A DNA stretch of 64,000 nt from Streptomyces sp. Ru71 (lineage in GTDB: Bacteria > Actinomycetota > Actinomycetes > Streptomycetales > Streptomycetaceae): positions 1-64,000 of the forward strand of contig NZ_PQSS01000017.1 of the NCBI RefSeq assembly GCF_002920535.1, given 5' to 3'. Position numbers and translations under genes: made by a program. Position 1 is the first letter of the stretch, and each line of letters opens with the position of its first letter. The notes beneath the pieces were generated by a model. That model had not been told where the DNA came from, searched no databases, and saw only the letters and a program-made list of their open reading frames with translations. Shown piece after piece: positions 1 to 64,000 of this stretch.

Positions 1-825
1 GACGGACGCCCGGTGCGCACGACCACCGACTTCGCCATCGCCGTGGACCACGGGCCCGAGGTCCTGGAGACCGCCGACACGGTCGTCGTCGCGCCCGTCG
101 ACCCCGCCCGCATCACCGCCGAGCCGCCGGATCAGGTGCGGGCCGCGCTCGCCCGGATCCGCCCCGGCGCCCGGCTGGTCTCCATCTGCACCGGCGCCTT
201 CGTGCTGGCCGCGGCCGGGCTGCTGGACGGGCACAAGGCCACCACGCACTGGCTGCTCGCCGACGACTTCCGCCGTATGTTCCCGCACATCGCGCTCGAC
301 CCGGACGTGCTGTTCGTCGACGACGGCCGGGTCCTGACCTCCGCCGGCGCCGCGGCCGGCGTCGACCTGTTGCTGCACATCCTGCGCAAGGACCACGGCA
401 GCGCCCTCGCCAACGCCATCGCCCGGTGCTGCGTGGTGCCGCCGTTCCGGGACGGCGGGCAGGCCCAGTACATCCAGCAGCCGGTGCCCGACACCGCCGC
501 CGCGAGCACGGCCGCCACCCGGGCGTGGGCCCTGGAGCGCCTCGGCGAGCCGCTCACCCTGAGCGATCTCGCCGGGCACGCCCGGATGAGCCTGCGCACC
601 TTCGCCCGCCGCTTCAACGACGAGGTCGGTGTCAGCCCGGGCCGCTGGCTGATCCAGCAGCGCGTGGCCCGGGCCCAGCACCTGCTGGAGACCAGCGACC
701 TGTCCGTGGACCAGATCGCCGGCCAGGTCGGCTTCGCCACCGGCGCCTCCCTGCGCCAGCATCTGCAGGCCGCTATCGGCGTCTCACCGCGGACCTACCG
801 GCGCACGTTCCAGGCGGCCCGCTGA
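1..825 (+). CDS. GlxA-family transcriptional regulator (DJ-1/PfpI plus AraC HTH), 5' truncated by the window edge
   Basis: The frame is open from base 1, and the visible 274 residues begin inside the DJ-1/PfpI-like domain, so the gene starts left of the window; the GTG at 13 is unlikely to be the true start. Visible order: class I amidotransferase-like domain (about residues 1-150) with the Cys-containing stretch SICTGAFVLAAAGLLDG, then an AraC-type double helix-turn-helix (about 175-270). Proteins of this GlxA type act as cytoplasmic DNA-binding regulators that may sense a small molecule through the N-terminal domain; the ligand cannot be inferred. It converges with the amidohydrolase gene, 4 bases away. 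Confidence 0.9.
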   Translation, partial: DGRPVRTTTDFAIAVDHGPEVLETADTVVVAPVDPARITAEPPDQVRAALARIRPGARLVSICTGAFVLAAAGLLDGHKATTHWLLADDFRRMFPHIALDPDVLFVDDGRVLTSAGAAAGVDLLLHILRKDHGSALANAIARCCVVPPFRDGGQAQYIQQPVPDTAAASTAATRAWALERLGEPLTLSDLAGHARMSLRTFARRFNDEVGVSPGRWLIQQRVARAQHLLETSDLSVDQIAGQVGFATGASLRQHLQAAIGVSPRTYRRTFQAAR

Positions 826-829
826 ACCG

Positions 830-2461
830 TCAGGCGTCCGGGGCGGCGTACACGCGCTCACCGCCGACGTACGTGTGGGCCACCCGGGTCTCGGCGAGTT
901 CCCGGGGCGGGAGCGCGAACGGGTCGCGGTCCAGCATGACGAGGTCGGCGAGGGCGCCCGGGCGGATCTCGCCGGTGTCGTCCAGGTGGTTCACATGGGC
1001 CGAGCCCGCGGTGTACGCGGTGAGGGCCGCGGACAGGGACAGGCGTTCGCCGGGGAGGAAGACCGGGGCGTCCCCGCCCGGCTCCACCCGGTTGACGGCG
1101 ACGTGGACGCCCTGCAGCGGGTCGGGGCTGCTGACCGGCCAGTCGCTGCCCGCTGCCAGGCGTGCCCCGGAACGCAGCAGCGAGCCGAACGGGTACTGCC
1201 ACGCCGCGCGTTCGGGGCCGAGGAACGGGATCGTCAGCTCGTCCATCTGCGGCTCGTGCGCCGCCCACAGCGGCTGGATGTTCGCCGTGGCCCCGAGGCG
1301 CGCGAACCGGGGCACGTCGTCGGGGTGCACGACCTGAAGATGCGCCAGATGCGGGCGCGTGTCGCTCGGCCCGCTCGCCGCCCGCGCCGCCTCGACGGCG
1401 TCCAGCGCGTCGCGTACGGCCCGGTCGCCGAGCGCGTGGAAGTGGCACTGGAAGCCGAGCGCGTCCAGCTCGGTGACGTACTGCGGCAGCCGTGCCGCGT
1501 CCACGAAGCTCTTGCCCCGGTTGGCGGTGGCGCACCCGCACGCGTCCAGATACGGCTCCAGCAGCGCCGCCGTGCCGTTCTCCGCGACGCCGTCCAGCAT
1601 CAGCTTCACGCTGCCGGCCCGGAACCGGCCGGTGCTCAACTCCCGCCGCCGCTCGACGAGTTCGGGAATCTGCTCGGCTCCGCGCTCCCGGTCCCACCAC
1701 AGGGCGCCGCGCACTCGTGCGGTGAGTGATCCGTCCCGGGCGGCGGCGCGGTACGCCTCGGACGGGTCGGGCATGCCGAGGAAGTTCCCGACGAGGGCGT
1801 CCTGCCAGGCGGTGATCCCGAGCGCGTGCAGGGTGGCCTGCGCGTGCAGCAGCGCCGCCCTGAGGTCGGCGGGCGTGGGCGCCGGGGTGAGCCGGGCGAC
1901 CAGCTGCATCGCCCCCTCCTGGAGCGTCCCGCTCGGCTCGCCGGAGGCGTCCCGCTCGATCCGCCCGTCGGCCGGGTCGGGCGTGTCCCGGGTGATGCCC
2001 GCGAGCTTCAGCGCGAGGCTGTTCACCCACGCGCCGTGGTGGTCGCGGTTGGGCAGGTACACCGGCCGGTCCGGGACGACGGCGTCCAGCAGCTCCTTCG
2101 TCGGCGTACCGCCCGCGAAGGCCTCCATCGACCAGCCGCCGCCGGTGATCCACTCCCGCTCCGGACGGGCGGCCGCGTACGCGCGGACGGCCGCGACGCT
2201 CTCCTCGGCCGTCCTGGTGCCGGTCAGGTCGCACTGGGTCAGCTCCAGGCCGGCCGACAGCGGATGCACATGCGCGTCCTGGAAGCCGGGCAGCAGCAGC
2301 CGCCCGGCGAGGTCGACGACCTCCGTGCGCGGCCCGGCCAGTTCGCGCAGCTCGTCACCGCCGACCGCGGTGATCCGTTCACCGGTGACGGCCACGGCGG
2401 TGGCGGTGCGGCCCTCCGGTGTGAGGACGGGGCCGTTGAGGAAGAGCAGGTCGGCGTGCAT
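830..2461 (-). CDS. Amidohydrolase family protein (YtcJ-like metal-dependent hydrolase)
   Basis: 543 residues. The N-terminal beta-sandwich is followed by the metal-binding motif DAHVHPLSAG near residue 58, and later by HLQVVHPDD and the aspartate segment GSDWPVSSPDP, as in YtcJ-type amidohydrolases of the TIM-barrel superfamily. These hydrolyse amide or related C-N bonds in the cytosol; the substrate is unknown. The start (MHADLLF) is the second gene of a two-gene operon, 26 bases after the permease stop. An open frame runs on upstream through the permease gene but is only antisense-frame noise. The permease neighbour suggests uptake of a nitrogenous compound followed by hydrolysis (inference). 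Confidence 0.9.
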   Translation of the reverse strand: MHADLLFLNGPVLTPEGRTATAVAVTGERITAVGGDELRELAGPRTEVVDLAGRLLLPGFQDAHVHPLSAGLELTQCDLTGTRTAEESVAAVRAYAAARPEREWITGGGWSMEAFAGGTPTKELLDAVVPDRPVYLPNRDHHGAWVNSLALKLAGITRDTPDPADGRIERDASGEPSGTLQEGAMQLVARLTPAPTPADLRAALLHAQATLHALGITAWQDALVGNFLGMPDPSEAYRAAARDGSLTARVRGALWWDRERGAEQIPELVERRRELSTGRFRAGSVKLMLDGVAENGTAALLEPYLDACGCATANRGKSFVDAARLPQYVTELDALGFQCHFHALGDRAVRDALDAVEAARAASGPSDTRPHLAHLQVVHPDDVPRFARLGATANIQPLWAAHEPQMDELTIPFLGPERAAWQYPFGSLLRSGARLAAGSDWPVSSPDPLQGVHVAVNRVEPGGDAPVFLPGERLSLSAALTAYTAGSAHVNHLDDTGEIRPGALADLVMLDRDPFALPPRELAETRVAHTYVGGERVYAAPDA

Positions 2462-2487
2462 GGGTTCCTTTCCTGGAAGAGCGTGCA

Positions 2488-3966
2488 TCACTGGGTGGCG
2501 GTGAGGAGTTCGGGCGCGTCGGCGTCGGTGCCCTCGCCGGTGCGGAAGTACGGCGATCCGCGCCTCCACTTCGCCCATGCCGCGGCCACGCATCCGGAGG
2601 CGACCATCAGCAGGGGCATCGTCAGCAGGAACCAGCCGTTGTCCGCGCGCAGCGCGAAGTGGTCGGTGGAGGTGAGGAAGGTCCAGCCGAGGTAGCCGCC
2701 GAGCCCGAGCAGCGCGGCGGCGCTCAGCGCGGGCAGCACCACCGCCCGCACGCCCTGCCGGGGGTCGGTGCGCAGCAGTGCGCGGAAGCGTGCGGCGGCG
2801 GCGAGCGCGGTGAGCGCGTAGGAGAGGGCGACGACGATCCCGACGGCGTTCACGGTCGCCATGATCATGTCCGCCAGGCGCGGGATCACCAGCGACAGCG
2901 CGGCCACCGCCACCGCCAGCGCCCCGATCAGCAGCGTCCCGGCCGCCGGGGTGCCGTAGCGGGGGCTGACCCGGGCCCACACCGGGCCCAGCGTGCGGTC
3001 CCGGCCCATGGCGAACATCGCCCGGGCCGTCGGGATCACCCCGGCCTGCAGCGAGGCGACCGCCGAGAACATCAGCGCCACCAGCGGCAGCACGGCCAGC
3101 GGGCGGTCGGCGAGCCGGTCGCCGAAGAAGGCCAGCCCCTCCGCGCCGTGCCCCACCAGCTCCCGATCGCTCAGGACGCGCTGGAAGGCGACGGAACCGA
3201 GCAGGAACAGCGCCAGCATCGTCGCCAGCGTGATGAACCCGGCCCGTGCGGCGTCGCGCGGCTCGCGCACCTCCTCGTTCACGCTGAACGCGGACTCGAA
3301 CCCCCAGTAGCAGAACACCGACAGCAGCAGCCCCTGCGCGAGCGCCTGCGCCGAGGGCAGGGCGAACGGGTCGAACCACTCCCAGCGGAAGGGGTGCGGG
3401 CCGGCGACGAGGCCGTATCCGCAAAAGCCCAGCAGGACCGCGTACTCGAACACCAGCAGCCAGGTCTGCAGCCGGGCCGCGGTGCGCGCGCCGGTCACCG
3501 CGGTCAGCGTGACGGCCGCCAGGACGACGGCGCCGACCGCGGTGGTCTGGGCGGTCGAGCCCGGGTCCAGGCCGAGCCCGCCGACCCGGTGCACTCCGGC
3601 GTCCCCGGCCAGCTGCAGCAGCGCCGAACCGGTGACGGCCGTGGTGTAGGCGAGGAAGGCCACCGTCGCGACGATGTTCACCCACCCCACCAGGAAACCG
3701 AGCCAGGGGGAGAGCGAACGCCCCACCCACACATAGGCGTTGCCCGCGTTCGGCTCCACGCGGTTCAACCGCGCGTAGGCGCCCGCGATGCCCAGCACCG
3801 GCAGGAACGCCAGCAGCATGATCGCCGGCAGGTGCAGCCCGACCACGCCGGCCGTGACGCCCAGCCCGATGCCGATGCTGGTCGTGGCCGCCGTACTGGA
3901 CGCGGCGATGGCGACGCCGTCGAGCACACCGAGGGATCTGCGCAGCGCTGGTGGCTGGTTCGACAT
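2488..3966 (-). CDS. APC superfamily amino acid/amine permease
   Basis: 492 residues with about 12 hydrophobic helices. Near the N terminus the segment ASSTAATTSIGIGLG and the later RVEPNAGNAYVWVGR match the glycine-rich helix 1 and helix 3 signatures of amino acid-polyamine-organocation permeases. The chosen ATG (MSNQPPALRR) has the ribosome site GAGGAG about 8 bases upstream; a longer frame beginning near 4086 lacks this support. First gene of an operon with the amidohydrolase and divergent from the TetR gene at 4110, which is the likely local regulator (inference). Substrate not identifiable. Confidence 0.9.
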   Translation of the reverse strand: MSNQPPALRRSLGVLDGVAIAASSTAATTSIGIGLGVTAGVVGLHLPAIMLLAFLPVLGIAGAYARLNRVEPNAGNAYVWVGRSLSPWLGFLVGWVNIVATVAFLAYTTAVTGSALLQLAGDAGVHRVGGLGLDPGSTAQTTAVGAVVLAAVTLTAVTGARTAARLQTWLLVFEYAVLLGFCGYGLVAGPHPFRWEWFDPFALPSAQALAQGLLLSVFCYWGFESAFSVNEEVREPRDAARAGFITLATMLALFLLGSVAFQRVLSDRELVGHGAEGLAFFGDRLADRPLAVLPLVALMFSAVASLQAGVIPTARAMFAMGRDRTLGPVWARVSPRYGTPAAGTLLIGALAVAVAALSLVIPRLADMIMATVNAVGIVVALSYALTALAAAARFRALLRTDPRQGVRAVVLPALSAAALLGLGGYLGWTFLTSTDHFALRADNGWFLLTMPLLMVASGCVAAAWAKWRRGSPYFRTGEGTDADAPELLTATQ

Positions 3967-4005
3967 GCCGGCACTCTCCTCGCACCAGGGGGCCCGGACG
4001 GGCCC

Positions 4006-4076
4006 CGGTGAGCCGACATGAAACTGCCGCGCCACTTCACAGGTCAACGGTGTTGTCATAAGGTCCGGGCTCACCG
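4006..4076. promoter_or_regulatory. Divergent promoter region with a 9-bp inverted pair
   Basis: CGGTGAGCC at 4006-4014 is matched by its exact reverse complement at 4068-4076. Between them lies a plus-strand promoter-like pair, TTCACA (4036-4041) and TAAGGT (4059-4064), 17 bases apart and pointing to the TetR gene; the right arm sits on its predicted start point. A minus-strand TTGACC (4042-4047) could serve the permease but has only a poor -10. A possible site for the adjacent TetR protein (inference). Confidence 0.35.
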
Positions 4077-4109
4077 AGGCAGACACCGCGGCACCCTGGA
4101 GGCGTCCCC

Positions 4110-4829
4110 ATGACCGACCGTGTCGTCCCGCCCGGCGCCCGCCTGCGCAGGCGGCCCACGAAACAGGGCGTCGTGCTCTCCGAGGAGCTGATCGTCGCCA
4201 CCGCGCTGCGGCTGATCGAGGAGCACGGCGCCGACGCCCTGTCGGTACGCCGGCTCGGCCGCGCCCTGGGCGCCGACCCCAGCTCCCTGTACCGCTACTT
4301 CCGGCACACCGACGACCTGATGCTCGCCGTCGCCGACGAGCTGATCGGCAGCACCCTGCGCACCTGGCGGCCCACCGGCGACTGGCGGGCCGACCTGCGC
4401 GAGCTGGGCCTGCGCATGCACGCCGGCGCCCTCGCCCACCCCAGGGCGGCCGTGCTCAGCGCCCACCGCGTCACCGGGCGGGTGCACGAGATCGCCGCGG
4501 TGGAGGCCATGCTCGGGGTGCTGCGCGGCGCCGGTTTCCCCGACCGCGAGGCCGTGCGGGTCTACCACGCCTTCGTCGACCAGGCCCTCGCCTTCGGCGC
4601 CCTGGACTCGGCGGGCGCCGCCCTGCCCCCGGCCGCGCGGGAGGCGGAGGCGGAGGTCTGGCGGGCCACCTACGCCCGGCTGCCGGCGGACACCCACCCG
4701 AACATCGCGGCGACCGCCGGCCATCTCATGGCGACGATGCGGCACAGCTCCTACCCGGCCGCGCTGGACCTGCTGCTGAGCGCGGCCGCGGCACGCCTGG
4801 AGCAGGTGCGGGTGCGGGCGGGGGAGTGA
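4110..4829 (+). CDS. TetR/AcrR family transcriptional regulator
   Basis: 239 residues. An N-terminal helix-turn-helix (about residues 25-70, with LSVRRLGRALGADPSSLYRYF as its core) is followed by an all-helical ligand-binding domain. A dimeric repressor is expected. It is divergent from the permease-amidohydrolase operon across 143 bases, the usual arrangement for a local repressor, and lies 16 bases upstream of the PPOX gene on the same strand, so the two may be co-transcribed. Ligand unknown. Confidence 0.9.
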   Translation: MTDRVVPPGARLRRRPTKQGVVLSEELIVATALRLIEEHGADALSVRRLGRALGADPSSLYRYFRHTDDLMLAVADELIGSTLRTWRPTGDWRADLRELGLRMHAGALAHPRAAVLSAHRVTGRVHEIAAVEAMLGVLRGAGFPDREAVRVYHAFVDQALAFGALDSAGAALPPAAREAEAEVWRATYARLPADTHPNIAATAGHLMATMRHSSYPAALDLLLSAAAARLEQVRVRAGE

Positions 4830-4845
4830 CGGCCACACTGGTGAC

Positions 4846-5310
4846 ATGAGCCGAGCAGCCGTACGCACCGCACAGCAGCGCAAGCACGACACCCTGCACC
4901 GCCTGGAACACGACGTGGACGCCTGGGTCGCCACGGCCGCCGAGGACGGTGCGGCGCCGTATCTGGTCCCGCTGTCGTACGTGTGGGACGGCGCCACCCT
5001 GCTGCTCGCCACACCCGCCGCCAGCCGTACCGGCCGCAACCTCGTCGCCACGGGGACCGCGCGCCTCGGCATCGGGCCGACCCGGGACGTCGTCCTCGTC
5101 GAGGGCACCGTCGCGGCCGTGGAGCCGTACGACCTGCCCGAGGAGGACGCCGAGATCTTCGCGGCCAAGACCGGCTTCGACCCGCGTGAACTGGACACGC
5201 CCTACCTGTACTTCCGCGTCCTGCCGCACCGCATCCAGGCCTGGCGCGAGTCGGACGAGCTCGACGGCCGGGAGCTGATGCGGGACGGCCGGTGGCTGGT
5301 GACGGACTGA
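4846..5310 (+). CDS. PPOX-class F420/FMN-dependent enzyme (pyridoxamine 5'-phosphate oxidase fold)
   Basis: 154 residues, compact split-barrel flavin-binding fold. The pattern VPLSYVWDGATLLLATP, then an arginine-containing strand followed by RLGIGPTRDVVLVEG, is typical of short PPOX proteins that bind FMN or F420 and reduce small molecules in the cytosol. No substrate can be assigned. It starts 16 bases after the TetR gene and is probably in the same transcript. Confidence 0.8.
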   Translation: MSRAAVRTAQQRKHDTLHRLEHDVDAWVATAAEDGAAPYLVPLSYVWDGATLLLATPAASRTGRNLVATGTARLGIGPTRDVVLVEGTVAAVEPYDLPEEDAEIFAAKTGFDPRELDTPYLYFRVLPHRIQAWRESDELDGRELMRDGRWLVTD

Positions 5311-5377
5311 AACCGGGGTATCCGCAGGGGGTGAGGGCGGCCCCCGCCGTCCCGCCGAGCGGATCATCGGAGGAGAC

Positions 5378-5770
5378 ATGGCCCTGTTCACGGCCGGCGT
5401 CGTGGTGCTCGACTGCGCCGAACCGGAGAAACTCGCCGAGTTCTACACGACGTTGCTGGACGCCGAGCAGGTGGAGGCGAGTGCCAACCGGGTGGAGATC
5501 CGGGCGCCGGAGGGCATCCGGCTCGCCTTCCGCCGCGACATGAACGCCACCCCGCCGAGCTGGCCGCGTCCCGAGAACTCCCTCCAGGTGCACCTCGACT
5601 TCCGGGTCGAGGACCTCGACGAGGCGGAGCGCCGGATCGTCGGCCTCGGCGGCCGCCCCCTGGACACCAAGGCGGCCGCGGGCCCGCACGAGGAACGCGG
5701 CTACGCCGACCCGTCCGGCCACTCCTTCACCCTCCACCGCACCGCCCCCACGGCCCCGAAACAGGGCTGA
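5378..5770 (+). CDS. VOC family protein (glyoxalase/bleomycin-resistance fold)
   Basis: 130 residues with the two beta-alpha-beta-beta-beta modules of the vicinal oxygen chelate fold: VVVLDCAEPEKLAEFYTTLL in the first half, and QVHLDFRVEDLDEAERRIVGLG with a terminal ADPSGHSFTLHR in the second. The ribosome site GGAGG precedes the ATG. Members of this Streptomyces subfamily are usually of unknown substrate. A strong bidirectional terminator follows. Confidence 0.85.
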   Translation: MALFTAGVVVLDCAEPEKLAEFYTTLLDAEQVEASANRVEIRAPEGIRLAFRRDMNATPPSWPRPENSLQVHLDFRVEDLDEAERRIVGLGGRPLDTKAAAGPHEERGYADPSGHSFTLHRTAPTAPKQG

Positions 5771-5872
5771 CACCGCAGGCCCGTCCGGGCGGGACGGCGG
5801 GACAGGGCCCGGCGTGCGGAACGCCGCCTCACTGCCGTGACCGGGCCCGGGGTGGGGTCGTGAGAACGTGCA

Positions 5873-5910
5873 GCCGGCCCCGGGCCGCCCGCGCGGAACC
5901 CGGGGCCGGC
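5873..5910. terminator. Bidirectional hairpin terminator
   Basis: Perfect 12-bp stem (5873-5884 with 5899-5910) and a 14-base loop between the convergent VOC and DUF4235 genes. No T-run, as is common in Streptomyces. Confidence 0.75.
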
Positions 5911-5922
5911 CGCCCGAGCGGG

Positions 5923-6225
5923 TCAGTCACGGCCGGACTTGTCCTGGGTCGGCCAGACCCCTGTGGAGCGGGCGATGGCCTTCGCGCCCGTGCGGTCCAC
6001 GGCGCTGCGTACCACGGCGAAGATCGCTCCCTGGACGGCGGCGGCCAGCAGGATCTCGCCCCAGCCGCGGTCCGGGTCCAGCGCGTCCGGCGCGTCGTCC
6101 TCGTGCCGGATCAGCTTCCACGTCTTGCGGAACGCGATCCCGGCCAGCGCGCCGCCGGTCCAGCCGAGCACGAAGCCGACGGGCTTGTAGGCGAGGGGAA
6201 GCGTCTTTTTCTTCTTCTTGGCCAC
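5923..6225 (-). CDS. DUF4235 domain membrane-associated protein
   Basis: 100 residues. A lysine-rich start (VAKKKKK) is followed by two hydrophobic segments (YKPVGFVLGWTGGALAGIAF and GEILLAAAVQGAIFAVVRSA), matching the short actinobacterial DUF4235 family of unknown function. The GTG start at 6225 is preferred because AAGGAG lies just upstream of it; an upstream ATG at 6252 would place that site inside the coding sequence. Probably an integral membrane protein. It lies 43 bases downstream of the quinone-reductase-like gene and may share its transcript. Confidence 0.8.
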   Translation of the reverse strand: MAKKKKKTLPLAYKPVGFVLGWTGGALAGIAFRKTWKLIRHEDDAPDALDPDRGWGEILLAAAVQGAIFAVVRSAVDRTGAKAIARSTGVWPTQDKSGRD

Positions 6226-6268
6226 GGGGTCTCCTTCGATGGGACGCGTCATGAGCGGACGGGAACGG

Positions 6269-7288
6269 TCAGGGGCGGCCGCGCGCCGGCACCTCCTCGC
6301 CGGGCCGCACCGGCCCCGGCGCGGTGCCGTCCCCGAACGGCCGTCCACCCAGCCGCTGTCGGTGATGGGGCGTCAGCCAGCCGTCGAGGTCCGGCCCGAG
6401 GGGCACGATGCGGGTCGGGTTGATGCCGGTGTGCACCTGGTAGTAGTGCCGCTTGATGTGGTCGAAGTCCACGGTGTCGCCGAAGCCGGGGGTCTGGAAC
6501 AGGTCCCGGGCGTAGGCCCACAGCACCTCGTTCTCGGCCAGCTTGAAGCGGTTGCACTTGAAGTGACCGTGATAGACGGCGTCGAAACGCACCAGCGTGG
6601 TGAACAGCCGGATGTCGGCCTCGGTGATCGTCTCCCCGACCAGGTACCGCTGCTGCTCCAGCCGGGCCGCCAGCTTCTCCAGCCGCTGGAAGACACCGGT
6701 GCAGGCCGCCTCGTACTCCTCCTGCCCGGTGGCGAAACCGGCCCGGTAGACGCCGTTGTTGACGTCCGCGTACACCTCCGCCATCACGGTGTCGATCTCG
6801 CGCCGCAGCTCGCGCGGGTACAGATCGGGTGCCCCGGGCCGGTGCAGGGCCCGCCACTCGGTGGCCAGGTCCAGGGTGAGCTGCTGGTAGTCGTTGGTGA
6901 CCAGCCGCCCGCTGGGCACGTCCACGACCGCCGGCACGCTCACCCCGCCCGGGTAGTCGCTCTCGCGCCGGTCGTAGGCCTCGTGGAGGTAGCGGATGCC
7001 GAGCACCGGATCGCGGCCGTCCGGATCCAGCGTGAAGCGCCAGCTGCGGTCGTCCTGGATCGGGTCGGCGATCGCCATCGACAGCGCGTCCTCCAGCCCG
7101 AGCAGCCGCCGGGAGATCACCGCCCGGCTCGCCCACGGGCAGGCACGGCTGACCACCAGACGGTAGCGGCCCGCCTCCACCGGCCAGCCGTCGCGGCCGT
7201 CGGCGGTGATCCGGTCCGTGAAATGGCTCCGCGACCGGCGGAAGGCCGTCCTGCCGTACGCCTCGTTGCCGTCGCCGTCCCGCCCCAT
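6269..7288 (-). CDS. Glutathionyl-hydroquinone reductase-like protein (omega/xi-class GST fold)
   Basis: 339 residues, the usual length for the YqjG/ECM4 family. The redox motif CPWA sits in VVSRACPWASRAV near residue 50, followed by DYPGGVSVPAVVD of the thioredoxin-like domain and an alpha-helical C-terminal domain with GETITEADIRLFTTLVRFD. Such enzymes remove the thiol adduct from quinols. Start chosen at 7288 because GGAAGGAG precedes it. Streptomycetes use mycothiol rather than glutathione, so the physiological thiol is uncertain. Divergent from the cation transporter. Confidence 0.88.
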   Translation of the reverse strand: MGRDGDGNEAYGRTAFRRSRSHFTDRITADGRDGWPVEAGRYRLVVSRACPWASRAVISRRLLGLEDALSMAIADPIQDDRSWRFTLDPDGRDPVLGIRYLHEAYDRRESDYPGGVSVPAVVDVPSGRLVTNDYQQLTLDLATEWRALHRPGAPDLYPRELRREIDTVMAEVYADVNNGVYRAGFATGQEEYEAACTGVFQRLEKLAARLEQQRYLVGETITEADIRLFTTLVRFDAVYHGHFKCNRFKLAENEVLWAYARDLFQTPGFGDTVDFDHIKRHYYQVHTGINPTRIVPLGPDLDGWLTPHHRQRLGGRPFGDGTAPGPVRPGEEVPARGRP

Positions 7289-7392
7289 GGTCCGCTCCTT
7301 CCGCGCGCTGTCGTCCTCCAGGCTTTCCCGGGTTCCCCGAAACGTCCCACCGGCACGGTGTGATCCCCCACGACCGGGGCAGTCGGCCCTGT

Positions 7393-8373
7393 GTGAGCGG
7401 TACACCGACGCAACGTGACACGGAGCGCAAGGCGGACCGCAGGACGCGGGTCACCGTCCTCGTGGCGCTCGCGGCCAACCTCGTCATCGCCGTCGCCAAG
7501 GCGGTCGGCGGCCTGCTCGCGGGCTCGCCCGCACTGCTGTCGGAGGCGGCGCACTCCGTCGCCGACAGTCTCAACGAGGTCTTCCTGCTGGCAGCGCTGC
7601 GCCGCAGCCGACGGCCCGCCGACCGGCGGCACCCGTTCGGCTACGGCAAGGAACGCTTCTTCTGGTCGCTGCTCGCGGCCGTCGGCATCTTCGTGATGGG
7701 CGGCTGCTTCTCCTTCTTCCAGGGCTTCGAGGCCCTGCACAGCGGCACGGAGGAGAAGTTCAGCGGCTACGTCGCCGGTCTGATCGTCCTCGGCGTCGCC
7801 CTGCTGGCCGAGGGCGCCTCGCTGCTGCGGGCGGTGCACCAGGTGCGGCGCCAGGGCGGCACCGCCGGCCTGCGCGACCCGGCGCTGCGCACGGTCGTCG
7901 CCGAGGACGGCACCGCGGTGCTCGGCGTGACCCTGGCCCTGGCCGGCATGGCGCTGCACATGGCCACCGGGCAGGTCGGCTACGAGGCCGCCGCGTCCAT
8001 CGCCATCGGCGCGCTGCTCGTCTGCGTCGCCTACCACCTCGGCCGCGAGGCCCGCGACCAGCTGATCGGGGAGGCCGCCGACCCCGAGGCGAGCGACCGC
8101 ATCCGCCGGCTGCTGGCCCGGCAGCCGGAGATCGACAGCGTGGAGGCGCTGTTCAGCATGAAGACCGGGCTGGACTCGGCGCTGGTGGCGGCACGGATCG
8201 ACCTGGTGCCGGGGCTGGACAGCGAGCGGGTGGAGGAGGTCGCCGTCCGCATCAAGCGGTCCATCGCCGACGCCGTGCCGGAGGCGGCGCAGATCTTCCT
8301 CGACGTCACCGACCGCGCGGCCCGCGAGTCACATGAGAGCCCCGCCGCGACGGGGGAGCGCGGCGGGGCCTGA
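7393..8373 (+). CDS. Cation diffusion facilitator (CDF) family transporter
   Basis: About 326 residues with six predicted membrane helices. Helix 2 carries SEAAHSVADSLNE, the His/Asp metal site of CDF antiporters, and the C-terminal 80 residues form the cytosolic domain. It would export a divalent metal such as zinc, manganese or iron from the cytoplasm in exchange for protons (family knowledge; the metal is not readable). GTG at 7393 was chosen from the usual N-terminal length; an in-frame GTG at 7360 is possible and neither has a clear ribosome site. Confidence 0.88.
   Translation: MSGTPTQRDTERKADRRTRVTVLVALAANLVIAVAKAVGGLLAGSPALLSEAAHSVADSLNEVFLLAALRRSRRPADRRHPFGYGKERFFWSLLAAVGIFVMGGCFSFFQGFEALHSGTEEKFSGYVAGLIVLGVALLAEGASLLRAVHQVRRQGGTAGLRDPALRTVVAEDGTAVLGVTLALAGMALHMATGQVGYEAAASIAIGALLVCVAYHLGREARDQLIGEAADPEASDRIRRLLARQPEIDSVEALFSMKTGLDSALVAARIDLVPGLDSERVEEVAVRIKRSIADAVPEAAQIFLDVTDRAARESHESPAATGERGGA
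8339..8369 (+). terminator. Hairpin terminator overlapping the end of the CDF gene
   Basis: Perfect 11-bp stem (8339-8349 with 8359-8369), 9-base loop. It ends two bases before the end of the CDF stop codon, so the terminator is built into the last codons. Confidence 0.6.
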
Positions 8374-8526
8374 CACTCACGTGCCCGCCCCGCGCCGGTC
8401 CATGCGCGCGGCGCGCGGATTTTTCTCCGCCCGGTCCGGCGCACCCTCGCCTGCCGCGCGCCGGTGACCTCACGGACCGTCATGTGCAAAGGCCCGGCCC
8501 GGTGGCGGGTCCGGAGCAAAGGGTTC

Positions 8527-8558
8527 CGGCCAGATCGCCCCCTTCGTCGATCTGGCCG
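8527..8558. promoter_or_regulatory. Inverted repeat upstream of the P450 gene, candidate operator
   Basis: Exact 11-bp arms CGGCCAGATCG (8527-8537) and CGATCTGGCCG (8548-8558) with a 10-base spacer, about 80 bases before the P450 start. The 8374-8636 gap otherwise shows no coding signal. Could be an operator or an RNA hairpin; the regulator is unknown. Confidence 0.45.
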
Positions 8559-8636
8559 AACTTCGCGTCGCCGCATAGGTGCCCGAGGCATCTAATGAAG
8601 ATCGGAACGCCGCACCCTTCCTCTGCGAGGTCTTCC

Positions 8637-9848
8637 ATGACGGACTTGACGGAACGGCCGGAGCTCTTCGCCTTCCCGCAGGACCGCGCCTGCCCCTACC
8701 ACCCGCCCGCCGCCTACCGCTCCCTGGGCGACGGGCCCCCGCTGCACCGCGTCACCCTCTACGACGGCACCACCGCATGGCTGGTGACCGGGCACGCCGT
8801 GGCCCGCGAGCTCCTGGCCGACCCGCGTCTGTCCACCGACCGCACCCGCCCCGGCTTCCCCGCGCTCACGCCCCGCTTCGAGGCGGGCCGCTACCGCAGG
8901 ACGGCCCTGCTGGGCGTCGACGACCCCGAGCACCGTGTCCAGCGGCGCATGCTGGTGCCCCGGTTCACGCTCAAGCGGGCGAACGAGCTGCGGCCGGACA
9001 TCCAGCGGATCGTGGACGGACTGCTGGACGCCATGATCGCCCAGGGGCCGCCCGCCGAGCTCGTGAACGCCTTCGCGCTGCCCGTGCCCTCCATGGTGAT
9101 CTGCGCCCTGCTCGGCGTGCCCTACGCCGACCACGAGTTCTTCGAGGAGCAGTCCCGCCGGCTGCTGCGCGGACCGGCGGCCGAGGACGTCCTGCGGGCG
9201 CGCGACCGGCTGGAGGAGTACCTCGGCGACCTGATCGACCGCAAGGCGAGGGAGACCCGGCCCGGCGACGGCGTCCTCGACGAGCTGGTCCACCAGCGGC
9301 TGCGCACCGGGGAGGTGGACCGGGCCGACCTCGTCGCGCTGGCCGTCATCCTGCTGGTCGCGGGCCACGAGACCACCGCCAACATGATCTCCCTGGGCAC
9401 CTACACCCTGCTGCGCCACCCCGAACGGCTCGCCGAGCTGCGCTCCGACCCGGGGCTGGTGCCCTCGGCGGTGGAGGAGCTGATGCGGATGCTGTCGATC
9501 GCGGACGGCCTGCTGCGGGTGGCCACGCAGGACATCGAGGTGGCGGGGACGGCCGTCCGGGCCGGCGAGGGCGTGCTGTTCTCGACCTCGGTCATCAACC
9601 GCGACGAGACGGTCTATGCCGACCCCGACCGCCTCGACCTGCGCCGCACCGCCCGCCACCACATCGCCTTCGGCTTCGGCATCCACCAGTGCCTGGGCCA
9701 GAACCTGGCCCGCGCCGAGCTGGAGATCGCGCTGCGCACGCTCTTCGAACGGCTGCCCGGCCTGCGGCTCGCGGCTCCCGCCGAGGAGATCCCCTTCAAG
9801 CCGGGCGACACCATCCAGGGGATGCTCGAACTACCCGTGACCTGGTGA
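8637..9848 (+). CDS. Cytochrome P450, CYP105-like
   Basis: 403 residues. It shows the I-helix oxygen-binding motif AGHETT, the K-helix EELMR (ExxR), and the haem-binding loop FGFGIHQCLGQNLAR with the axial cysteine. The segment LSIADGLLRVATQDIEV is typical of the CYP105 family of soluble bacterial monooxygenases. The ATG at 8637 fits the normal N terminus (MTDLTERPELFAFPQ). A ferredoxin gene follows 15 bases later, so this is a P450-redox partner pair. Hydroxylation of a drug-like or secondary-metabolite substrate is likely but not specified. Confidence 0.95.
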   Translation: MTDLTERPELFAFPQDRACPYHPPAAYRSLGDGPPLHRVTLYDGTTAWLVTGHAVARELLADPRLSTDRTRPGFPALTPRFEAGRYRRTALLGVDDPEHRVQRRMLVPRFTLKRANELRPDIQRIVDGLLDAMIAQGPPAELVNAFALPVPSMVICALLGVPYADHEFFEEQSRRLLRGPAAEDVLRARDRLEEYLGDLIDRKARETRPGDGVLDELVHQRLRTGEVDRADLVALAVILLVAGHETTANMISLGTYTLLRHPERLAELRSDPGLVPSAVEELMRMLSIADGLLRVATQDIEVAGTAVRAGEGVLFSTSVINRDETVYADPDRLDLRRTARHHIAFGFGIHQCLGQNLARAELEIALRTLFERLPGLRLAAPAEEIPFKPGDTIQGMLELPVTW

Positions 9849-9863
9849 GAGGCGGGCCCACCC

Positions 9864-10064
9864 ATGCGCGTTCACATCGACAGGGACGTCTGCATCGGCG
9901 CCGGCCAGTGCGCCCTCGCCGCGCCGGGCGTCTTCACCCAGGACGACGACGGCTACAGCACCCTGCTGGCCGGCCACGAGACCACCGACCCGATGACCCG
10001 CGAGGCGGCCCGAGCGTGCCCGGTCGGTGCGATCAGGGTGGAGCAGCGCGACACCCACGTGTGA
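9864..10064 (+). CDS. Ferredoxin, [3Fe-4S] type, P450 redox partner
   Basis: 66 residues. The cysteine pattern CIGAGQC followed by ACPVGAI gives three cluster ligands, the C-x5-C...C-P pattern of the single-cluster ferredoxins that pair with Streptomyces P450s. It passes electrons from a ferredoxin reductase to the P450. No reductase gene is adjacent. The 15-base gap to the P450 stop indicates one transcript. Confidence 0.93.
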   Translation: MRVHIDRDVCIGAGQCALAAPGVFTQDDDGYSTLLAGHETTDPMTREAARACPVGAIRVEQRDTHV

Positions 10065-10075
10065 CGTCGCGGCAC

Positions 10076-10202
10076 CGCGCTCACCGCACCGCGACCAGTA
10101 CCCGCCCCGCGCTGACCGCGCCCCGACGAGTGTCCGCGCCGCGCTGACCGCGCCCGACCAATGTGCGCCCCGCGCTCACCGCGCCCCGACGAGTGTCCGC
10201 GC
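10076..10202. repeat. Four tandem 31-32 bp units overlapping the 3' end of the TetR gene
   Basis: Units at 10076-10107, 10108-10139, 10140-10170 and 10171-10202. Units two and four differ at a single base; units one and three are more diverged. The fourth unit contains the last codons and stop of the minus-strand TetR gene, so the array looks like repeated duplication of the gene's own tail. Confidence 0.8.
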
Positions 10203-10733
10203 CGCCTCGCGGGCCTCGTCGGCCGGTTCGGTGCCGCCGGTGACGCCCGCCGTGACCATGGCGCCCTCGGCCAGCAGGAACAGCTGCCCGGCCAGCTCCG
10301 GCGGCAGCCCGGCCTCCGCCACCAGACCGGCGAGATACGCGCGGAACGCCGCCTTGTGCGCCCGCACCTGACGCGCCACGGCCTCGGAGGTGGCGCCGAG
10401 TTCACCGTGGGCGTTGATCCAGGCGCAGCCGCGGAAGCCCTCCTCGGCGAACCAGCCGCGCAGCCAGTCGAACACGGCCAGGACGCGCTCCCGCGGGTCC
10501 TCGTGCCGCACCACGTACGCGGCGAGCCGGCCCCGCCAGTGCGCGTCGCGCCGCTCCAGATACGCCTCCACCAGCTGCTCCTTGGCCGGGAAGAGCTGGT
10601 AGAGCCGTTTGAGCGAGACGCCCGACGCGGTGCGGATGTCGTCCATGCCGACACGGTGCACACCGCGCCGGTAGAACAGCTCCTCCGCGGCGTCCAGGGC
10701 CCGCGCACGGGCGGTCGCGCTGTCCAAGGGCAC
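10176..10733 (-). CDS. TetR/AcrR family transcriptional regulator
   Basis: 185 residues, GTG start. N-terminal helix-turn-helix: GMDDIRTASGVSLKRLYQLF, preceded by AAEELFYRRGVHRV; a short helical effector domain follows. It is divergent from the NTF2-like gene, and the 123-base gap holds two matching palindromes, so it very probably represses both genes. The last codons and stop lie inside a tandem repeat array. Effector unknown. Confidence 0.9.
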   Translation of the reverse strand: MPLDSATARARALDAAEELFYRRGVHRVGMDDIRTASGVSLKRLYQLFPAKEQLVEAYLERRDAHWRGRLAAYVVRHEDPRERVLAVFDWLRGWFAEEGFRGCAWINAHGELGATSEAVARQVRAHKAAFRAYLAGLVAEAGLPPELAGQLFLLAEGAMVTAGVTGGTEPADEAREAARTLVGAR

Positions 10734-10771
10734 GGTGCACCACTCCTCGACACGGCGGAGAACAGGGGACG

Positions 10772-10830
10772 TTGACGCGAGAACGATCGTTCTCTACGTT
10801 AGCCGATCATGCGGAGAACGACCGTTCTCC
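10772..10830. promoter_or_regulatory. Promoter with two TetR-type operators
   Basis: The plus-strand promoter TTGACG (10772-10777), 17 bases, TACGTT (10795-10800) contains between its boxes the perfect 16-bp palindrome GAGAACGATCGTTCTC (10779-10794). A second dyad, GGAGAACGACCGTTCTCC, lies at 10813-10830 downstream of the expected start point. A half-site GGAGAAC is at 10757. Binding by the adjacent TetR protein would block the promoter directly (inference). Confidence 0.75.
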
Positions 10831-10856
10831 GGTGCCGTGCCGCCGAGGAGGAGACC

Positions 10857-11315
10857 ATGGCCGACCGCCCGCCCCTGCCGCCGTTCACCCGCGAGAGCGC
10901 CGCACAGAAGGTGCAGGCCGCCGAGGACGCCTGGAACACCAGGGACCCGCACAAGGTCGCGCTCGCCTACTCCGAGGACTCCGTCTGGCGCAACCGCGAC
11001 ACCTTCCTCACCGGCCGCGCCGAGATCGTCGACTTCCTCACCGCCAAGTGGGCCCGCGAGCTGGACTACGCCCTGCGCAAGGACCTGTGGGCCTTCGACG
11101 GCAACCGCATCGCCGTCCGCTTCCAGTACGAGTGCCACGACGCCGACGGCCAGTGGTGGCGCTCCTACGGCAACGAGCTGTGGGAGTTCGACGAGCACGG
11201 CCTGATGACCCGGCGCGAGGCGAGCATCAACGACGTACCGATCGAGGAGCACGAGCGCCGCATCCACGGCCCGCGCCCGGACGGCGAGCGGGGCCGCACC
11301 TTCCCGCTGCGCTAG
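10857..11315 (+). CDS. NTF2-like (DUF1348/SnoaL-like fold) protein
   Basis: 152 residues forming a single cone-shaped NTF2-like domain, with the typical [20 protein letters not shown] helix, [17 protein letters not shown], and [16 protein letters not shown] strands of DUF1348. The family is small and enzymatically uncharacterised. The ATG at 10857 has the strong ribosome site GAGGAGGAG. Expression is probably controlled by the divergent TetR gene through two operators upstream. Confidence 0.85.
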
Positions 11316-11323
11316 CCCCCGGG

Positions 11324-11349
11324 TTGGAGTGCGCACCAGCACTTAGGCT
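11324..11349 (+). promoter_or_regulatory. MerR-type promoter-like dyad before the aldo/keto reductase
   Basis: TTGGAGTGCGCACCAG (11324-11339) resembles the dyad TTGGAGTGCGCTCCAA seen in promoters bound by MerR-family activators, and is followed by the -10-like TAGGCT (11344-11349). The dyad is imperfect and there is no good -35, so this is tentative. Confidence 0.35.
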
Positions 11350-11387
11350 CGCCCTGTCAGCCGCTGACGAAGGCAGGAGCAGCAACG

Positions 11388-12356
11388 ATGCAGTACGTGA
11401 AGCTCGGTTCGACAGGTCTGGACGTCTCCCGGATCTGCCTGGGCTGCATGACCTACGGGGTTCCCGACCGGGGCACGCACGAGTGGACGCTGGACGAGGA
11501 GGCCTCCCGGCCGCTGATCCGTCAGGCCCTGGACGCCGGGATCACCTTCTTCGACACCGCCAACGTCTACTCCGACGGCACCAGCGAGGAGATCGTCGGC
11601 CGGGCGCTGAAGGACTTCGCCCGCCGCGACGAGATCGTGCTGGCCACCAAGGTGCACGGCCGGATGCGGCCCGGCCCGAACGGCGGCGGGCTGTCCCGCA
11701 AGGCGATCATGACCGAGATCGACCACAGCCTCACCCGCCTCGGCACCGACTACGTCGACCTCTACCAGATCCACCGCTGGGACCCGTACACGCCGATCGA
11801 GGAGACGATGGAGGCGCTGCACGACGTCGTCAAGGCGGGCAAGGCGCGCTACATCGGGGCCAGTTCGATGTACGCCTGGCAGTTCTCCAAGGCGCAGTAC
11901 ACGGCCGAACTGCACGGCTGGACCAGGTTCGTGTCGATGCAGAACCACTACAACCTCATCTACCGCGAGGAAGAGCGCGAGATGCTGCCGCTCTGCGCCG
12001 ACCAGGGCGTGGGTGTCCTGCCGTGGAGCCCGCTCGCCCGCGGCCGGCTCACCCGCGACTGGGGCACCGTCACCGGGCGCAGCGAGACGGACAACTTCGG
12101 CAGCACCCTCTACCAGGAGGGCGACCGCGCCGTCGTCGAGGCCGTCACCCGTATCGCCGAGGAGCGAGGCGTCCCGCGCGCCCAGGTCGCCCTGGCCTGG
12201 CTGCTCCACCAGGACACGGTGACCGCGCCGATCGTCGGCGCCTCCAAGCCGCAGCACCTCCAGGACGCGGTCGCCGCCGTCGAACTGGAGCTCACGGACA
12301 AGGAGATCGAGGAGCTCCAGCGGCCGTACGTACCGCACCCGGTCGCCGGCCACTGA
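11388..12356 (+). CDS. Aldo/keto reductase
   Basis: 322 residues, TIM barrel. The catalytic tetrad is visible: Asp and Tyr in FFDTANVYSDG, Lys in VLATKVHGRM, His in YQIHRWD. NADPH-binding residues are expected in the C-terminal VGASKPQHL segment. It reduces aldehydes or ketones using NADPH; the true substrate is unknown. Monocistronic, ended by a strong hairpin shared with the convergent lipoprotein gene. Confidence 0.93.
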   Translation: MQYVKLGSTGLDVSRICLGCMTYGVPDRGTHEWTLDEEASRPLIRQALDAGITFFDTANVYSDGTSEEIVGRALKDFARRDEIVLATKVHGRMRPGPNGGGLSRKAIMTEIDHSLTRLGTDYVDLYQIHRWDPYTPIEETMEALHDVVKAGKARYIGASSMYAWQFSKAQYTAELHGWTRFVSMQNHYNLIYREEEREMLPLCADQGVGVLPWSPLARGRLTRDWGTVTGRSETDNFGSTLYQEGDRAVVEAVTRIAEERGVPRAQVALAWLLHQDTVTAPIVGASKPQHLQDAVAAVELELTDKEIEELQRPYVPHPVAGH

Positions 12357-12358
12357 GC

Positions 12359-12400
12359 CCTGAGCCGTGGACGACCGGCGCCGGGCCGGGACGGCTCAGG
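12359..12400. terminator. Bidirectional hairpin terminator
   Basis: 10-bp perfect arms (12359-12368 with 12391-12400) enclosing a smaller GC stem. It lies between the convergent aldo/keto reductase and lipoprotein genes and overlaps the last codons of the latter. Confidence 0.65.
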
Positions 12401-13076
12401 CGCCCGTGCCCGGGGCGAGCGCGGTCAGGAACACCGTGGAGGCGTTGCCGCCCACGGGGACCGGGCCGCCCTGCCACGGGACCTTGAGCGGCTCGCGCTC
12501 GTCGGGCGGGGTGACCAGCAGCGCGGCCGGGGTCGCCGTACGGGCCTCGCTGATCTCCGGGTTGGAGAAGGTCAGCCCGGCCCAGGCGCTGCGTCCCGGC
12601 GCCAGCGTCACCCTCGCCGGGGCGGAGCCGCTCTCGCGCCGCGGGTCGGCGCCGAGCTGCCGGCCGGAGCCGTCCACGAACGCGGCGCCCGGGAAGCCGT
12701 ACACCGTGCAGCTGCGGGCCGAGGTGTTGGTCAGCACGACGGGGAAGTTCTCCTGACCGGCGCCCGGGTTGTTGCGGCCGACCGAGGCGCGCAGCTCGCC
12801 GGTGCGGCAGCGGGAGGAGGCCGGTTTCGTCGCCCCGGACGCGGCGGGCGCCTCGGTGGGCCGTGCGCCGCCCGGGGTGCCCGTACCGGCGGGCTCCGTG
12901 GCCCCCGGCGGGGTCGTCGTGTCGGGCTGCGCGGAGCCGGTGGCGGTCGCCGCCGGCGGCTGCCGCGTGGTGCTGGCGGCCGTGCCGCCGCCGTCACCGC
13001 CGCCGCAGGCGGTCAGCGCGCCCAGCGCGGCGAGCGCGCTCACCAACCGAAGAGGAAAACGCGGGTACAGGGCCAT
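12396..13076 (-). CDS. DUF4232 domain lipoprotein
   Basis: 226 residues. The signal peptide has a basic start, a hydrophobic core and the lipobox LTAC, so the mature protein should be lipid-anchored outside the membrane. A Pro/Thr/Ala-rich linker of about 60 residues follows, then a DUF4232 beta-sandwich domain (CRTGELRASVGRNNPGAGQE through VTLAPGRSAWAGLTF) with two Cys residues. Function unknown. The inner ATG at 13076 (MALYPRFPLR) was chosen because it gives a proper signal peptide. Confidence 0.85.
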   Translation of the reverse strand: MALYPRFPLRLVSALAALGALTACGGGDGGGTAASTTRQPPAATATGSAQPDTTTPPGATEPAGTGTPGGARPTEAPAASGATKPASSRCRTGELRASVGRNNPGAGQENFPVVLTNTSARSCTVYGFPGAAFVDGSGRQLGADPRRESGSAPARVTLAPGRSAWAGLTFSNPEISEARTATPAALLVTPPDEREPLKVPWQGGPVPVGGNASTVFLTALAPGTGA

Positions 13077-13124
13077 GCTGGACGTCTGCCCCCGGTACGC
13101 GCCCACAATGCCCGGCGCGCGGCT

Positions 13125-15527
13125 TCACTCGGCCGCGTCGCCCGCCTCCGGCTCCTCCAGCAGCGCCAACTCCGCCCAGATGGTCTTGCCTTCGGTCAGG
13201 TGCCGGCTGCCCCAGCGCTGGGTGAGCTGGGCGACCAGCAGCAGCCCGCGCCCGCCCTCGTCCCAGGTCTTGGCCCGGCGCAGATGCGGGGCGCTGTGGT
13301 TGGTGTCGGACACCTCGCAGATGAGGGTGGTGTCGTCGTGGATGAGCCGCAGCCGGATCGGCGGGGCGCCGTAGCGGATGGCGTTGGTGACCAGTTCGCT
13401 CACCACCAGCTCGGCGGTGAACGTGGCGTCGCTCAGCGACCAGGCGGCGAGCTGGTCGACGACCTGCTTGCGGATCGGCGCGACCAGGGACGGATCGGCG
13501 GGGATGTCCCAGGTCGCCACCTGGGAGGCCGGCAGCCCCTTGGCGCGGGCCAGCAGCAGCGCCACGTCGTCCGCCGCCCCGCCCGGCGGCAGCAGCGTGT
13601 GCAGGACGTGGTCGCAGGTCTCGTCGAGGGAGTCCGCGTCGGCCTCCAGCGCCTCGCACAGCATGCGGTGGCCGGCGTCGACGTCCCGCTCCCGCGACTC
13701 GATCAGGCCGTCCGTGTAGAAGGCCAGCACGCTGCCCTCGGCGACCTCCAGCTCGGTGGACTCGAACGGCAGCCCGCCGACGCCCAGCGGCGGACCGGAG
13801 GGCAGGTGGACCCGGTGGGCGGAGCCGCCCGGCGGGAGCAGCACGGGCGGCGGATGCCCGGCCCGGGCCAGCGTGCAGCGCCGCGACACCGGGTCGTAGA
13901 CCGCGTACAGACAGGTCGCGCCGACCTCCCCGGGGCTGCCCTCGCCGCCCGCCTCCTCCGACAGCCTCAGCACGAGGTCGTCGAGGTGGGTGAGCAGCTC
14001 GTCCGGCGGCAGGTCGATGTCGGCGAGCGTGCGCACGGCGGTGCGCAGCCGGCCCATGGTGGCGGAGGCCTGCACCCCGTGCCCGACGACGTCCCCGACG
14101 ACCAGCGCCACCCGCAGCCCCGACAGCGGGATGACGTCGAACCAGTCGCCGCCCACGCCGGAGCGGGCCGCCGGCAGATAGCGGGAGGCGGCCGAGACGG
14201 CGGCACTGCGCGGCAGCGAGCGCGGCAGCAGGCTGCGCTGCAGGGCCAGGGCGGTCTCCCGCTCGCGGGAGTAGCGGCGGGCGTTGTCGATGCAGACGGC
14301 GGCCCGGGCGGTGATCTCCTCCGCCAGCAGCGCGTCGTCCTCGGTGAAGGGGTCGGGGTGGCGGAAGCGGTGGAAGACGGCGACGCCGAGCGTGGAGCCG
14401 CGGGCCTGCAGCGGGACGGCCATGGTGGAGTGGACGCCGTACTGCTTGAACATCTCGTGGCGGCGTTCGTCCCAGGACAGCCAGCGCTCCAGGTCGCCCG
14501 AAGGGGCGGAGACGACGATCGCCTGGCCCGCCAGCAGCGCCGCGGCCTGCGGTGAGGGCACCGGGTACTCCTGGGTCTCGCCCGGCATGGTCACCGCCCC
14601 GGGGGTGCCGGGGTTCACCGAGTGGTGGGCGGCCCGGCGCAGCAGGACCGGCGGGACCAGCCGGCCCGGTGCCTCCCCGCCGTACTGCTCCGGGTCGAGC
14701 AGGTCGACGCTGACGAAGTCGGCGAGCACGGGCACGCACACGGCCGCCAGTTCCTGAGCGGTGCGGGAGACGTCGAGCGTGGTGCCGATGCGCACGCTGG
14801 CCTCATTGACCAGTTGCAGCCGTTCGCGTGCCTGGTACTGGTCGGAGAAGTCGTGCGCGGTGACGCACACGCCGCGCACCTCGCCGTCGTCGTCGGTGAC
14901 CGGGGCCATCCGGGCGAGCCAGACCCGGGGACGGCTCTGACCGCTGACCCGCAGCCGGGTGTGGACGTCCAGCGACCGGCCCGTGGTGAGGACCTGGACG
15001 AGATGGCGTTCGAGGTCCTCGCTCTCCCGGTTCCCCCCGATCTCGGCCAGTCTGAGGCCGCGCACCCGCTCTTCCGGCAGACCGACGAGATCGGCCATGG
15101 CATCGTTCATCCGGTGCAGCCGCAGCCGCTCGTCGTAGAGGGCGAGGGCGCAGGGGGACTGCACGAGCGCGGCCGCGTCCAGCGGGTCGTCGGGGGAGCG
15201 GGGCCCGGCCGGGTCCAGCGGGGTGACCACCAGCCAGTGCCCCGGCTCGCCCTCGCGCGGCCGCAGACGGTGGGCGAGCACCCACACCTCGACCGTACGG
15301 CCGTCCCGGTGGCGCAACGTCACCGTCCCGTCCCGGCGCGTCCCCGCCGGTAGCGGACTGTCACCGGCCGCGGTGACCAGCAGCCTGGCGGCGGGCCGGC
15401 CCACCACGTCCGCCGCGGTCCACCCCAGCAGCCGTTCCGCTCCGGCGTTCCACCTCGTCACCGTGCCTTCGTCGGAGATGACAGCCCGAGCCGTCGCGGC
15501 ATCGTCGAACGGGTAGTCCGGGCTCAT
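13125..15527 (-). CDS. PAS/GAF/SpoIIE phosphatase with C-terminal anti-sigma ATPase domain
   Basis: About 800 residues. Order: PAS (about 10-100), second PAS (about 115-240), GAF (about 250-430), SpoIIE/PP2C phosphatase (about 440-650) with GGDWFDVIP, VVGDVVGHG, AGHPPPVLL, FYTDGLIE and ADDVALLLAR, then an RsbW-like ATPase (about 660-790) with VSELVTNAIRYG and GRGLLLVAQL. Such proteins dephosphorylate anti-anti-sigma factors and can also act as the anti-sigma kinase, controlling stress or developmental sigma factors. The ATG at 15527 is preferred; one at 15554 is possible. Partner proteins are not encoded nearby. Confidence 0.92.
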   Translation of the reverse strand: MSPDYPFDDAATARAVISDEGTVTRWNAGAERLLGWTAADVVGRPAARLLVTAAGDSPLPAGTRRDGTVTLRHRDGRTVEVWVLAHRLRPREGEPGHWLVVTPLDPAGPRSPDDPLDAAALVQSPCALALYDERLRLHRMNDAMADLVGLPEERVRGLRLAEIGGNRESEDLERHLVQVLTTGRSLDVHTRLRVSGQSRPRVWLARMAPVTDDDGEVRGVCVTAHDFSDQYQARERLQLVNEASVRIGTTLDVSRTAQELAAVCVPVLADFVSVDLLDPEQYGGEAPGRLVPPVLLRRAAHHSVNPGTPGAVTMPGETQEYPVPSPQAAALLAGQAIVVSAPSGDLERWLSWDERRHEMFKQYGVHSTMAVPLQARGSTLGVAVFHRFRHPDPFTEDDALLAEEITARAAVCIDNARRYSRERETALALQRSLLPRSLPRSAAVSAASRYLPAARSGVGGDWFDVIPLSGLRVALVVGDVVGHGVQASATMGRLRTAVRTLADIDLPPDELLTHLDDLVLRLSEEAGGEGSPGEVGATCLYAVYDPVSRRCTLARAGHPPPVLLPPGGSAHRVHLPSGPPLGVGGLPFESTELEVAEGSVLAFYTDGLIESRERDVDAGHRMLCEALEADADSLDETCDHVLHTLLPPGGAADDVALLLARAKGLPASQVATWDIPADPSLVAPIRKQVVDQLAAWSLSDATFTAELVVSELVTNAIRYGAPPIRLRLIHDDTTLICEVSDTNHSAPHLRRAKTWDEGGRGLLLVAQLTQRWGSRHLTEGKTIWAELALLEEPEAGDAAE

Positions 15528-15734
15528 CCTCGCCACTCCATTGCGCACACTCACAGTGAACGGTGTGTCACTCGGTTCCAGAGTAGTGCGTCCCCGCTCC
15601 GGGCGACCGGGAACCCCCGGCGCCCCTCCCGCTTCGGCCGGGTGAGGTCAAGGGGGAATCAGGTCGACAAAGAGTCCCGCCCGGACCGTTGACGGGGTGT
15701 CATGTCTGGAACAAGCATGGCGGCGTCCAGTCTT

Positions 15735-15748
15735 TGGGAGCGCTCCCA
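15735..15748. promoter_or_regulatory. CebR box upstream of the GH9 cellulase
   Basis: The perfect 14-bp palindrome TGGGAGCGCTCCCA is the known operator of CebR, the LacI-family repressor released by cello-oligosaccharides in Streptomyces. It lies about 30 bases before the start codon. A -35-like TTGACG is at 15689-15694 without a clear -10. Confidence 0.9.
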
Positions 15749-15778
15749 TGAGGGGCGCCCATGACCGAGGAGCCCGAG

Positions 15779-18022
15779 GTGAAACGACGCAGAACCGCCC
15801 TGGCGGCACTGACCGCCGTGCTGGCGGCGGCGCTCACCGCGCTGCCCGCCCAGCCCGCCGGGGCCGGCGAGAGCGAGCAGGTCCGCAACGGCAGCTTCGA
15901 CACCGGCACCGACCCCTGGTGGTCCACCAGCAACGTCACCACGGCCCTCGCCGACGGCAGGCTGTGCGCCGACGTGCCCGGTGGCACCGCCGAGCGCTGG
16001 GACGCCGCAGTCGGCCAGAACGACATCGCCCTGGCCAAGGGCGAGACCTACCGCTTCTCCTTCGCCGCGTCCGGCGTGCCCGGCGGGTACGCGGTGCGGG
16101 CGCTCGTGGGGCTCCAGACGGCGCCGTACGACACCTGGTTCGAGGTGAGCCCGCAGCCGGGCCCGGACGCCGGCACCTACAGCTACACCTTCACCTCGCC
16201 CGTCGACACCGCCCAGGCGCAGGTGGCGTTCCAGGTGGGCGGGAGCGCCGAGCCGTGGCGGTTCTGCCTGGACGACGTGTCGCTGCTCGGCGGGGTGCCG
16301 CCGGTGCCGTACGAGCCGGACACCGGGCCGCGGGTGCGGGTGAACCAGGTCGCCTATCTGCCCGCCGGGCCGAAGAACGCCACGCTCGTCACCGACGCCG
16401 CGACCAGGCTGCCCTGGCTGCTCCGGGACGCCGCCGGGCGCACCGTCGCCCACGGCTGGACGGTGCCGCGCGGCACCGACGCCTCGTCCGGGCAGAACGT
16501 GCACTCGATCGACTTCGGCGCCTACCGGGGCCGCGGCGGGGGCTTCACCCTGGTCGCCGACGGGGAGACCAGCCGCCCCTTCGCCCTCGGCGCGGACGCC
16601 TACGAACGGCTGCGGCTGGACGCGCTGAAGTACTACTACACCCAGCGCAGCGGCGTGGCGATCCGCGACGACCTGCGCCCCGGCTACGGCCGGGCGGCGG
16701 GCCACCTGAACACCCCGCCCAACCAGGGCGACGCCAACGTGCCCTGCCAGCCGGGTGTGTGCGACTACCGGCTCGACGTCACCGGCGGCTGGTACGACGC
16801 CGGCGACCACGGCAAGTACGTGGTGAACGGCGGCATCACCACCTGGGAGCTGCTGAGCACCTACGAGCGCGAGACCCTCGCCCGCACCGGGAGGGCGCAC
16901 GCGCTGCGCGACGGCACCCTCGGCCTGCCCGAGAGCGGCAACGGGGTGCCGGACATCCTCGACGAGGCTCGCTGGGAGCTCGAATTCCTGCTCCGGATGC
17001 AGGTGCCCGACGGGCAGCCGCTGGCCGGCATGGCGCACCACAAGGTGCACGACGAACAGTGGACCGGACTGCCGCTGCTGCCCAGCGAGGACCCGCAGAA
17101 GCGCGAGCTGCACCCGCCGACGACCGCGGCGACCCTGAACCTCGCCGCCACCGCCGCCCAGGCGGCCCGGCTGTACCGGCCCTACGATCCGGCGTTCGCC
17201 GCGCGGGCGCTCACCGCTGCACGCAAGGCCTGGACCGCCGCGCTCGCCCACCCGGACGTCCTGGCCGACCCGGCCGACGCCACCGGGGGCGGCGCCTACC
17301 CCGACACCGACGTGCGTGACGAGTTCTACTGGGCGGCCGCCGAGCTGTACCTGACCACCGGGGAAGGCCGGTTCCAGACGTACGTGCTCACCTCCCCGGT
17401 GCACACCGCCGACGTCTTCGGCCCCCTCGGCCTGGACTGGGCGCGCACCGCCGCGGCGGCCCGTCTGGACCTGGCGACCGTGCCGAACCGGCTCCCGGGC
17501 CGCGACCAGGTGCGCCGGTCCGTCGTCCGGGGCGCCGACACCTACCTGGCCGCGCTCAGGACACAGCCGTACGGCATGCCGTACGCGCCGCCGGACAACC
17601 TCTACGACTGGGGCTCCAACCACCAGGTCCTGAACAACGCCGTCGTCCTCGCCACCGCCTACGACCTCACCGGAGCGGACCGCTACCGTGACGCGGCCGT
17701 GCAGTCGATGGACTACGTCCTCGGCCGCAACGCGCTGAACATCTCCTACGTCACCGGCTACGGCGAGGTCAGCGCCCACAACCAGCACAGTCGCTGGTAC
17801 GCGCACGAGCTCGACCCGGCCCTGCCCGGCCCGCCGGCCGGCACCCTGGCGGGCGGGCCCAACTCCTCCATCCAGGACCCCTACGCCCAGTCGAAACTGA
17901 CGGGCTGTGTCGGCCAGTTCTGCTACATCGACGACATCCAGTCGTGGTCGACCAACGAGACCGCGATCAACTGGAACGCGGCGCTGGCCCGGCTGGCGTC
18001 GTTCGTGGCGGACCAGGCATAG
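15779..18022 (+). CDS. Secreted glycoside hydrolase family 9 endoglucanase with N-terminal CBM
   Basis: About 747 residues. A Sec-type signal peptide ([20 protein letters not shown], cleavage after about AGAG) is followed by a CBM4/9-like cellulose-binding module (about 35-165), an immunoglobulin-like CelD_N domain (about 175-260) and the GH9 (alpha/alpha)6 barrel. Catalytic features: [16 protein letters not shown] with the paired aspartates and the acid glutamate in [14 protein letters not shown]. It cleaves beta-1,4-glucan by inversion outside the cell. GTG at 15779 is preferred because GAGGAG precedes it and it starts a canonical signal peptide; ATG 15761 is the alternative. A perfect CebR box lies upstream. 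Confidence 0.95.
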
Positions 18023-18060
18023 CGGCCTCCGGTACCCCATCGCCACCCCGCTGAGCTGGT

Positions 18061-18090
18061 CATATTTACGCCTGAGTACCGGGGCGGTAC
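18061..18090 (+). promoter_or_regulatory. Promoter and dyad of the RHH/Fic-like pair
   Basis: AT-rich CATATTTA (18061-18068) is followed by the inverted repeat GTACCG-GGG-CGGTAC (18076-18090), directly before the antitoxin-like gene. A site like this at the predicted start point would suit autoregulation by the ribbon-helix-helix protein (inference). Confidence 0.45.
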
Positions 18091-18099
18091 CGTGAGGGC

Positions 18100-18345
18100 A
18101 TGCCAGCTCTGAATGTGGAGTTCAGCGAGCGCGAGCTAGAGGACCTGCGGCAGATCGCCAAGGAGCGGGGTACGTCGATGAAAGCGCTCGTGCGGGAGGC
18201 GGCCGCCGCCGACATCGCTCGGCACCGGGCGCTGAAGGAGGGCGCGGAGGCCTTCCGGCGCTTCTTCACGGGCCACGCCGAGGAGTTCGCGGCGGCCTTC
18301 CCGGACGACGAGCCACCGGGCAGCGGCGAGGGGCGGGTCGCCTGA
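18100..18345 (+). CDS. Ribbon-helix-helix protein, putative antitoxin
   Basis: 81 residues. The N-terminal NVEFSERELEDLRQIAKERG and MKALVREAAAADI form a strand-helix-helix of the Arc/CopG type, which binds DNA as a dimer; the acidic C-terminal tail could bind the partner. The start of the Fic-like gene is 3 bases after its stop, the normal antitoxin-toxin order. It is expected to repress its own operon (inference from the dyad at 18076-18090). Confidence 0.75.
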   Translation: MPALNVEFSERELEDLRQIAKERGTSMKALVREAAAADIARHRALKEGAEAFRRFFTGHAEEFAAAFPDDEPPGSGEGRVA

Positions 18346-18348
18346 GCG

Positions 18349-18726
18349 ATGGCTTCCGTCGTCCACATCGACGTCCCCTGGCTGCTGCAGCGGCACGAGG
18401 AGGTCCTGCCGGAGCAGCCCACCATCAACGACTTCTCCGCGCTCGTCGCCGCCGTCGCCCGGCACCGGGTCGACCCGCCGCGGCTCGGCGTGAACTCCGA
18501 CCCCGCCTGGCGGGCCGCGGCCCTGTTGCACACGCTCGCCGTGCTCAAGCCGCTGCCCTCGGCCAACGCCCGCTTCGCCTGTGCCACGGCGGTGGCCTAC
18601 ATGTTCGTCAGCGGCGTCGGCATCGACCCGCCCTACGGCGCCCTGGTCGACCTCGCCCGCGATCTGATGTCCGGCAAGGCGGACGTGTACCGCGCCGCCG
18701 ACCGGCTGCGCGCCTGGCAGATCTGA
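18349..18726 (+). CDS. Fic/Doc-like toxin-component protein with an altered active-site motif
   Basis: 125 residues, small all-alpha protein of the size of Doc. The position of the Fic motif HxFxDGNKR reads KPLPSANAR here: the catalytic His is Lys, and Asp and the second basic residue are also changed, with Asn and Arg kept. Doc phosphorylates EF-Tu and Fic proteins usually adenylylate targets; whether this variant has any such activity is doubtful. It is translationally linked to the ribbon-helix-helix gene. A related protein annotated as a Fic-family toxin component is common in Streptomyces (family recollection, not searched). Confidence 0.7.
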   Translation: MASVVHIDVPWLLQRHEEVLPEQPTINDFSALVAAVARHRVDPPRLGVNSDPAWRAAALLHTLAVLKPLPSANARFACATAVAYMFVSGVGIDPPYGALVDLARDLMSGKADVYRAADRLRAWQI

Positions 18727-18754
18727 GCCGGGCGTCGCGCACGTCCCCTCCGGA

Positions 18755-18789
18755 CCGCCGGCCGAGGGCGGGAGGAACAAGGCCGGCGG
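18755..18789 (+). terminator. Hairpin downstream of the Fic-like gene
   Basis: 9-bp perfect stem (18755-18763 with 18781-18789), 17-base loop, followed by CGTTT. Confidence 0.5.
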
Positions 18790-18836
18790 CCGTTTCGCGC
18801 AGGAGAGCCGCCGTCCTGCGCGGGGCCTCCGAGGAA

Positions 18837-18872
18837 GGGCCGTCACCAGTGCACTACGAGCCGTGACGGCCC
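18837..18872 (+). terminator. Second hairpin in the same gap
   Basis: GGGCCGTCAC (18837-18846) pairs exactly with GTGACGGCCC (18863-18872), 16-base loop. Confidence 0.45.
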
Positions 18873-19145
18873 GGGAGCGTGCGCGTGGCACGGAAGTGTG
18901 CGCGCGTTTCACACGGGGCGCGGAATTGTTCGAAAACGCTTACTGGAAGCGCCAGTTGGCCTGCGGCTTTCTGACTTTCTGTCAATGGCGAGGACGGCTT
19001 CCGAGCGGCTTGTTGCGTCCAAGTCAGGTATGCAAGGCTGAGCGCTTCCCGCACACGCCGGAAAAGGCAGGCCCGGTTTCGCGCCCCTTTTGCGGCGCGC
19101 GGCGATCCTGTACAGCTCCAGCGCGTGGGAAGGAATCCGCTCACC
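18873..19145 (+). other. Non-coding leader region of the sigma-like/lectin gene
   Basis: With the two hairpins before it, this completes a 419-base gap. It is noticeably less GC-rich than its surroundings (for example near 18920-18990) and probably holds the promoter of the gene at 19146, but no convincing -10/-35 pair was found. The ribosome site GGAAGGA lies about 10 bases before the GTG. Confidence 0.4.
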
Positions 19146-20741
19146 GTGCCCACCCCCCACCCCCCTCGTCCGCACCGTCCGCCCTCCGGCGGCTCCCTGG
19201 AGGAATCCGACGAGGCGCTCGCCGTCCGGGCCCGCGGCGGGCCCGACGACGATGTCGCCCAGGCCACGGCTCTGCTGATGGCCCGGCACTGGCAGCCGGT
19301 GCACGACTACGCCGTCATCTGCCTGGCCTCGTCCGCGCAGGTCGCGGCGATGGTCACGGCGGCCGCGTTCCATCAGGTGCTCGACCGGCTCACGCTGGGG
19401 GAGCCCGCCGCCGCGCTGCGCCCGCGCCTGCTGCTCGCCGTGCGGGGCACGGTGCGGCAGTGGGCCGCCGCCGAGCGAATAGCCGGGGTACTGCCGCAGT
19501 TGCGCAAACCCGCAGGGGGGCGCGGTATGCGGGTCGCCAAGGACATGACACCGGAAAACCGCCGGCTGACCGAGCTGTCATTCCACGCGCTTCCCGCCCC
19601 TGCCCAGTGCCTGCTGTGGCACATCGACGTCGAGGCCGAGCCGATAACCGTTCCCGCCGGTCTGCTGGGCATGACCGAGGAAGCCGCCACGGCCGCTTAC
19701 CAGGAGGCCCGGGATAAACTCCGCGAGGGCTGTGTGCGCGCCCATCGGGAACTCGCGCCGAGCCCGGAGTGCCGTCACCACAACCGTCTCCTCGACATTC
19801 CCCTGCGCCGCGGCTCGGGCCTGCTGCCCGAGGTGCGCCGGCATCTCGCGCAGTGCCGCCACTGCCGCGCCGCGGCCGAGCAACTGAGGCGATTCGAGTC
19901 CGCGTTGGGCCCGCTGCTCGCCGAGGCGGTGCTCGGCTGGGGCGCCCGCCGCTATCTCGACTCCCGCCCCGGCCGCCGGGGCCGGGCGGGCGGCCACGGC
20001 CGGGGCGCCGCCCGGCACCGCGGCGGCCGGCCCGGACGCAGGCTGCTGCCCTTCGGCCCCCGCTCCCCGCGCGCCGTGCTGACCGGGGCGGGGCTCGCCT
20101 CCGCCGGGGTGCTGACGCTGCTGCTCGCCTCCGGGGGGTGGTCCGACGACGGTCCCGGTCCCGGCCAGGCCGCCTCGGCCACCACGGTCGGCGGTGCCCC
20201 CGCCGCCACCGCCCCGCTGCCGCCGGCCGCCTCCACCGCCCCGCCCGGAACGGCCCAACTGCCCACCAAGCCGCGGCGCACCCGGCTGCGCAACGTCGCC
20301 GCCGATCTGTGCCTGGACATCCGTGGCCGTGCCACGGCGGGTGCCCAGCTGCAGCTCGCCGTGTGCTCCTCGGCGTCCACCCAGCAGTGGTCGTACGAGG
20401 ACGACGGGCTGCTGCGCAGCGTGGCCGCGCCCCAGCTGTGCCTGGACTCGCACGCCGACGCGGGGGTCGTCATCCTCGGCCCCTGCGCACCCCGCGGTGA
20501 CCGGCGGGCCGACGACGTGCGCTACGACCTCACCGTCCGGGGCGAACTGCTGCCCCGCTGGGACGAGACGCTGGCCCTGGCCGCGACGTCCCAGGACATG
20601 GACGGCTACATCGTGGTCGAGGTCCGCGACGGCTCCGCCGCCCGCCGCTGGCACACGGACTCCCCGCCCCCCGGCTCCGCGCCGAACGCGGCCCCGGCCA
20701 CCCACCCGGCCCGCCCGGTGGACCTGACGAACCGAGCCTGA
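19146..20741 (+). CDS. Sigma-like / zinc-finger / membrane / ricin-type lectin fusion protein
   Basis: 531 residues. The first 190 residues resemble an ECF sigma factor: a region 2-like part (DEALAVRARGGPDDDVAQAT onward) and a region 4-like helical part. An anti-sigma-type zinc finger follows (HLAQCRHCRAA, near residue 240), then an Arg/Gly-rich stretch, one membrane helix (AVLTGAGLASAGVLTLLLAS, about 315-335), a Pro/Ala linker, and an outer ricin-type beta-trefoil half (LCLDIRG, QQWSYEDDGLLRS, LCLDSHADAG). This suggests an envelope sensor with the lectin outside and DNA- or polymerase-binding parts inside (inference). The sigma-like part is degenerate and may not bind promoters. Confidence 0.75.
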   Translation: MPTPHPPRPHRPPSGGSLEESDEALAVRARGGPDDDVAQATALLMARHWQPVHDYAVICLASSAQVAAMVTAAAFHQVLDRLTLGEPAAALRPRLLLAVRGTVRQWAAAERIAGVLPQLRKPAGGRGMRVAKDMTPENRRLTELSFHALPAPAQCLLWHIDVEAEPITVPAGLLGMTEEAATAAYQEARDKLREGCVRAHRELAPSPECRHHNRLLDIPLRRGSGLLPEVRRHLAQCRHCRAAAEQLRRFESALGPLLAEAVLGWGARRYLDSRPGRRGRAGGHGRGAARHRGGRPGRRLLPFGPRSPRAVLTGAGLASAGVLTLLLASGGWSDDGPGPGQAASATTVGGAPAATAPLPPAASTAPPGTAQLPTKPRRTRLRNVAADLCLDIRGRATAGAQLQLAVCSSASTQQWSYEDDGLLRSVAAPQLCLDSHADAGVVILGPCAPRGDRRADDVRYDLTVRGELLPRWDETLALAATSQDMDGYIVVEVRDGSAARRWHTDSPPPGSAPNAAPATHPARPVDLTNRA

Positions 20742-21319
20742 ACGACCCCACCGCCCCGGCCCGCCGGACCGCTTCGGCGGTCTGGTGCGCCAGGGGCAGG
20801 GCGACGGCCCTGGATTGGGCTGATGGCCCGTGGGCCGGCGGCCCCGGCGGTCCGCTCGCCGGTGGGCCGGCAGGCCGGTGGGTGTGAGGGGCGGTGGTTC
20901 GGTGGCCCTGCCCGTCTCGTTCGCCGGGGTGGGACGTCGCTTGCGTCGGGCTGAGGCCGGCGGTCCCGGCGATCCGGTGGTCTGCGCGCCTCGGCGAGCC
21001 AGTGGTCTTGGCCGGCCGGTGGTGCCGGGGGCGCAGTGCTAGTGGGCTGGGGCCCCGGTGGGCTGGTGGGCCCGGTGGTCTTGCCCGTCCCGTTTGCTGA
21101 TGGCCCGTGGGCCGGCGGCCCCGGCGGTTTGTTCGCCGGTGGGGGAGAGCGCTTGCGGTGGGTCTGAGGGGACGACCACTCGGGCCCCCGGACCACCACC
21201 GTGGCCCACCGCCTCGCCACGGCCGAGCCCCGCCCCACCGTGACGACCGAATACCCGACTCCGCCGCCCGCCAGGGCCGACGTCGCACCCGGCACATTGG
21301 CAGAGTCTGCGTGCCGGGG
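20742..21319. repeat. Non-coding repeat-rich spacer with 48-bp direct repeats
   Basis: This 578-base gap between convergent genes carries no credible gene. A 48-bp segment at 20819-20866 recurs at 21096-21143 with three mismatches, 277 bases apart. Shorter variants of the same G/C words (GGTGGTCTTGCCCGT-like and GCCGGTGGG-like) fill the rest. The strongly biased composition makes long false open frames on both strands. Confidence 0.7.
20765..20784 (+). terminator. TTCG-tetraloop terminator after the lectin fusion gene
   Basis: GACCGC-TTCG-GCGGTC (20767-20782), extended by two more pairs, 24 bases after the stop codon. TTCG loops are exceptionally stable. Confidence 0.65.
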
Positions 21320-22669
21320 TCAGTTCCGGTTGCCCCGGGCGAGGCGTAGCACCCTCGGCCAGTCGAGGGTGGGGCGGCTGTGGGTGGTCGCCGCGTGGCG
21401 GGGAAGGCGTACCCGTAGCGCTCCCGGGACGATGCGGCACACGACAGGCGCGGGCAGCAGGACGTGTTCGCCGTCGATGCCGGCCGCGACGGTCACGGTG
21501 TCCGCGTCGACGACCACCCCGCTCGCGGTCAGCCGGGTGAAGCCGGCTCCGCCCCCGACGGCCCGGGCCGCCCCCGCGCTGTTGTCGACGTGCACGCACA
21601 GCACGCCGAGCAGTCCCGAGTCCAGGCTCTCCCTGTGGCTGCGCCGCGGCCCGACGGCGTACCGGTAGGGGTTGTTGCTGACCAGCACCGCCTGCAACCC
21701 CTCGGCGTGACGGTCCCCGGACCGCATGCGCAAGCGGGGCGCGTCCTCGCCCGTGAGCAGCTCCGGCAGGTCGTGCAGCGCCGTACGCAACTGGGCGCCC
21801 CGGTACGCGGAGTTGCCCACCACGGCCGCGTACGTACCGAAGGACGCGTTGTTGACGAAGACCCGGTCGGCGGCGAAACCGAGGTCGACCCGGCGTTCGA
21901 CGCCGTCGGTCAGCGCCTGAAGCGCGGCGGCCGGGTCGTCGCGGTCGAGACCGAGGTCCAGGGCGAAGTGGTTGCGCGTGCCCGCGGGAATCACCACGAA
22001 GGGCAGGTCGTGCTCGTGGGCCACCTCCGCCACCAGCGCCTGGGTGCCGTCCCCGCCCGCCACCGCGAGCAGGTCGGCTCCCTCCAGGACGGCTCGCCGG
22101 GCCAGGCCGGCCGCGTCCTGCTGGCCCGGCCCGAGCAGGGTCACCCGGGCACCCGCCGCACGGGCCCGCTCGACCAGGTGGAAGCGGTCGACCTTGCCGC
22201 CGCCGGAGCGCGGGTTCATCAGGATCCAGGGGTGCTCGGCCACCGGCGCCGGCGCCATCTCGTCCGGCGCGCTGACCGGACGGGGGGTCAGGGCGTTGCG
22301 GGCCGCCGCGCAGGCGAACAGCAGCAGCGCGGCGGAGAGCGCGGCCGGACCGAGCATGTCGTGGGCGGCGTACAGACCCAGGACGGTGAGGGGCGCGGCC
22401 ACCGCCACCGCCATGCCCAGGCCGCGCACGACTCCCGTGTGGGCCAGCGTCCACCACACCCCGACCGACGCCAGCGCCAGCCCGGCCATGCCGAGCAGGA
22501 GCCACAGCGCGCTGCGCAGCCCGGCGGCGACGAGCGGGACCAGGATGCCGCCGAGCAGTGCGAGCAGCGCGACGCGGGCCCACCACGCGCCGGCGCGGTC
22601 GGCGCCGGCGGACGGAGTCGCACGATGGGCCGGGCTCTTCGGCCTGGCCCATCGGGTGGGGCGCTCCAC
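21320..22669 (-). CDS. Diacylglycerol kinase-like lipid kinase with N-terminal membrane domain
   Basis: 449 residues, GTG start with AAAGGA upstream. Four or so membrane helices (about residues 25-125) are followed by a DAGKc catalytic domain: NPRSGGGKVDRF for nucleotide phosphate, the hallmark GGDGT in AVAGGDGTQALVAE, then PAGTRNHFALDLGLDRDDP and a C-terminal beta domain. These enzymes phosphorylate diacylglycerol or related lipids such as sphingoid bases at the membrane. It is the last gene of a run of minus-strand membrane genes, 54 bases after the DUF7144 gene. Confidence 0.88.
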   Translation of the reverse strand: MERPTRWARPKSPAHRATPSAGADRAGAWWARVALLALLGGILVPLVAAGLRSALWLLLGMAGLALASVGVWWTLAHTGVVRGLGMAVAVAAPLTVLGLYAAHDMLGPAALSAALLLFACAAARNALTPRPVSAPDEMAPAPVAEHPWILMNPRSGGGKVDRFHLVERARAAGARVTLLGPGQQDAAGLARRAVLEGADLLAVAGGDGTQALVAEVAHEHDLPFVVIPAGTRNHFALDLGLDRDDPAAALQALTDGVERRVDLGFAADRVFVNNASFGTYAAVVGNSAYRGAQLRTALHDLPELLTGEDAPRLRMRSGDRHAEGLQAVLVSNNPYRYAVGPRRSHRESLDSGLLGVLCVHVDNSAGAARAVGGGAGFTRLTASGVVVDADTVTVAAGIDGEHVLLPAPVVCRIVPGALRVRLPRHAATTHSRPTLDWPRVLRLARGNRN

Positions 22670-22723
22670 CGGATGTCCTTTCCTGCCGTCACCGTCAGGG
22701 GGACCGGCGCACCGGTTCGCGGC

Positions 22724-23179
22724 TCACCGGTCGCCGCGCGGCACGGTGGTGTCGAAGGAGTCGCCGAAGTCCTCCTTCCGGGCGACGCACAGGGCCCAGA
22801 TGATGAACCCCGACATTGTGATCATGATGACGGACCACACCGGGTAGTAAGGCAGCGAGAGGAAGTTGGCGATGATGACGAGCCCGGCGATCCCCACGCC
22901 GAGGACCCGCGCCCACGTCGCCGCCTGGTACAGCCCGATGCTGATGACCACCGCGACGACGCCCAGGGCGAGGTGGATCCAGCCCCAGCCGGTGAGGTCG
23001 AACTCGAAGACGTAGTTGCGCGTGGTGAGGAACACGTCGTCCTCGGCGATCGCCATGATGCCGCGGAAGATGTCCAGGATGCCCACCAGCGTGAGCATGA
23101 CGGCGGCGAAGGTCATCAGGCCCGCGGCCCATGCGAACTTCGTCGAGTGCGCCGCCCGGGGCGCGTGGGTGGCGGTCAT
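22724..23179 (-). CDS. DUF7144-type four-helix membrane protein
   Basis: 151 residues, four hydrophobic helices (about 20-40, 65-90, 95-110, 115-135), with the central LTGWGWIHLALGVVAVVIS segment typical of actinobacterial DUF7144 proteins. No catalytic residues are evident and the function is unknown. Lies 27 bases after the SHOCT protein and probably shares its transcript. Confidence 0.8.
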   Translation of the reverse strand: MTATHAPRAAHSTKFAWAAGLMTFAAVMLTLVGILDIFRGIMAIAEDDVFLTTRNYVFEFDLTGWGWIHLALGVVAVVISIGLYQAATWARVLGVGIAGLVIIANFLSLPYYPVWSVIMITMSGFIIWALCVARKEDFGDSFDTTVPRGDR

Positions 23180-23206
23180 CTTCGTGCCTCGTTTCCTTGT
23201 CGGTAC

Positions 23207-23662
23207 TCAGCGGGGTGCGGACGCGGCCGTGGCGCCGGAGCCGGCCGGGGTGCCGGTCTCGCTCAGGACGACCTGCTTGGCCCGGCGGAACTCCTCGTCG
23301 GTGATGTCTCCGCGGGCGCGCATGTCGGACAGCTTGGCGAGTTCGTCGGCGCTCGTCGGGCGGCCGCCCTCGCCGGCGGTCTTCTTGATGTACGCGTCGA
23401 ACTCCGCCTGCTGCGCCCGGGCGTGGGCGATCTCCCGGTGGCCCATGCTCTTGCCGCGGGCGATGACGTAGACGAAGACACCGAGGAAGGGCAGCACGAT
23501 GACGAAGATCATCCAGCCGGTCTTGCCCCAGCCGCTCAGCTCGTCGTCGCGGAAGATGTCGCCGATGATCCGGAAGAGCAGGACGAACCACATGATCCAC
23601 AGGAAGAACCACAGCATGGTCCAGAACATGCTCAGCAGCGGGTAGTCGTAGGCGAGTTCCAT
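23207..23662 (-). CDS. PLDc_N plus SHOCT domain membrane protein
   Basis: 151 residues. Two membrane helices (about 10-35 and 45-68, with GKTGWMIFVIVLPFLGVFVY) form a phospholipase-D-nuclease N-terminal-like membrane anchor, followed by a charged helix and a C-terminal SHOCT motif (LAKLSDMRARGDITDEEFRR). SHOCT modules are short oligomerisation segments. No enzymatic part is present. Probably a small stress or envelope protein; co-directional with the DUF7144 gene. Confidence 0.85.
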   Translation of the reverse strand: MELAYDYPLLSMFWTMLWFFLWIMWFVLLFRIIGDIFRDDELSGWGKTGWMIFVIVLPFLGVFVYVIARGKSMGHREIAHARAQQAEFDAYIKKTAGEGGRPTSADELAKLSDMRARGDITDEEFRRAKQVVLSETGTPAGSGATAASAPR

Positions 23663-23781
23663 GGGGTACTCATCTCTCTTCTCGGTCCGGGCGGGCGTCC
23701 TGCCGCCGTCCCCGGCTGATCTCAGCGTGCCCACGCCGGCGCCGGCGGGCCTCACCCGGCGCGGGTGAACCCGGCCCCCGC

Positions 23782-25134
23782 TCAGGGGCCCGCCCGGCCC
23801 GGTTCGGCCGCCGCACCGTCCCGCCCCGCCGCCGCGGCCAGGACGCCGAGCAGGACGAGGACCACGACGACCAGGCCGACGACCAGCGCCACGGCGCCGA
23901 CCGTGGGGTAGTTCCACAGCACCAGGGCCAGGGCCCCGAGCCCGATGACGACGCCGGTCGTCCACGAGCGGTGGCCGTCCAGCCAGCGGCCGGTGGTGCC
24001 GGTGTTCACCCCGGCGCCGCTCAGCGCACGGCCCGCGGCACCCGTACCGCGCCCGGCCAGCGAACGCACGCCACGGGCCACCCGGCTCGGGCCGTACAGG
24101 AACGCGGCCAGGGCCGTGACCACGGCGACCACCAGCAGCGTGCGGGTGCTGTTGCGCAGGAAGCGGATGAAGGTGTCGTAGATCACCGCGGCGGCGTCGG
24201 GCGGCAGCGCGGCGGGCGGCACGGAGTCGAGGTAGACACGGCGCACGACGGCCAGCCCGACCAGCAGGACGATCATCATCACACCGATGCCCGAGGCCGT
24301 GATCAGCAGCATCATGCGGTGCGCGGGCGCGATCCACACGGCGAGCGCCGCGAGCACGACCGTCAGCACGGGCAGCCAGGCCCCCATGATGTCCAGCAGC
24401 CGCACGGCGTCCTGCGCCTTGGAGAGCTTGGCGGTCTCGAACAGGGTGATCTGCTTGTCGGGCGTGGGGATGGCGGACGCCTTCTCGAAGCCCTGGTCGA
24501 CGAGGCGCTGCTTGACCTGGTCGACCACGGTGCCGAGGTCCAGCGTGATCTTGTCGCCCTGAGCCTGCACGGCCTTGCTGTTGTCCCCGGTGAGCATGCC
24601 CACGACCGCCGACTGGGCACGCCGGTTGGCGCCCACCCACGCCTGCTGGAAGACGTCGCTGGTGACCACGCGGTTCACGATGCCGTGCACGGCGCTCGTC
24701 AGGGCGCTGCGCAGCGGACCGGCCAGCGCCGCGGACTGGCTCACGACCGCCGGAGGTGCCCCGGCGTCCGCCAGCGCCTTGCTCAGCGACGCCGTCACGG
24801 CTTCGACGTTCACGTTCGACACGACATGGGTGGTGAGCCGGTCGGTCACCACCGACTGGACGGCCGGTTCCTTCGCCAGCGGGGCGACGGTCTGCACGTA
24901 CCGGTCGGTGTCGGTGACCGTGTTGTCCACCCAGGCCGCGACCACGGCCAGCGGGGCGAGCAGCAGCGTGATGACGAGCAGCAGCGAGGCGCCCGCGTAG
25001 CGCGTCTTGCGGTGGCGGACCGTGGCGGCCCGGTGCAGCCGACGATAGTGGGCGTGCTCCTCGGCGCTCAGCACCACCTCGCCGCCGGTGTCGCGGCCGG
25101 GTTCCGGGGCCGGGGGGGACGTTTTCGAAGCCAT
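23782..25134 (-). CDS. Large membrane protein of unknown function
   Basis: 450 residues. A cytosolic N terminus and a first helix (YAGASLLLVITLLLAPLAVV, about 46-68) are followed by an extracytoplasmic domain of about 190 residues (TDRYVQTVAPLAKEPAVQSV onwards, rich in Val/Thr/Ala) and then several helices, ending in a strongly hydrophobic hairpin. The layout is common among actinobacterial conserved membrane proteins without assigned role. It starts 22 bases after the HdeD-like gene, so the two are probably one operon. Confidence 0.75.
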   Translation of the reverse strand: MASKTSPPAPEPGRDTGGEVVLSAEEHAHYRRLHRAATVRHRKTRYAGASLLLVITLLLAPLAVVAAWVDNTVTDTDRYVQTVAPLAKEPAVQSVVTDRLTTHVVSNVNVEAVTASLSKALADAGAPPAVVSQSAALAGPLRSALTSAVHGIVNRVVTSDVFQQAWVGANRRAQSAVVGMLTGDNSKAVQAQGDKITLDLGTVVDQVKQRLVDQGFEKASAIPTPDKQITLFETAKLSKAQDAVRLLDIMGAWLPVLTVVLAALAVWIAPAHRMMLLITASGIGVMMIVLLVGLAVVRRVYLDSVPPAALPPDAAAVIYDTFIRFLRNSTRTLLVVAVVTALAAFLYGPSRVARGVRSLAGRGTGAAGRALSGAGVNTGTTGRWLDGHRSWTTGVVIGLGALALVLWNYPTVGAVALVVGLVVVVLVLLGVLAAAAGRDGAAAEPGRAGP

Positions 25135-25156
25135 GGGGACTCCTCGGTGTCGGGCC

Positions 25157-25858
25157 TCACGCCGTCGGCGGGCCGGACCCGGATCCGGAACGCTCCTTGC
25201 GCAGGGCGGCCCGCAGAGCCAGGGCGAGCCCGAGTTCGGCGACGCCGAGCAGCACCAGCCACAGGCCGAGCAGCCGCGTCAGCGCGACGGCGGACTCGGA
25301 GGGCAGGGCCAGCACCACCACGCCGGCCACCACACCGAGGGCCGCGGCGCCGAGGACGAAGCCGCGGTGCGGCAGGCCCTTGGCGGCCAGTGCCGCCCAG
25401 GCGGTCAGCAGCCCGGTGACCAGCCAGACGGCGCCCGTGATCAGCGAGAGCGCGGCGATCGTCTGCAGCGGATGCCGCAGGCACAGCACCCCGGCCAGCA
25501 CGTACAGCACCGCGACCAGCAGGCCGGTGTGCCGGTCGCCGCGCTCCCGGGCGAAGGCGGCGACGAAGCGGAAGCCACCCGTCACGAGCAGGTACAGCCC
25601 GATGAGCACGGCCAGCACGTGCAGGGTCTCGTCCGGCCAGACCAGGATCAGGATGCCGGGCACCAGCGTGGTCACCGCCGAGCCCAGCAACCAGGTCCAG
25701 GAGCCGCCGAGCAGCGCCAGCTGCTCTTCGGGGCCGGCGCCCCGGGCGAGCCCCGCCGCGTCGGTCCGAGCCGCGGCGTCCCCGTCCGGGGCGTGCGGCG
25801 TCCCGTCGGTCAGAGGTTCGGATCCGGGATGCGGCGCCGGACCACGCGACACGGTCAT
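25157..25858 (-). CDS. HdeD/DUF308 family membrane protein
   Basis: 233 residues. A polar N-terminal 50 residues precede six hydrophobic helices arranged as repeated DUF308 helix pairs (GSAVTTLVPGILILVWPDET, LLVAVLYVLAGVLCLRHPLQ and later copies). HdeD proteins are linked to acid resistance in enterics; in Streptomyces the role is unknown. First gene of the minus-strand group, divergent from the K+ channel gene over 195 bases. Confidence 0.82.
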   Translation of the reverse strand: MTVSRGPAPHPGSEPLTDGTPHAPDGDAAARTDAAGLARGAGPEEQLALLGGSWTWLLGSAVTTLVPGILILVWPDETLHVLAVLIGLYLLVTGGFRFVAAFARERGDRHTGLLVAVLYVLAGVLCLRHPLQTIAALSLITGAVWLVTGLLTAWAALAAKGLPHRGFVLGAAALGVVAGVVVLALPSESAVALTRLLGLWLVLLGVAELGLALALRAALRKERSGSGSGPPTA

Positions 25859-26053
25859 GGCTCCTCCTCGCGTGACGCGGTCAACCACCACCGGACCGCC
25901 GACGGGACGGTGTGCGGGTGCCCGCACCCCCTCAGCGTTCCGCCCGCCGACGCAGGCCGGGTCACCCCCGGTGGGTGATCCGCGGCCGCGGCCGAGACGG
26001 TGGGCTGGACCGTGGACACGGCCACCGGTCGCGGAGGGACGAAACAGCGAGCC

Positions 26054-26680
26054 ATGAGTGATCCAGCCGCCGCCAGGACTGAGGCTCACGCCCCCGGGGA
26101 AGCGCCCTCGGGCCCCGACGCACCCGCGCGTCCGGGGCGGCTCGCGGCGATCGTCGCCCTGGCCCGGCCCGCCCTCATCGCGACCGCCCTGCTCACCGCC
26201 TACTACCTGCTGCCGCTGGACCGGACCGGCACGGTCCTCACCAGCCTGGTGCTCGCGGGGGGACTGCTCGCCGTGACCGCCGTCTTCGCCTGGGAGGTGC
26301 GGACCATCGTCCGGTCGCCGTACCCCCGTCTGAAGGCCGTCGAAGCGCTGGCCACCACCGTCGTGCTGTTCCTCGTCCTGTTCTCGTGCGCCTACTACCT
26401 GCTGGAGCACCACGCGGCGGGCTCCTTCAGCGAACCGCTGACCCGGACCGACGCCCTGTACTTCACGCTGACCACCTTCACCACCGTCGGGTACGGGGAC
26501 ATCGCCGCCCGCTCACAGGCCGGGCGTGTGGTGACGATGCTTCAGATGGTCGGCGGGCTGCTGCTCTTCGGCGTCGCCGCGCGCATCCTCGCGGAGGCCG
26601 TGCAGGCAGGACTGCGCCGCAAGGTCGAGCAGGCCGCGGGCCGGGGCGAGGGCGGGGGAGAAAGGGAAGGACCACCATGA
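26054..26680 (+). CDS. Two-pore-helix potassium channel
   Basis: 208 residues with about four membrane helices. The selectivity filter TVGYGDI sits in TLTTFTTVGYGDIAARSQ, between the pore helix and the last inner helix, the signature of K+-selective ion channels. The N-terminal half has two further hydrophobic helices. No regulatory RCK domain is attached. The stop codon overlaps the start of the DUF2252 gene (ATGA at 26677-26680), showing translational coupling. Confidence 0.9.
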   Translation: MSDPAAARTEAHAPGEAPSGPDAPARPGRLAAIVALARPALIATALLTAYYLLPLDRTGTVLTSLVLAGGLLAVTAVFAWEVRTIVRSPYPRLKAVEALATTVVLFLVLFSCAYYLLEHHAAGSFSEPLTRTDALYFTLTTFTTVGYGDIAARSQAGRVVTMLQMVGGLLLFGVAARILAEAVQAGLRRKVEQAAGRGEGGGEREGPP

Positions 26681-28086
26681 CGACGACGATCACCCCGAAC
26701 CCCGCCGCCCCGCCGGCCGAACGCGCCGCATACGGCAGGGACGCCCGCAAACGCGCCTCACGCTCCTGCCAGGGCTGGTTCGAGGCGGGACGGGAGCGGC
26801 GCGACGCGGTCGAGGTCCTGCAGGCGCAGTCGGCCACCCGCGTGCCGGAGCTGGTGCCGATCCGCTACGCCCGCATGCTCGAATCCCCCTTCCGCTTCTA
26901 CCGGGGCGCCGCGGCCCTCATGGCCATGGACCTCGCGGAGCTGCCGAGCACGGGCCTGACGGTGCAGCTGTGCGGAGACGCCCATCTGCTGAACTTCCGG
27001 CTGCTGGCCTCGCCGGAGCGCCATCTGGTCTTCGACATCAACGACTTCGACGAGACCCTCCCCGGCCCGTTCGAATGGGACGTCAAACGGCTCGCGGCCT
27101 CCTTTGCGATCGCCGGCCGGCACAACGGGTTCTCCACCGCCGACCAGGACCGCGCCGTACTGGAGTGCGTGCGCTCCTACCGCACCCGCATGCGGGAGTT
27201 CGCCGCGATGCCCACCCTGGACGTCTGGTACGCGCAGGACGACGCCGACCGGATGCGGGCCCTGATGGCCTCCTCGATGACCAAGGAGGCCCGGCGCCGT
27301 ACCGCCGAGGCGACGGCGCGAGCCCGCACCCGCACCCAGCTCCAGGCCTTCGACAAGCTCACCCGGGTCACGGCCGAGGGGCGGCGGATCGCGCCCGACC
27401 CCCCGCTCATCACCCCGCTGCGGGACCTGCTGAGCGACCCGTCCGACGACCGGCAGGAGAAGGAGCTGCGGGCCGTGCTGGAGGGATACGCGCGCACCCT
27501 GCCGCCGGAGCGCCGGTTCCTGCTGCGCCGCTTCCGGCTGGTGGACCTCGCCCGCAAGGTGGTGGGCGTCGGCAGCGTCGGCACCCGCTGCTGGATCGTG
27601 CTCCTGCTCGGCAAGGGCGACGACGATCCCCTGCTGCTGCAGGCCAAGGAGGCCCAGGAGTCGGTGCTGGCCGCCCACACCGGCGGCCCCGCCTACGACA
27701 ACCAGGGGCGCCGTGTGGTGTCCGGACAGCGTCTGATCCAGACGACCAGCGACATCTTCCTCGGCTGGACGCACGCGGTGGGCCTCGACGGCGTCGGCCG
27801 CGACTTCTACGTCCGCCAGCTGCGGGACTGGAAGGGCATCGCACAGCCGGACACCATGGACCCGGCCCTGCTGAAGCTGTTCGCCCACCTGTGCGGGGCC
27901 TGCCTGGCACGGGCGCACGCCCGCTCCGGAGACCCCGTCGCCATCGCGGCCTACCTGGGCGGCGGCGACCGCTTCGACCGCGCACTGGCCCTCTTCGCAC
28001 AGGCCTACGCGGACCAGAACGAGCGGGACGCCGAGGCGCTGGCCGAAGCCGTCCGCTCGGGCCGGGTCCGCGCGGCCGACCTGTGA
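26677..28086 (+). CDS. DUF2252 family protein (kinase-like fold)
   Basis: 469 residues. Characteristic DUF2252 blocks are present: RYARMLESPFRFYRGAAALM near residue 70, LCGDAHLLNFRLL near 100 and FDINDFDETLPGPFEWDVKR near 115. The GDAHxxNF and DxNDFD motifs resemble the catalytic loop and metal-binding Asp of aminoglycoside phosphotransferase-like kinases, so a phosphotransfer role is plausible but unproven. Coupled by a 4-base overlap to the K+ channel, an arrangement that suggests a joint function. Confidence 0.85.
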   Translation: MTTTITPNPAAPPAERAAYGRDARKRASRSCQGWFEAGRERRDAVEVLQAQSATRVPELVPIRYARMLESPFRFYRGAAALMAMDLAELPSTGLTVQLCGDAHLLNFRLLASPERHLVFDINDFDETLPGPFEWDVKRLAASFAIAGRHNGFSTADQDRAVLECVRSYRTRMREFAAMPTLDVWYAQDDADRMRALMASSMTKEARRRTAEATARARTRTQLQAFDKLTRVTAEGRRIAPDPPLITPLRDLLSDPSDDRQEKELRAVLEGYARTLPPERRFLLRRFRLVDLARKVVGVGSVGTRCWIVLLLGKGDDDPLLLQAKEAQESVLAAHTGGPAYDNQGRRVVSGQRLIQTTSDIFLGWTHAVGLDGVGRDFYVRQLRDWKGIAQPDTMDPALLKLFAHLCGACLARAHARSGDPVAIAAYLGGGDRFDRALALFAQAYADQNERDAEALAEAVRSGRVRAADL

Positions 28087-28119
28087 GGCCGCGGAGCGGC
28101 GTGTGACGCCCGGGGCGGC

Positions 28120-28135
28120 CGGACCGTGAGGTCCG
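28120..28135. terminator. Short hairpin between convergent genes
   Basis: CGGACC-GTGA-GGTCCG, six pairs and a tetraloop, between the DUF2252 gene and the small minus-strand gene at 28156. Confidence 0.4.
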
Positions 28136-28155
28136 TGAGGGGCGCCGCCGCGGGG

Positions 28156-28353
28156 TCACTCGGGCAGCTGCCGCATCTCCACCACCCGCAGCCCCAGCGA
28201 CTGGAACCGGGCCAGCAGCCCGTACAGATGAGCCTCGTCGACGACGGGGCCGTACAGCACCGTCTGGCCGGAGATCATGACGTGGTCCAGCTCCGGGAAG
28301 ACCTTGGCCAGGGTCTCCGACACATGTCCCTCGACGCGGATCTCGTAGCGCAT
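28156..28353 (-). CDS. Small conserved hypothetical protein
   Basis: 65 residues, MRYEIRVEGHVSETLAKVF at the N terminus and ARFQSLGLRVVEMRQLPE at the end. The pattern strand-helix-strand-helix-strand looks like a small ferredoxin-like alpha/beta fold. No cysteines or catalytic motif. The start at 28353 has AAAGAG upstream; an upstream in-frame GTG gives an implausible Arg/Pro tail. Function unknown. Confidence 0.65.
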   Translation of the reverse strand: MRYEIRVEGHVSETLAKVFPELDHVMISGQTVLYGPVVDEAHLYGLLARFQSLGLRVVEMRQLPE

Positions 28354-28476
28354 CTGCCGCTCTTTCCCGCCGACACCCGATGGCCGCTGCACGGCGCTTC
28401 CTACCTCCCATGGTCCGGTCCGCCGATCCCGCGCGGCCTCACCCGGCACAGGTGACCTGCCCCGACGCCGGCCCCG

Positions 28477-28995
28477 TCAGTGCTTCAGGAACAGCTTGAA
28501 GGAGATGATCACCAGGCCGAGGAGCAGGTTGACCGACGCGGTCAGGACCGTCTGACGCCCGGTGGCCCCGGCCCGCCGTGCCGCGGCCACCGACCAACCC
28601 ACCTGACCCGCCACGGCCACCGAGACCGCCAGCCACAGGGTCCCCGCCACGTCCAGGCCGAGGAGCGGACTGACGGCCACGGCCACCGCGGGCGGCACGG
28701 CCGCCTTGACGATCGGCCACTCGTCACGGCACACATGCAGCACGGTGCGGCGATCCAGGCCGTGCTGGGCCAGACGGGCGCCGAAGAGCTGGGCGTGCAC
28801 ATGCGCCACCCAGAACGCCAGACCGCTCAGGAGCAGCAGCAGGACCAGCTCCAGACGGGGAAAGGACCCCAGCGTGCCGGCGCCGATCACCACGGTGGCG
28901 GCCAGCATGGAGCCGTAGACGCCGCCGGTGTAGTCGGCGTGGGCCCGTCGCTCCTTGCGGCGCTCCCGGGCGCTCGGGCGGTCCAGTGCCGTCAT
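28477..28995 (-). CDS. Conserved membrane protein of unknown function
   Basis: 172 residues. A basic N terminus (SARERRKERRAHADYTGG) precedes helix 1 (SMLAATVVIGAGTLGSF), helix 2 (LELVLLLLLSGLAFWVAHVH), and two or three further helices. ATG at 28995 was chosen because GAGGTG lies upstream. Expressed with, and 15 bases downstream of, the DHA2 efflux gene, so an accessory role in the same transcript is possible. Confidence 0.7.
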   Translation of the reverse strand: MTALDRPSARERRKERRAHADYTGGVYGSMLAATVVIGAGTLGSFPRLELVLLLLLSGLAFWVAHVHAQLFGARLAQHGLDRRTVLHVCRDEWPIVKAAVPPAVAVAVSPLLGLDVAGTLWLAVSVAVAGQVGWSVAAARRAGATGRQTVLTASVNLLLGLVIISFKLFLKH

Positions 28996-29010
28996 CGCAC
29001 ACCTCACCGG

Positions 29011-30627
29011 TCAGCTCACGTGTCCGAGGAGGCCGGCCTGTGCCCGCCCGGAGCGCCGGGCCTCACCCGTCGGCAGGTGCGGGGTGACGAGGAAACTGGC
29101 GAGGGTGATGCCGCCGGTGGCGAGGATCGCCGCCTTGAGGCCGCCGAGCTGGGCGGTGGCGTAGGAGTCCGTGACGGCGTCGGCCTCGGACGGCGGCAGC
29201 CCCGCCCGCTCGGCCGCCGCCTGCACCTGGTCGGTGGAGACGAAGGAGATGCCGGCCTCCAGCGCCACACCGGTCTGCCGGCGCGTCTCCTGCGACAGCG
29301 CCGGGTTGTTCTCCACCTGCGTGGTGAAGGCGTGCGCCAGGGCGCCGATGAGCAGGGAACCGATGAGCGCGGTGCCCAGGGCGGACCCCAGGTTCTGGGC
29401 CGTGAACTGCAGGCCGCCCACCTCGCTGCGCTCCTCCTCGCCGACGCTGGACTGCACGACGTTGCCGAGCTGGGAGGCGAGCAGCCCCATGCCCAGCCCC
29501 AGCACGGCCATGGCCCCGGCGAACTGGGCGTCGTCGATGACCGGGTCGATGGTGGCCAGCAGCCACACGATCGCCGCGAGCAGCGTCACCAGGGCGAACC
29601 GGACGATCCGGCGGGGTCCGGCCGCCCGCCCCAGCCGGGAACCGGCCAGGGAGGCCACGAGCATCGTCGCGGACACCGGCAGCAGCCGCAGGCCCGTCTC
29701 GAACGCGTCGAAGCCCTGCACCACCTGCAGGTACAGCGGAATGGCGAAGAACAGGCCCAGCAGGATGAGGTTCTGGCTCAGCAGTGCCATCAGACCCGAC
29801 CGCAGCGCCGGCCGGTGCAGCAGGCCGAGATGCACCAGGGGCTCGGCGCCCCCCGCCTCCCGCCGGTGCTGCCACCACACGAAGAGGGCGAGGACCGCGG
29901 CGCCGGCGCCGATGACGAACAGCGTCGGCGCGAAGCCGAACACGGTGAACGGAGGGTTGCGCGGCTGCACCCAGCCCCAGGTGCTGCTCTGCAGCACGCC
30001 GAGGACACCGAGTGCGAGGCCGGACGCCGAGAGGACGGCGCCGACCGTGTCGAGACCGGGCCGCGGCCCGCTGCGGGGCGCCTCCTTGATCACCCGGCGG
30101 CAGGCCAGGACGGCGAGGACGAGCACGACCTCGCCGGCGAAGACCAGCCGCCAGGTCAGATACGTCGTCACCCAGCCGCCGAGCAGCGGGCCGACGGCGA
30201 TGCCCGCGCCCGCGAGGCCGCCGATGACGCCGTAGGCGACGGCCCGGTCACGCCCGTGATACGCCTCCGCGACCAGGGCCGCCATGGACGGCAGCACCAT
30301 GGCGGCACCCAGCCCCTCGATCACCGACCAGCCCACGGCCAGCACCCACAGCTTCGGGGCCGCGGCGGTCAGGGCAGACCCCGTGCCGTAGACCGCCATC
30401 CCGATCAGGAACAGGCGCCGGCGCCCCAGGATGTCCCCGAGGCGGCCGCCGATGACCATGAACGCGGCCATCACCAAGGCGTACAGCGTGATGACCGCCT
30501 GGATCGCGGTGACCTCCGTGTCGAAGTCCTCCACGAGCTGACTGATGGACACGTTCATGACCGAGGTGTCCAGGACCATCAGGAACTGGGCCGTGCCCAG
30601 CACGATCAGAGCCCACCAGCGTGCCAC
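29011..30627 (-). CDS. DHA2-family (EmrB/QacA-type) MFS drug:H+ antiporter
   Basis: About 538 residues, 14 membrane helices. The N-terminal VLDTSVMNVSISQL is the motif D1 of 14-helix drug:proton antiporters, and GGRLGDILGRRRLFLIG is MFS motif A; motif C-like glycine/proline-rich GVIGGLAGAGIAVGPLLGG is also present. It would expel toxic compounds using the proton gradient. GTG at 30627 is preferred because GAGGTGG lies five bases upstream. Follows the LuxR regulator on the same strand after 144 bases. Confidence 0.92.
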   Translation of the reverse strand: MARWWALIVLGTAQFLMVLDTSVMNVSISQLVEDFDTEVTAIQAVITLYALVMAAFMVIGGRLGDILGRRRLFLIGMAVYGTGSALTAAAPKLWVLAVGWSVIEGLGAAMVLPSMAALVAEAYHGRDRAVAYGVIGGLAGAGIAVGPLLGGWVTTYLTWRLVFAGEVVLVLAVLACRRVIKEAPRSGPRPGLDTVGAVLSASGLALGVLGVLQSSTWGWVQPRNPPFTVFGFAPTLFVIGAGAAVLALFVWWQHRREAGGAEPLVHLGLLHRPALRSGLMALLSQNLILLGLFFAIPLYLQVVQGFDAFETGLRLLPVSATMLVASLAGSRLGRAAGPRRIVRFALVTLLAAIVWLLATIDPVIDDAQFAGAMAVLGLGMGLLASQLGNVVQSSVGEEERSEVGGLQFTAQNLGSALGTALIGSLLIGALAHAFTTQVENNPALSQETRRQTGVALEAGISFVSTDQVQAAAERAGLPPSEADAVTDSYATAQLGGLKAAILATGGITLASFLVTPHLPTGEARRSGRAQAGLLGHVS

Positions 30628-30771
30628 GGTGTCCACCTCGCCGGGTCGGCCCGGGGCGCGGCGCCCGCTCCCCGGGCGGCGGCGGGCAAGCCGGCCGCCA
30701 GACCCATCGCACCCGAAGCGCCCGCCGCGCACCTCACCCCGGGCGGGGGAGGGGGCACGGCCCTGCGCCGC

Positions 30772-33441
30772 TCACAGCAACTGCAGTTCGCGGGCCCGCC
30801 GCACGGCCTCGGACCTGCGGTTCACCGCGAGCTTGCGGTAGACGCTCTTGACGTGGGTCTTCACCGTGTTCACGGACACGTACAGGTCGGCGGCGATCTC
30901 CTCGGTCGACATCATCTGGGCGAGCCGCGCCAGCACATCGCGCTCCCGCGCGCTCAGCTGCTCGACCAGCACGGGCGCGGCCCCGGTCTCGGCGTCGGGG
31001 GCCGGGTCACCCGGTGTGAGCCACCCGGCGGCCAGCCGCCGCAGCGGGTCGGACGTCAGCAGCGGTTCGATCCACGGGCCGGCCTCCAGGAAGGGACGGC
31101 GCAGCCGGTCGCGGCGGGCGTTCGCCAGGGCGTCGGCCACCAGCCGGCGGGCGGCGGCCGGACGGCCGTCCGTGTACGCGACCCGTGCCCGCGCCAGCGT
31201 GGCGCGGACCCGCACCGCGGGGCCGACCCGCCCCCCGCCCGGCACGCCGTCCAGCACGGCGAGGGCCGTCTCCCGGTCCCCGGCCTCCAGACACGCCCAC
31301 GCCATGCTCACGGCGCAGGCCGGCTCGTCGTCGGCCACGTCCCGCAGCACCTGCGCGGCCTCCTCGGGGCGGCCCTCGGCGAGGTGGGCGGCCGACGTGA
31401 CCAGCGCGGCGTGCCGTTCGGCCCACGGCGAGGGCGAGGCGACATCGGCCGGCACGGCCGTCTCCGCGGCCGCCACGGCGGCGCGCGCCTTGCCCCGGGC
31501 CAGCAGCAGCCGGGCCGTGGCGATGGACCGTCCGGCCGCCGTCACCGGGTCCTTGGCGGCCCCCTCGGGGATCTGGTCGATCAGGTGCTGGGCGCGGCTC
31601 AGCTCGTCGCGGTCGACGGCCACCGCGGCCAGGACCAGCCGCCCGAGGCCGCAGCCGTCGTGCTGGGGCGGCCCGAACCGTTCCGACTCGGTCTCCGCGG
31701 CGGCGGCATGGCGCTCGGCCCGGCCCGGCCAGCCGTCGAGGTAGTCGATCAGTGCCAGGTGCTCCAGGGACTCCTGCCGCGCGACCGCGGTGGAGACACC
31801 GTCATGGCCGTCGGCGACCGTCGTCAGGGCGTCCCGCGCCTCGTCGAAGCGTCCGGCCCACACCCGTGCCGAACCCACATGGGTGAGCAGCAGGGCGGGC
31901 AGTTCCGGGTGCCGGCCGAGCAGCCCGGCCGGGACCTCCCGTTCGAGCCGGCGGGCCGCCCGCGCCGCCTGCTCCGCGCGGCCGGGCGCTCCGGACAGCC
32001 GGGCGGCCAGGGCGTTGAGCAGAGCGCAGCTCAGCCGTGCGGCGGCGGGATCGTCCTCCTCGCCGCGGGTGAGCTGGTCCTCGGCGTGGTGCAGGTGCGC
32101 CAGACCGTGGTGGAGGTCGTGCTGGGAGAGTTCGCGGGCCGCGCGGACCAGCTCCGTCTCGGGGCTCCCCGGGGCCGGCTCCATGCCGGCGATCAGGTCG
32201 GTCAGGCGGTCGGAGCCGGGACCGGTGAGGAGCTGGCCGATCGCCAGGTCGTCGACCAGGGCGCGGGCGGTGAACTCCCAGTCACCGGCGGCGGCGCCGT
32301 GGGCGAGCATCTCGGGCAGCGCCCCGTTGGCGCGCAGCCAGTGCGCGGCCCGCCGGTGCAGTTCGGGTTCCAGGCCGGGCAGGCGCTCGCGCAGATGCAC
32401 GCGCAGGATCTCCCGGAACAGTGGATGCAGGCGGTACCAGGCGTGCCCGAGATCCTCGACGAACGCGTTCTGGCGGTGCAGGTCGGCCAGGATGGACGCC
32501 CCGTCGGGCCGCCCGGTCAGCGCGTTCACCAGATCGGCGTTGAACCGCTCCAGGACGCTGACGCGCAGCAGCAGGTCCTGGGTGGGGGCCGGCTGCCGTT
32601 TGAGCACCTCGGCCAGCAGGAAGTCGGCGACGGTGCTGTGCCCGGCCTCGAACTCCTTCAGATACGTCTCCGGGTCCGGGCTCTGCCGCGCGGCCAGGGC
32701 GCACAGCCGTAGGCCGGCCGCCCAGCCCCGGGTGCGCTCGACCAGGGCACGCGCCGCGGGCAGGGGGAGGTGCAGTCCGTGCAGCTCCAGCAGCGCGACG
32801 GCCTCCTCGGCGGTGAAGGCGAGTTCGGCGTCCCGGATCTCGGTCAGCTCCCCGGCCGCCCGGTACCGGTGCAGCGGCAGCAGGGGCTCGTTGCGGGTGA
32901 CCAGGACCAGGCGCAGTGCCGCCCCGGCGTGGCGCAGGACGAACGCCAGTTGTTCCGAGACCTCCGGTGTGGCCAGCTCGTACTCGTCGAGCACCACGAT
33001 GACCGGGCGTGGGCCGGCGCTGAGGTGCGCGGCGAGTCGGCTCAGCAGGGACCGGTCCGCCCCGCTCGCCCCCGGGGCGGAGCCGATGTCACCGGGCGGG
33101 GCCGCCCCGCTCGCGCGCAGGGAGCGCAGCAGATGGGCCCAGAACATGGCCGGCTCCTTGACCGCCGCGTCCAGGGTGAGCCAGGCGACCGGCTGTCCGA
33201 GGCCGCGGGCCCAGTCGGCGACGAGCAGCGTCTTGCCCGCGCCGGCCGAACCGTTGACCATCACCAGCGGCGCCCCCATCGCCTCGTCGAGGTGATGGAC
33301 GAGCCTGTCCCGGCGCAGGAACGTGACGGGTCTCGTCGGCAGTGCGAACCGGGTCTGCAGGAACGGATCGCCCAGTGGATCGACGCCGGCAGCGGCGGCG
33401 TCATGAGAGGCCTGGTCACCGGGTGTCACCACTCTCACCAC
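30772..33441 (-). CDS. MalT-like ATP-dependent LuxR-family regulator
   Basis: About 889 residues. An N-terminal STAND/AAA ATPase has the Walker A stretch NGSAGAGKTLLVADW and the Walker B region PVIVVLDEYEL; a long TPR-like helical region follows (about 400-800), and the C terminus is a LuxR helix-turn-helix (LSARERDVLARLAQ, STEEIAADLYVSVNTVKTHV). Such activators oligomerise when ATP and an inducer bind. Several GTG codons cluster at the start and 33441 is a compromise; 33504 is possible. It probably regulates the DHA2 pump downstream (inference). Confidence 0.9.
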   Translation of the reverse strand: MVRVVTPGDQASHDAAAAGVDPLGDPFLQTRFALPTRPVTFLRRDRLVHHLDEAMGAPLVMVNGSAGAGKTLLVADWARGLGQPVAWLTLDAAVKEPAMFWAHLLRSLRASGAAPPGDIGSAPGASGADRSLLSRLAAHLSAGPRPVIVVLDEYELATPEVSEQLAFVLRHAGAALRLVLVTRNEPLLPLHRYRAAGELTEIRDAELAFTAEEAVALLELHGLHLPLPAARALVERTRGWAAGLRLCALAARQSPDPETYLKEFEAGHSTVADFLLAEVLKRQPAPTQDLLLRVSVLERFNADLVNALTGRPDGASILADLHRQNAFVEDLGHAWYRLHPLFREILRVHLRERLPGLEPELHRRAAHWLRANGALPEMLAHGAAAGDWEFTARALVDDLAIGQLLTGPGSDRLTDLIAGMEPAPGSPETELVRAARELSQHDLHHGLAHLHHAEDQLTRGEEDDPAAARLSCALLNALAARLSGAPGRAEQAARAARRLEREVPAGLLGRHPELPALLLTHVGSARVWAGRFDEARDALTTVADGHDGVSTAVARQESLEHLALIDYLDGWPGRAERHAAAAETESERFGPPQHDGCGLGRLVLAAVAVDRDELSRAQHLIDQIPEGAAKDPVTAAGRSIATARLLLARGKARAAVAAAETAVPADVASPSPWAERHAALVTSAAHLAEGRPEEAAQVLRDVADDEPACAVSMAWACLEAGDRETALAVLDGVPGGGRVGPAVRVRATLARARVAYTDGRPAAARRLVADALANARRDRLRRPFLEAGPWIEPLLTSDPLRRLAAGWLTPGDPAPDAETGAAPVLVEQLSARERDVLARLAQMMSTEEIAADLYVSVNTVKTHVKSVYRKLAVNRRSEAVRRARELQLL

Positions 33442-33594
33442 CGTCCGGTCGCGGCCCCCCTCCTCTTCACCTTCACATCGTTCCCGCTCACCCGCTCGCC
33501 GCACAGGGCCGGAAGTCCCCGACCTGTGGCGCGGCCCCGCCTCACCCGCGGCGGGTGACGACCGCGAGGGCCCGGCCCCGCACTGCGGGGCGCC

Positions 33595-34551
33595 TTACCG
33601 GCCGGAGTCCCTCCTGCGGCGGCCGACGTCCCCCCGGACCCTGCGCCAACGCGAACGGGTCTGCTCCCGCAGGCTCTCCCACTCCTGGCGGACCTCGTGC
33701 TCGGAGGGGCGCCGGCCCTGCCGGATCCGGCCCAGCTCGTCCGCCACCTCGCGGCCCACCGCGGCCGAGACGACGAGGACGAACATGGCGGCGAACAGGG
33801 CCGAGAGCATCGCGAAGACGGCACCGACCACGCCGTAGCGGTCGGCGTAGGAGTTGAACAGACGGGGCATGTACAGCGCGGCGCCCCAGGAGCAGAGGGC
33901 GGTGAGCACCGCCCCCGTGAGGCCGAAGGGGATCAGGTCCCTCCAGGGGATCCGCTTCGCCGACAGCAGCCAGCCGGTCCACACCAGGAACACCGCGGTC
34001 AGCGCCGCCTCGCACAGGGTGGCCGGCACACCGCCCGCGCTGTCGCCGAGCCATGCGGAGATCCATCCGCTGACCAGGGCGTAGACGCCGAGGGTGAGGA
34101 TCCACCACAGGCCGTTGCGGGAGTTGCGCACGCTGAGCGGCCTCAGCTCCCAGGTCTGCTCGAAGAGCCGCTGCGCGGCGCGTGCGAAGCTCAGCACCGA
34201 GATGGTCAGGAAGAGCAGACCGAAGACGCCGGTGCTCGCGCTCGCGCTCTGCTCGGGGGAGAAGAGGAAGTTCACCGCTTCGGCGCCGGCGCCGTTGAGG
34301 TCGTAGCGGCGGATGATCCGCTCCGCCGCGTCGAGGTGGACGATGCTGCCCAGCACCGCACCGGCCAGGACGGCCAGCGGCACCAGCGCGGTGAACGCGC
34401 TCGACGCCAGAGCCATCGAGCGGTCGAAGCCGACCACGTTCTGGAACCGGGTGAGCACGCGCAGCGCGAAGGCAGGACGCAGCCAGAACGTCAACGTCCT
34501 GAGCAGACGCTCGCGGTCGATCCTCGCCGTCCTGCCCTCCCTGACCCGCAA
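33595..34551 (-). CDS. YihY/virulence factor BrkB family membrane protein
   Basis: 318 residues with six membrane helices. The sequence RSMALASSAFTALVPLAVLAG in helix 1 and the GVYALVSGWISAW and VFAMLSALFAAMFVLVVSAA segments fit the YihY/BrkB family, whose exact function is unresolved. The C terminus is strongly basic and cytosolic. Start is a TTG at 34551 with no better alternative in frame before the first helix. Follows the hydroxyacid dehydrogenase by 76 bases. Confidence 0.85.
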   Translation of the reverse strand: MRVREGRTARIDRERLLRTLTFWLRPAFALRVLTRFQNVVGFDRSMALASSAFTALVPLAVLAGAVLGSIVHLDAAERIIRRYDLNGAGAEAVNFLFSPEQSASASTGVFGLLFLTISVLSFARAAQRLFEQTWELRPLSVRNSRNGLWWILTLGVYALVSGWISAWLGDSAGGVPATLCEAALTAVFLVWTGWLLSAKRIPWRDLIPFGLTGAVLTALCSWGAALYMPRLFNSYADRYGVVGAVFAMLSALFAAMFVLVVSAAVGREVADELGRIRQGRRPSEHEVRQEWESLREQTRSRWRRVRGDVGRRRRDSGR

Positions 34552-34627
34552 ACCCGTGGAGCGGCGTGAGCGTAACCGCCGCTCCGGCCCGGTCGGCGGT
34601 GGCGCACGGGCCGTTCAGCCGGCCGGG

Positions 34628-35602
34628 CTACGTCACGACGTCCCGAGGCGTCTCGCCCGCCAGGAAGTCCGCCGCGTTGCGCACCGCCGCCAGGCCGATC
34701 CGGACGACCGTCTCCCGGGTGACGCCGCCGACGTGCGGGGAGAGCACCACGTTCGGCGCCTTCAGCAGACGCAGGGACGGCGTCGGGGGCTCGGGGTCGA
34801 AGACGTCCAGGCCCGCGCCGGCCAGGGCGCCCCGCTCCAGGGCGTCCGCGAGGGCCTCCTGGTCGATCAGGGCGCCGCGGGCGGTGTTGACCACGAACGC
34901 CGTCGGCTTCAGCAGGGCGAGCCGGCGCGCGTCGAGCAGGTGCCGGGTCTCCTCGGTGAGCGGCGTGTGCAGGGTGACGTAGTCGGAGGCGGAGAGGAGT
35001 TCGTCGAGGGGGAGGTGACGTGCCGTGAGGCGGGCCTCGGTCTCCGCGGGCACCCGGTGGCGCGCGGTGTAGAGCACCGTCATGTCGAACGCGGCGGCCC
35101 GGCGGGCGACCTGCTGCCCGATCCGGCCGAGGCCGACGATGCCGAGGGTCTTGCGGGACAGCTCCGTGATGGACCGGGTGAGGCGGGGCAGCGTCCAGTC
35201 GGCCGCCGTCAACGCGGTGTGCGCGGGCACGAGTTGCTTGGCGAGCGCCAGCATGAGGGCGAAGGTCTGCTCGGCGACGTTCTGCGCCTCCGCGCCGGTG
35301 GAGCCGATCGTGCACACGGTGACGCCCCGGGCGCGGGCGGCCGGCACGTCCACGTAGTCGTAGCCGTGGCTCGCGCACTGCACCAGCTCCAGCCGCTCGG
35401 CGGCGGCCATGTGACGGGCCGTCACCGGGGCGAGCGCGGTGACGATGACCTGTGCCGTGCGCAGCGCGCCGGGGTCCTCGTCGACGCTCTCCACGACGGT
35501 GACGTGCGCGTCGCCGGGGAAGACGGAGGCGAGTCCGGTACCGGAGGCGCGGCCGCCGACGTGCGGCGGGACGACGGCGAGGACGGTGCGGCGGGCGCTC
35601 AC
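34628..35602 (-). CDS. D-2-hydroxyacid dehydrogenase (NAD-dependent)
   Basis: 324 residues. The Rossmann motif LGIVGLGRIGQQVARRA (about 150-166) and the catalytic triad are visible: Arg in VVNTARGALID, Glu in GLDVFDPEPP, His in LSPHVGG. These enzymes oxidise D-2-hydroxyacids or reduce 2-oxoacids with NAD(P)H. The GTG start overlaps the stop of the flavin-dependent oxidase gene (GTGA), so the two are translated together and probably act on related 2-hydroxyacids. Confidence 0.9.
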   Translation of the reverse strand: MSARRTVLAVVPPHVGGRASGTGLASVFPGDAHVTVVESVDEDPGALRTAQVIVTALAPVTARHMAAAERLELVQCASHGYDYVDVPAARARGVTVCTIGSTGAEAQNVAEQTFALMLALAKQLVPAHTALTAADWTLPRLTRSITELSRKTLGIVGLGRIGQQVARRAAAFDMTVLYTARHRVPAETEARLTARHLPLDELLSASDYVTLHTPLTEETRHLLDARRLALLKPTAFVVNTARGALIDQEALADALERGALAGAGLDVFDPEPPTPSLRLLKAPNVVLSPHVGGVTRETVVRIGLAAVRNAADFLAGETPRDVVT

Positions 35603-36768
35603 GCGCTCTCCTCGGCGAGGTCGTCCGCTCCCACGGTGGCGGGGCCGGCGTGCCCGGACAGGGCGAGGGTGAGGTCCAGTTCGGCCAGCAGACAGCGGAT
35701 CACGTGCTCCACGCCCGCCTGCCCGTCCAGGCCGAGACCGTAGACGTACGGCCGCCCCAGCAGTACCGCCCGCGCGCCGAGCGCGAGCGCCTTGAAGACA
35801 TCGGCACCGCTGCGCACCCCGCTGTCGAACAGCACCGTGAGCCGGTCGCCGACCGCTTCCGCCACCCGGGGCAGGGCGTCCGCCGCGGCGACGGAGCCCG
35901 CGACCTGGCGGCCGCCGTGGTTGGACACCACCACGCCGTCCATCCCGGCGCTGGCCGCGCGGCGCGCGTCGTCCGGGTGCAGGATGCCCTTGAGCACGAT
36001 GGGGCCGTCCCAGAGCTCGCGCAGGAGTTCCAGGTCGGGCCAGGTCTTGCCCGGGTCGGAGAACATGCCGACGAAGTGCCGCACGGCCGCGTCCGGGTCC
36101 TCGTGCACCGGTTTGGCGAGGCCCGCCTGGAACGCGGGGTCGGAGAAGTAGTTGGCGGTGCCCACGCCGTGCAGGAACGGCAGATACGCCTGGTCGAGGT
36201 CGCGCGGCCGCCACGCCAGCATTGGTGTGTCGAGCGTGACGACGAGCACGCTGAACCCGCTCGCCTTCGCCCGGCCGAGGAAGCTGCGGGCCACCTCCGG
36301 GTCCTTCGGCCAGTACAGCTGGAACCAGCGCTCGGCGTCCCCCATCGCCTCGGCGACCTGTTCCATCGGCGTGCTGGAGGCGGAGGACAGGATGTACGGC
36401 ACGCCCTGTGCGGCGGCGGCCCGGGCGGCGGCCGGCTCCGCGTCCGGGTGCATGATCGACAGCACGCCGACCGGCGCCAGGGCGAGCGGCGCGGGCAGCG
36501 GGCGGCCCAGCACCTCGACCGACAGGTCCCGCTCGTGCACGTCGCGCAGCATGCGGGGCACGATCCGGCGGCGGTCCAGGGCGGCGCGGTTGGCGCGGGC
36601 GGTGCTGCCGTCGCCCGCGCTGCCCGCCACATAGCCGACCGGGCCGGGGCCGAGCCGCTGTTCGGTGAGTTCCTCCAGCCGGGTCAGATCGGTGGGCAGG
36701 CGGGGCACCGCGCCCGTCATCCCGTTCAGGTAGATCTCGTACTGGAAGTCCGCCCAGTGCTTGGCCAT
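35599..36768 (-). CDS. FMN-dependent alpha-hydroxy acid oxidase (lactate 2-monooxygenase-like)
   Basis: 389 residues, FMN-binding TIM barrel. Key residues: SNHGGRQ with the active-site His and Arg, LFDSGVRSGADVFKALALGA, and ALGARAVLLGRPYVYGL for the FMN phosphate. YILSSASSTPMEQV and FQLYWPKDPEVA are also typical. It oxidises L-lactate-like 2-hydroxyacids to 2-oxoacids. First gene of a coupled pair with the D-2-hydroxyacid dehydrogenase, suggesting processing of both hydroxyacid enantiomers (inference). Confidence 0.9.
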   Translation of the reverse strand: MAKHWADFQYEIYLNGMTGAVPRLPTDLTRLEELTEQRLGPGPVGYVAGSAGDGSTARANRAALDRRRIVPRMLRDVHERDLSVEVLGRPLPAPLALAPVGVLSIMHPDAEPAAARAAAAQGVPYILSSASSTPMEQVAEAMGDAERWFQLYWPKDPEVARSFLGRAKASGFSVLVVTLDTPMLAWRPRDLDQAYLPFLHGVGTANYFSDPAFQAGLAKPVHEDPDAAVRHFVGMFSDPGKTWPDLELLRELWDGPIVLKGILHPDDARRAASAGMDGVVVSNHGGRQVAGSVAAADALPRVAEAVGDRLTVLFDSGVRSGADVFKALALGARAVLLGRPYVYGLGLDGQAGVEHVIRCLLAELDLTLALSGHAGPATVGADDLAEESA

Positions 36769-37154
36769 GCGGGATCCGCCTCTCGTCACAGGGACCGTGA
36801 TGCCCAGACCATACCGACCAGTACGCAGGTCAGGGCAGGTCCAGGTCGCCGCCAAGTGAACTGAACGGGTCGTTCCGGGGTCTGCGGGACGCGGAAGCGG
36901 AATGTTTCCGGACGATTAACTGGCGGAGTGAATCGCGCCATTTGACCGGTTCTCTTGATCGAAAGCGCTTGGAATCGGCGTTGGAACGTTCGAATTACGT
37001 CACTTCACGCCACTGATTCAATACGCAATGTTACTGAAACCCATGGGGTCGATGTGTGTTTCGGCGGCGGACTCGGCAGAGTGGCGCACGCCGTCGCGGC
37101 CCCCACCGAGGGTCCGGCGGCACACCCCCGAATCGAAGCGGAAGGATGCACACA
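36769..37154. promoter_or_regulatory. Divergent control region with dyads before the SSI gene
   Basis: A 386-base gap, less GC-rich than the rest. It holds AAGCGCTT at 36963-36970 and the near-palindrome TTGGAACGTTCGAA at 36981-36994 (one mismatched pair). TTGACC at 36942-36947 resembles a -35 but has no good -10. The hydroxyacid oxidase promoter should lie near 36800-36840, where TATGGT occurs on the minus strand. No regulator can be named. Confidence 0.4.
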
Positions 37155-37577
37155 ATGCGGAACCCCGCGCGCTGGGCAGCGGCTCTGACCCTGACGGCCA
37201 CCGCCGTCTGCGGCACCCTGACCGGTGCCGCCCACGCCGCCCCGTCGTCGCTCTACGCGCCCTCGGCCCTCGTGCTGACCGTCGGTCACGGCGACAGCGC
37301 CGCCACCGCCTCGGCGGCCCGGGCGGTCACCCTCTCCTGCGCGCCGACGGCCACCGGCACCCACCCGGACCCGGCCTCGGCCTGCGCCGAACTGCGCCGT
37401 GCCGGCGGCGACCTCGACGCCCTGGGCACCGGCACCGAGCCGCTGTGCACCAAGCAGTACGACCCCGTCGTCGTCACCGTGGACGGCGTCTGGCAGGGCC
37501 GGCGCGTCAGCTACGAGAAGACCTTCGCCAACGAGTGCGTGAAGACCGCCTACGGGCCGACCGTCTTCGCGTTCTGA
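37155..37577 (+). CDS. Subtilisin inhibitor-like (SSI) secreted protease inhibitor
   Basis: 140 residues. A signal peptide ([20 protein letters not shown], then AHA) precedes a mature SSI domain that starts [20 protein letters not shown] and ends with [16 protein letters not shown]. Four mature cysteines match the two SSI disulfides. The reactive-site loop reads CTKQYDP against CPMVYDP in SSI, so P1 is Lys rather than Met, which predicts trypsin-type inhibition. The second ATG (37155) is used because AAGGA lies 8 bases before it. Secreted dimer acting on serine proteases. Strong terminators follow. Confidence 0.95.
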
Positions 37578-37616
37578 GGGACCGGGATCGCACGGACCCC
37601 GTGAAACGCCGCGCGA

Positions 37617-37641
37617 GGCTCGCAGGTGGGGAGTGCGAGCC
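37617..37641 (+). terminator. First hairpin after the SSI gene
   Basis: GGCTCGCA (37617-37624) pairs with TGCGAGCC (37634-37641), 9-base loop. Confidence 0.55.
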
Positions 37642-37669
37642 CCTCTTGCGGGGCACCGGGTGATCCCGC

Positions 37670-37715
37670 GCCGGGGGTCGGCAGGGCGGAGTGGGGCCGC
37701 CCGCCGACCCCCGGC
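37670..37715. terminator. Long hairpin between SSI and CDGSH genes
   Basis: Perfect 13-bp outer stem (37670-37682 with 37703-37715) continued by a 6-bp inner stem (37684-37689 with 37697-37702) after one bulged A; nearly 19 pairs in all. Serves both convergent transcripts. Confidence 0.8.
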
Positions 37716-37754
37716 ATCGTGTTTGCCGCCCTCCCTCGACGCAAGGGCGCCGGC

Positions 37755-37979
37755 CTAGGCGTCCCGGGAGGGCGGCTCCGGCCGGGCCGTCCTGCGGTGG
37801 CTGGTGTCGCACCACGGGTAGCGGCGGCTGCGGCGGCAGGTGCACAGGGCGACCCGGAAGCGGTCGGAGCGGACGGTCGTGCCGTCCTCCAGTTCCACCT
37901 CCACCGGGCCCTCCACCAGCAGCGGTCCGGGGCGCTGGACCTTGATCCTGCGCGGCGGGTCAGACGGGTCGTTCGGCAC
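37755..37979 (-). CDS. CDGSH-type iron-sulfur protein
   Basis: 74 residues, GTG start. The cluster motif reads CTCRRSRRYPWCDTSH, with three cysteines and one histidine that ligand a [2Fe-2S] cluster as in CDGSH proteins. Its start overlaps the end of the HemK2-like gene by 20 bases, so it is the last gene of the operon with the methyltransferase and the iron oxidase. It may transfer electrons or an iron-sulfur cluster to the neighbour (inference). Confidence 0.88.
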   Translation of the reverse strand: MPNDPSDPPRRIKVQRPGPLLVEGPVEVELEDGTTVRSDRFRVALCTCRRSRRYPWCDTSHRRTARPEPPSRDA

Positions 37980-38613
37980 GGACCACCACCAGCTCCTCGT
38001 TCGTGTCCTCGGCCGACAGCAGCCCCCGCTCCCGCAGCCAGCCCTGCCGCCGGCGCAGCACCGGTCCGAAGCCGATCCGGCTGCGCCGGATCACCGATGC
38101 CTTCAGCCCGGCCGCCCGCAGGCACGTCAGGGTCAGGTCGGGATCGCACAGCGCCGAGTGGACGACCAGCAGGACCCCTCCGGGACGCAGCAGGCCCGGC
38201 ACCTCCCGGCAGATCCGGTCCAGCACCAGCCGGCCGTCGCCTCCCGCGTCCCAGGCGCGTGCGGCGCCACGGGCCGCCCGGGGGCCGTCCGGGGCCGGCA
38301 CGTAGGGCGGATTGGCCACGATGAGGTCGAAGGTCTGTCCGCGCACCGGCTCGAAGAGGTTCCCGCGCCGGATGCGCAGCCGCACTCCGGACCGCCAGGC
38401 GTTCAGCCGCGCGCTCCACACCGCCCGCCGCGACACGTCGACGGCTGTCACCCGCATGCCGCGCCGCGCGGCCTGAAGGGCCAGCGCACCGCTGCCCGTT
38501 CCGACGTCCAGGACGGCCGCGCCCGGGGGCAGCGGCTCGTCGCACAGGGCCCCGGCCAGCAGCCGGGTGTCGTCCTGAGGGGCGTACACGCCCGGAAGCA
38601 CCAGAGGAGTCAC
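37960..38613 (-). CDS. HemK2/MTQ2-family protein methyltransferase-like protein
   Basis: 217 residues, GTG start. SAM-binding motif VLDVGTGSGALALQAARRG (about 35-53) and the catalytic NPPY in LIVANPPYVPAPDG mark an N5-glutamine or related methyltransferase of the HemK family. HemK2 relatives modify GGQ motifs of release factors, but in this operon with two iron proteins the target is uncertain. The C terminus is rich in Arg. Confidence 0.85.
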   Translation of the reverse strand: MTPLVLPGVYAPQDDTRLLAGALCDEPLPPGAAVLDVGTGSGALALQAARRGMRVTAVDVSRRAVWSARLNAWRSGVRLRIRRGNLFEPVRGQTFDLIVANPPYVPAPDGPRAARGAARAWDAGGDGRLVLDRICREVPGLLRPGGVLLVVHSALCDPDLTLTCLRAAGLKASVIRRSRIGFGPVLRRRQGWLRERGLLSAEDTNEELVVVRAERPV

Positions 38614-38634
38614 GGGCGCCGGGTTCCCCCTCGA

Positions 38635-39660
38635 TCAGGAAATATGAGGGACTTCTGTGGCCACCGGGGCGTCCAGCGGCGTCCGCAGGGACGAGGTGCC
38701 CGCGTGCCAGGCGTCCAGCAGACGCTCGGCGAGACGGCCCTCCAGATGTTCGGTCGCGTCGATGCCGAACACCACGTCGGGAGCGAGATGCGGCTCGTCG
38801 GCCAGCAGACCGCCGATCACCTCGTGCCGGACGACCTGCTCGTGCACCGCGTCCGCCTCCACATGCTCGTCGTAGAAGAACGCGGCGGCCGGACCGGCGC
38901 CCGCGCGGCGCATCGCCTCCGCGAGCCGGCGCGAGGCGGGGGAGGAGGTGATCTCCACCGCCGCGAAGTGGCCCACCAGGGCGCCGCGCAGCTCACGGTG
39001 CAGCCCGAACAGCGACATCATGTTCACGACCGCCAGGGCCTGCGCGCAGCCCGCGTCCAGGTAGCGGCCGTAGGCGGGGTCCAGGCCGAGGTCCGTCATC
39101 AGATCGGCGAACAGGCGGGCGTGCACGCGGTCGGCGCGGCCGCCGCCGAACTCGTCGAACTCCACGGCCGCCATGGCCGCCTTGGCCCGTCCCGTCAGCC
39201 GGGGCAGCACCCAGGCGTGCGGGTCGGCCTCCTTCAGGTGGTACAGGGAGCGGTGCGCCGCGTATTCGCGCAGCTGCCACAGCTCGCCCTTCTCGCACAG
39301 GTGGTGGCTGACGCCGGTGCCGTCGGCCGGCTCCACCAGGAGCTCGCCTACGGCGTCCTCGACACTGTCGTGCAGCGGCGTGTCCGCGCGCAGCGCGGCG
39401 AGGAAGCGGTGCTCCAGCGCGGCCCGGGCGCGCAGCAGGTCGGGATCCCACTCCCGGTCCGCGGGCACCCCGGCGAAACCCCGGTAGTGCAGCTCGTAGC
39501 AGAGGTACAGGGCGAGCTGGAGATCGTCACCGTACGGGTCCGCGCCGGCGACCGCCTCGGAGGCGGGCAGCGGCCCGGTGCCGAGCAGATGGTCCAGCAC
39601 GGCCCCCGACAGGGGGCCGCGCGCCGACGGCAGCCGAGGTCCTTCGAGATCGTGTGCCAT
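38635..39660 (-). CDS. Iron-containing redox enzyme family protein (haem-oxygenase-like fold)
   Basis: 341 residues. Helical, with Glu/His ligand candidates in SLYHLKEADPHAW, AAVEFDEFGGGRADRVHARL and AAFFYDEHVEADAVHEQVVRHE, typical of non-haem diiron haem-oxygenase-like proteins. Such enzymes oxidise small substrates using O2. ATG at 39660 chosen; a longer frame adds only a Pro/Gly tail. First in an operon with HemK2 and CDGSH genes, spaced by 21 bases and an overlap. Confidence 0.82.
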   Translation of the reverse strand: MAHDLEGPRLPSARGPLSGAVLDHLLGTGPLPASEAVAGADPYGDDLQLALYLCYELHYRGFAGVPADREWDPDLLRARAALEHRFLAALRADTPLHDSVEDAVGELLVEPADGTGVSHHLCEKGELWQLREYAAHRSLYHLKEADPHAWVLPRLTGRAKAAMAAVEFDEFGGGRADRVHARLFADLMTDLGLDPAYGRYLDAGCAQALAVVNMMSLFGLHRELRGALVGHFAAVEITSSPASRRLAEAMRRAGAGPAAAFFYDEHVEADAVHEQVVRHEVIGGLLADEPHLAPDVVFGIDATEHLEGRLAERLLDAWHAGTSSLRTPLDAPVATEVPHIS

Positions 39661-39761
39661 GCCCCCTGGGGTACCCGTGCCTGGTCGAGGCACGCGTGGC
39701 CGCCCGGGCGGGCGCGGCGCGGAGCAGGCTTGCGCGGAGGGGCCGTGTCGCCGGTGCCTGC

Positions 39762-39938
39762 TCAGTCGCCCTGAGACTCCTCCTCCGCGCGGGCGTTCGG
39801 GGTGATGGCCTCCGCCGCCTCGCCCCGGGGACGGCGCTCGTCGCGCTCGTCGTCCGTGACCCGGCTCTGCGCCTCCTCCACCTCGCGCAGGATCTCCTCC
39901 AGCGCCGTCTCGGGGCGGCGGCTGCTGTCCTCGGACAT
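39762..39938 (-). CDS. Small acidic hypothetical protein
   Basis: 58 residues, highly charged (SRRPETALEEILREVEEAQS, DDERDERRPRG), probably a helical, partly disordered protein. ATG at 39938 has GAGGAGG ten bases upstream. Follows the Ppx/GppA gene by 26 bases on the same strand, so it is likely co-transcribed. Function unknown. Confidence 0.6.
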   Translation of the reverse strand: MSEDSSRRPETALEEILREVEEAQSRVTDDERDERRPRGEAAEAITPNARAEEESQGD

Positions 39939-39964
39939 CTGGTCGTCCTCCTCGTTCGTAGCGT

Positions 39965-40975
39965 TCACTTCGTCACCGTCGCGATCCGCAACGGCACCGG
40001 GTCCGGCGGAGCCGTCTCCTCGGAGCGCCGGCAGACCTGTGCCCACCAGGACGGCCCGTCCTCGACGTGCCGCAGCATGACGCCCTCGCGGATCGCCCAC
40101 GGGCAGACCGCGACCGTGCGCAGCCCGGTCAGCTTCATCGCCGTGTGCCCGACCACCGCACCGGCCAGGCTCTGCGCGGCCCGCGGCGCGGAGATCCCGG
40201 GCAGTGCGGCCCGTTCCACGGCCGGCAGCTCGGCCAGCCGGGCGACGGCTTGGCGCAGCGCCGCGCGGTGCAGCTCCCGTTCCACGAACGGCCCGTGCCG
40301 GCCCGGCGCCGCCCCGCACATCCGCCCCAGCTGCTGGAACGTGCGCGAGGTGGCGGCCGCGGTGCGCGGCCCCTCCCAGCGGATCCGCGCCGCCACGTCC
40401 CGCAGCTGGTGACGCACCCGGCGGCGCAGCGCCCTGACCTGCTCGGGGGCCGGCGGGTCCTGGCCGCCGTCGAAGAACTCATGGGTCAGCCGCGCCGCCC
40501 CCAGCGGCAGGGAGGCCACGAAGTCCGGCAGCCGGCCGCGGCCGAAGGCGACCTCCAGGGAGCCGCCGCCGATGTCCAGCAGCGCCAGCGGTCCCGACCG
40601 CCAGCCCATCCAGCGCCGCGCCGCGAGAAAGGTCAGCTCGGCCTCCAGCTCACCCGGCAGCGTGCACAGCTCCACGCCGGTGCGGATCCGTACTTCCCGC
40701 AGCACGTCGATCCGGTTCGGCGCGGCCCGTACGACCGCGGTCGCGAACGCCAGCGGTCCCGCCGCGCCCCACTTCGCCGCCGTCCGGCTCGCCTCGGCGA
40801 CCGCCTCGGCGAGCCGGTCCACGGACTCCTCCGGGATCGCGTCCCCGGGCCGGACCCGCTCCGACAGCCTCAGCCGCCACTTGGCGGTGTGCACCGGCAG
40901 CGGCACCCCGCCCTCCGTGTCCGCCACCACCAGCCGGACCGTGTTCGATCCGACGTCCACCACACTGATGCGCAT
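39965..40975 (-). CDS. Ppx/GppA family phosphatase (exopolyphosphatase-like)
   Basis: 336 residues of the actin/Hsp70 ATPase fold. The phosphate-binding loops VDVGSNTVRLVVAD at the N terminus and ALLDIGGGSLEVAFG (about 140) are clear; a catalytic Glu is in ELEAELTFLAARR. Such enzymes hydrolyse polyphosphate or pppGpp in the cytosol. Streptomyces usually carry two such genes; which substrate this one uses cannot be read. Short 336-residue form without the C-terminal HD domain. Confidence 0.88.
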   Translation of the reverse strand: MRISVVDVGSNTVRLVVADTEGGVPLPVHTAKWRLRLSERVRPGDAIPEESVDRLAEAVAEASRTAAKWGAAGPLAFATAVVRAAPNRIDVLREVRIRTGVELCTLPGELEAELTFLAARRWMGWRSGPLALLDIGGGSLEVAFGRGRLPDFVASLPLGAARLTHEFFDGGQDPPAPEQVRALRRRVRHQLRDVAARIRWEGPRTAAATSRTFQQLGRMCGAAPGRHGPFVERELHRAALRQAVARLAELPAVERAALPGISAPRAAQSLAGAVVGHTAMKLTGLRTVAVCPWAIREGVMLRHVEDGPSWWAQVCRRSEETAPPDPVPLRIATVTK

Positions 40976-41042
40976 GGCCCGGCGAGTACCCAGGTCGGTG
41001 GGATCATGCCGCGCACCCGGTCGGCGGACCCCCGAGTCCGTC

Positions 41043-43859
41043 CTACGCCAGCTGCCGCCGCACCAGCTCGTGCAACCGCCCGCCCGTGTCGGCGAGCAGC
41101 TGCGCGGGCGGCCCCTGCTGGGCGACCTTGCCGTTCTCCATCACGATGACCCGGTCGGCGTCCAGCACCGTCGACAGGCGGTGCGCGATGACGATCCGGG
41201 TGGCGTTCAGTGCCTTCGTGGACTGGATGACCGTGCGCTGCGTCTCGTTGTCCAGGGCGCTGGTCGCCTCGTCGAAGAACAGGATGCGCGGGCGCCGGAT
41301 CAGCGCCTGCGCGATCATCAGCCGCTGCCGCTGCCCGCCCGAGATCGCCCCGTTGCCGGCGACGATCGTGTGCAGGCCCATCGGCATCCGCTTGATGTCC
41401 TCGGCCAGCCCCGCCATCTCGGCCGCCGCCATCGCCTCCTCGGGCGTGTACGGCTCGGTGCCGCAGATGACGTCCAGGATCGACCCGGTGAACGGCTGCG
41501 CGTGCTGCAGCACCACCCCGCACTGCCGCCGCACCGCCGACTGGTCGAGCGCGGCCAGGTCCTGACCGTCGTACAGGACACTGCCGGAGACGGGCGGGTC
41601 GAAGCCGATGAGCAGGCGCAACAGCGTCGACTTGCCGCAGCCGCTCGGGCCGACGACCGCCACGAACTCGCCCGGCCGCACCTCGAAGGAGACGTCGTCC
41701 AGGACGAGCGGGCCGTCGTCGGAGTAGCGGAAGGACAGCCTGCGCGCCTCGATCGCCCCGGTCAGCGGACCCGGCCGGGTGCTCGCCCCGCGCACCTCCG
41801 GCGCGGCGTCCAGCACCGGCTTGATCTCCTCGAACAGCGGCAGCGCGGCCACCGCCGAGACGAACGCGCCGGTCAGCTGGGTGACCGAGGTCAGCAGCAT
41901 CGTCACCGACGTGTTGAAGGTGAGGAAGTCGGCCGCCGACAGCGCGCCGCGCGCCGGTCCGGCCAGCAGCATGAACATCAGCAGCGAGCACACCGGCAGA
42001 TACACCGCGCCCAGCACCGAGTTCAGGTTCTTGATCCGGCCCAGCCGCTGCTGCAGCTCACGGCTGTGCGCGAACTGAGACGCCCACGCCGCGTAGGCGT
42101 AGTTCTCGGCGGCGGCCACTCGCAGCTTGGGCAGCCCCCGCAGGGTCTGGAACGCCTGGTTGTTCAGCTTGTTGGTGAGCACGACCAGCTTCCGCTGCCA
42201 GCGCACCTGCCACAGCCCCAGCGCCGTGAACACACCCGCGATGACCACCAGCATCCCGATCGCGGCCATCGCCATCGGCACGCTGTACCACAGCAGCAGC
42301 CCCAGGTTCATCGCACCGACCGTGACCGCCTGCGCCACCGACGGGCCGACACCGGCCAGCAGCCGGCGGATCGCGCTGATGCCCATCGCCGCGCTCGCCA
42401 GCTCACCCGTGGAGCGCTGCGCGAAGAACTTCGTCGGCAGCCGCAGCAGCCGGTCCCACACGGCCGGTTGGAGCGTGGCCTCGATCCGCCCCTCCAGGCG
42501 CAGGATGGTGAGGTTCTGCAGCAGCATGAACGCCGCCGCCACCACACTGGAGACCATCACCGCCAGGCACACCTGCACGATCAGCCCGGACTGCGCCCGG
42601 GGCACGTACTCGCCGAGCACCCGGCCCGTCGCCACCGGCACCAGCGCGCCGATCGCCACCGTCACCAGCCCGGCCAGCAGCAGCCACGTCAGATCCGAGC
42701 CGGTGCCGCGCAGCGTGAACCGCAGCAGCCCCAGCGGCCCGAGCCCCCGCTCGGGCAGCGGCCGGTAGAACATCACCGCACGCGGCTCGAACTCCCCGGC
42801 GTTGGCCTTCTCCACCGGCGTCTCCCGGCCGGTCGCCGGGTGCACGGCGACATAGCCGCCACGCCGCCACAGCAGCGCCACCGGCGCCCCGGACAGCGCC
42901 CGGTGACCGACCAGCGGTCCCGCGTTCTCCCGCCACCAGCGCCCGTCGAGGCGTACCGCCCGGGTGCGCAGCCGCGAGGCGAGCGCGACCCGCTCGACCG
43001 GGTCGAGGCGGTCGTCACCCGTGCCGGACTGCGGCGGCGCGGTCAGCGAGATCCCGGCGGCCTCGGCGACCAGCTTGCAGGCCGCGTAGGTGGCGTCCGC
43101 GTCGGCGGCCGTGGTCCGCTGGGCCGAGGTGCGCCCGATGGAGGCCAGCAGCGTCCGGTCGGCCTGGGCGCGCACCGCCTCACCGGCCTTGATGCCGGCG
43201 GCCGTCCGCGTCTCGTGGGTGCGCTCCAGCTGCTCGATCCAGCGGTCCAGGGTGGCCAGCAGCCGGTACTGCTGATCGACCATCCCCTGCCACACCGCCG
43301 GGTCCATCAGCAGATCGGCGGCCGCCTCCTGGCCGTACAGCGAGCCGTACTGGACGCTGCCGGGCGGCACCTGCATCCAGAAGACATCGTCGTCCGTGAC
43401 CTCCGCCGGCCGCTCGTCGGCCATCGGCGCCTGGAACAGGATCGACAGGCCGCGGCCGACGCCGAGCGCGAGCGCGTACTCCAGCGGGCTCGTCGTCGGC
43501 GGCACGTACTGCGGGTTGCCGTACTCGTCGTAACTCCACGTCTGGGTCTGCGCGGGCTGGTACAGCTCGCGCAGCGCGATGCGGTGCACCACGCAGTCGC
43601 GCACCGGGCGGGCGACCAGCGTGTGCTGCGGCCCGGCGACCGGGCCGAGCAGCAGCGAGCCCGCCTCCAGCCGGCCCAGGTGGTGCCAGTGGCCCTGCTG
43701 GGCGGCGTCCACCGCGAACAGGTCCAGCGCCCCGGCCGCCACCAGCCACAGCACCTGCGGACCCTCCAGGTCGATACGGCCCAGGCCCGCGCAGTGCAGC
43801 GGCGTGCCCAGCTGCCCGAACGCGCCCAGCACCAGGTCGCCTTCGTGTACGGCCGTCAT
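41043..43859 (-). CDS. NHLP-type bacteriocin export ABC transporter, permease/ATPase subunit without peptidase
   Basis: 938 residues. N-terminal 300 residues form a cupin/cyclic-nucleotide-binding-like and linker region, followed by six membrane helices (about 395-690) and a nucleotide-binding domain: Walker A VVGPSGCGKSTLL, signature ISGGQRQRLMIAQA, Walker B ILFFDEATSALD. This is the second, non-protease exporter of NHLP peptide systems. Only one base separates it from the C39 exporter gene. It should work at the plasma membrane with the HlyD-like protein and the peptidase exporter. Confidence 0.92.
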   Translation of the reverse strand: MTAVHEGDLVLGAFGQLGTPLHCAGLGRIDLEGPQVLWLVAAGALDLFAVDAAQQGHWHHLGRLEAGSLLLGPVAGPQHTLVARPVRDCVVHRIALRELYQPAQTQTWSYDEYGNPQYVPPTTSPLEYALALGVGRGLSILFQAPMADERPAEVTDDDVFWMQVPPGSVQYGSLYGQEAAADLLMDPAVWQGMVDQQYRLLATLDRWIEQLERTHETRTAAGIKAGEAVRAQADRTLLASIGRTSAQRTTAADADATYAACKLVAEAAGISLTAPPQSGTGDDRLDPVERVALASRLRTRAVRLDGRWWRENAGPLVGHRALSGAPVALLWRRGGYVAVHPATGRETPVEKANAGEFEPRAVMFYRPLPERGLGPLGLLRFTLRGTGSDLTWLLLAGLVTVAIGALVPVATGRVLGEYVPRAQSGLIVQVCLAVMVSSVVAAAFMLLQNLTILRLEGRIEATLQPAVWDRLLRLPTKFFAQRSTGELASAAMGISAIRRLLAGVGPSVAQAVTVGAMNLGLLLWYSVPMAMAAIGMLVVIAGVFTALGLWQVRWQRKLVVLTNKLNNQAFQTLRGLPKLRVAAAENYAYAAWASQFAHSRELQQRLGRIKNLNSVLGAVYLPVCSLLMFMLLAGPARGALSAADFLTFNTSVTMLLTSVTQLTGAFVSAVAALPLFEEIKPVLDAAPEVRGASTRPGPLTGAIEARRLSFRYSDDGPLVLDDVSFEVRPGEFVAVVGPSGCGKSTLLRLLIGFDPPVSGSVLYDGQDLAALDQSAVRRQCGVVLQHAQPFTGSILDVICGTEPYTPEEAMAAAEMAGLAEDIKRMPMGLHTIVAGNGAISGGQRQRLMIAQALIRRPRILFFDEATSALDNETQRTVIQSTKALNATRIVIAHRLSTVLDADRVIVMENGKVAQQGPPAQLLADTGGRLHELVRRQLA

Positions 43860-43860
43860 C

Positions 43861-46086
43861 TCACCGCTCCCTGACCAGCGCCGCGTACGCGCCGCCGCGC
43901 GCCACCAGCTCCTCGTGCCGCCCGCGCTCCACGATCTCGCCGTGCTGGAGCACGACGATCTCGTCGCTGTCGCGCACGGTGCTCAGCCGGTGCGCGATCA
44001 CCACGCAGGCGCAGCCCCGGCGGCGCAGGTTGTCCATCACGACCAGTTCCGTCTCGGCGTCCAGGGCGCTGGTCACCTCGTCCAGGACGAGGATGCTCGG
44101 CCGGCGCACCAGCGCCCGCGCGATCTCCAGGCGCTGGCGCTGCCCGCCGGAGAAGTTGCGGCCGTCCTGCTCGACGCGGCTGTGGATGCCGCCGGGCCGG
44201 CGCATCACCACGTCGTACAGCGCCGCGTCGCGCAGCGCCTCCAGCACCGCGTCGTCGGGGATCGACGGGTCCCACAGCGCCACGTTGTCCCGGACGGTGC
44301 CCTCGAAGAGGAACACGTCCTGGTCGACGAAGGACACCGAGGCGGCGAGCGCGCCGCGCGGGATGTCCTCCAGGCGCTGCCCGTCGATGCGGATCACGCC
44401 CTCCCACGGTGTGTACAGGCCCGCGATCAGCCGGGACACCGTCGACTTGCCGCTGCCCGAGCCGCCGACCAGGGCCACCTGCTGCCCCGGTCCGACGGTC
44501 AGGTCGAAGCCGGTCAGCAGCGGCTTGTCCAGCGGGCTGTAGCCGAAGGTGATGTTCTGCAGCTCGACATGGCCGTGCAGCCGGCGGGTGGAGTCCGCGC
44601 CGCCCTTGCGGCCGTAGAGCGGGTCCGCCCGGAAGTTCTCGACGTCCTTGAGCCGGGCCACGTCGGCGGCGAAGTCCTGGATGCGGCCCGCGACGCCGTT
44701 GAGCCGGGTCAGCGGAGCGGTGAACCGGGCCACCAGCGCCTGGAAGGCCACCAGCAGACCGACCGAGATGTGTCCCTCGATCGCCCGCATGCCGCCGATC
44801 CACAGGATCAGGGCGCTGTTCAGCGTGGCGAGCGTCGGCGCGACCACGCCCAGCCAGGCGCTCGGCACGCCGAGCCGCTGCTGCTCCTCCAGGGTGGTGG
44901 CGTGCTGCCCGGCCCACTTGCGGAAGTAGCCGTCCTCGCCGCCGGTCGCCTTCATCGTCTCGATCAGCTGCAGGCCGGTGTAGGCGGTGTTGGTCAGCCG
45001 CGCGTTGTCCGCGCGCAGCTTCGCCGTGCGCGTCGCGCGCAGCCGGACGACCACCCGCATGGCGACGACGTTCAGCAGGGCCACGCCGATGCCGACGAAC
45101 GTCAGCTGCGGGTCGTAGGTGTACAGCAGGAGCGCGTACAGCACGACGACGACGGCGTCCACGCCGGCCGCGGCGAGGTCGCGGGCCAGCGTCTCGGCGA
45201 CCTGGTCGTTGGACTGCAGCCGCTGCACCAGGTCGGCCGGGCTGCGCTGGGAGAAGAAGGTCACCGGCAGCCGCAGCAGATGGCGCAGGAAGCGGGCGCT
45301 GGAGAGGGTGGAGGAGATGATCCGGCCGTGGTGCAGGTTCGCCTGCTGCAGCCAGGTCAGCGCGACCGTCAGCGCGACGCACGCCGCCATGGACGTGAAC
45401 AGCACGCCCAGCAGCGAGGTCTGGCCGCCGATCAGGAACATGTCGATGTAGGTGCGGCTCAGCGCGGGCACGGCGGCGCCGACCAGCACCAGCAGCAGGC
45501 TCGCCAGCACGGCGGCCGGCAGGGTGCCCGCGGTGCCCTTCAGCCGGGCGGGCATCGCCCCCCACACGCCGGGCCGGCGACCGCCCCGGGTGAAGTTCTC
45601 GCCCGGCTCCATCACCAGCACCACACCGGTGAAGCTGCCGTCGAAGTCCTCCATCGGCACGAACCGGCGGCCCTTGGCGGGGTCGTTGACGAACACCCCG
45701 CGGCGGCCGAAGCGGCGGCCCATGCCGTCGTAGACGACGTAGTGGTTGAACTCCCAGAACAGGATCGCGGGCGCCTTGACCTCGGCCAGCGCGGCCAGGT
45801 CCATCTGCATGCCCTTGGCCGTCAGACCGTAACTGCGCGCCGCCTTCAGCAGGTTGGAGGCGCGTGAGCCGTCGCGGGAGACACCGCAGGCGATGCGCAG
45901 CTCCTCCAGCGGGACGTGCCGGCCGTAGTGGCCGAGCACCATCGCCAGGGAGGCGGCACCGCACTCCACGGCCTCCATCTGCAGCACCGTCGGGGTACGC
46001 ACGGTCTTCGCGCGCGGCTTGGGCACGGAGCGCTTGGGCGGGGCGGCGCGGCGGCGGCCCCGGGTCTCGGGGGCGGCGGTGGTCAC
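43861..46086 (-). CDS. NHLP-type peptidase/permease/ATPase exporter with C39 domain
   Basis: 741 residues from the GTG at 46086, which overlaps the HlyD-like stop (GTGA). N-terminal C39 peptidase: Cys42 in MEAVECGAASLAMVLGHYG, His115 in FWEFNHYVVYDG, Asp135 in VNDPAKG. Then six membrane helices (about 180-450) and an ATPase: LVGGSGSGKSTVS, FSGGQRQRLEIARA, ILVLDEVTSALD. It should cut the double-glycine leader of the precursor at 46983 and export the core. A TTG at 46098 is an alternative start. Confidence 0.93.
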   Translation of the reverse strand: MTTAAPETRGRRRAAPPKRSVPKPRAKTVRTPTVLQMEAVECGAASLAMVLGHYGRHVPLEELRIACGVSRDGSRASNLLKAARSYGLTAKGMQMDLAALAEVKAPAILFWEFNHYVVYDGMGRRFGRRGVFVNDPAKGRRFVPMEDFDGSFTGVVLVMEPGENFTRGGRRPGVWGAMPARLKGTAGTLPAAVLASLLLVLVGAAVPALSRTYIDMFLIGGQTSLLGVLFTSMAACVALTVALTWLQQANLHHGRIISSTLSSARFLRHLLRLPVTFFSQRSPADLVQRLQSNDQVAETLARDLAAAGVDAVVVVLYALLLYTYDPQLTFVGIGVALLNVVAMRVVVRLRATRTAKLRADNARLTNTAYTGLQLIETMKATGGEDGYFRKWAGQHATTLEEQQRLGVPSAWLGVVAPTLATLNSALILWIGGMRAIEGHISVGLLVAFQALVARFTAPLTRLNGVAGRIQDFAADVARLKDVENFRADPLYGRKGGADSTRRLHGHVELQNITFGYSPLDKPLLTGFDLTVGPGQQVALVGGSGSGKSTVSRLIAGLYTPWEGVIRIDGQRLEDIPRGALAASVSFVDQDVFLFEGTVRDNVALWDPSIPDDAVLEALRDAALYDVVMRRPGGIHSRVEQDGRNFSGGQRQRLEIARALVRRPSILVLDEVTSALDAETELVVMDNLRRRGCACVVIAHRLSTVRDSDEIVVLQHGEIVERGRHEELVARGGAYAALVRER

Positions 46087-46895
46087 GGCAGCAGCCAATC
46101 GAGGGGACGCTGGTCGGCCAGCCGGATCGAGCCCGTGGCCAGGGTCATGGAGGTGAGGGCGTACGGCGGCCCGTCCGCGGACGACCAGCGGTAGCCGCTC
46201 TTCGTGCGCGAGGACGTGTCCAGCTCCACCGTGACGGCCACCGGGCGGCCCTTCCTGGTGAACTGCTCACCGAGCTGGCTGTCCCCGAGGAACGCGCCGA
46301 TCGCCTGCGCCGACTGGGCGGTGCGGTCCACGGACTTCACATGGCCGCGCAGCACGCCGTACTGCTGGGCCGGCACCGTCTGCACGGTCAGGTCCACGGC
46401 GGCGTGCGCGGGGATGGTCGAGGCGTTCTCGGCCGGCACGTACACCGTCGCGTACAGCGGGTCGTCGGCGTGCGCGACCTTCTCGACGGCCGCCACGTTC
46501 GCACCGGTGGAGATGATCTGCCCGATGGTCGCGGCCATCGCCGTGATCCGGCCCGCCGCGACGGTACGCACGGTCGTCTCGCCCTCGGCCGTACGGACCT
46601 TGAGCACCGGGGCGTTCGCGGGCAGCCGGGTGCCCTCCTGGGCGAGGACCGCCGTCACCTGCCCGGCGACGGGGCTCTGCAGGACGTAACTGCCCTCCCC
46701 GTGGGTGAGGACGGCGGGCGCGCTGACCGTGGAGGCCACCGAGCCGGTCACCGCCCACACCGAGGCGGCCACGATCGCGGCCACGGTCACCGACAGCACG
46801 AGCCAGCCCTGCGGGCGGGCGAGACGCACCGGGAGGTCGAGCTCCTCCGGCGACTGGAGCTTGGTGAGAGCCTGTTGGCGGAACTGCACGGTCAC
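46083..46895 (-). CDS. HlyD-like secretion protein of the NHLP system
   Basis: 270 residues, GTG start. One N-terminal membrane helix (GWLVLSVTVAAIVAASVWAV, about 30-50), then a biotinyl-lipoyl-like/barrel-sandwich domain (VLQSPVAGQVTAVLAQEGTR, TVAAGRITAMAATIGQIIST) and a beta-barrel region. It is the membrane-fusion-type adapter of the exporter. It lies downstream of the precursor gene with an 87-base gap holding a hairpin, and its stop overlaps the C39 exporter start. Confidence 0.88.
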   Translation of the reverse strand: MTVQFRQQALTKLQSPEELDLPVRLARPQGWLVLSVTVAAIVAASVWAVTGSVASTVSAPAVLTHGEGSYVLQSPVAGQVTAVLAQEGTRLPANAPVLKVRTAEGETTVRTVAAGRITAMAATIGQIISTGANVAAVEKVAHADDPLYATVYVPAENASTIPAHAAVDLTVQTVPAQQYGVLRGHVKSVDRTAQSAQAIGAFLGDSQLGEQFTRKGRPVAVTVELDTSSRTKSGYRWSSADGPPYALTSMTLATGSIRLADQRPLDWLLP

Positions 46896-46928
46896 CTACA
46901 TCGGGAACGGCACCGACGGCACACCCGT

Positions 46929-46962
46929 GGGTCCCGGAGCCGGGGGGCGGCTTCCGGGACCC
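46929..46962 (-). terminator. Hairpin between precursor and exporter genes, likely attenuator
   Basis: GGGTCCCGGA (46929-46938) pairs with TCCGGGACCC (46953-46962), continued by three more pairs on the inside. Located after the precursor stop, it could let most transcripts end there, giving more peptide than transporter. Confidence 0.5.
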
Positions 46963-46982
46963 GGGGGCACGAAAGGGTGCGA

Positions 46983-47198
46983 TCAGAGACCGGCGACCAG
47001 GCCGGTGAGCGGGGCGGTGTTCAGGCCGGTGACGCCCTCGACCGTGCCGACGACCGTGTTCACCACGCCGGAGACCGGGGCGATGCCGTTCAGGGCACCG
47101 GTGGCGGCGTTCAGGGTGTTGACGGACAGACCGCCCGAGACGTTGTCGAGGTCGGCGTCGGAGATCTCAGCGGTCTGGACCTGGGGGGTGGAGTTCAT
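46983..47198 (-). CDS. Double-glycine leader precursor peptide without cysteines
   Basis: 71 residues from the ATG at 47198. The first 23 form a leader rich in acidic residues (TAEISDADLDNVSGG) that ends in a Gly-Gly cleavage site, with the family feature of spaced Leu/Val and Asp before it. The 48-residue core has no Cys, no aromatic and no basic residue, a single Glu, eight Gly and several Thr/Ser/Asn; it looks hydrophobic and near neutral. Adjacent C39 exporter is the obvious processing enzyme. No modifying enzyme lies next to it; unmodified or acted on by a distant enzyme. Peptides of this sequence type are sometimes labelled lantibiotic, but without Cys no lanthionine can form. Confidence 0.82.
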   Translation of the reverse strand: MNSTPQVQTAEISDADLDNVSGGLSVNTLNAATGALNGIAPVSGVVNTVVGTVEGVTGLNTAPLTGLVAGL

Positions 47199-47594
47199 GA
47201 TGGAACTTCCCTTCATATGGATATTTCACAAGGGGGGCACCGGGGGTCACGCGGGATCCCGCGGTGCGATGGATGAAAGCACGCGGCGACCGCGCGCTTC
47301 CAATCAACGACCCCTCCCACCTGGGCACTTGCCCCCCTCGGGAAGCCAAAGGTGCAGGAGTGCGCACGCCGTGTCGGCGACTTCTTCACACCCCGCACCG
47401 CATCGGTGCACACCCCCGCTTGCCGTGTCCGGACCGAATCGGGCACTTGTCGCCAAATGCGGTCCGGGCGCCGCGCGATTGTGCAGATCCGCGGCGCCCG
47501 GTGACCTGGTTGAGCATTCGATGTGCAGATTCCCTGAAGCAGAAATTCCGTTCCGTGTCCGCAACCGACCGTCGCCGGACCGATACCGATCGTG
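47199..47594 (-). promoter_or_regulatory. Control region of the NHLP cassette
   Basis: A 396-base gap that should hold the minus-strand promoter of the precursor. It contains the perfect palindrome CGCGGGATCCCGCG (47250-47263), 52 bases before the start, and the AT-rich GAAATATCCATATG just upstream of the ribosome site. No convincing -35/-10 pair. It also contains the terminator of the upstream thioesterase. Confidence 0.4.
47464..47501 (-). terminator. Hairpin terminator downstream of the thioesterase
   Basis: Perfect 12-bp stem (47464-47475 with 47490-47501), 14-base loop, about 95 bases after the thioesterase stop; insulates the peptide cassette. Confidence 0.6.
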
Positions 47595-48008
47595 TCAGCC
47601 GAGCAGCGCGTACACCGCGCTCGCGTGCGCGGCCAGCTCGCCGGAGTCCGCGTCGGCGAGGGTGACGTCCGCGAAGGCCATCCGGCGGCCCACCTTGGTC
47701 AGCACCGCCGTGATCAGCACGTCCGCGCCGGTCACCGCGCGCTGGAAGGACGTGGACTGCTGAACGGTCGTCATCGGGACATAGCCGCCGCGCGCCGCCG
47801 ACACGGCGAGCACGGTGGCGGTGTCGGCGGCGGCCATCAGCGCCTGGCCCGACATGGCCCCGCCCTCCCGGGCCAGCCGGTCCGACCAGGGCAGCCGCAG
47901 CACCGCCCGGTCCGCGTGGATCTCCTGCACGGACAGCCCCAGATCCAGCACCCAGGGGGCGAAGTTGTCGGCGAGGATCTTGTCCGCTTCGGTCGTCGTC
48001 ATCGTCAT
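47595..48008 (-). CDS. PaaI-type hotdog-fold thioesterase
   Basis: 137 residues. A single hotdog domain with the pattern GGAMSGQALMAAADTATVLA (active-site Asp on the central helix) and QQSTSFQRAVTGADVLITAV. Such proteins hydrolyse acyl-CoA thioesters. Two ATGs (48008 and 48002) compete as starts. Separate from the peptide cassette, from which a strong hairpin divides it. Confidence 0.82.
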   Translation of the reverse strand: MTMTTTEADKILADNFAPWVLDLGLSVQEIHADRAVLRLPWSDRLAREGGAMSGQALMAAADTATVLAVSAARGGYVPMTTVQQSTSFQRAVTGADVLITAVLTKVGRRMAFADVTLADADSGELAAHASAVYALLG

Positions 48009-48092
48009 GACGGGGATTGTTCCCGGCCCGCGCCCGCCGCGCCCGCGTCCTGGCCGAATCGCCGCCCGTGCGGGGGCGGTTGCCGCCCGGCG

Positions 48093-48123
48093 TTGAACAC
48101 CCCACGCGCCTCCTGCGTACCAA
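48093..48123 (+). promoter_or_regulatory. Possible promoter of the secreted protease
   Basis: TTGAAC (48093-48098) and TACCAA (48118-48123) are 19 bases apart, about 75 bases before the TTG start. The spacing is long, so the call is weak. Confidence 0.3.
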
Positions 48124-48195
48124 CGGCCATCCAGGCGCCGCTGACCGGGCTGCCGCACGGCAGTCCCGACCCCAACCCCCAGGAGGGCGAGAAGG

Positions 48196-49548
48196 TTGAG
48201 TCACAAGCGAATCCCGAAGCGCAAGGCCGCGATGGCGGCGGGTGGCGTCGCGGCGCTCGGCGCGGCGGCGATCCTGCTGCCGCAGGCCAACGCCTCGCAG
48301 GACGGCGCTTCGGACACCGCGGCCCCGAGGACGCTGAAGTCGGCCGACGCCCAGGGCCTGGCCGCACAACTCGCCGGCCTGCTCGGCGACTCCTTCGCCG
48401 GCTCCTACTACGACGCGGACAAGCGCCAGCTCGTCGTGAACGTCGTGCCCGGCGACAACAACAACGTCGTCGTCCAGGCCAAGAAGGCGGGCGCGGCCGT
48501 CCGCGAGGTCGCCAACAGCCTGGCGGAGCTGAAGTCGGGCGCGCGCACGCTCAGGGCGCAGGCCTCCATACCCGGCACCGCCTGGGCGATCGACCCGCGC
48601 ACGAACAAGCTCCTGGTCACCGCCGACCGCACGGTGGCCGGCGCGCAGTGGGACCGGCTCCAGTCGACGGTACGGAGTCTCGGCTCCGGCATGGCCACGC
48701 TGAAGAAGTCCGCCGGCACCTTCAAGACCTTCGTCTCGGGCGGCGACGCCATCTTCGGCGGCGGGGCGCGCTGCTCGCTCGGCTTCAACGTCACCGCATC
48801 CGACGGCTCGCCCGCCTTCCTGACGGCCGGTCACTGCGGGGTCGCGGCCAAGCAGTGGTCCGACTCCCAGAACGGGCAGCCGATCGCCACCGTCGACCAG
48901 GCCGTCTTCCCCGGCAACGGCGACTTCTCCCTCGTGAAGTACGACGACCCGAACACGCAGGCGCCCAGCGAGGTGAACGCCGGCGGGCAGACCGTGCAGA
49001 TCAGCCAGGCGGCGGAGGCGACCGTCGGCCAGCAGGTGTTCCGGATGGGCAGCACCACGGGTCTGCACGACGGTCAGGTCCTCGGGCTCGACGCCACGGT
49101 CAACTACCCCGAGGGCACGGTCACCGGGCTCATCCAGACCGACGTGTGCGCCGAACCCGGCGACAGCGGGGGGTCGCTCTTCACCCAGGACGGGCTCGCG
49201 GTGGGCCTCACCTCCGGCGGCAGCGGCGATTGCACCTCCGGCGGCGAGACGTTCTTCCAGCCGGTCACGACGGCCCTGCAGGCCACGGGGGCGACGCTGG
49301 GCGCGGGCGGCGCGGGTGCCGGGGACGCGGGCCAGGGCGCGGGGGACCAGCAGGCGGGCGGTGACCAGCAGGCCGGTGGTGACCAGCAGGCCGGTGGTGA
49401 CCAGTCCGGCAGCGGCGCCGGTGACGGCAGCGGTGCGGGCGACGGAACCGGCGCCGGCGACGGCAGTGGCGCGGGCGCCGGTGACGGTTCCGCCGCACAG
49501 CAGGGCGCCGGAGCGGAGGGCGGTTCCTCGCTCACGGGGACGAACTGA
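48196..49548 (+). CDS. Streptogrisin-type S1 family secreted serine protease with Gly-rich tail
   Basis: 450 residues, TTG start with AGGAGG upstream. A long signal peptide (RIPKRKAAMAAGGVAALGAA) is followed by an alpha-lytic-protease-type prodomain (about 60-175) and the mature protease, which begins near FVSGGDAIFGGGARCSLGFN. Triad: His in LTAGHCG, Asp in GNGDFSLVKYD, Ser in EPGDSGGSLF; four cysteines form two disulfides. The C-terminal 80 residues are a Gly/Ala/Asp tail with three QQAGGD repeats and many GSGAGDG-like units, absent from short streptogrisins. Autoprocessing outside the cell is expected. Confidence 0.93.
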   Translation: MSHKRIPKRKAAMAAGGVAALGAAAILLPQANASQDGASDTAAPRTLKSADAQGLAAQLAGLLGDSFAGSYYDADKRQLVVNVVPGDNNNVVVQAKKAGAAVREVANSLAELKSGARTLRAQASIPGTAWAIDPRTNKLLVTADRTVAGAQWDRLQSTVRSLGSGMATLKKSAGTFKTFVSGGDAIFGGGARCSLGFNVTASDGSPAFLTAGHCGVAAKQWSDSQNGQPIATVDQAVFPGNGDFSLVKYDDPNTQAPSEVNAGGQTVQISQAAEATVGQQVFRMGSTTGLHDGQVLGLDATVNYPEGTVTGLIQTDVCAEPGDSGGSLFTQDGLAVGLTSGGSGDCTSGGETFFQPVTTALQATGATLGAGGAGAGDAGQGAGDQQAGGDQQAGGDQQAGGDQSGSGAGDGSGAGDGTGAGDGSGAGAGDGSAAQQGAGAEGGSSLTGTN

Positions 49549-49608
49549 CCCCGGCCCACCCCGGACCCCCTGACCGGTCCACCCGCGGTTCCCGGCCGGC
49601 AGGGGAGA

Positions 49609-49640
49609 GGGTCCGGCCCTCCGGCGGGAGGGCCGGACCC
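49609..49640. terminator. Strong bidirectional terminator
   Basis: Perfect 14-bp stem (49609-49622 with 49627-49640) closed by a GGCG tetraloop, between the convergent protease and phosphatase genes. Confidence 0.85.
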
Positions 49641-49658
49641 CTCACGCCACGCCCCGGC

Positions 49659-51797
49659 TCACCTGGCCCGGAGCAGCAGCAGGGCGACGTCGTCGATGCG
49701 TTGCTCCCCGGCGGCGTAGTGCCCGATCAGTCGGTCCGCGAGTTCGTCCACCGGCAGCCGCCCCCAGCCGGCGAGGCGCTCGCACAGCTCGGCGAGGGCG
49801 TCCTCGATGTCGACGCCCGGGGACTCGATCAGCCCGTCGGTGTACAGCACGAGCAGTGCGCCCGGCCCCAGCTCGACCTCGGTCGTCGCGTACACGGCGG
49901 CCGGGTCGATGCCGAGCAGCGGACCGCCGGCCCGGTCCAGCACCTTCACCCGCCCGTCCGGCCGGCGCAGCAGCGGCGGCGGATGCCCGGCCCGCGCCAT
50001 CACCGCGCGCCCCCGCCCCGGGTCGAGCCGCAGATACAGACAGGACGCGAACAACTCCGAGCCGAGGTCGATCAGCAGCCGGTTGGTGGCGCCCATGACC
50101 TCGCCCGGGCTGTGCCCGACCGCCGTGTACGCGCGTACGGCGGTCCGGATCTGCCCCATCAGACCCGCCGCCGTCACGTTGTGCCCCTGCACGTCCCCGA
50201 TCACCGCCGCCGCGAGCGGAGGGGAGGGCACCAGGTCGTAGAAGTCGCCGCCGATCTCCATGCCGCGCGTCGCCGGCAGATAGCGGGCGGCCGCGTCGAT
50301 CCCGGGCAGCGACGGCAGCGAGTGCGGCAGCAGCGCCTCCTGCAGCCCGTGCGCCAGCTGGTGCTTGACGTCGTACAGCAGCGCGCGCTCCAGGGCCTGG
50401 GCGATCAGTCCGCCCAGGCTCGTCAGCACCGCGCGCTCGTCGGCCGGGAAGGGATGCGGCTCGGCGTAGGCGAGGACGCATGTGCCCACCGGGCGCCCGG
50501 AGGCGATCAGCGGAAGATACGCCCACGAGGCGAAGCCGTCCGGGGTGGTGTTGCGGGACGGGTAGAGGCGCTCCAGTTCCCGCTGTGAGGCGAAGAACGC
50601 GGGCACCCCGGTGGTCAGGGCCTGGACACCCGGTGTCGCCTCGGTCAGCGGGGTGCCGTCGAACCGCTCGACGACGTGCGGGTCCGGATAGCCGCGGTGC
50701 CCGAGCACGTGCAGCCGCCCCGCCCGCGAGCCCAGTAGCACCACGGCCTGGCTGCCGATGGCCGGCGCGAGCTCGTCCGCGACCAGCTGCACCACGTCCT
50801 GCACCCCCACCGCCTCGGTCAGCGCCCCGGCCAGGCTCAGCACCTGCGAGATGGTCACCAGCCGGGACGGGGCGTCCCCGGGCTGGGGACCGGCCCGGTG
50901 CAGTTCCGAGACGGCCCGGGCCCGGGAGATGCGCACGCTCAGCCCGGTCGTGCTCGGATACAGGCGGAACGACAGCCAGGTGCCGGGCGGCCGCATCGCC
51001 ACGAACGACGTGACGTGCTGGCTGATCAGCGCCGCCCGGTAGCGGTCCTCGTACATCGGGTCGCGCAGCCAGGGCAGCACCGACCACGGCTGAGCGCCGA
51101 GCAGGGTGCCGACGTCGGCGCCCAGCAGCTCACCGGCCGCCGCGTTGACGAACCGGATCCGGCCGTTCAGATCCAGCGAGCACAGTCCGTACGGCAGCCG
51201 CGCCACCATCCGGGCCGCCTCCGAGGCGCCCAGCGCGCCGGTCAGGGCCTCCGGAGCCGGGGTGCCGAGCACGTCGGGCTCGGGGCCCAGCGGACGGCCC
51301 CGCCGGGCGGCCCGCTCCAGCTGCCGGGCGAGCCGGTCGCAGGCCTCGGTCAGCCGCCGGCGGACCTGCTCCGGGGGCTCGGCCGAGCGGGCGCCGGGCC
51401 AGGTGACGAACACCGCCCCGTACAGCGCGTCGTCCGTGGCCAGCGGCAGCGCGGCCAGCGCGAAGGGGTAGGGGAGCACCACCGCGATCCGGGGATAGCG
51501 GCGGGCCATCTCCTCCTCGCCGCCCACCCAGACCATGTGCCGCTCGCGGGCCGCCTCCGCGACCGGGATCGGGGCGTTGAGCCCGACCCGCTCCCAGGGG
51601 GCCGCGAACGCCCGGGGCATCCCCGCCATCACGGCCATCTCCAGCACCGGCTCGCCGGGGGTGAGCAGGTACACCGCACCGGAGTGCGCCTGGACGGCGT
51701 CCAGCATCGCCGTCAGCGCCAGGGACAGCAGCGGCTCGCCGTCCGGCTCCGCGCGGGCTGCCGGCGCAGCCTGCCCGGGCGGCTGCCCGTCGGACAC
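49659..51797 (-). CDS. GAF/PAS/GAF/SpoIIE phosphatase
   Basis: 712 residues, GTG start with GAGGAGG at a good distance. Order: GAF-like (about 20-180), PAS (about 205-310, RLPYGLCSLDLNGRIRFVN), GAF (about 320-480) and SpoIIE/PP2C (about 490-710) with GGDFYDLVP, VIGDVQGHN, AGHPPPLL, LYTDGLIES and IDDVALLLL. No C-terminal ATPase domain. It should dephosphorylate an anti-anti-sigma factor upon an unknown signal. It lies divergent to the ram-type regulator, on the left edge of the lanthipeptide locus. Confidence 0.9.
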   Translation of the reverse strand: MSDGQPPGQAAPAARAEPDGEPLLSLALTAMLDAVQAHSGAVYLLTPGEPVLEMAVMAGMPRAFAAPWERVGLNAPIPVAEAARERHMVWVGGEEEMARRYPRIAVVLPYPFALAALPLATDDALYGAVFVTWPGARSAEPPEQVRRRLTEACDRLARQLERAARRGRPLGPEPDVLGTPAPEALTGALGASEAARMVARLPYGLCSLDLNGRIRFVNAAAGELLGADVGTLLGAQPWSVLPWLRDPMYEDRYRAALISQHVTSFVAMRPPGTWLSFRLYPSTTGLSVRISRARAVSELHRAGPQPGDAPSRLVTISQVLSLAGALTEAVGVQDVVQLVADELAPAIGSQAVVLLGSRAGRLHVLGHRGYPDPHVVERFDGTPLTEATPGVQALTTGVPAFFASQRELERLYPSRNTTPDGFASWAYLPLIASGRPVGTCVLAYAEPHPFPADERAVLTSLGGLIAQALERALLYDVKHQLAHGLQEALLPHSLPSLPGIDAAARYLPATRGMEIGGDFYDLVPSPPLAAAVIGDVQGHNVTAAGLMGQIRTAVRAYTAVGHSPGEVMGATNRLLIDLGSELFASCLYLRLDPGRGRAVMARAGHPPPLLRRPDGRVKVLDRAGGPLLGIDPAAVYATTEVELGPGALLVLYTDGLIESPGVDIEDALAELCERLAGWGRLPVDELADRLIGHYAAGEQRIDDVALLLLRAR

Positions 51798-52257
51798 GCC
51801 GACCACCTCCTCGCCCGAGTGGGCCGCACAACCGGCGTTCCGGAAAATGCCCGGGGCGCACCACGGCCCCGGCAAAGCCCCAGGGATCAAATCTGCCTCG
51901 CCGGGCCCGCCCCCGCACGGCGAACGCCGGGGGACCGCCCTGGCGGGCGTCACGCCGGTGGGGGTCCCGGCGACGGGCGGCGTCCTCGCCGGGCCCGGCG
52001 GTGGGCGGGGCGTGCGGGCTGGTTCCGGCGGAGGGTGGGGCGTGCGGGCTGGTTCCGGCCGGGCGGGCGGCCACGCATACCCTTCCGCCCCGTGATCATG
52101 CCCCGGCAGTCGAAGCGTGGGTGGTGCACGAGCCAGGCGTGTGCGCCCCCGCGCACCGTGATGGCCGGTTCTCCGCCACCGGCGGACGTCACGAACGCCA
52201 ACAATGGGGCACGCGTTCACCACCACGTCTCGGGCGCAACGAGCTGAAGGGGCAGCA
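51798..52257. promoter_or_regulatory. Divergent spacer between the phosphatase and the RamR-like gene
   Basis: 460 bases, no credible gene. It must contain promoters for both neighbours but none is clear. A 30-bp tandem pair lies at 51997-52056. The RamR-like gene has AAGGGG 6 bases upstream of its GTG. Confidence 0.4.
51997..52056. repeat. Two tandem 30-bp units
   Basis: Units 51997-52026 and 52027-52056 differ at two of 30 bases; a degenerate third begins at 52057. The sequence is G-rich (GGGGCGTGCGGGCTGG). Confidence 0.7.
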
Positions 52258-52866
52258 GTGATCCGGGTACTTCTGGTCCATGACGCGTCTTTGGTGCGGT
52301 CGGTCCTCGCGGACTGGCTGCGCCGCGAGGACGATCTGCGCGTCTACGACACTCCGTGGCGGGCCGCGCCGGGCCGGGTGCGCGCGGTGCGGCCCGATGT
52401 GTGCGCGGCGGACCTGGAGTGCTCCGACACCCCCGGTGTCCCGCCGCTCACGGAGCTGTGCGGGCGGGGCGCGGAGCGGACGGCACCCCGGCTGCTCGTG
52501 CTGGCCGACGCGCACCGGCCGGGGCTGCTCAGAAGAGCCCGCGAGGCGGGGGCGCTGGGCTACGTCGGCAAGGAGGGCCCGCCCGAGCGCCTGGTCGAGG
52601 GCATCCGGCGGGTCGCCGAGGGGGAACGTTTCGTCGACGACACGCTCGGCTTCGGCTTCCTGGAGGCCGCCGAGATGCCGCTGACCCGGCGCGAGCTGAG
52701 CGTGTTATCCCTCGCCGCCGGCGGCGCCTCCGTCGCGGAGATCGCCGGGAGCCTGCACCTGTCCCACGGGACGGTGCGCAACTACATGGCGGCCATCACC
52801 CGCAAGACCGGCGCCCGTAACCGCATCGACGCCATCCGCATCTCCCAGGGCCAGGGCTGGCTGTGA
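52258..52866 (+). CDS. ramR: RamR/AmfR-like response regulator of the lanthipeptide locus
   Basis: 202 residues, the length of RamR. A receiver-like N terminus (VIRVLLVHDASLVRSVLADW, with Asp52 in VCAADLEC and Lys in GYVGKEG) has one rather than two acidic residues after strand 1, fitting an orphan regulator. The C terminus is a LuxR helix-turn-helix (LTRRELSVLSLAAGG, VAEIAGSLHLSHGTVRNYM). RamR activates the ramCSAB operon in S. coelicolor. No histidine kinase is adjacent. Its 3' end is overlapped by the convergent ABC gene. Confidence 0.88.
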   Translation: MIRVLLVHDASLVRSVLADWLRREDDLRVYDTPWRAAPGRVRAVRPDVCAADLECSDTPGVPPLTELCGRGAERTAPRLLVLADAHRPGLLRRAREAGALGYVGKEGPPERLVEGIRRVAEGERFVDDTLGFGFLEAAEMPLTRRELSVLSLAAGGASVAEIAGSLHLSHGTVRNYMAAITRKTGARNRIDAIRISQGQGWL

Positions 52867-54666
52867 GCCGGCGGCCCAGTGACCGGCCAGCTCGCGGTAC
52901 AGCGGCGAGCCGGCCAGCAGCTCGGCGTGCGTGCCGTACGCGGTGCGCGGGCCGTCCAGCACCAGTACCCGGTCGGCCCGCCGCGCCGAGCTGATGCGGT
53001 GGGCGACGACGACCAGCGTCCCGTCCGCGCGCCCGGCGAAGGCCCGCTCCGCGCGCTCCTCGGCCTGCGGGTCCAGATGGCAGGTCGCCTCGTCCAGCAG
53101 GACGAGCGGCGCGTACGACAGATGGGCCCGGGCCAGCGCGATCAGCTGCCGCTCGCCCGCCGACAGCGCCGCCGGGTCCACCGGCGCCTGCGGGCCGCCC
53201 AGCCGCTCCAGCAGCTCAGTGAGCCCGACCGCGTCGGCCGCCGCGAGCAGCTCGGCCTCGCGCACCCGGTCCGGCCGCAGCAGGCCGAGGTTCTCGGCGA
53301 GGGTGCCGCTGTGCACGTACGCCTCCTGCGGGACCAGCACGCGCAGGGCGGCGGCCCGCGCCGAGGGCACCGGCGTGCCGTACACGCGGATGCCGCCGCG
53401 CACGGGTTTGAGCAGGCCCGCGACGAGCGCGGTGAGCGTGGACTTGCCGATGCCGCTGGGTCCGACGACGACCAGATGGCCGCCCGGCGGCAGCGCGAGA
53501 TCGAGTCCGTCGACCACGGGGGCGGCGCCGGGGCCGTAGGAGAAGGTGACGCCGTCCAGCTGGAGCGCGGCCTCGGCCGCAGGTGGGGTCGGGCCGGGGA
53601 GGGGCGCCGGGACGGGCCTGCCCGAGCCGCGGGGGTGCGGCACGGGCGCCGCGGAGTCACCGGGCGCCGACACGGCGCTGTCCGAGGGCCGGGTTTGGGG
53701 CACGGGCGCCCCGGACCCACCCGCCTGCTCCCGCGGGGCCAGCCGGCGCAGGACCACCGTCAGACGGGCGCCGCTCGTGCCGAGGCCGTGGACCAGGGTG
53801 CGCAGCGCGGGCAGCAGGGACTGGGTGACGTAGGCGAGGGCGCCGACCAGGGCGCCGGGGGTGACGCCCCGGGCGAGCAGCCAGGGCGCCGCGGCCGGCA
53901 GCAGCACGGCCGGCAGATGGCCGCCGACGGCGAGGGCCGCCGTGCGCAGCACGGAGAAGCGGGCCAGGGAGCGTGCCGCCCGCAGCTCGGCCTCGACGCC
54001 GGCCCCGACGTCCGCCGCGATCCGCTCCTCCGCCCCGGCCGCCGTGATGTCCCGCAGCCCGGGGCAGACGGCGCCCAGGCGCGCGGCGAGCGCCTCGTCG
54101 GCGGCGAGGAACGCCTCCTGCCGCCGGGCCAGCGGCCGCAGTGTCACCGCGAACAGGGCCACGCCGGCGGCCAGCGGCGGCCCCACGACGAGCAGCAGCG
54201 GCGGGGCCAGGGACAGCAGTCCGGCGACGGCGCCGACAGCGGTGAACACGAACGACCGCGCCACCATCACCAGCCCGGCGAAGGTGTCCCGCGCGATCTC
54301 CACCTGCTGGGTCAGCCCGGACAGCGCCCCGTCGTCGGCCTCGCGCACCCCGCGCCGCACCACCCGGGTCACCAGCAGGTCCCGCAGCGGTTCCACGAGG
54401 GCGGCGACGGCGCCGTACACCCGCCCGGTGCCCCACGCGCCGGCCAGGACACCCACGCCGGCCACCGCGAGCCAGGCCAGTCCGGCCCCGGAGCGCCCGG
54501 CCAGGAACCCGTCGTCCAGGGCGCGGGCGAGTGCGTAGCCGAGCAGGAAGGTCTGCCCGGTCTCCAGCACCGACCAGCCGGCCAGCCGCAGCAGCACCCG
54601 CCACCGTCCGCGCAGGAAGCGCAGCCCACGCGCGCAGGTCCCGGCCCCCGGGCGACCGGGGCTCAT
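52705..54666 (-). CDS. ramB: RamB-like ABC transporter (permease plus ATPase)
   Basis: 653 residues as read. Six membrane helices (about 15-310), a long Pro/Ala/Gly-rich linker (about 335-385), then an ATPase with VVGPSGIGKSTLT, LSAGERQLIALARA and LVLLDEATCHLD, an intact Q-loop (VLVPQEAY). ATG overlaps the stop of RamA (ATGA). The family end is expected near SPLYRELAGHW; the frame instead continues about 56 residues over the 3' end of ramR on the opposite strand. This extension could be real, or could mark a lost stop or a sequence error. Confidence 0.85.
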   Translation of the reverse strand: MSPGRPGAGTCARGLRFLRGRWRVLLRLAGWSVLETGQTFLLGYALARALDDGFLAGRSGAGLAWLAVAGVGVLAGAWGTGRVYGAVAALVEPLRDLLVTRVVRRGVREADDGALSGLTQQVEIARDTFAGLVMVARSFVFTAVGAVAGLLSLAPPLLLVVGPPLAAGVALFAVTLRPLARRQEAFLAADEALAARLGAVCPGLRDITAAGAEERIAADVGAGVEAELRAARSLARFSVLRTAALAVGGHLPAVLLPAAAPWLLARGVTPGALVGALAYVTQSLLPALRTLVHGLGTSGARLTVVLRRLAPREQAGGSGAPVPQTRPSDSAVSAPGDSAAPVPHPRGSGRPVPAPLPGPTPPAAEAALQLDGVTFSYGPGAAPVVDGLDLALPPGGHLVVVGPSGIGKSTLTALVAGLLKPVRGGIRVYGTPVPSARAAALRVLVPQEAYVHSGTLAENLGLLRPDRVREAELLAAADAVGLTELLERLGGPQAPVDPAALSAGERQLIALARAHLSYAPLVLLDEATCHLDPQAEERAERAFAGRADGTLVVVAHRISSARRADRVLVLDGPRTAYGTHAELLAGSPLYRELAGHWAAGSQPALALGDADGVDAVTGAGLAGDGRHVVAHRPVGQVQAPGDLRDGGAAGGEG

Positions 54667-56399
54667 CGCCGTACCCCGTCCGTGTCCGCGTCCCCGAACA
54701 CCGCCCGGTAGCCGGGATCCCGCCACAGCGTGGCGTGCGGTCCGACCGCGCGGACGCGTCCGCCGTCCAGCCAGGCCACCGCGTCCGCGCGGGCGGCCGT
54801 GGCGGCGCGGTGGGCGACGACCAGGCGGGTGCCGTGCGCGCCGGGGGCGGTCAGGGCCTGGGTGATGCGGTGCTCGGTGACCGTGTCGAGGCTGGACAGC
54901 GCGTCGTCCAGGACGAGCAGCCGCCCGCCCCGGGCGAAGGCCCGCGCCAGACCGAGACGCTGGGACTCGCCGCCGGAGCGCGGGGCGTCGGCGCAGAGGG
55001 TGGCGTACCCGGCGGGCAGCCGGCGTACGAAGTCGTCGGCGTGCGCGGTGCGGGCCGCTTCCCGGACGCGGGCCGGGGACGGGTGCGGCAGGCCCAGGGC
55101 GAGTGCGTCCCGCACGGTGCCGCCGAGCAGGACCGGGCGGTCGAAGGCGCAGGCCACCGCCCCGCGCAGCTCCTCGCGGGACAGCTCGTGCAGCGGTACT
55201 CCGTCCAGCAGGACCTCCCCGGCGTCCGGGTCGGCCAGTCGCGCGGCCAGCGCGGCCAGCAGCGACTTGCCCGAACCGGAGCGGCCGACGACGGCCAGCG
55301 TGGTGCCGCCGGGCACGATCAGATCGACCCCGTCGAGCACCGTGCGCTCGCCGCGTCGCGCCCGCACCCCGCGCAGCTCCAGGCGTCCGGGTCCGCCCTC
55401 GGGCAGGCGGCGCCGACCGTGCGCCGGTGCGGGCACGGCGTGCAGCTCACCCAGCCGTCCCGCCGCCGCGCGGGCCCGCGCCAGGGCGGTGAGCTGCCCG
55501 AGGAGCGTGCCGACGCCGGTGGCGAGCACCGCGTACCGGGACGCCGCGAGCAGGTCCCCGGCCGTGAGCCGGTGCCGCGCCAGCAGCAGTCCGGCGACCG
55601 CCACCACCGCGAGTTGCAGCAGCGGTGCGACGGCCACCGCTTGCGCGGCGGCCCGGCCCTGCACCTGCCACATCCGGTGGCCGGCGCGCGACAGTTCGGG
55701 CAGCGGCCGCAGGATGCGGGCCGTCTCCCGCTCCTGCAGTCCGGCCGCACGGATGGTGCGCCGGCCGGCCACGGCCTCGGCCAGCGCCGCCGCCATCCGC
55801 CCCTGCACCCGCTGGTAGTCGGCGACGCAGGCGGAGGTGTCCCGGGCCAGGGCCCGCAGCAACAGCGCGAGCGGCGGCGCACCGGCGAGCAGGACGACCG
55901 CCAGCCAGGGGTCGATCAGCGCCAGCGCCACCACACCGCCGGCCGGCACCGCGATCGCGGCCGGCAGCCCGGCCCGCGCGGCGGGCGCCGTGCCGGCCGT
56001 CGCGGCGTTGCCCACCAGCCGGGCGACCAGCTCACCCGCTGCGAAGCGGTCCTGGGCACGGGGGCCGAGGGCGAGCACATGGCCCGTCGTGCGGCGGCGC
56101 AGCCAGGCGGTGGTACGGGCGTCGACCGTGCCGTGCAGCACCGTCGAGGCCGCGTCCAGCACGGCCGTCAGCAGCACCAGTCCCGCACACAGCAGCACCC
56201 ACCGCGTGGCGGACTCACGCGCCAGCAGCAGGTCCAAGGTGCGGCCCAGCGCGGCCGGCAGCAGCAGTCCCGCGCCGGCCGCGCCGACGCCGGCCAGGGA
56301 CAGGGCCGTGCGGCGTGTCGCGCTGTGCCGGGCGGCCGAGCGCAGCAGCGCCCGGCTCTCGCGGGTCACCGTGTCGTCTCGCTGCCGCGGACCTGCCAT
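54663..56399 (-). CDS. ramA: RamA-like ABC transporter (permease plus ATPase)
   Basis: 578 residues, starting MAGPRQRDD with GGGGAG upstream. Six membrane helices (about 30-300) and an ATPase: VVGRSGSGKSLLAALA, RSGGESQRLGLARA, LLVLDDALSSLD. The Walker B catalytic Glu is Asp here and the Q-loop Gln is missing (CAFDRP), so this half is likely catalytically weak. It should pair with RamB as a heterodimer exporting the lanthipeptide. Follows the precursor after 103 bases with a hairpin. Confidence 0.88.
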   Translation of the reverse strand: MAGPRQRDDTVTRESRALLRSAARHSATRRTALSLAGVGAAGAGLLLPAALGRTLDLLLARESATRWVLLCAGLVLLTAVLDAASTVLHGTVDARTTAWLRRRTTGHVLALGPRAQDRFAAGELVARLVGNAATAGTAPAARAGLPAAIAVPAGGVVALALIDPWLAVVLLAGAPPLALLLRALARDTSACVADYQRVQGRMAAALAEAVAGRRTIRAAGLQERETARILRPLPELSRAGHRMWQVQGRAAAQAVAVAPLLQLAVVAVAGLLLARHRLTAGDLLAASRYAVLATGVGTLLGQLTALARARAAAGRLGELHAVPAPAHGRRRLPEGGPGRLELRGVRARRGERTVLDGVDLIVPGGTTLAVVGRSGSGKSLLAALAARLADPDAGEVLLDGVPLHELSREELRGAVACAFDRPVLLGGTVRDALALGLPHPSPARVREAARTAHADDFVRRLPAGYATLCADAPRSGGESQRLGLARAFARGGRLLVLDDALSSLDTVTEHRITQALTAPGAHGTRLVVAHRAATAARADAVAWLDGGRVRAVGPHATLWRDPGYRAVFGDADTDGVRR

Positions 56400-56435
56400 G
56401 CTGCCTGCTCCCCGGGAACGCGTTCGAAGAAGAGT

Positions 56436-56478
56436 GAGGGCCCCGGGCGGCCCCTCCTCGTGGGAGGACGGCCGGCCC
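56436..56478 (-). terminator. Dyad between precursor and transporter genes
   Basis: Overlapping GC-rich inverted repeats (56436-56442 with 56449-56456, and 56453-56457 with 56463-56467 inside a larger imperfect stem). Likely attenuates read-through from the precursor into ramA. Confidence 0.4.
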
Positions 56479-56502
56479 GGAGCCGTGGTCACGCGGCGGG
56501 CG

Positions 56503-56619
56503 TCACAGACAGAGCAGGACGCTCGCCGCGCTGATGCAGGACAGCAGGCTCACCGTGCTGGCGCCGCCGCCGTCGGTGTGCTCCTCGGACTCCAGGGTCT
56601 GCAGGTCGAGCAGGGCCAT
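56503..56619 (-). CDS. ramS: SapB/AmfS-type class III lanthipeptide precursor
   Basis: 38 residues, too short for routine gene calling. ATG at 56619 with AAAGGA upstream. The leader starts MALLDLQTLESEE; LLDLQ is the conserved box recognised by LanKC enzymes. The core carries STVSLLSC and SAASVLLC: both fit S-xx-S-xxx-C exactly, the pattern for a labionin or a lanthionine ring, as in AmfS/SapB. The mature peptide should be amphiphilic, secreted, and act as a surfactant that helps aerial hyphae form (family knowledge). Confidence 0.93.
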   Translation of the reverse strand: MALLDLQTLESEEHTDGGGASTVSLLSCISAASVLLCL

Positions 56620-56683
56620 GATCGTGTCCTTTCTTCGATGGGGACAGGGGTGGTGCGACGACCGCCGGAGGGCGGCCGCGTCT

Positions 56684-59251
56684 TCAGGGCCGCGAAAGCG
56701 GCGGGAGGAACGGCAGGTGGGCCGGGCCGGGGCCGTCGAGGGCCGCGCCGAGCGCCAGCAGACAGCCCGCCGTTCCGGTGGCGAGGTCCATGGACAGCCG
56801 CATCATCTGGTGGCCGGGGAAGGCGAGTTGGCCCTGGTAGGCCATCGCGTACCAGCCGAGCCCGGCGATCTGGCCGGACAGGCGCTCCGGCGCCGCCCCG
56901 GTGCGGCTCAGGTGCAGGATCATTCCGGCGCGGCCCTGGAACAGCCCGGGCTGCGCGTAGAAGCGGGACGTTGCGGCGGTCAGCACACCGGCCCGGACCG
57001 CCGCGAACTCCTCGGCGGCGTGCGGCACATGGGCGAGGTAGTCGTCCAGGACCATGCCGATCCCGGCGCTTCCGTCACCGAGGTACGGCAGGGTCCGCCA
57101 GCCCTCGTCGACCTCAAGCGAGCCGCCGGGCCGCACCACGCAGCGCTCCAGGTCCCGGCGCAGTGCCGTCCCCGCCGCCTGCAGTAACTCGCCTTCGCCG
57201 GTGCGCTCGTACTGCCGCAGCAGGAACAGCGCCGGCCCGCTCGCCCCGCGCAGCAGCCCGGCCCGCCGCTTCGGCGCGGGCGGTTCGGTGAGGCGTCCCA
57301 CCAGGAGGTGCGCGGCCTCGGCGGCCCGCTCGCCCAGTTCGCTCTCGCCGGTGGCGTCGGCGAGCGCCCCGAGGACCAGGCCGAGACCGGCCAGACCGCC
57401 GTGCAGGTCGGAGGAGAGGTGCTGCCAGCGCTCCTTGAGGATGCCCTCGACCAGGTCCAGGGCCCGCCGGCGGTGGCCGAGCAGGTCCAGCACATGGGCG
57501 ACGCCCGCGAGACCGTCGTACAGGCCGAGCGGGGTGCCCGCCGGTGCCGGGTCGGTGTGCTCCAGCAGCCAGCGCTCGCCCTCGTCGTAGCGCTCGGCGC
57601 CGACCGCGGCGAGCGCGTACAGCACGCCGGCCGTGCCATGGGCGAGGCCGAGGCCGCCGCCGTCGGAGAACTGGGCGATGTCGCCGGGGAAGAGCCGGTC
57701 GTCGCGCTCCGGCGTCGCCGAGGCCAGGATCGCCTTGACCATCGAGTCCCGGCTGTGCGGCCAGTCGGCGGGATCCACGAGCGGGACGGATCCCGCCGGC
57801 CGGCCGGACGCCTCCCGGGTGATCTCGGCCACCGCCTCCGCCAGGAAGCCGGCCGGCACCTCCGGGAACTCCCGGGCGATCACCTGCGCGAGGTGCGCCG
57901 CCTTGCCGCGGTCCACCACGAACAGCGTGGTCACCGGCAGGAACAGCGCGAGCCGCAGACAGGCCAGCGCGTAGCGGTCGACGTCGGCGCCCCGCCGGTC
58001 GGGCGGCGCGAAGAAGCCGGGGTGCGCGACGACCTGGCGGCCGTGCTCCTCGACCGGGGCCGCCGCCTCGAAGTCGAGCAGGCACACCGACTCCTCGTCG
58101 GGGGCGACCATGATGTTGAACACGTGCAGGTCGTTGAAGACGATCCCGCGCGCGTGCACCTTCTCCACGGCCTGCTCCACGGCCCGGTGGATGCGCACCG
58201 CCCACGCCGTGTAGGCGGCGACCTCCCCCGGGTCCGGGTCCGGGGCGAGCAGCGGATGCCGTTCGGCGAAGAACGCGTTCAGCGGCCGCCCCTCGACGAA
58301 GTCTGTCACCAGGAACCGGTGGTCACCAAGCGTGAACCAGTCCCGGACCTCGGGCACCACGCCGGTGCCCGAGAGCCGCTCCAGCGCCTCCTTCTCCCGC
58401 TCCAGCCGGGCGATCGCGTCGGCCCCGTCGGAGGCCAGCCCCGCGTGCGGACGGGCCTCCTTCAGCACCACCTTGCGGCCGGTGCGGGTGTCGGTGCCCG
58501 CGTACACCCCGCCGCCGTTGGAGAAGTGCAGCGCCTTGTCGATGCGGTACGGCAGCTCGCCCACCGTCGTGGTGTTGCGCGCCGCCAGATGGGGCTGGAG
58601 GAACTCGGGGAGCGTCACCCACTCCGGTACCTGGAAGGAGGGCGTCCGCCGGTCGGGCACCAGCCGGCCCTCCCCGTCGCGCACCGCGGGCACCAGCGCG
58701 CCGCGCTCGTCGACGACGTAGGACCGCGCGAAGGCGCCGTAGCGGACGTACAGCGGGCCCTCGCCCCAGCGTAGGTCGGTGAGGATGTACGGGCCCTCGA
58801 AGCCCTCCAGCAGGGCGCCCAGCTCGCGCAGCACCGTGTGCAGCCGCTCCTCGCCGTCCGGGTAGACGGTGACGAACTTGCCGCTGGTGTCGCGGCCCGC
58901 GTACTTGGCGTTGCGCAGGTGCAGCAGGTGCGGGCCGGGCACGAACTTGAACGGGATGCGGCGCGGCACGCAGTAGTCCCACACGATCGCCGCGATCTGC
59001 TCGGCGTTGGCCCGGGTGGCCGAGGCGTGGATCTTCCAGCCCTGGGCCGGCCCCGCCAGCGGGCGGCCGTCCTCGGCGAGCGGGGTCAGCGTCAGCCAGT
59101 CGCCGACCCGCGCGGCCGTCCATCCGGCGGGCACCTCGCGACGCGCCGCCGCGAACAGCGGTGCGGTCTGCGCGCCGCCGTCCGACAGCCGGTCGGGCGT
59201 GTCGTAGAAGTGAGGGTCCGCGAGGGCGTACACCTCGTACCGCTTGTCCAT
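56684..59251 (-). CDS. ramC: RamC/AmfT-like class III lanthipeptide synthetase (LanKC)
   Basis: 855 residues; ATG with GGAAGGGGAGG upstream. N-terminal lyase domain (about 1-230), Ser/Thr kinase domain (about 235-490) with Lys264 in VVLKEARP, catalytic Asp374/Asn379 in VFNDLHVFNIM and metal Asp393 in LLDFEA, then a LanC-like cyclase (about 510-855) lacking the zinc ligands, as usual for class III. It phosphorylates Ser of the precursor, eliminates phosphate and closes rings. First gene of the operon; divergent from the sensor phosphatase. Confidence 0.95.
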   Translation of the reverse strand: MDKRYEVYALADPHFYDTPDRLSDGGAQTAPLFAAARREVPAGWTAARVGDWLTLTPLAEDGRPLAGPAQGWKIHASATRANAEQIAAIVWDYCVPRRIPFKFVPGPHLLHLRNAKYAGRDTSGKFVTVYPDGEERLHTVLRELGALLEGFEGPYILTDLRWGEGPLYVRYGAFARSYVVDERGALVPAVRDGEGRLVPDRRTPSFQVPEWVTLPEFLQPHLAARNTTTVGELPYRIDKALHFSNGGGVYAGTDTRTGRKVVLKEARPHAGLASDGADAIARLEREKEALERLSGTGVVPEVRDWFTLGDHRFLVTDFVEGRPLNAFFAERHPLLAPDPDPGEVAAYTAWAVRIHRAVEQAVEKVHARGIVFNDLHVFNIMVAPDEESVCLLDFEAAAPVEEHGRQVVAHPGFFAPPDRRGADVDRYALACLRLALFLPVTTLFVVDRGKAAHLAQVIAREFPEVPAGFLAEAVAEITREASGRPAGSVPLVDPADWPHSRDSMVKAILASATPERDDRLFPGDIAQFSDGGGLGLAHGTAGVLYALAAVGAERYDEGERWLLEHTDPAPAGTPLGLYDGLAGVAHVLDLLGHRRRALDLVEGILKERWQHLSSDLHGGLAGLGLVLGALADATGESELGERAAEAAHLLVGRLTEPPAPKRRAGLLRGASGPALFLLRQYERTGEGELLQAAGTALRRDLERCVVRPGGSLEVDEGWRTLPYLGDGSAGIGMVLDDYLAHVPHAAEEFAAVRAGVLTAATSRFYAQPGLFQGRAGMILHLSRTGAAPERLSGQIAGLGWYAMAYQGQLAFPGHQMMRLSMDLATGTAGCLLALGAALDGPGPAHLPFLPPLSRP

Positions 59252-59303
59252 GCCTCCCCTTCCGTGGCCCGCCCCAGAGACTTCCAGTGCGCGGACGGCC
59301 ACC

Positions 59304-59397
59304 GACAGTCACGACTGTCACGAGATCGCCGTGCGGAACGCACGCGTCAACACATGTTCGGATCGTTTCGAGCAGGTGTGCGGGCCCGTGCGGAACG
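59304..59397. promoter_or_regulatory. ramC control region with direct repeats and a dyad
   Basis: The 12-mer CCGTGCGGAACG occurs exactly at 59329-59340 and 59386-59397, 57 bases apart. Nearby is the dyad GACAGTC-AC-GACTGTC (59304-59319). A minus-strand TTGACG (59345-59350) could be the ramC -35 but has no good -10, as expected for an activator-dependent promoter. Candidate RamR sites (inference). Confidence 0.5.
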
Positions 59398-59442
59398 GTC
59401 GCAGGGGCTGCGCGGGCGTCCGGTACGCGCTGTAATACGGAC

Positions 59443-61884
59443 GTGGTCAGTGAGGGAGCTGCGGGACGCAGAGCGCGGACACTGCGTGCCGAGGACGCCC
59501 TCAAGGCGCTCACCCGTGCTCCCGACTCACCCGAACGGGTGCGGCAGGTGCTCGAACAGGCACTGGTGTTCGCCGGCGCCCATCTGGCCGCCCTGTACAC
59601 CCCGGGCGAGGACGGTGACCTGCTGTGCCTGGTGGAGTCGGCCGGCGTGCCGAGGCCCCTGTACGGCCTGCGCGACACCTACCCCATGTCCGGGCGCTCC
59701 CCGGCCGCCGAGGCCCACCGCACCGGGCAGGCGGTGTGGCTCGGGCCCGGCGAACTCGCCGCCCGGGCGCCGGCCCGGCGCGTCACCGCACAGGACTTCC
59801 ACCTGGCCGCGCTGCCCCTGCCCGGCGCCGCCGGCTGCCTGCTCGCCGTCAGCGAGGAGGACGACGGCTTCGACAGCGACGCCCGCGGCTACCTGGAGCT
59901 GGTCGCCGATGCCGTCGCCGCGCCCCTGCCGACGGCGGCCGCCGATTCCGGGGAGCTGCCCGCCAACGCCTTCAGCCTCGCCATGGACAGCGGGCGCGTC
60001 GCGGTCGGCGACGGCATCCTGCACCTGTTCGGGCTGGCCCGCGACGAGTTCGACGGGAACGTCGAGACGCTGCTCGGCCTCACCGTCCCCGAGGACCTGC
60101 CCGCACTGATGTCCGTCGTCGAGGCCGACCACATGTCGATCGGCGACCGCGAACTGGAGTTCCGCATCCTCCAGCCGGCCGGACCCCCCAAGTGGCTCAG
60201 GCTGCGCGGCCGGCTGCTGCCCGGCGGCGAGGGCCGGCCGCTGCGGCTCGTCGGCACCGTCGACGACACCTCCGAGCTGCGCTCCGACGTCACCGACGTG
60301 GCCCGGGTGCAGCGCCTGGCCGCCATCCTCGCCAACGCGGGCACCGTGCGGGACGTCAGCCAGGCCGTCGTGGCCGCCCTGCGCAGGCCGCTGCGCGCCG
60401 ACCGGATCGCGCTCGCCGAGCTGGAGGGCGACCGTCTCGTCGTCACCGTCCTCGACCCGCCCGAGCCGGAGGTGTGGCCCGAGCTGTGGCGGCTGGAGTG
60501 GCGCAGCGAGTGGCCCGACGCGCCCGTGCGCGCCATGCCCACCCTCGCCGCCGCGCTGCGCGAGGGCCGCGCCCAGATCTGGCCCGCCGGCACCGCCCTG
60601 GAACCCGCCCTGGCCGACGTCGGCCCCGGCGGCCTGGCCGTGCTGCCGCTGCCCGCCGGCACCCGCATGGCCGGGGCCTGCCTCATCGGCTGGGACACCC
60701 CGCACGACTTCGGCCCCGACGAGCGTGCCCTGCTCACCGCCTCCGCCGGCCTCGCCGGGCAGGCCCTGATGCGCGCCCACGCCTTCGACGCCGAGCACGA
60801 ACTGGTCGGGATGCTCCAGCGGCAGCTGCTGCCGCGCCGCCTGCCCACGCTGCCCGGCGCGGTCGCGGTGGCCCGCTACCTGCCCGCCACGGCCGGTCTG
60901 GAGGTCGGCGGCGACTGGTACGACGTGATCCCGCTGCCCGACCACCACGTCGCCCTCGTCATCGGCGATGTCCAGGGCCACAGCACCGCCGCCGCCACCG
61001 TCATGGGGCAGATGCGCACCGCGCTGCGCGCCTACGCCGTCGAGGGACACCCGCCGGACGTCGTCGTCTCGCACGCCAACCGGCTGCTCGCCGATCTGGA
61101 GACCGACCTGTTCGTCACCTGCGCCTACGTCGACCTCGACCTGGAGTCCGGCTCCGCGTGGTGCGTGCGGGCCGGGCACCTGCCGCCCGTGCTGCGCCAC
61201 CCCGACGGCTCCACCGAGATCCCCGAGTCCGAGGGCGGCCCGCCGCTCGGTGTCCTCGCGCAGGCGGAGTTCCCGCTCGGCCCGCTGTCGCTGCGCCCCG
61301 GCACGGTTCTCGCGCTGACCACGGACGGCCTGGTGGAATCCGTGGACGCCGACATCGACACCGGCATGAACCGGCTCGCCCGCGAGCTGGCCGCCTGCGA
61401 CGTCTCCCACCTCGGCATGGTCGCCGACGCCCTCCTCGGCAGCGCCCACCGCAGCGACGACGTCGCCCTGCTCCTGCTGCGCTACGACGGCATGGCCTCG
61501 CGTCCGCTGCGGGAGAGCTGGACGGTGTGGCGGGTCCCGCAGGCCGTCGGCCACGCCCGCCGCTTCGCCCGCCGCACCATGCGCGCGTGGGGCGTCCCGC
61601 ACGACGACGTCGACGCCGCCCTCCTCGTCGTCTCCGAACTCGTCACCAACGCCCTGGTGCACACCGAGGGACAGGTCCGGCTCGGCCTCACCCTGGTCAA
61701 CCACCGGCTGCGCATCGCCGTCACCGATGCCTCGCCGCGGACCCCCGTCAAGCCGACCAGCATCGGCTGGGAGGCCACCGGCGGGCGCGGCATCCTCCTG
61801 GTGGAGGCCGTGTCCGACTCCTGGGGGACGGTGCCGGTCAGCGGCGGCAAGCAGGTGTGGAGCGAGATCGCCCTCGTGCGCTGA
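59443..61884 (+). CDS. GAF/PAS/GAF/SpoIIE phosphatase with anti-sigma ATPase domain
   Basis: 813 residues. Domains: GAF-like (about 20-165), PAS-like (about 170-280), GAF (about 285-440), SpoIIE/PP2C (about 455-680: GGDWYDVIP, VIGDVQGHS, AGHLPPVLR, LTTDGLVES, SDDVALLLL), RsbW-like ATPase (about 690-810: VSELVTNALVH, GRGILLVEAV). It should control an anti-anti-sigma/anti-sigma switch. The GTG start lies just 5 bases after a -10-like TAATAC (59433-59438), so the mRNA is probably leaderless. Divergent from ramC. Confidence 0.9.
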   Translation: MVSEGAAGRRARTLRAEDALKALTRAPDSPERVRQVLEQALVFAGAHLAALYTPGEDGDLLCLVESAGVPRPLYGLRDTYPMSGRSPAAEAHRTGQAVWLGPGELAARAPARRVTAQDFHLAALPLPGAAGCLLAVSEEDDGFDSDARGYLELVADAVAAPLPTAAADSGELPANAFSLAMDSGRVAVGDGILHLFGLARDEFDGNVETLLGLTVPEDLPALMSVVEADHMSIGDRELEFRILQPAGPPKWLRLRGRLLPGGEGRPLRLVGTVDDTSELRSDVTDVARVQRLAAILANAGTVRDVSQAVVAALRRPLRADRIALAELEGDRLVVTVLDPPEPEVWPELWRLEWRSEWPDAPVRAMPTLAAALREGRAQIWPAGTALEPALADVGPGGLAVLPLPAGTRMAGACLIGWDTPHDFGPDERALLTASAGLAGQALMRAHAFDAEHELVGMLQRQLLPRRLPTLPGAVAVARYLPATAGLEVGGDWYDVIPLPDHHVALVIGDVQGHSTAAATVMGQMRTALRAYAVEGHPPDVVVSHANRLLADLETDLFVTCAYVDLDLESGSAWCVRAGHLPPVLRHPDGSTEIPESEGGPPLGVLAQAEFPLGPLSLRPGTVLALTTDGLVESVDADIDTGMNRLARELAACDVSHLGMVADALLGSAHRSDDVALLLLRYDGMASRPLRESWTVWRVPQAVGHARRFARRTMRAWGVPHDDVDAALLVVSELVTNALVHTEGQVRLGLTLVNHRLRIAVTDASPRTPVKPTSIGWEATGGRGILLVEAVSDSWGTVPVSGGKQVWSEIALVR

Positions 61885-61963
61885 ACGCCTCCGGCATCCC
61901 TGTGTCATCGGCCGTGTGCGGGTAACCCGGCTCCCGCACAACCGCTGACAGAAGGAGTACGTC

Positions 61964-62383
61964 ATGACCCAGCACGTCCGCGACATCATGACCGCCGACC
62001 CGGTCACCGTGGAGCCGCAGGCCTCCGTCACGTCCGTGGCCCGGCTGATGCGGGACCAGGACCTCGGCGCCGTCCTGGTGACCGACGGCGACGATCTGCG
62101 CGGTCTGGTCACCGACCGGGACCTGGTCGTGCGGGCCCTCGCCGAGGGCGGCGACCCGGAGCAGACGACGGTCGCGCGCGCGTGCAGCGACGACCTGGTG
62201 ACCGTCGGGCCCGACGACGAGCTGAACGTGGCGGTCCAGGTGATGCGCGAGCACTCCGTACGCCGGGTCCCGGTCGTCGACCACGGACACCCGGTCGGCA
62301 TCGTCTCCCTGGGCGACCTGGCGATGGAACGCGACCCGGACTCCGCCCTCGGAGACATCAGCGCGGCCCGCCCCAACACCTGA
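61964..62383 (+). CDS. Tandem CBS domain protein
   Basis: 139 residues. Two CBS motifs (IMTADPVTVEPQASVTSVAR and ACSDDLVTVGPDDELNVAVQ) with the ligand segments GAVLVTDGDDLRGLVTDRDL and RRVPVVDHGHPVGIVSLGDL. Such Bateman modules bind adenosine nucleotides and report energy state. Ribosome site AAGGAG. Role here unknown; stands alone after the phosphatase gene. Confidence 0.9.
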   Translation: MTQHVRDIMTADPVTVEPQASVTSVARLMRDQDLGAVLVTDGDDLRGLVTDRDLVVRALAEGGDPEQTTVARACSDDLVTVGPDDELNVAVQVMREHSVRRVPVVDHGHPVGIVSLGDLAMERDPDSALGDISAARPNT

Positions 62384-62401
62384 CGCCCCCTACACCTGCC
62401 A

Positions 62402-62440
62402 CCGCCCCGGCCCCGCCGCCACCGCCCGTGGCCGGGGCGG
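62402..62440 (+). terminator. Hairpin terminator after the CBS gene
   Basis: CCGCCCCGGCC (62402-62412) pairs exactly with GGCCGGGGCGG (62430-62440), 17-base loop. Confidence 0.65.
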
Positions 62441-63190
62441 CCGACGCCCGCTCGTGCCGCGCGTGGGGTGGGCTCGCTCGTGCCCTGCCGGCGTCCACAC
62501 GAGCCGCTCGTGATTCGCTGGCCCGTAGCCGGGCCTGTTGGCGTCCGCTTGCGCCGCGTGGGGCCTGCCCATGCCCGGACCTGCCGGCGTTGCCGCGCGT
62601 CTGCGGGCCCGCTTGGGCCCGCGCGCGTCGGCGCCCGTCAGGCCCGCCTGCGCGCGTCATCGGGCCCGCCCGGCCGACGCGCGTCGCCGCCCGCCCGTGT
62701 CCGTGCCCGCGCCTGACGACCCGCGGCGAGCCGCCGCGTTCAGCGGCTGAGTAGGCGCGTCGGCGACCCCCTGGCCGCGCCCGGCCGTGCGGCGGCGGCC
62801 GCCCGTAACCGCGCCCGGCGGTGTCCGCGCGGCGGCGCCCGGACCCGTGACCGCGCCCGCCCGTTTGTGGCCACGCGTCGGCCCCCGGCGGGGCCGCGTT
62901 CCCCGCCCGTGCCCGTCCCCACCCGCATCCGAACGGGTGCTGTGCGCGGGGCGCCCGTCCGTGGCCGGACCCGGCTGTGGCTGCGGCGGTGCCCGGAACG
63001 GTGGACGTGCCCGCCCGTGGCCACGCGTCGGCTTCCGGACGTGACCGCGCCCCCGCCCGTCCCCCCCCGCGCACCCGAACGGGTGCTGTGTGCGGGGTCC
63101 GCGGGTGTTTCCCCCGTCCTGGTGTGCGGGCCGCACCCCCGTGGGGGAGGGACACCACCGTGGGTCCCGTGGCACAGGAGGCGGACGGAC
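62441..63190. repeat. Non-coding low-complexity repeat region before the cytochrome b gene
   Basis: About 750 bases of C/G-biased sequence without a credible gene. Two long blocks recur with a period of 146-150 bases: GTGGCCACGCGTCGGC at 62867 and 63017, and GAACGGGTGCTGTG at 62931 and 63077. Further upstream CCTGCCGGCGT-type words recur about 100 bases apart. The long open frames across it are compositional artefacts. The cytochrome b promoter must lie near the right end. Confidence 0.6.
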
Positions 63191-64000
63191 GTGGAGCGGC
63201 AGAGCCGGTCGGAGCCGACGGCGGAGCGGACCAGGGGCGAGCGGCTGGCCGCGGCCGTCGACGCGCGGCTGCCGGTCACCGAGGGCGGTGGCCTGCTGCG
63301 CAAGGCCTTCCCCGACCACTGGTCGTTCCTGCTCGGCGAGATCGCCCTGTACAGCCTGCTGGTGCTGGTGCTCACCGGCGTCTGGCTGACCTTCTTCTTC
63401 GACCCCGAGATGCGCGAGGTCGTGTACCACGGCCGGTACCTGCCGCTGAGCGGCGTGCGGATGTCGGCCGCCTACGAGTCCACCCTGCGCATCAGCTTCG
63501 ACGTGCGCGGCGGTCTGCTGATGCGGCAGGTCCACCACTGGGCGGCGCTGGTGTTCGCCGCCGCGATCGGCGTGCACCTGCTGCGGATCTTCTTCACCGG
63601 CGCCTTCCGCCGCCCCCGCGAGCTGAACTGGGTCATCGGCGTCACCCTGTTCATGCTCGCCCTGGCCGAGGGGTTCGCCGGCTACTCGCTGCCCGACGAC
63701 CTGCTGTCCGGCACCGGTCTGCGCATCGCCCAGGGCATCGTGCTGTCCGTGCCCGTGGTCGGCACGTATCTGGCGTTCTTCGCCTTCGGCGGCCAGTTCC
63801 CCGGGCTCGACTTCATTTCCCGGCTGTACCCGCTGCACATCCTGCTGCTGCCCGGTGTCCTGATCGGCCTGGTGACCGTGCACCTGCTCCTGGTGTTCCA
63901 CCTCAAGCACACCCAGTGGAGCGGCCCCGGCCGCACTGAGCGCAACGCCGTCGGCAAGCCGATGGTGCCGCAGTTCACGGCGGGTTCGGCGGGGCTGTCC
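63191..64000 (+). CDS. Cytochrome b (bc1-type, QcrB-like) subunit, 3' end beyond the window
   Basis: 270 residues visible, running off the right end. Start GTG ([14 protein letters not shown]). Four membrane helices with haem histidines: H in [19 protein letters not shown] (two, 13 residues apart) and [20 protein letters not shown] (two, 14 apart), the bis-haem pattern of cytochrome b. [13 protein letters not shown] is a quinol-site segment. It would pass electrons from menaquinol in the membrane. No qcrA or qcrC lies upstream, so this looks like a separate paralogue rather than the main qcrCAB operon. Confidence 0.9.

Follow-up and report, generated by a model that had tools for sequence, protein, structure and literature searches.

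The closest described counterpart of the locus considered here is the gene set SCO0753-SCO0757 of Streptomyces coelicolor, which was studied by transcriptomics (PMC6629963). In the sections of that paper on these genes, SCO0753 is described as a 77-aa hydrophobic peptide without Cys, SCO0754 as a HlyD homolog, SCO0755 and SCO0756 as ABC transporter components and SCO0757 as an exopolyphosphatase. According to the same sections, SCO0753 was the most induced gene under the activating SCO5282-D125G allele of a two-component kinase; the SCO5282-D125G strain grew dispersed, and the null mutant hardly expressed the SCO0753 set at all. That SCO0753 is exported and affects morphology is presented there as a suggestion only. 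In other papers the S. coelicolor cluster is listed as a bacteriocin.

Several other systems are similar in part. The NHLM systems (Haft et al. 2010, PMC2887384) have a three-gene exporter of the same make-up (TIGR03794/TIGR03796/TIGR03797, with the HlyD-like gene here slightly below the TIGR03794 cut-off), and the mean Gly-Gly positions of their NHLP and Nif11 leaders are near 83 and 70. The cyanobacterial bacteriocin clusters (Wang et al. 2011, PMC3140520, group V) combine a C39-ABC protein, a peptidase-free ABC protein, HlyD and small Gly-Gly peptides; on average they have more than three precursors per cluster, with other leader types. Class II bacteriocins and Gly-Gly pheromones with PCAT/ComA-type exporters share the short Gly-Gly leader, the C39 protease and the absence of a modifying enzyme. 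SapB, a lanthipeptide made by RamC from RamS, is likewise a small exported Streptomyces peptide, and the surface role is SapB's.

The cassette analyzed here differs from each of these. Unlike the NHLM systems, it has no linked cyclodehydratase or LanM, its core is Cys-free and its leader family is only 20-24 aa long. In comparison with the cyanobacterial clusters, it has one linked precursor and scattered ones under a common promoter. It differs from the class II bacteriocins and pheromones in having no linked immunity or receptor gene, an acidic core and a separate peptidase-free ABC gene, and from SapB in the lack of Cys in the core and in that no dependence on RamC was seen.

The cassette lies in a 64,000-nucleotide stretch of the Streptomyces sp. 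Ru71 genome (the window). The first-pass annotation of the window called it the best candidate there for an undescribed peptide system; in fact it matches the SCO0753-SCO0756 cassette of PMC6629963. The order peptide, HlyD, ABC, ABC, exopolyphosphatase (Ppx) is the same, as judged by the gene descriptions given there, and the window peptide, when read as a 77-aa ORF, is alike by description in being Cys-free and hydrophobic. Further on, the SSI-type inhibitor and the methyltransferase of the window fit SCO0762 and SCO0760 as described. The account of SCO0753-SCO0756, in the sections concerned, does not include unlinked precursors, a promoter element or a hairpin, and we know of no biological difference between the two cassettes. 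New here are the co-occurrence of leader and exporter, the scattered precursors, the common promoter element and the hairpin between the precursor and the exporter genes. With a confidence slightly better than even, we read the cassette as secretion machinery devoted to a family of small peptides that stay unmodified, most likely with a surface or morphogenetic role.

We also observed that the stretch 37056-39693, where genes of an SSI protease inhibitor, a CDGSH iron protein, a methyltransferase and an iron-containing redox enzyme stand in a row, resembles SCO0759-SCO0762, reported as bldA-affected (PMC2000904).

Organization of the cassette

The features of the cassette, in the direction of transcription, were as follows.

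47271..47305, minus strand: bipartite promoter-like element GATTGG-N16-CGTGCTTTCATCC; the sole site with 0 mismatches in the 8.2-Mb genome
47206..47214, minus strand: ribosome-binding site GAAGGGAAG serving the precursor gene; kept throughout the upstream alignment and also present before unlinked precursors
47198-46983, minus strand: precursor gene, 71 aa; at the place given in the first-pass annotation
47130..47198, minus strand: 23-aa Gly-Gly leader MNSTPQVQTAEISDADLDNVSGG; from the leader profile and the precursor alignment
46986..47129, minus strand: 48-aa core peptide; from translation
46929..46962, minus strand: GC-rich, attenuator-like hairpin in the gap between precursor and exporter genes; found in 123/130 cassettes
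46083..46895, minus strand: HlyD-like adaptor of the NHLM exporter; TIGR03794 by far the best model (E 4.7e-43, 147.7 bits, cut-off 156.2), PF13437 over cut-off
43861..46086, minus strand: C39 peptidase/permease/ATPase exporter; TIGR03796 1033.4 bits, cut-off 853.3
45598..45996, minus strand: C39 peptidase domain with conserved catalytic Cys/His/Asp positions; PF03412, aligned to 6mpz
41043..43859, minus strand: second ABC exporter without peptidase domain; TIGR03797 891.2 bits, cut-off 709.4

All four genes are on the minus strand within 47198-41043, as annotated before, and the scores of both ABC genes support an exporter of the NHLM type (called NHLP-type in the first-pass annotation). The genes had also been said to overlap. 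This is true of HlyD and C39-ABC, whose stop and start codons share GTGA (start GTG at 46086), while the two ABC genes are 1 bp apart.

For the C39 domain, the closest solved protease domain is that of PCAT, 6mpz, to which it aligned with E 3e-41 and with conservation of the motifs ECGAA, FNH and NDPAKG; the entire exporter aligned end to end with PCAT1 (4ry2). It is the one exporter over the TIGR03796 cut-off in the Ru71 genome. Two plasmid records with the HlyD gene were found, both from Streptomyces.

Because the conserved GAAGGGAAG is placed 8 nt before the ATG at 47198, and because the upstream ATG overlaps this site and is incompletely conserved in the upstream alignment, the 71-aa start is better supported than the 77-aa start, which is given in the ORF list and agrees with the published length of SCO0753. 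Judged from the alignments, the precursor is a real gene, because it was present directly upstream of the HlyD gene in 80/80 named Streptomyces loci and is conserved at the codon level.

Conservation of the cassette in other genomes

We compared 131 cassettes, 81 of them near and 50 divergent (HlyD ~54-69% identical). A peptide with a matching leader was present upstream of HlyD in 130 of the 131; the last one had a shorter start. Even where the window peptide gave no BLAST match, the divergent cassettes had a Gly-Gly peptide of like composition. When neighboring genes were clustered over the 131 loci, only the precursor, HlyD and the two ABC genes were common to the near and divergent cassettes (HlyD was located in all 131 loci by tblastn, while a simple gene picker recognized it in 61). 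The first-pass annotation held that its reading would fall if a conserved modifying enzyme were always found with the precursor elsewhere; no such enzyme was found in the 131 cassettes.

Several neighbors were considered as linked partners and rejected. The S1 protease accompanied 79/81 near but 1/50 divergent cassettes, the exopolyphosphatase 46/81 near and 0/50 divergent ones, and the iron-containing redox enzyme and the methyltransferase 36/81 and 31/81 near ones, respectively, with 0/50 divergent for both. In the window, an alpha-lytic-type S1 protease gene (48196-49548) adjoins the cassette, probably as a matter of local synteny.

The ram/amf locus and modifying enzymes

The flanks of the cassette had been said to contain no cyclase or dehydratase. 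This was wrong, as the whole of a ram/amf locus, for the class III lanthipeptide SapB, is situated at 52204-59302, starting ~5 kb upstream of the cassette. Besides two ABC genes, it contains the following.

59302-56684: RamC class III lanthionine synthetase with kinase and LANC domains; PF25816 258 bits
56619-56503: RamS-like precursor MALLDLQTLESEEHTDGGGASTVSLLSCISAASVLLCL; PF19402 55.7 bits
52204-52866: LuxR-type regulator of the ram/amf locus

This locus has to be weighed in connection with the idea that the core is a RiPP modified by an enzyme encoded elsewhere, either by Ser/Thr dehydration (class III synthetase, e.g. RamC) or by proteusin-like epimerisation. The end of RamC is 9.5 kb from the cassette precursor, and ram ABC genes were found near 32/81 close cassettes. 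The composition of the core (V, G, T, A, N) recalls polytheonamide-type cores, which we counted in favor of this idea. It was also reported for NHLM systems that precursors may be far from the exporter and from their enzymes (PMC2887384). On the other hand, RamC was present in 100/146 exporter-positive compared to 41/53 exporter-negative genomes (Fisher p 0.29), i.e. it was missing in 46 of the exporter-positive genomes and not enriched with the exporter. The cassette leader is unlike RamS, there was no conserved neighbor at either linked or unlinked precursors, and a search for the PoyD-type epimerase at E 1e-5, run without a positive control, matched 0/199 genomes. RamC and PoyD were the modifying families profiled genome-wide. 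We regard modification by a distant enzyme as improbable, and it is last in our order of belief for the rival explanations, after the bacteriocin and the pheromone.

RamC belongs to SapB-type biosynthesis. By the counts of 100/146 and 41/53, it is no partner of the peptide export cassette. Dependence of the cassette peptide on RamC was rejected, as the occurrence of RamC does not track the exporter. The first-pass annotation had left two options, an unmodified peptide or a distant enzyme; the absence of a linked enzyme and the distribution of RamC favor the first option, and the second is less supported.

Leader and core peptide

The precursor had been described as a 23-residue Gly-Gly leader followed by a 48-residue core without Cys, aromatic or basic residues, and translation gave just that. 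The core, LSVNTLNAATGALNGIAPVSGVVNTVVGTVEGVTGLNTAPLTGLVAGL, has zero C, F, W, Y, K, R and H. It is hydrophobic and acidic, with the GxxxG steps GTVEG and GLVAG; for the unmodified core we computed an average mass of 4474.07, a monoisotopic mass of 4471.45 Da and a predicted pI of 4.05. Over 130 precursors, the cores were 42-62 aa long and consisted of 21% V, 18% G, 14% T, 12.5% L and 11% A, with Lys or Arg in eight of the cores and F/W/Y in five.

In the leader, T9, E11, L17, D18, G22 and G23 were invariant in the profile of 29 sequences, and D14 was likewise invariant in the 80-row precursor alignment. With its short length, the Gly-Gly at its end and the Leu and acidic positions that are conserved in the alignment, it is a class II Gly-Gly leader; the TIGR01847 score of the window peptide (12.9 bits) was slightly below the cut-off of 15.7. 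The leader is not of the NHLP or Nif11 type, given its 23 aa and the lack of a match to TIGR03793 or TIGR03798.

Peptides of this kind presumably bear the database name 'type A2 lantipeptide'. The same name is used for an unspecified Streptomyces peptide in PMC13047742. A lanthipeptide combines core Cys and Ser/Thr with a cognate synthetase; here, Cys was found in 0/130 cores and RamC was not associated. The cassette is listed as a bacteriocin or lantipeptide though it is without the Cys that a lanthipeptide requires.

The hydrophobic periodicity of the core fits a helix (100-110 degrees, p ~0.02-0.04 compared to shuffles) better than a strand, and the core is probably helical. The reading as a functional amyloid (FapA, NF058556) was rejected, with 21.8 bits against a cut-off of 100 and with the helical periodicity. 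Among solved structures the peptide had no meaningful sequence match, and its structure model, of low confidence (mean pLDDT 62), gave no fold match. The dN/dS values, rough owing to strong codon bias, were ~0.54 for the core, 0.38 for its C-terminal half and 0.37 for the leader.

These properties bear on the first of the rivals, an unmodified class II-type bacteriocin whose core kills or inhibits competing actinomycetes. The length of the Gly-Gly leader, the C39 exporter and the hydrophobic core with GxxxG steps would agree with it, as would the listing of the S. coelicolor cluster and the fact that some members weakly matched bacteriocin models; 21/80 relatives weakly matched NF038167 (CTB family bacteriocin), which the window peptide did not match. 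Still, an acidic core without Lys or Arg does not resemble most membrane-active bacteriocins; over much of the genus the core is conserved rather than hypervariable (dN/dS 0.54), and no immunity-protein candidate was conserved with the cassette among the neighbors in the 131 cassettes. We consider the bacteriocin unlikely.

Co-occurrence of leader and exporter, and unlinked precursors

A leader profile of 24 positions was run on 199 Streptomyces genomes and matched 145 of them, 143 of which had the HlyD gene. The HlyD gene itself was found in 146/199 genomes, in three as a distant or fragmentary copy. The leader was therefore present in 143/146 exporter-positive compared to 2/53 exporter-negative genomes, where the sampled genomes are related and the counts are not independent trials. 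The two leader-positive, HlyD-negative exceptions were a 79%-complete genome and a match at E 0.046; the three HlyD-positive genomes without the leader were one case of a contig edge and two of a distant HlyD. In wider samples, the leader was found in 9/17 Streptomycetaceae genera, and in Streptomyces only among 114 genera sampled across the class. Roughly three of every four sampled Streptomyces genomes have the cassette, in a genus that is mined for natural products more than any other.

By hand count, ~66 of the 145 leader-positive genomes had at least two leader matches at E 0.05. The extra precursors were mostly unlinked and had other core types, e.g. NPHASLVAGP...SVSASL and AGAASVEAPLVGG...GSAATLSV. 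We found no conserved neighbors at the unlinked precursors. Their cores were nearly all Cys-free, the exceptions being one in Ru71 and one other. Ru71 has three precursors, the one in the window and two on contig C48 (L006:10123-10299 and L006:10744-10956), which have the same leader as the window precursor. One of the C48 cores has two Cys (AHLCAHLC), which is rare in the family.

Promoter element and hairpin

The element GATTGG-N15/16-CGTGCTTNNATCC was found upstream of both linked and unlinked precursors. A score of at least 13/16 was reached at 81/81 near linked, 45/49 divergent linked and 27/31 unlinked precursors, compared to 1/150 shuffled sequences and 3/400 random windows, which were taken from the same loci, so that true sites may be among them. 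In the Ru71 genome, two sites had at most two mismatches, namely that of the window precursor (0) and that of one unlinked precursor (1 mismatch). Genus-wide (199 genomes), the exact element occurred at 81 sites, and its reversed control at 0. Each of the 81 exact sites was followed, 69-141 bp further on and on its own strand, by a leader-bearing precursor, and five of these precursors were unlinked. The element was itself derived from sequences before precursors, and many of its linked copies share descent; the independent part of this evidence is the exclusivity of the element and its unlinked copies.

The spacing hardly varies, which suggests either a paired operator or the -35/-10 boxes for an alternative sigma factor. 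A sigma-70 scan found no promoter, and a literature search on the promoter motif or the leader sequence found nothing. With the leader profile and the element, an isolated gene becomes a defined target set, and all precursors of a genome can be listed. The promoter is specific enough that pull-down or transcription data should lead to its regulator.

Such specific control is also a point for the second rival, a peptide pheromone, in which the cores would be signals for a two-component system, and this system would in turn act on the shared promoter. This explanation would account for the strong control that a single two-component system exerts in S. coelicolor, as described in the sections of PMC6629963 on SCO0753, and for the conservation of the C-terminal half of the core (dN/dS 0.38); 7/80 members weakly matched the Gly-Gly pheromone VP1 model. 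However, no receptor or kinase was linked to the cassette among the neighbors in the 131 cassettes, the extracellular loop of SCO5282 is given in the same sections as four residues only, and at 42-62 aa the cores would make long signals. We hold the pheromone, too, to be rather unlikely, next after the bacteriocin, and continue to prefer a role at the hyphal surface.

A strong GC-rich hairpin followed the precursor stop in 123/130 cassettes, compared to 2/130 shuffled controls, and its sequence changes between clades keep the pairing. Rfam had no match at the hairpin. In the S. coelicolor data of PMC6629963, as far as given for these genes, the peptide gene was induced by log2 6.3 and the exporter genes by 4.25-4.4. 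The higher induction of the peptide gene fits partial read-through at the hairpin, which it does not prove.

Proposed route of export

In the preferred reading, a family-specific promoter would drive the linked precursor and, in many genomes, further unlinked precursors. The hairpin after the linked precursor would let less transcript reach the exporter genes, i.e. act by attenuation. The common 20-24-aa Gly-Gly leader would be recognized and cut by the C39 domain of the exporter, and the C39-ABC/ABC pair with the HlyD-like adaptor would release the Cys-free, acidic, hydrophobic core, presumably with no enzymatic modification step before release. The unlinked precursors may well leave the cell through the same exporter. 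Outside the cell, the products could be morphogenetic or structural peptides at the hyphal surface, with signaling as the nearest alternative. We infer this role from the S. coelicolor expression data, the hydrophobicity and the conservation.

More tentatively, and with clearly less confidence, one may propose that genus-wide in Streptomycetaceae a single NHLM-type exporter serves the linked core and several unlinked core types, that all are transcribed from one promoter class with a regulator or sigma factor of its own, and that the peptides, all unmodified, jointly build or tune the hyphal surface.

Variant loci

A few loci differ from the common arrangement. For example, one locus has a tandem pair of leader-bearing precursors before one exporter (L187:7582-7788 and an ORF ~600 bp upstream). 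At two others (L189 and L190, ~8000), the HlyD genes are distant relatives, 36-38% identical, and are preceded by the apparent end of a SagB-type dehydrogenase; these two loci are probably azole-peptide clusters.
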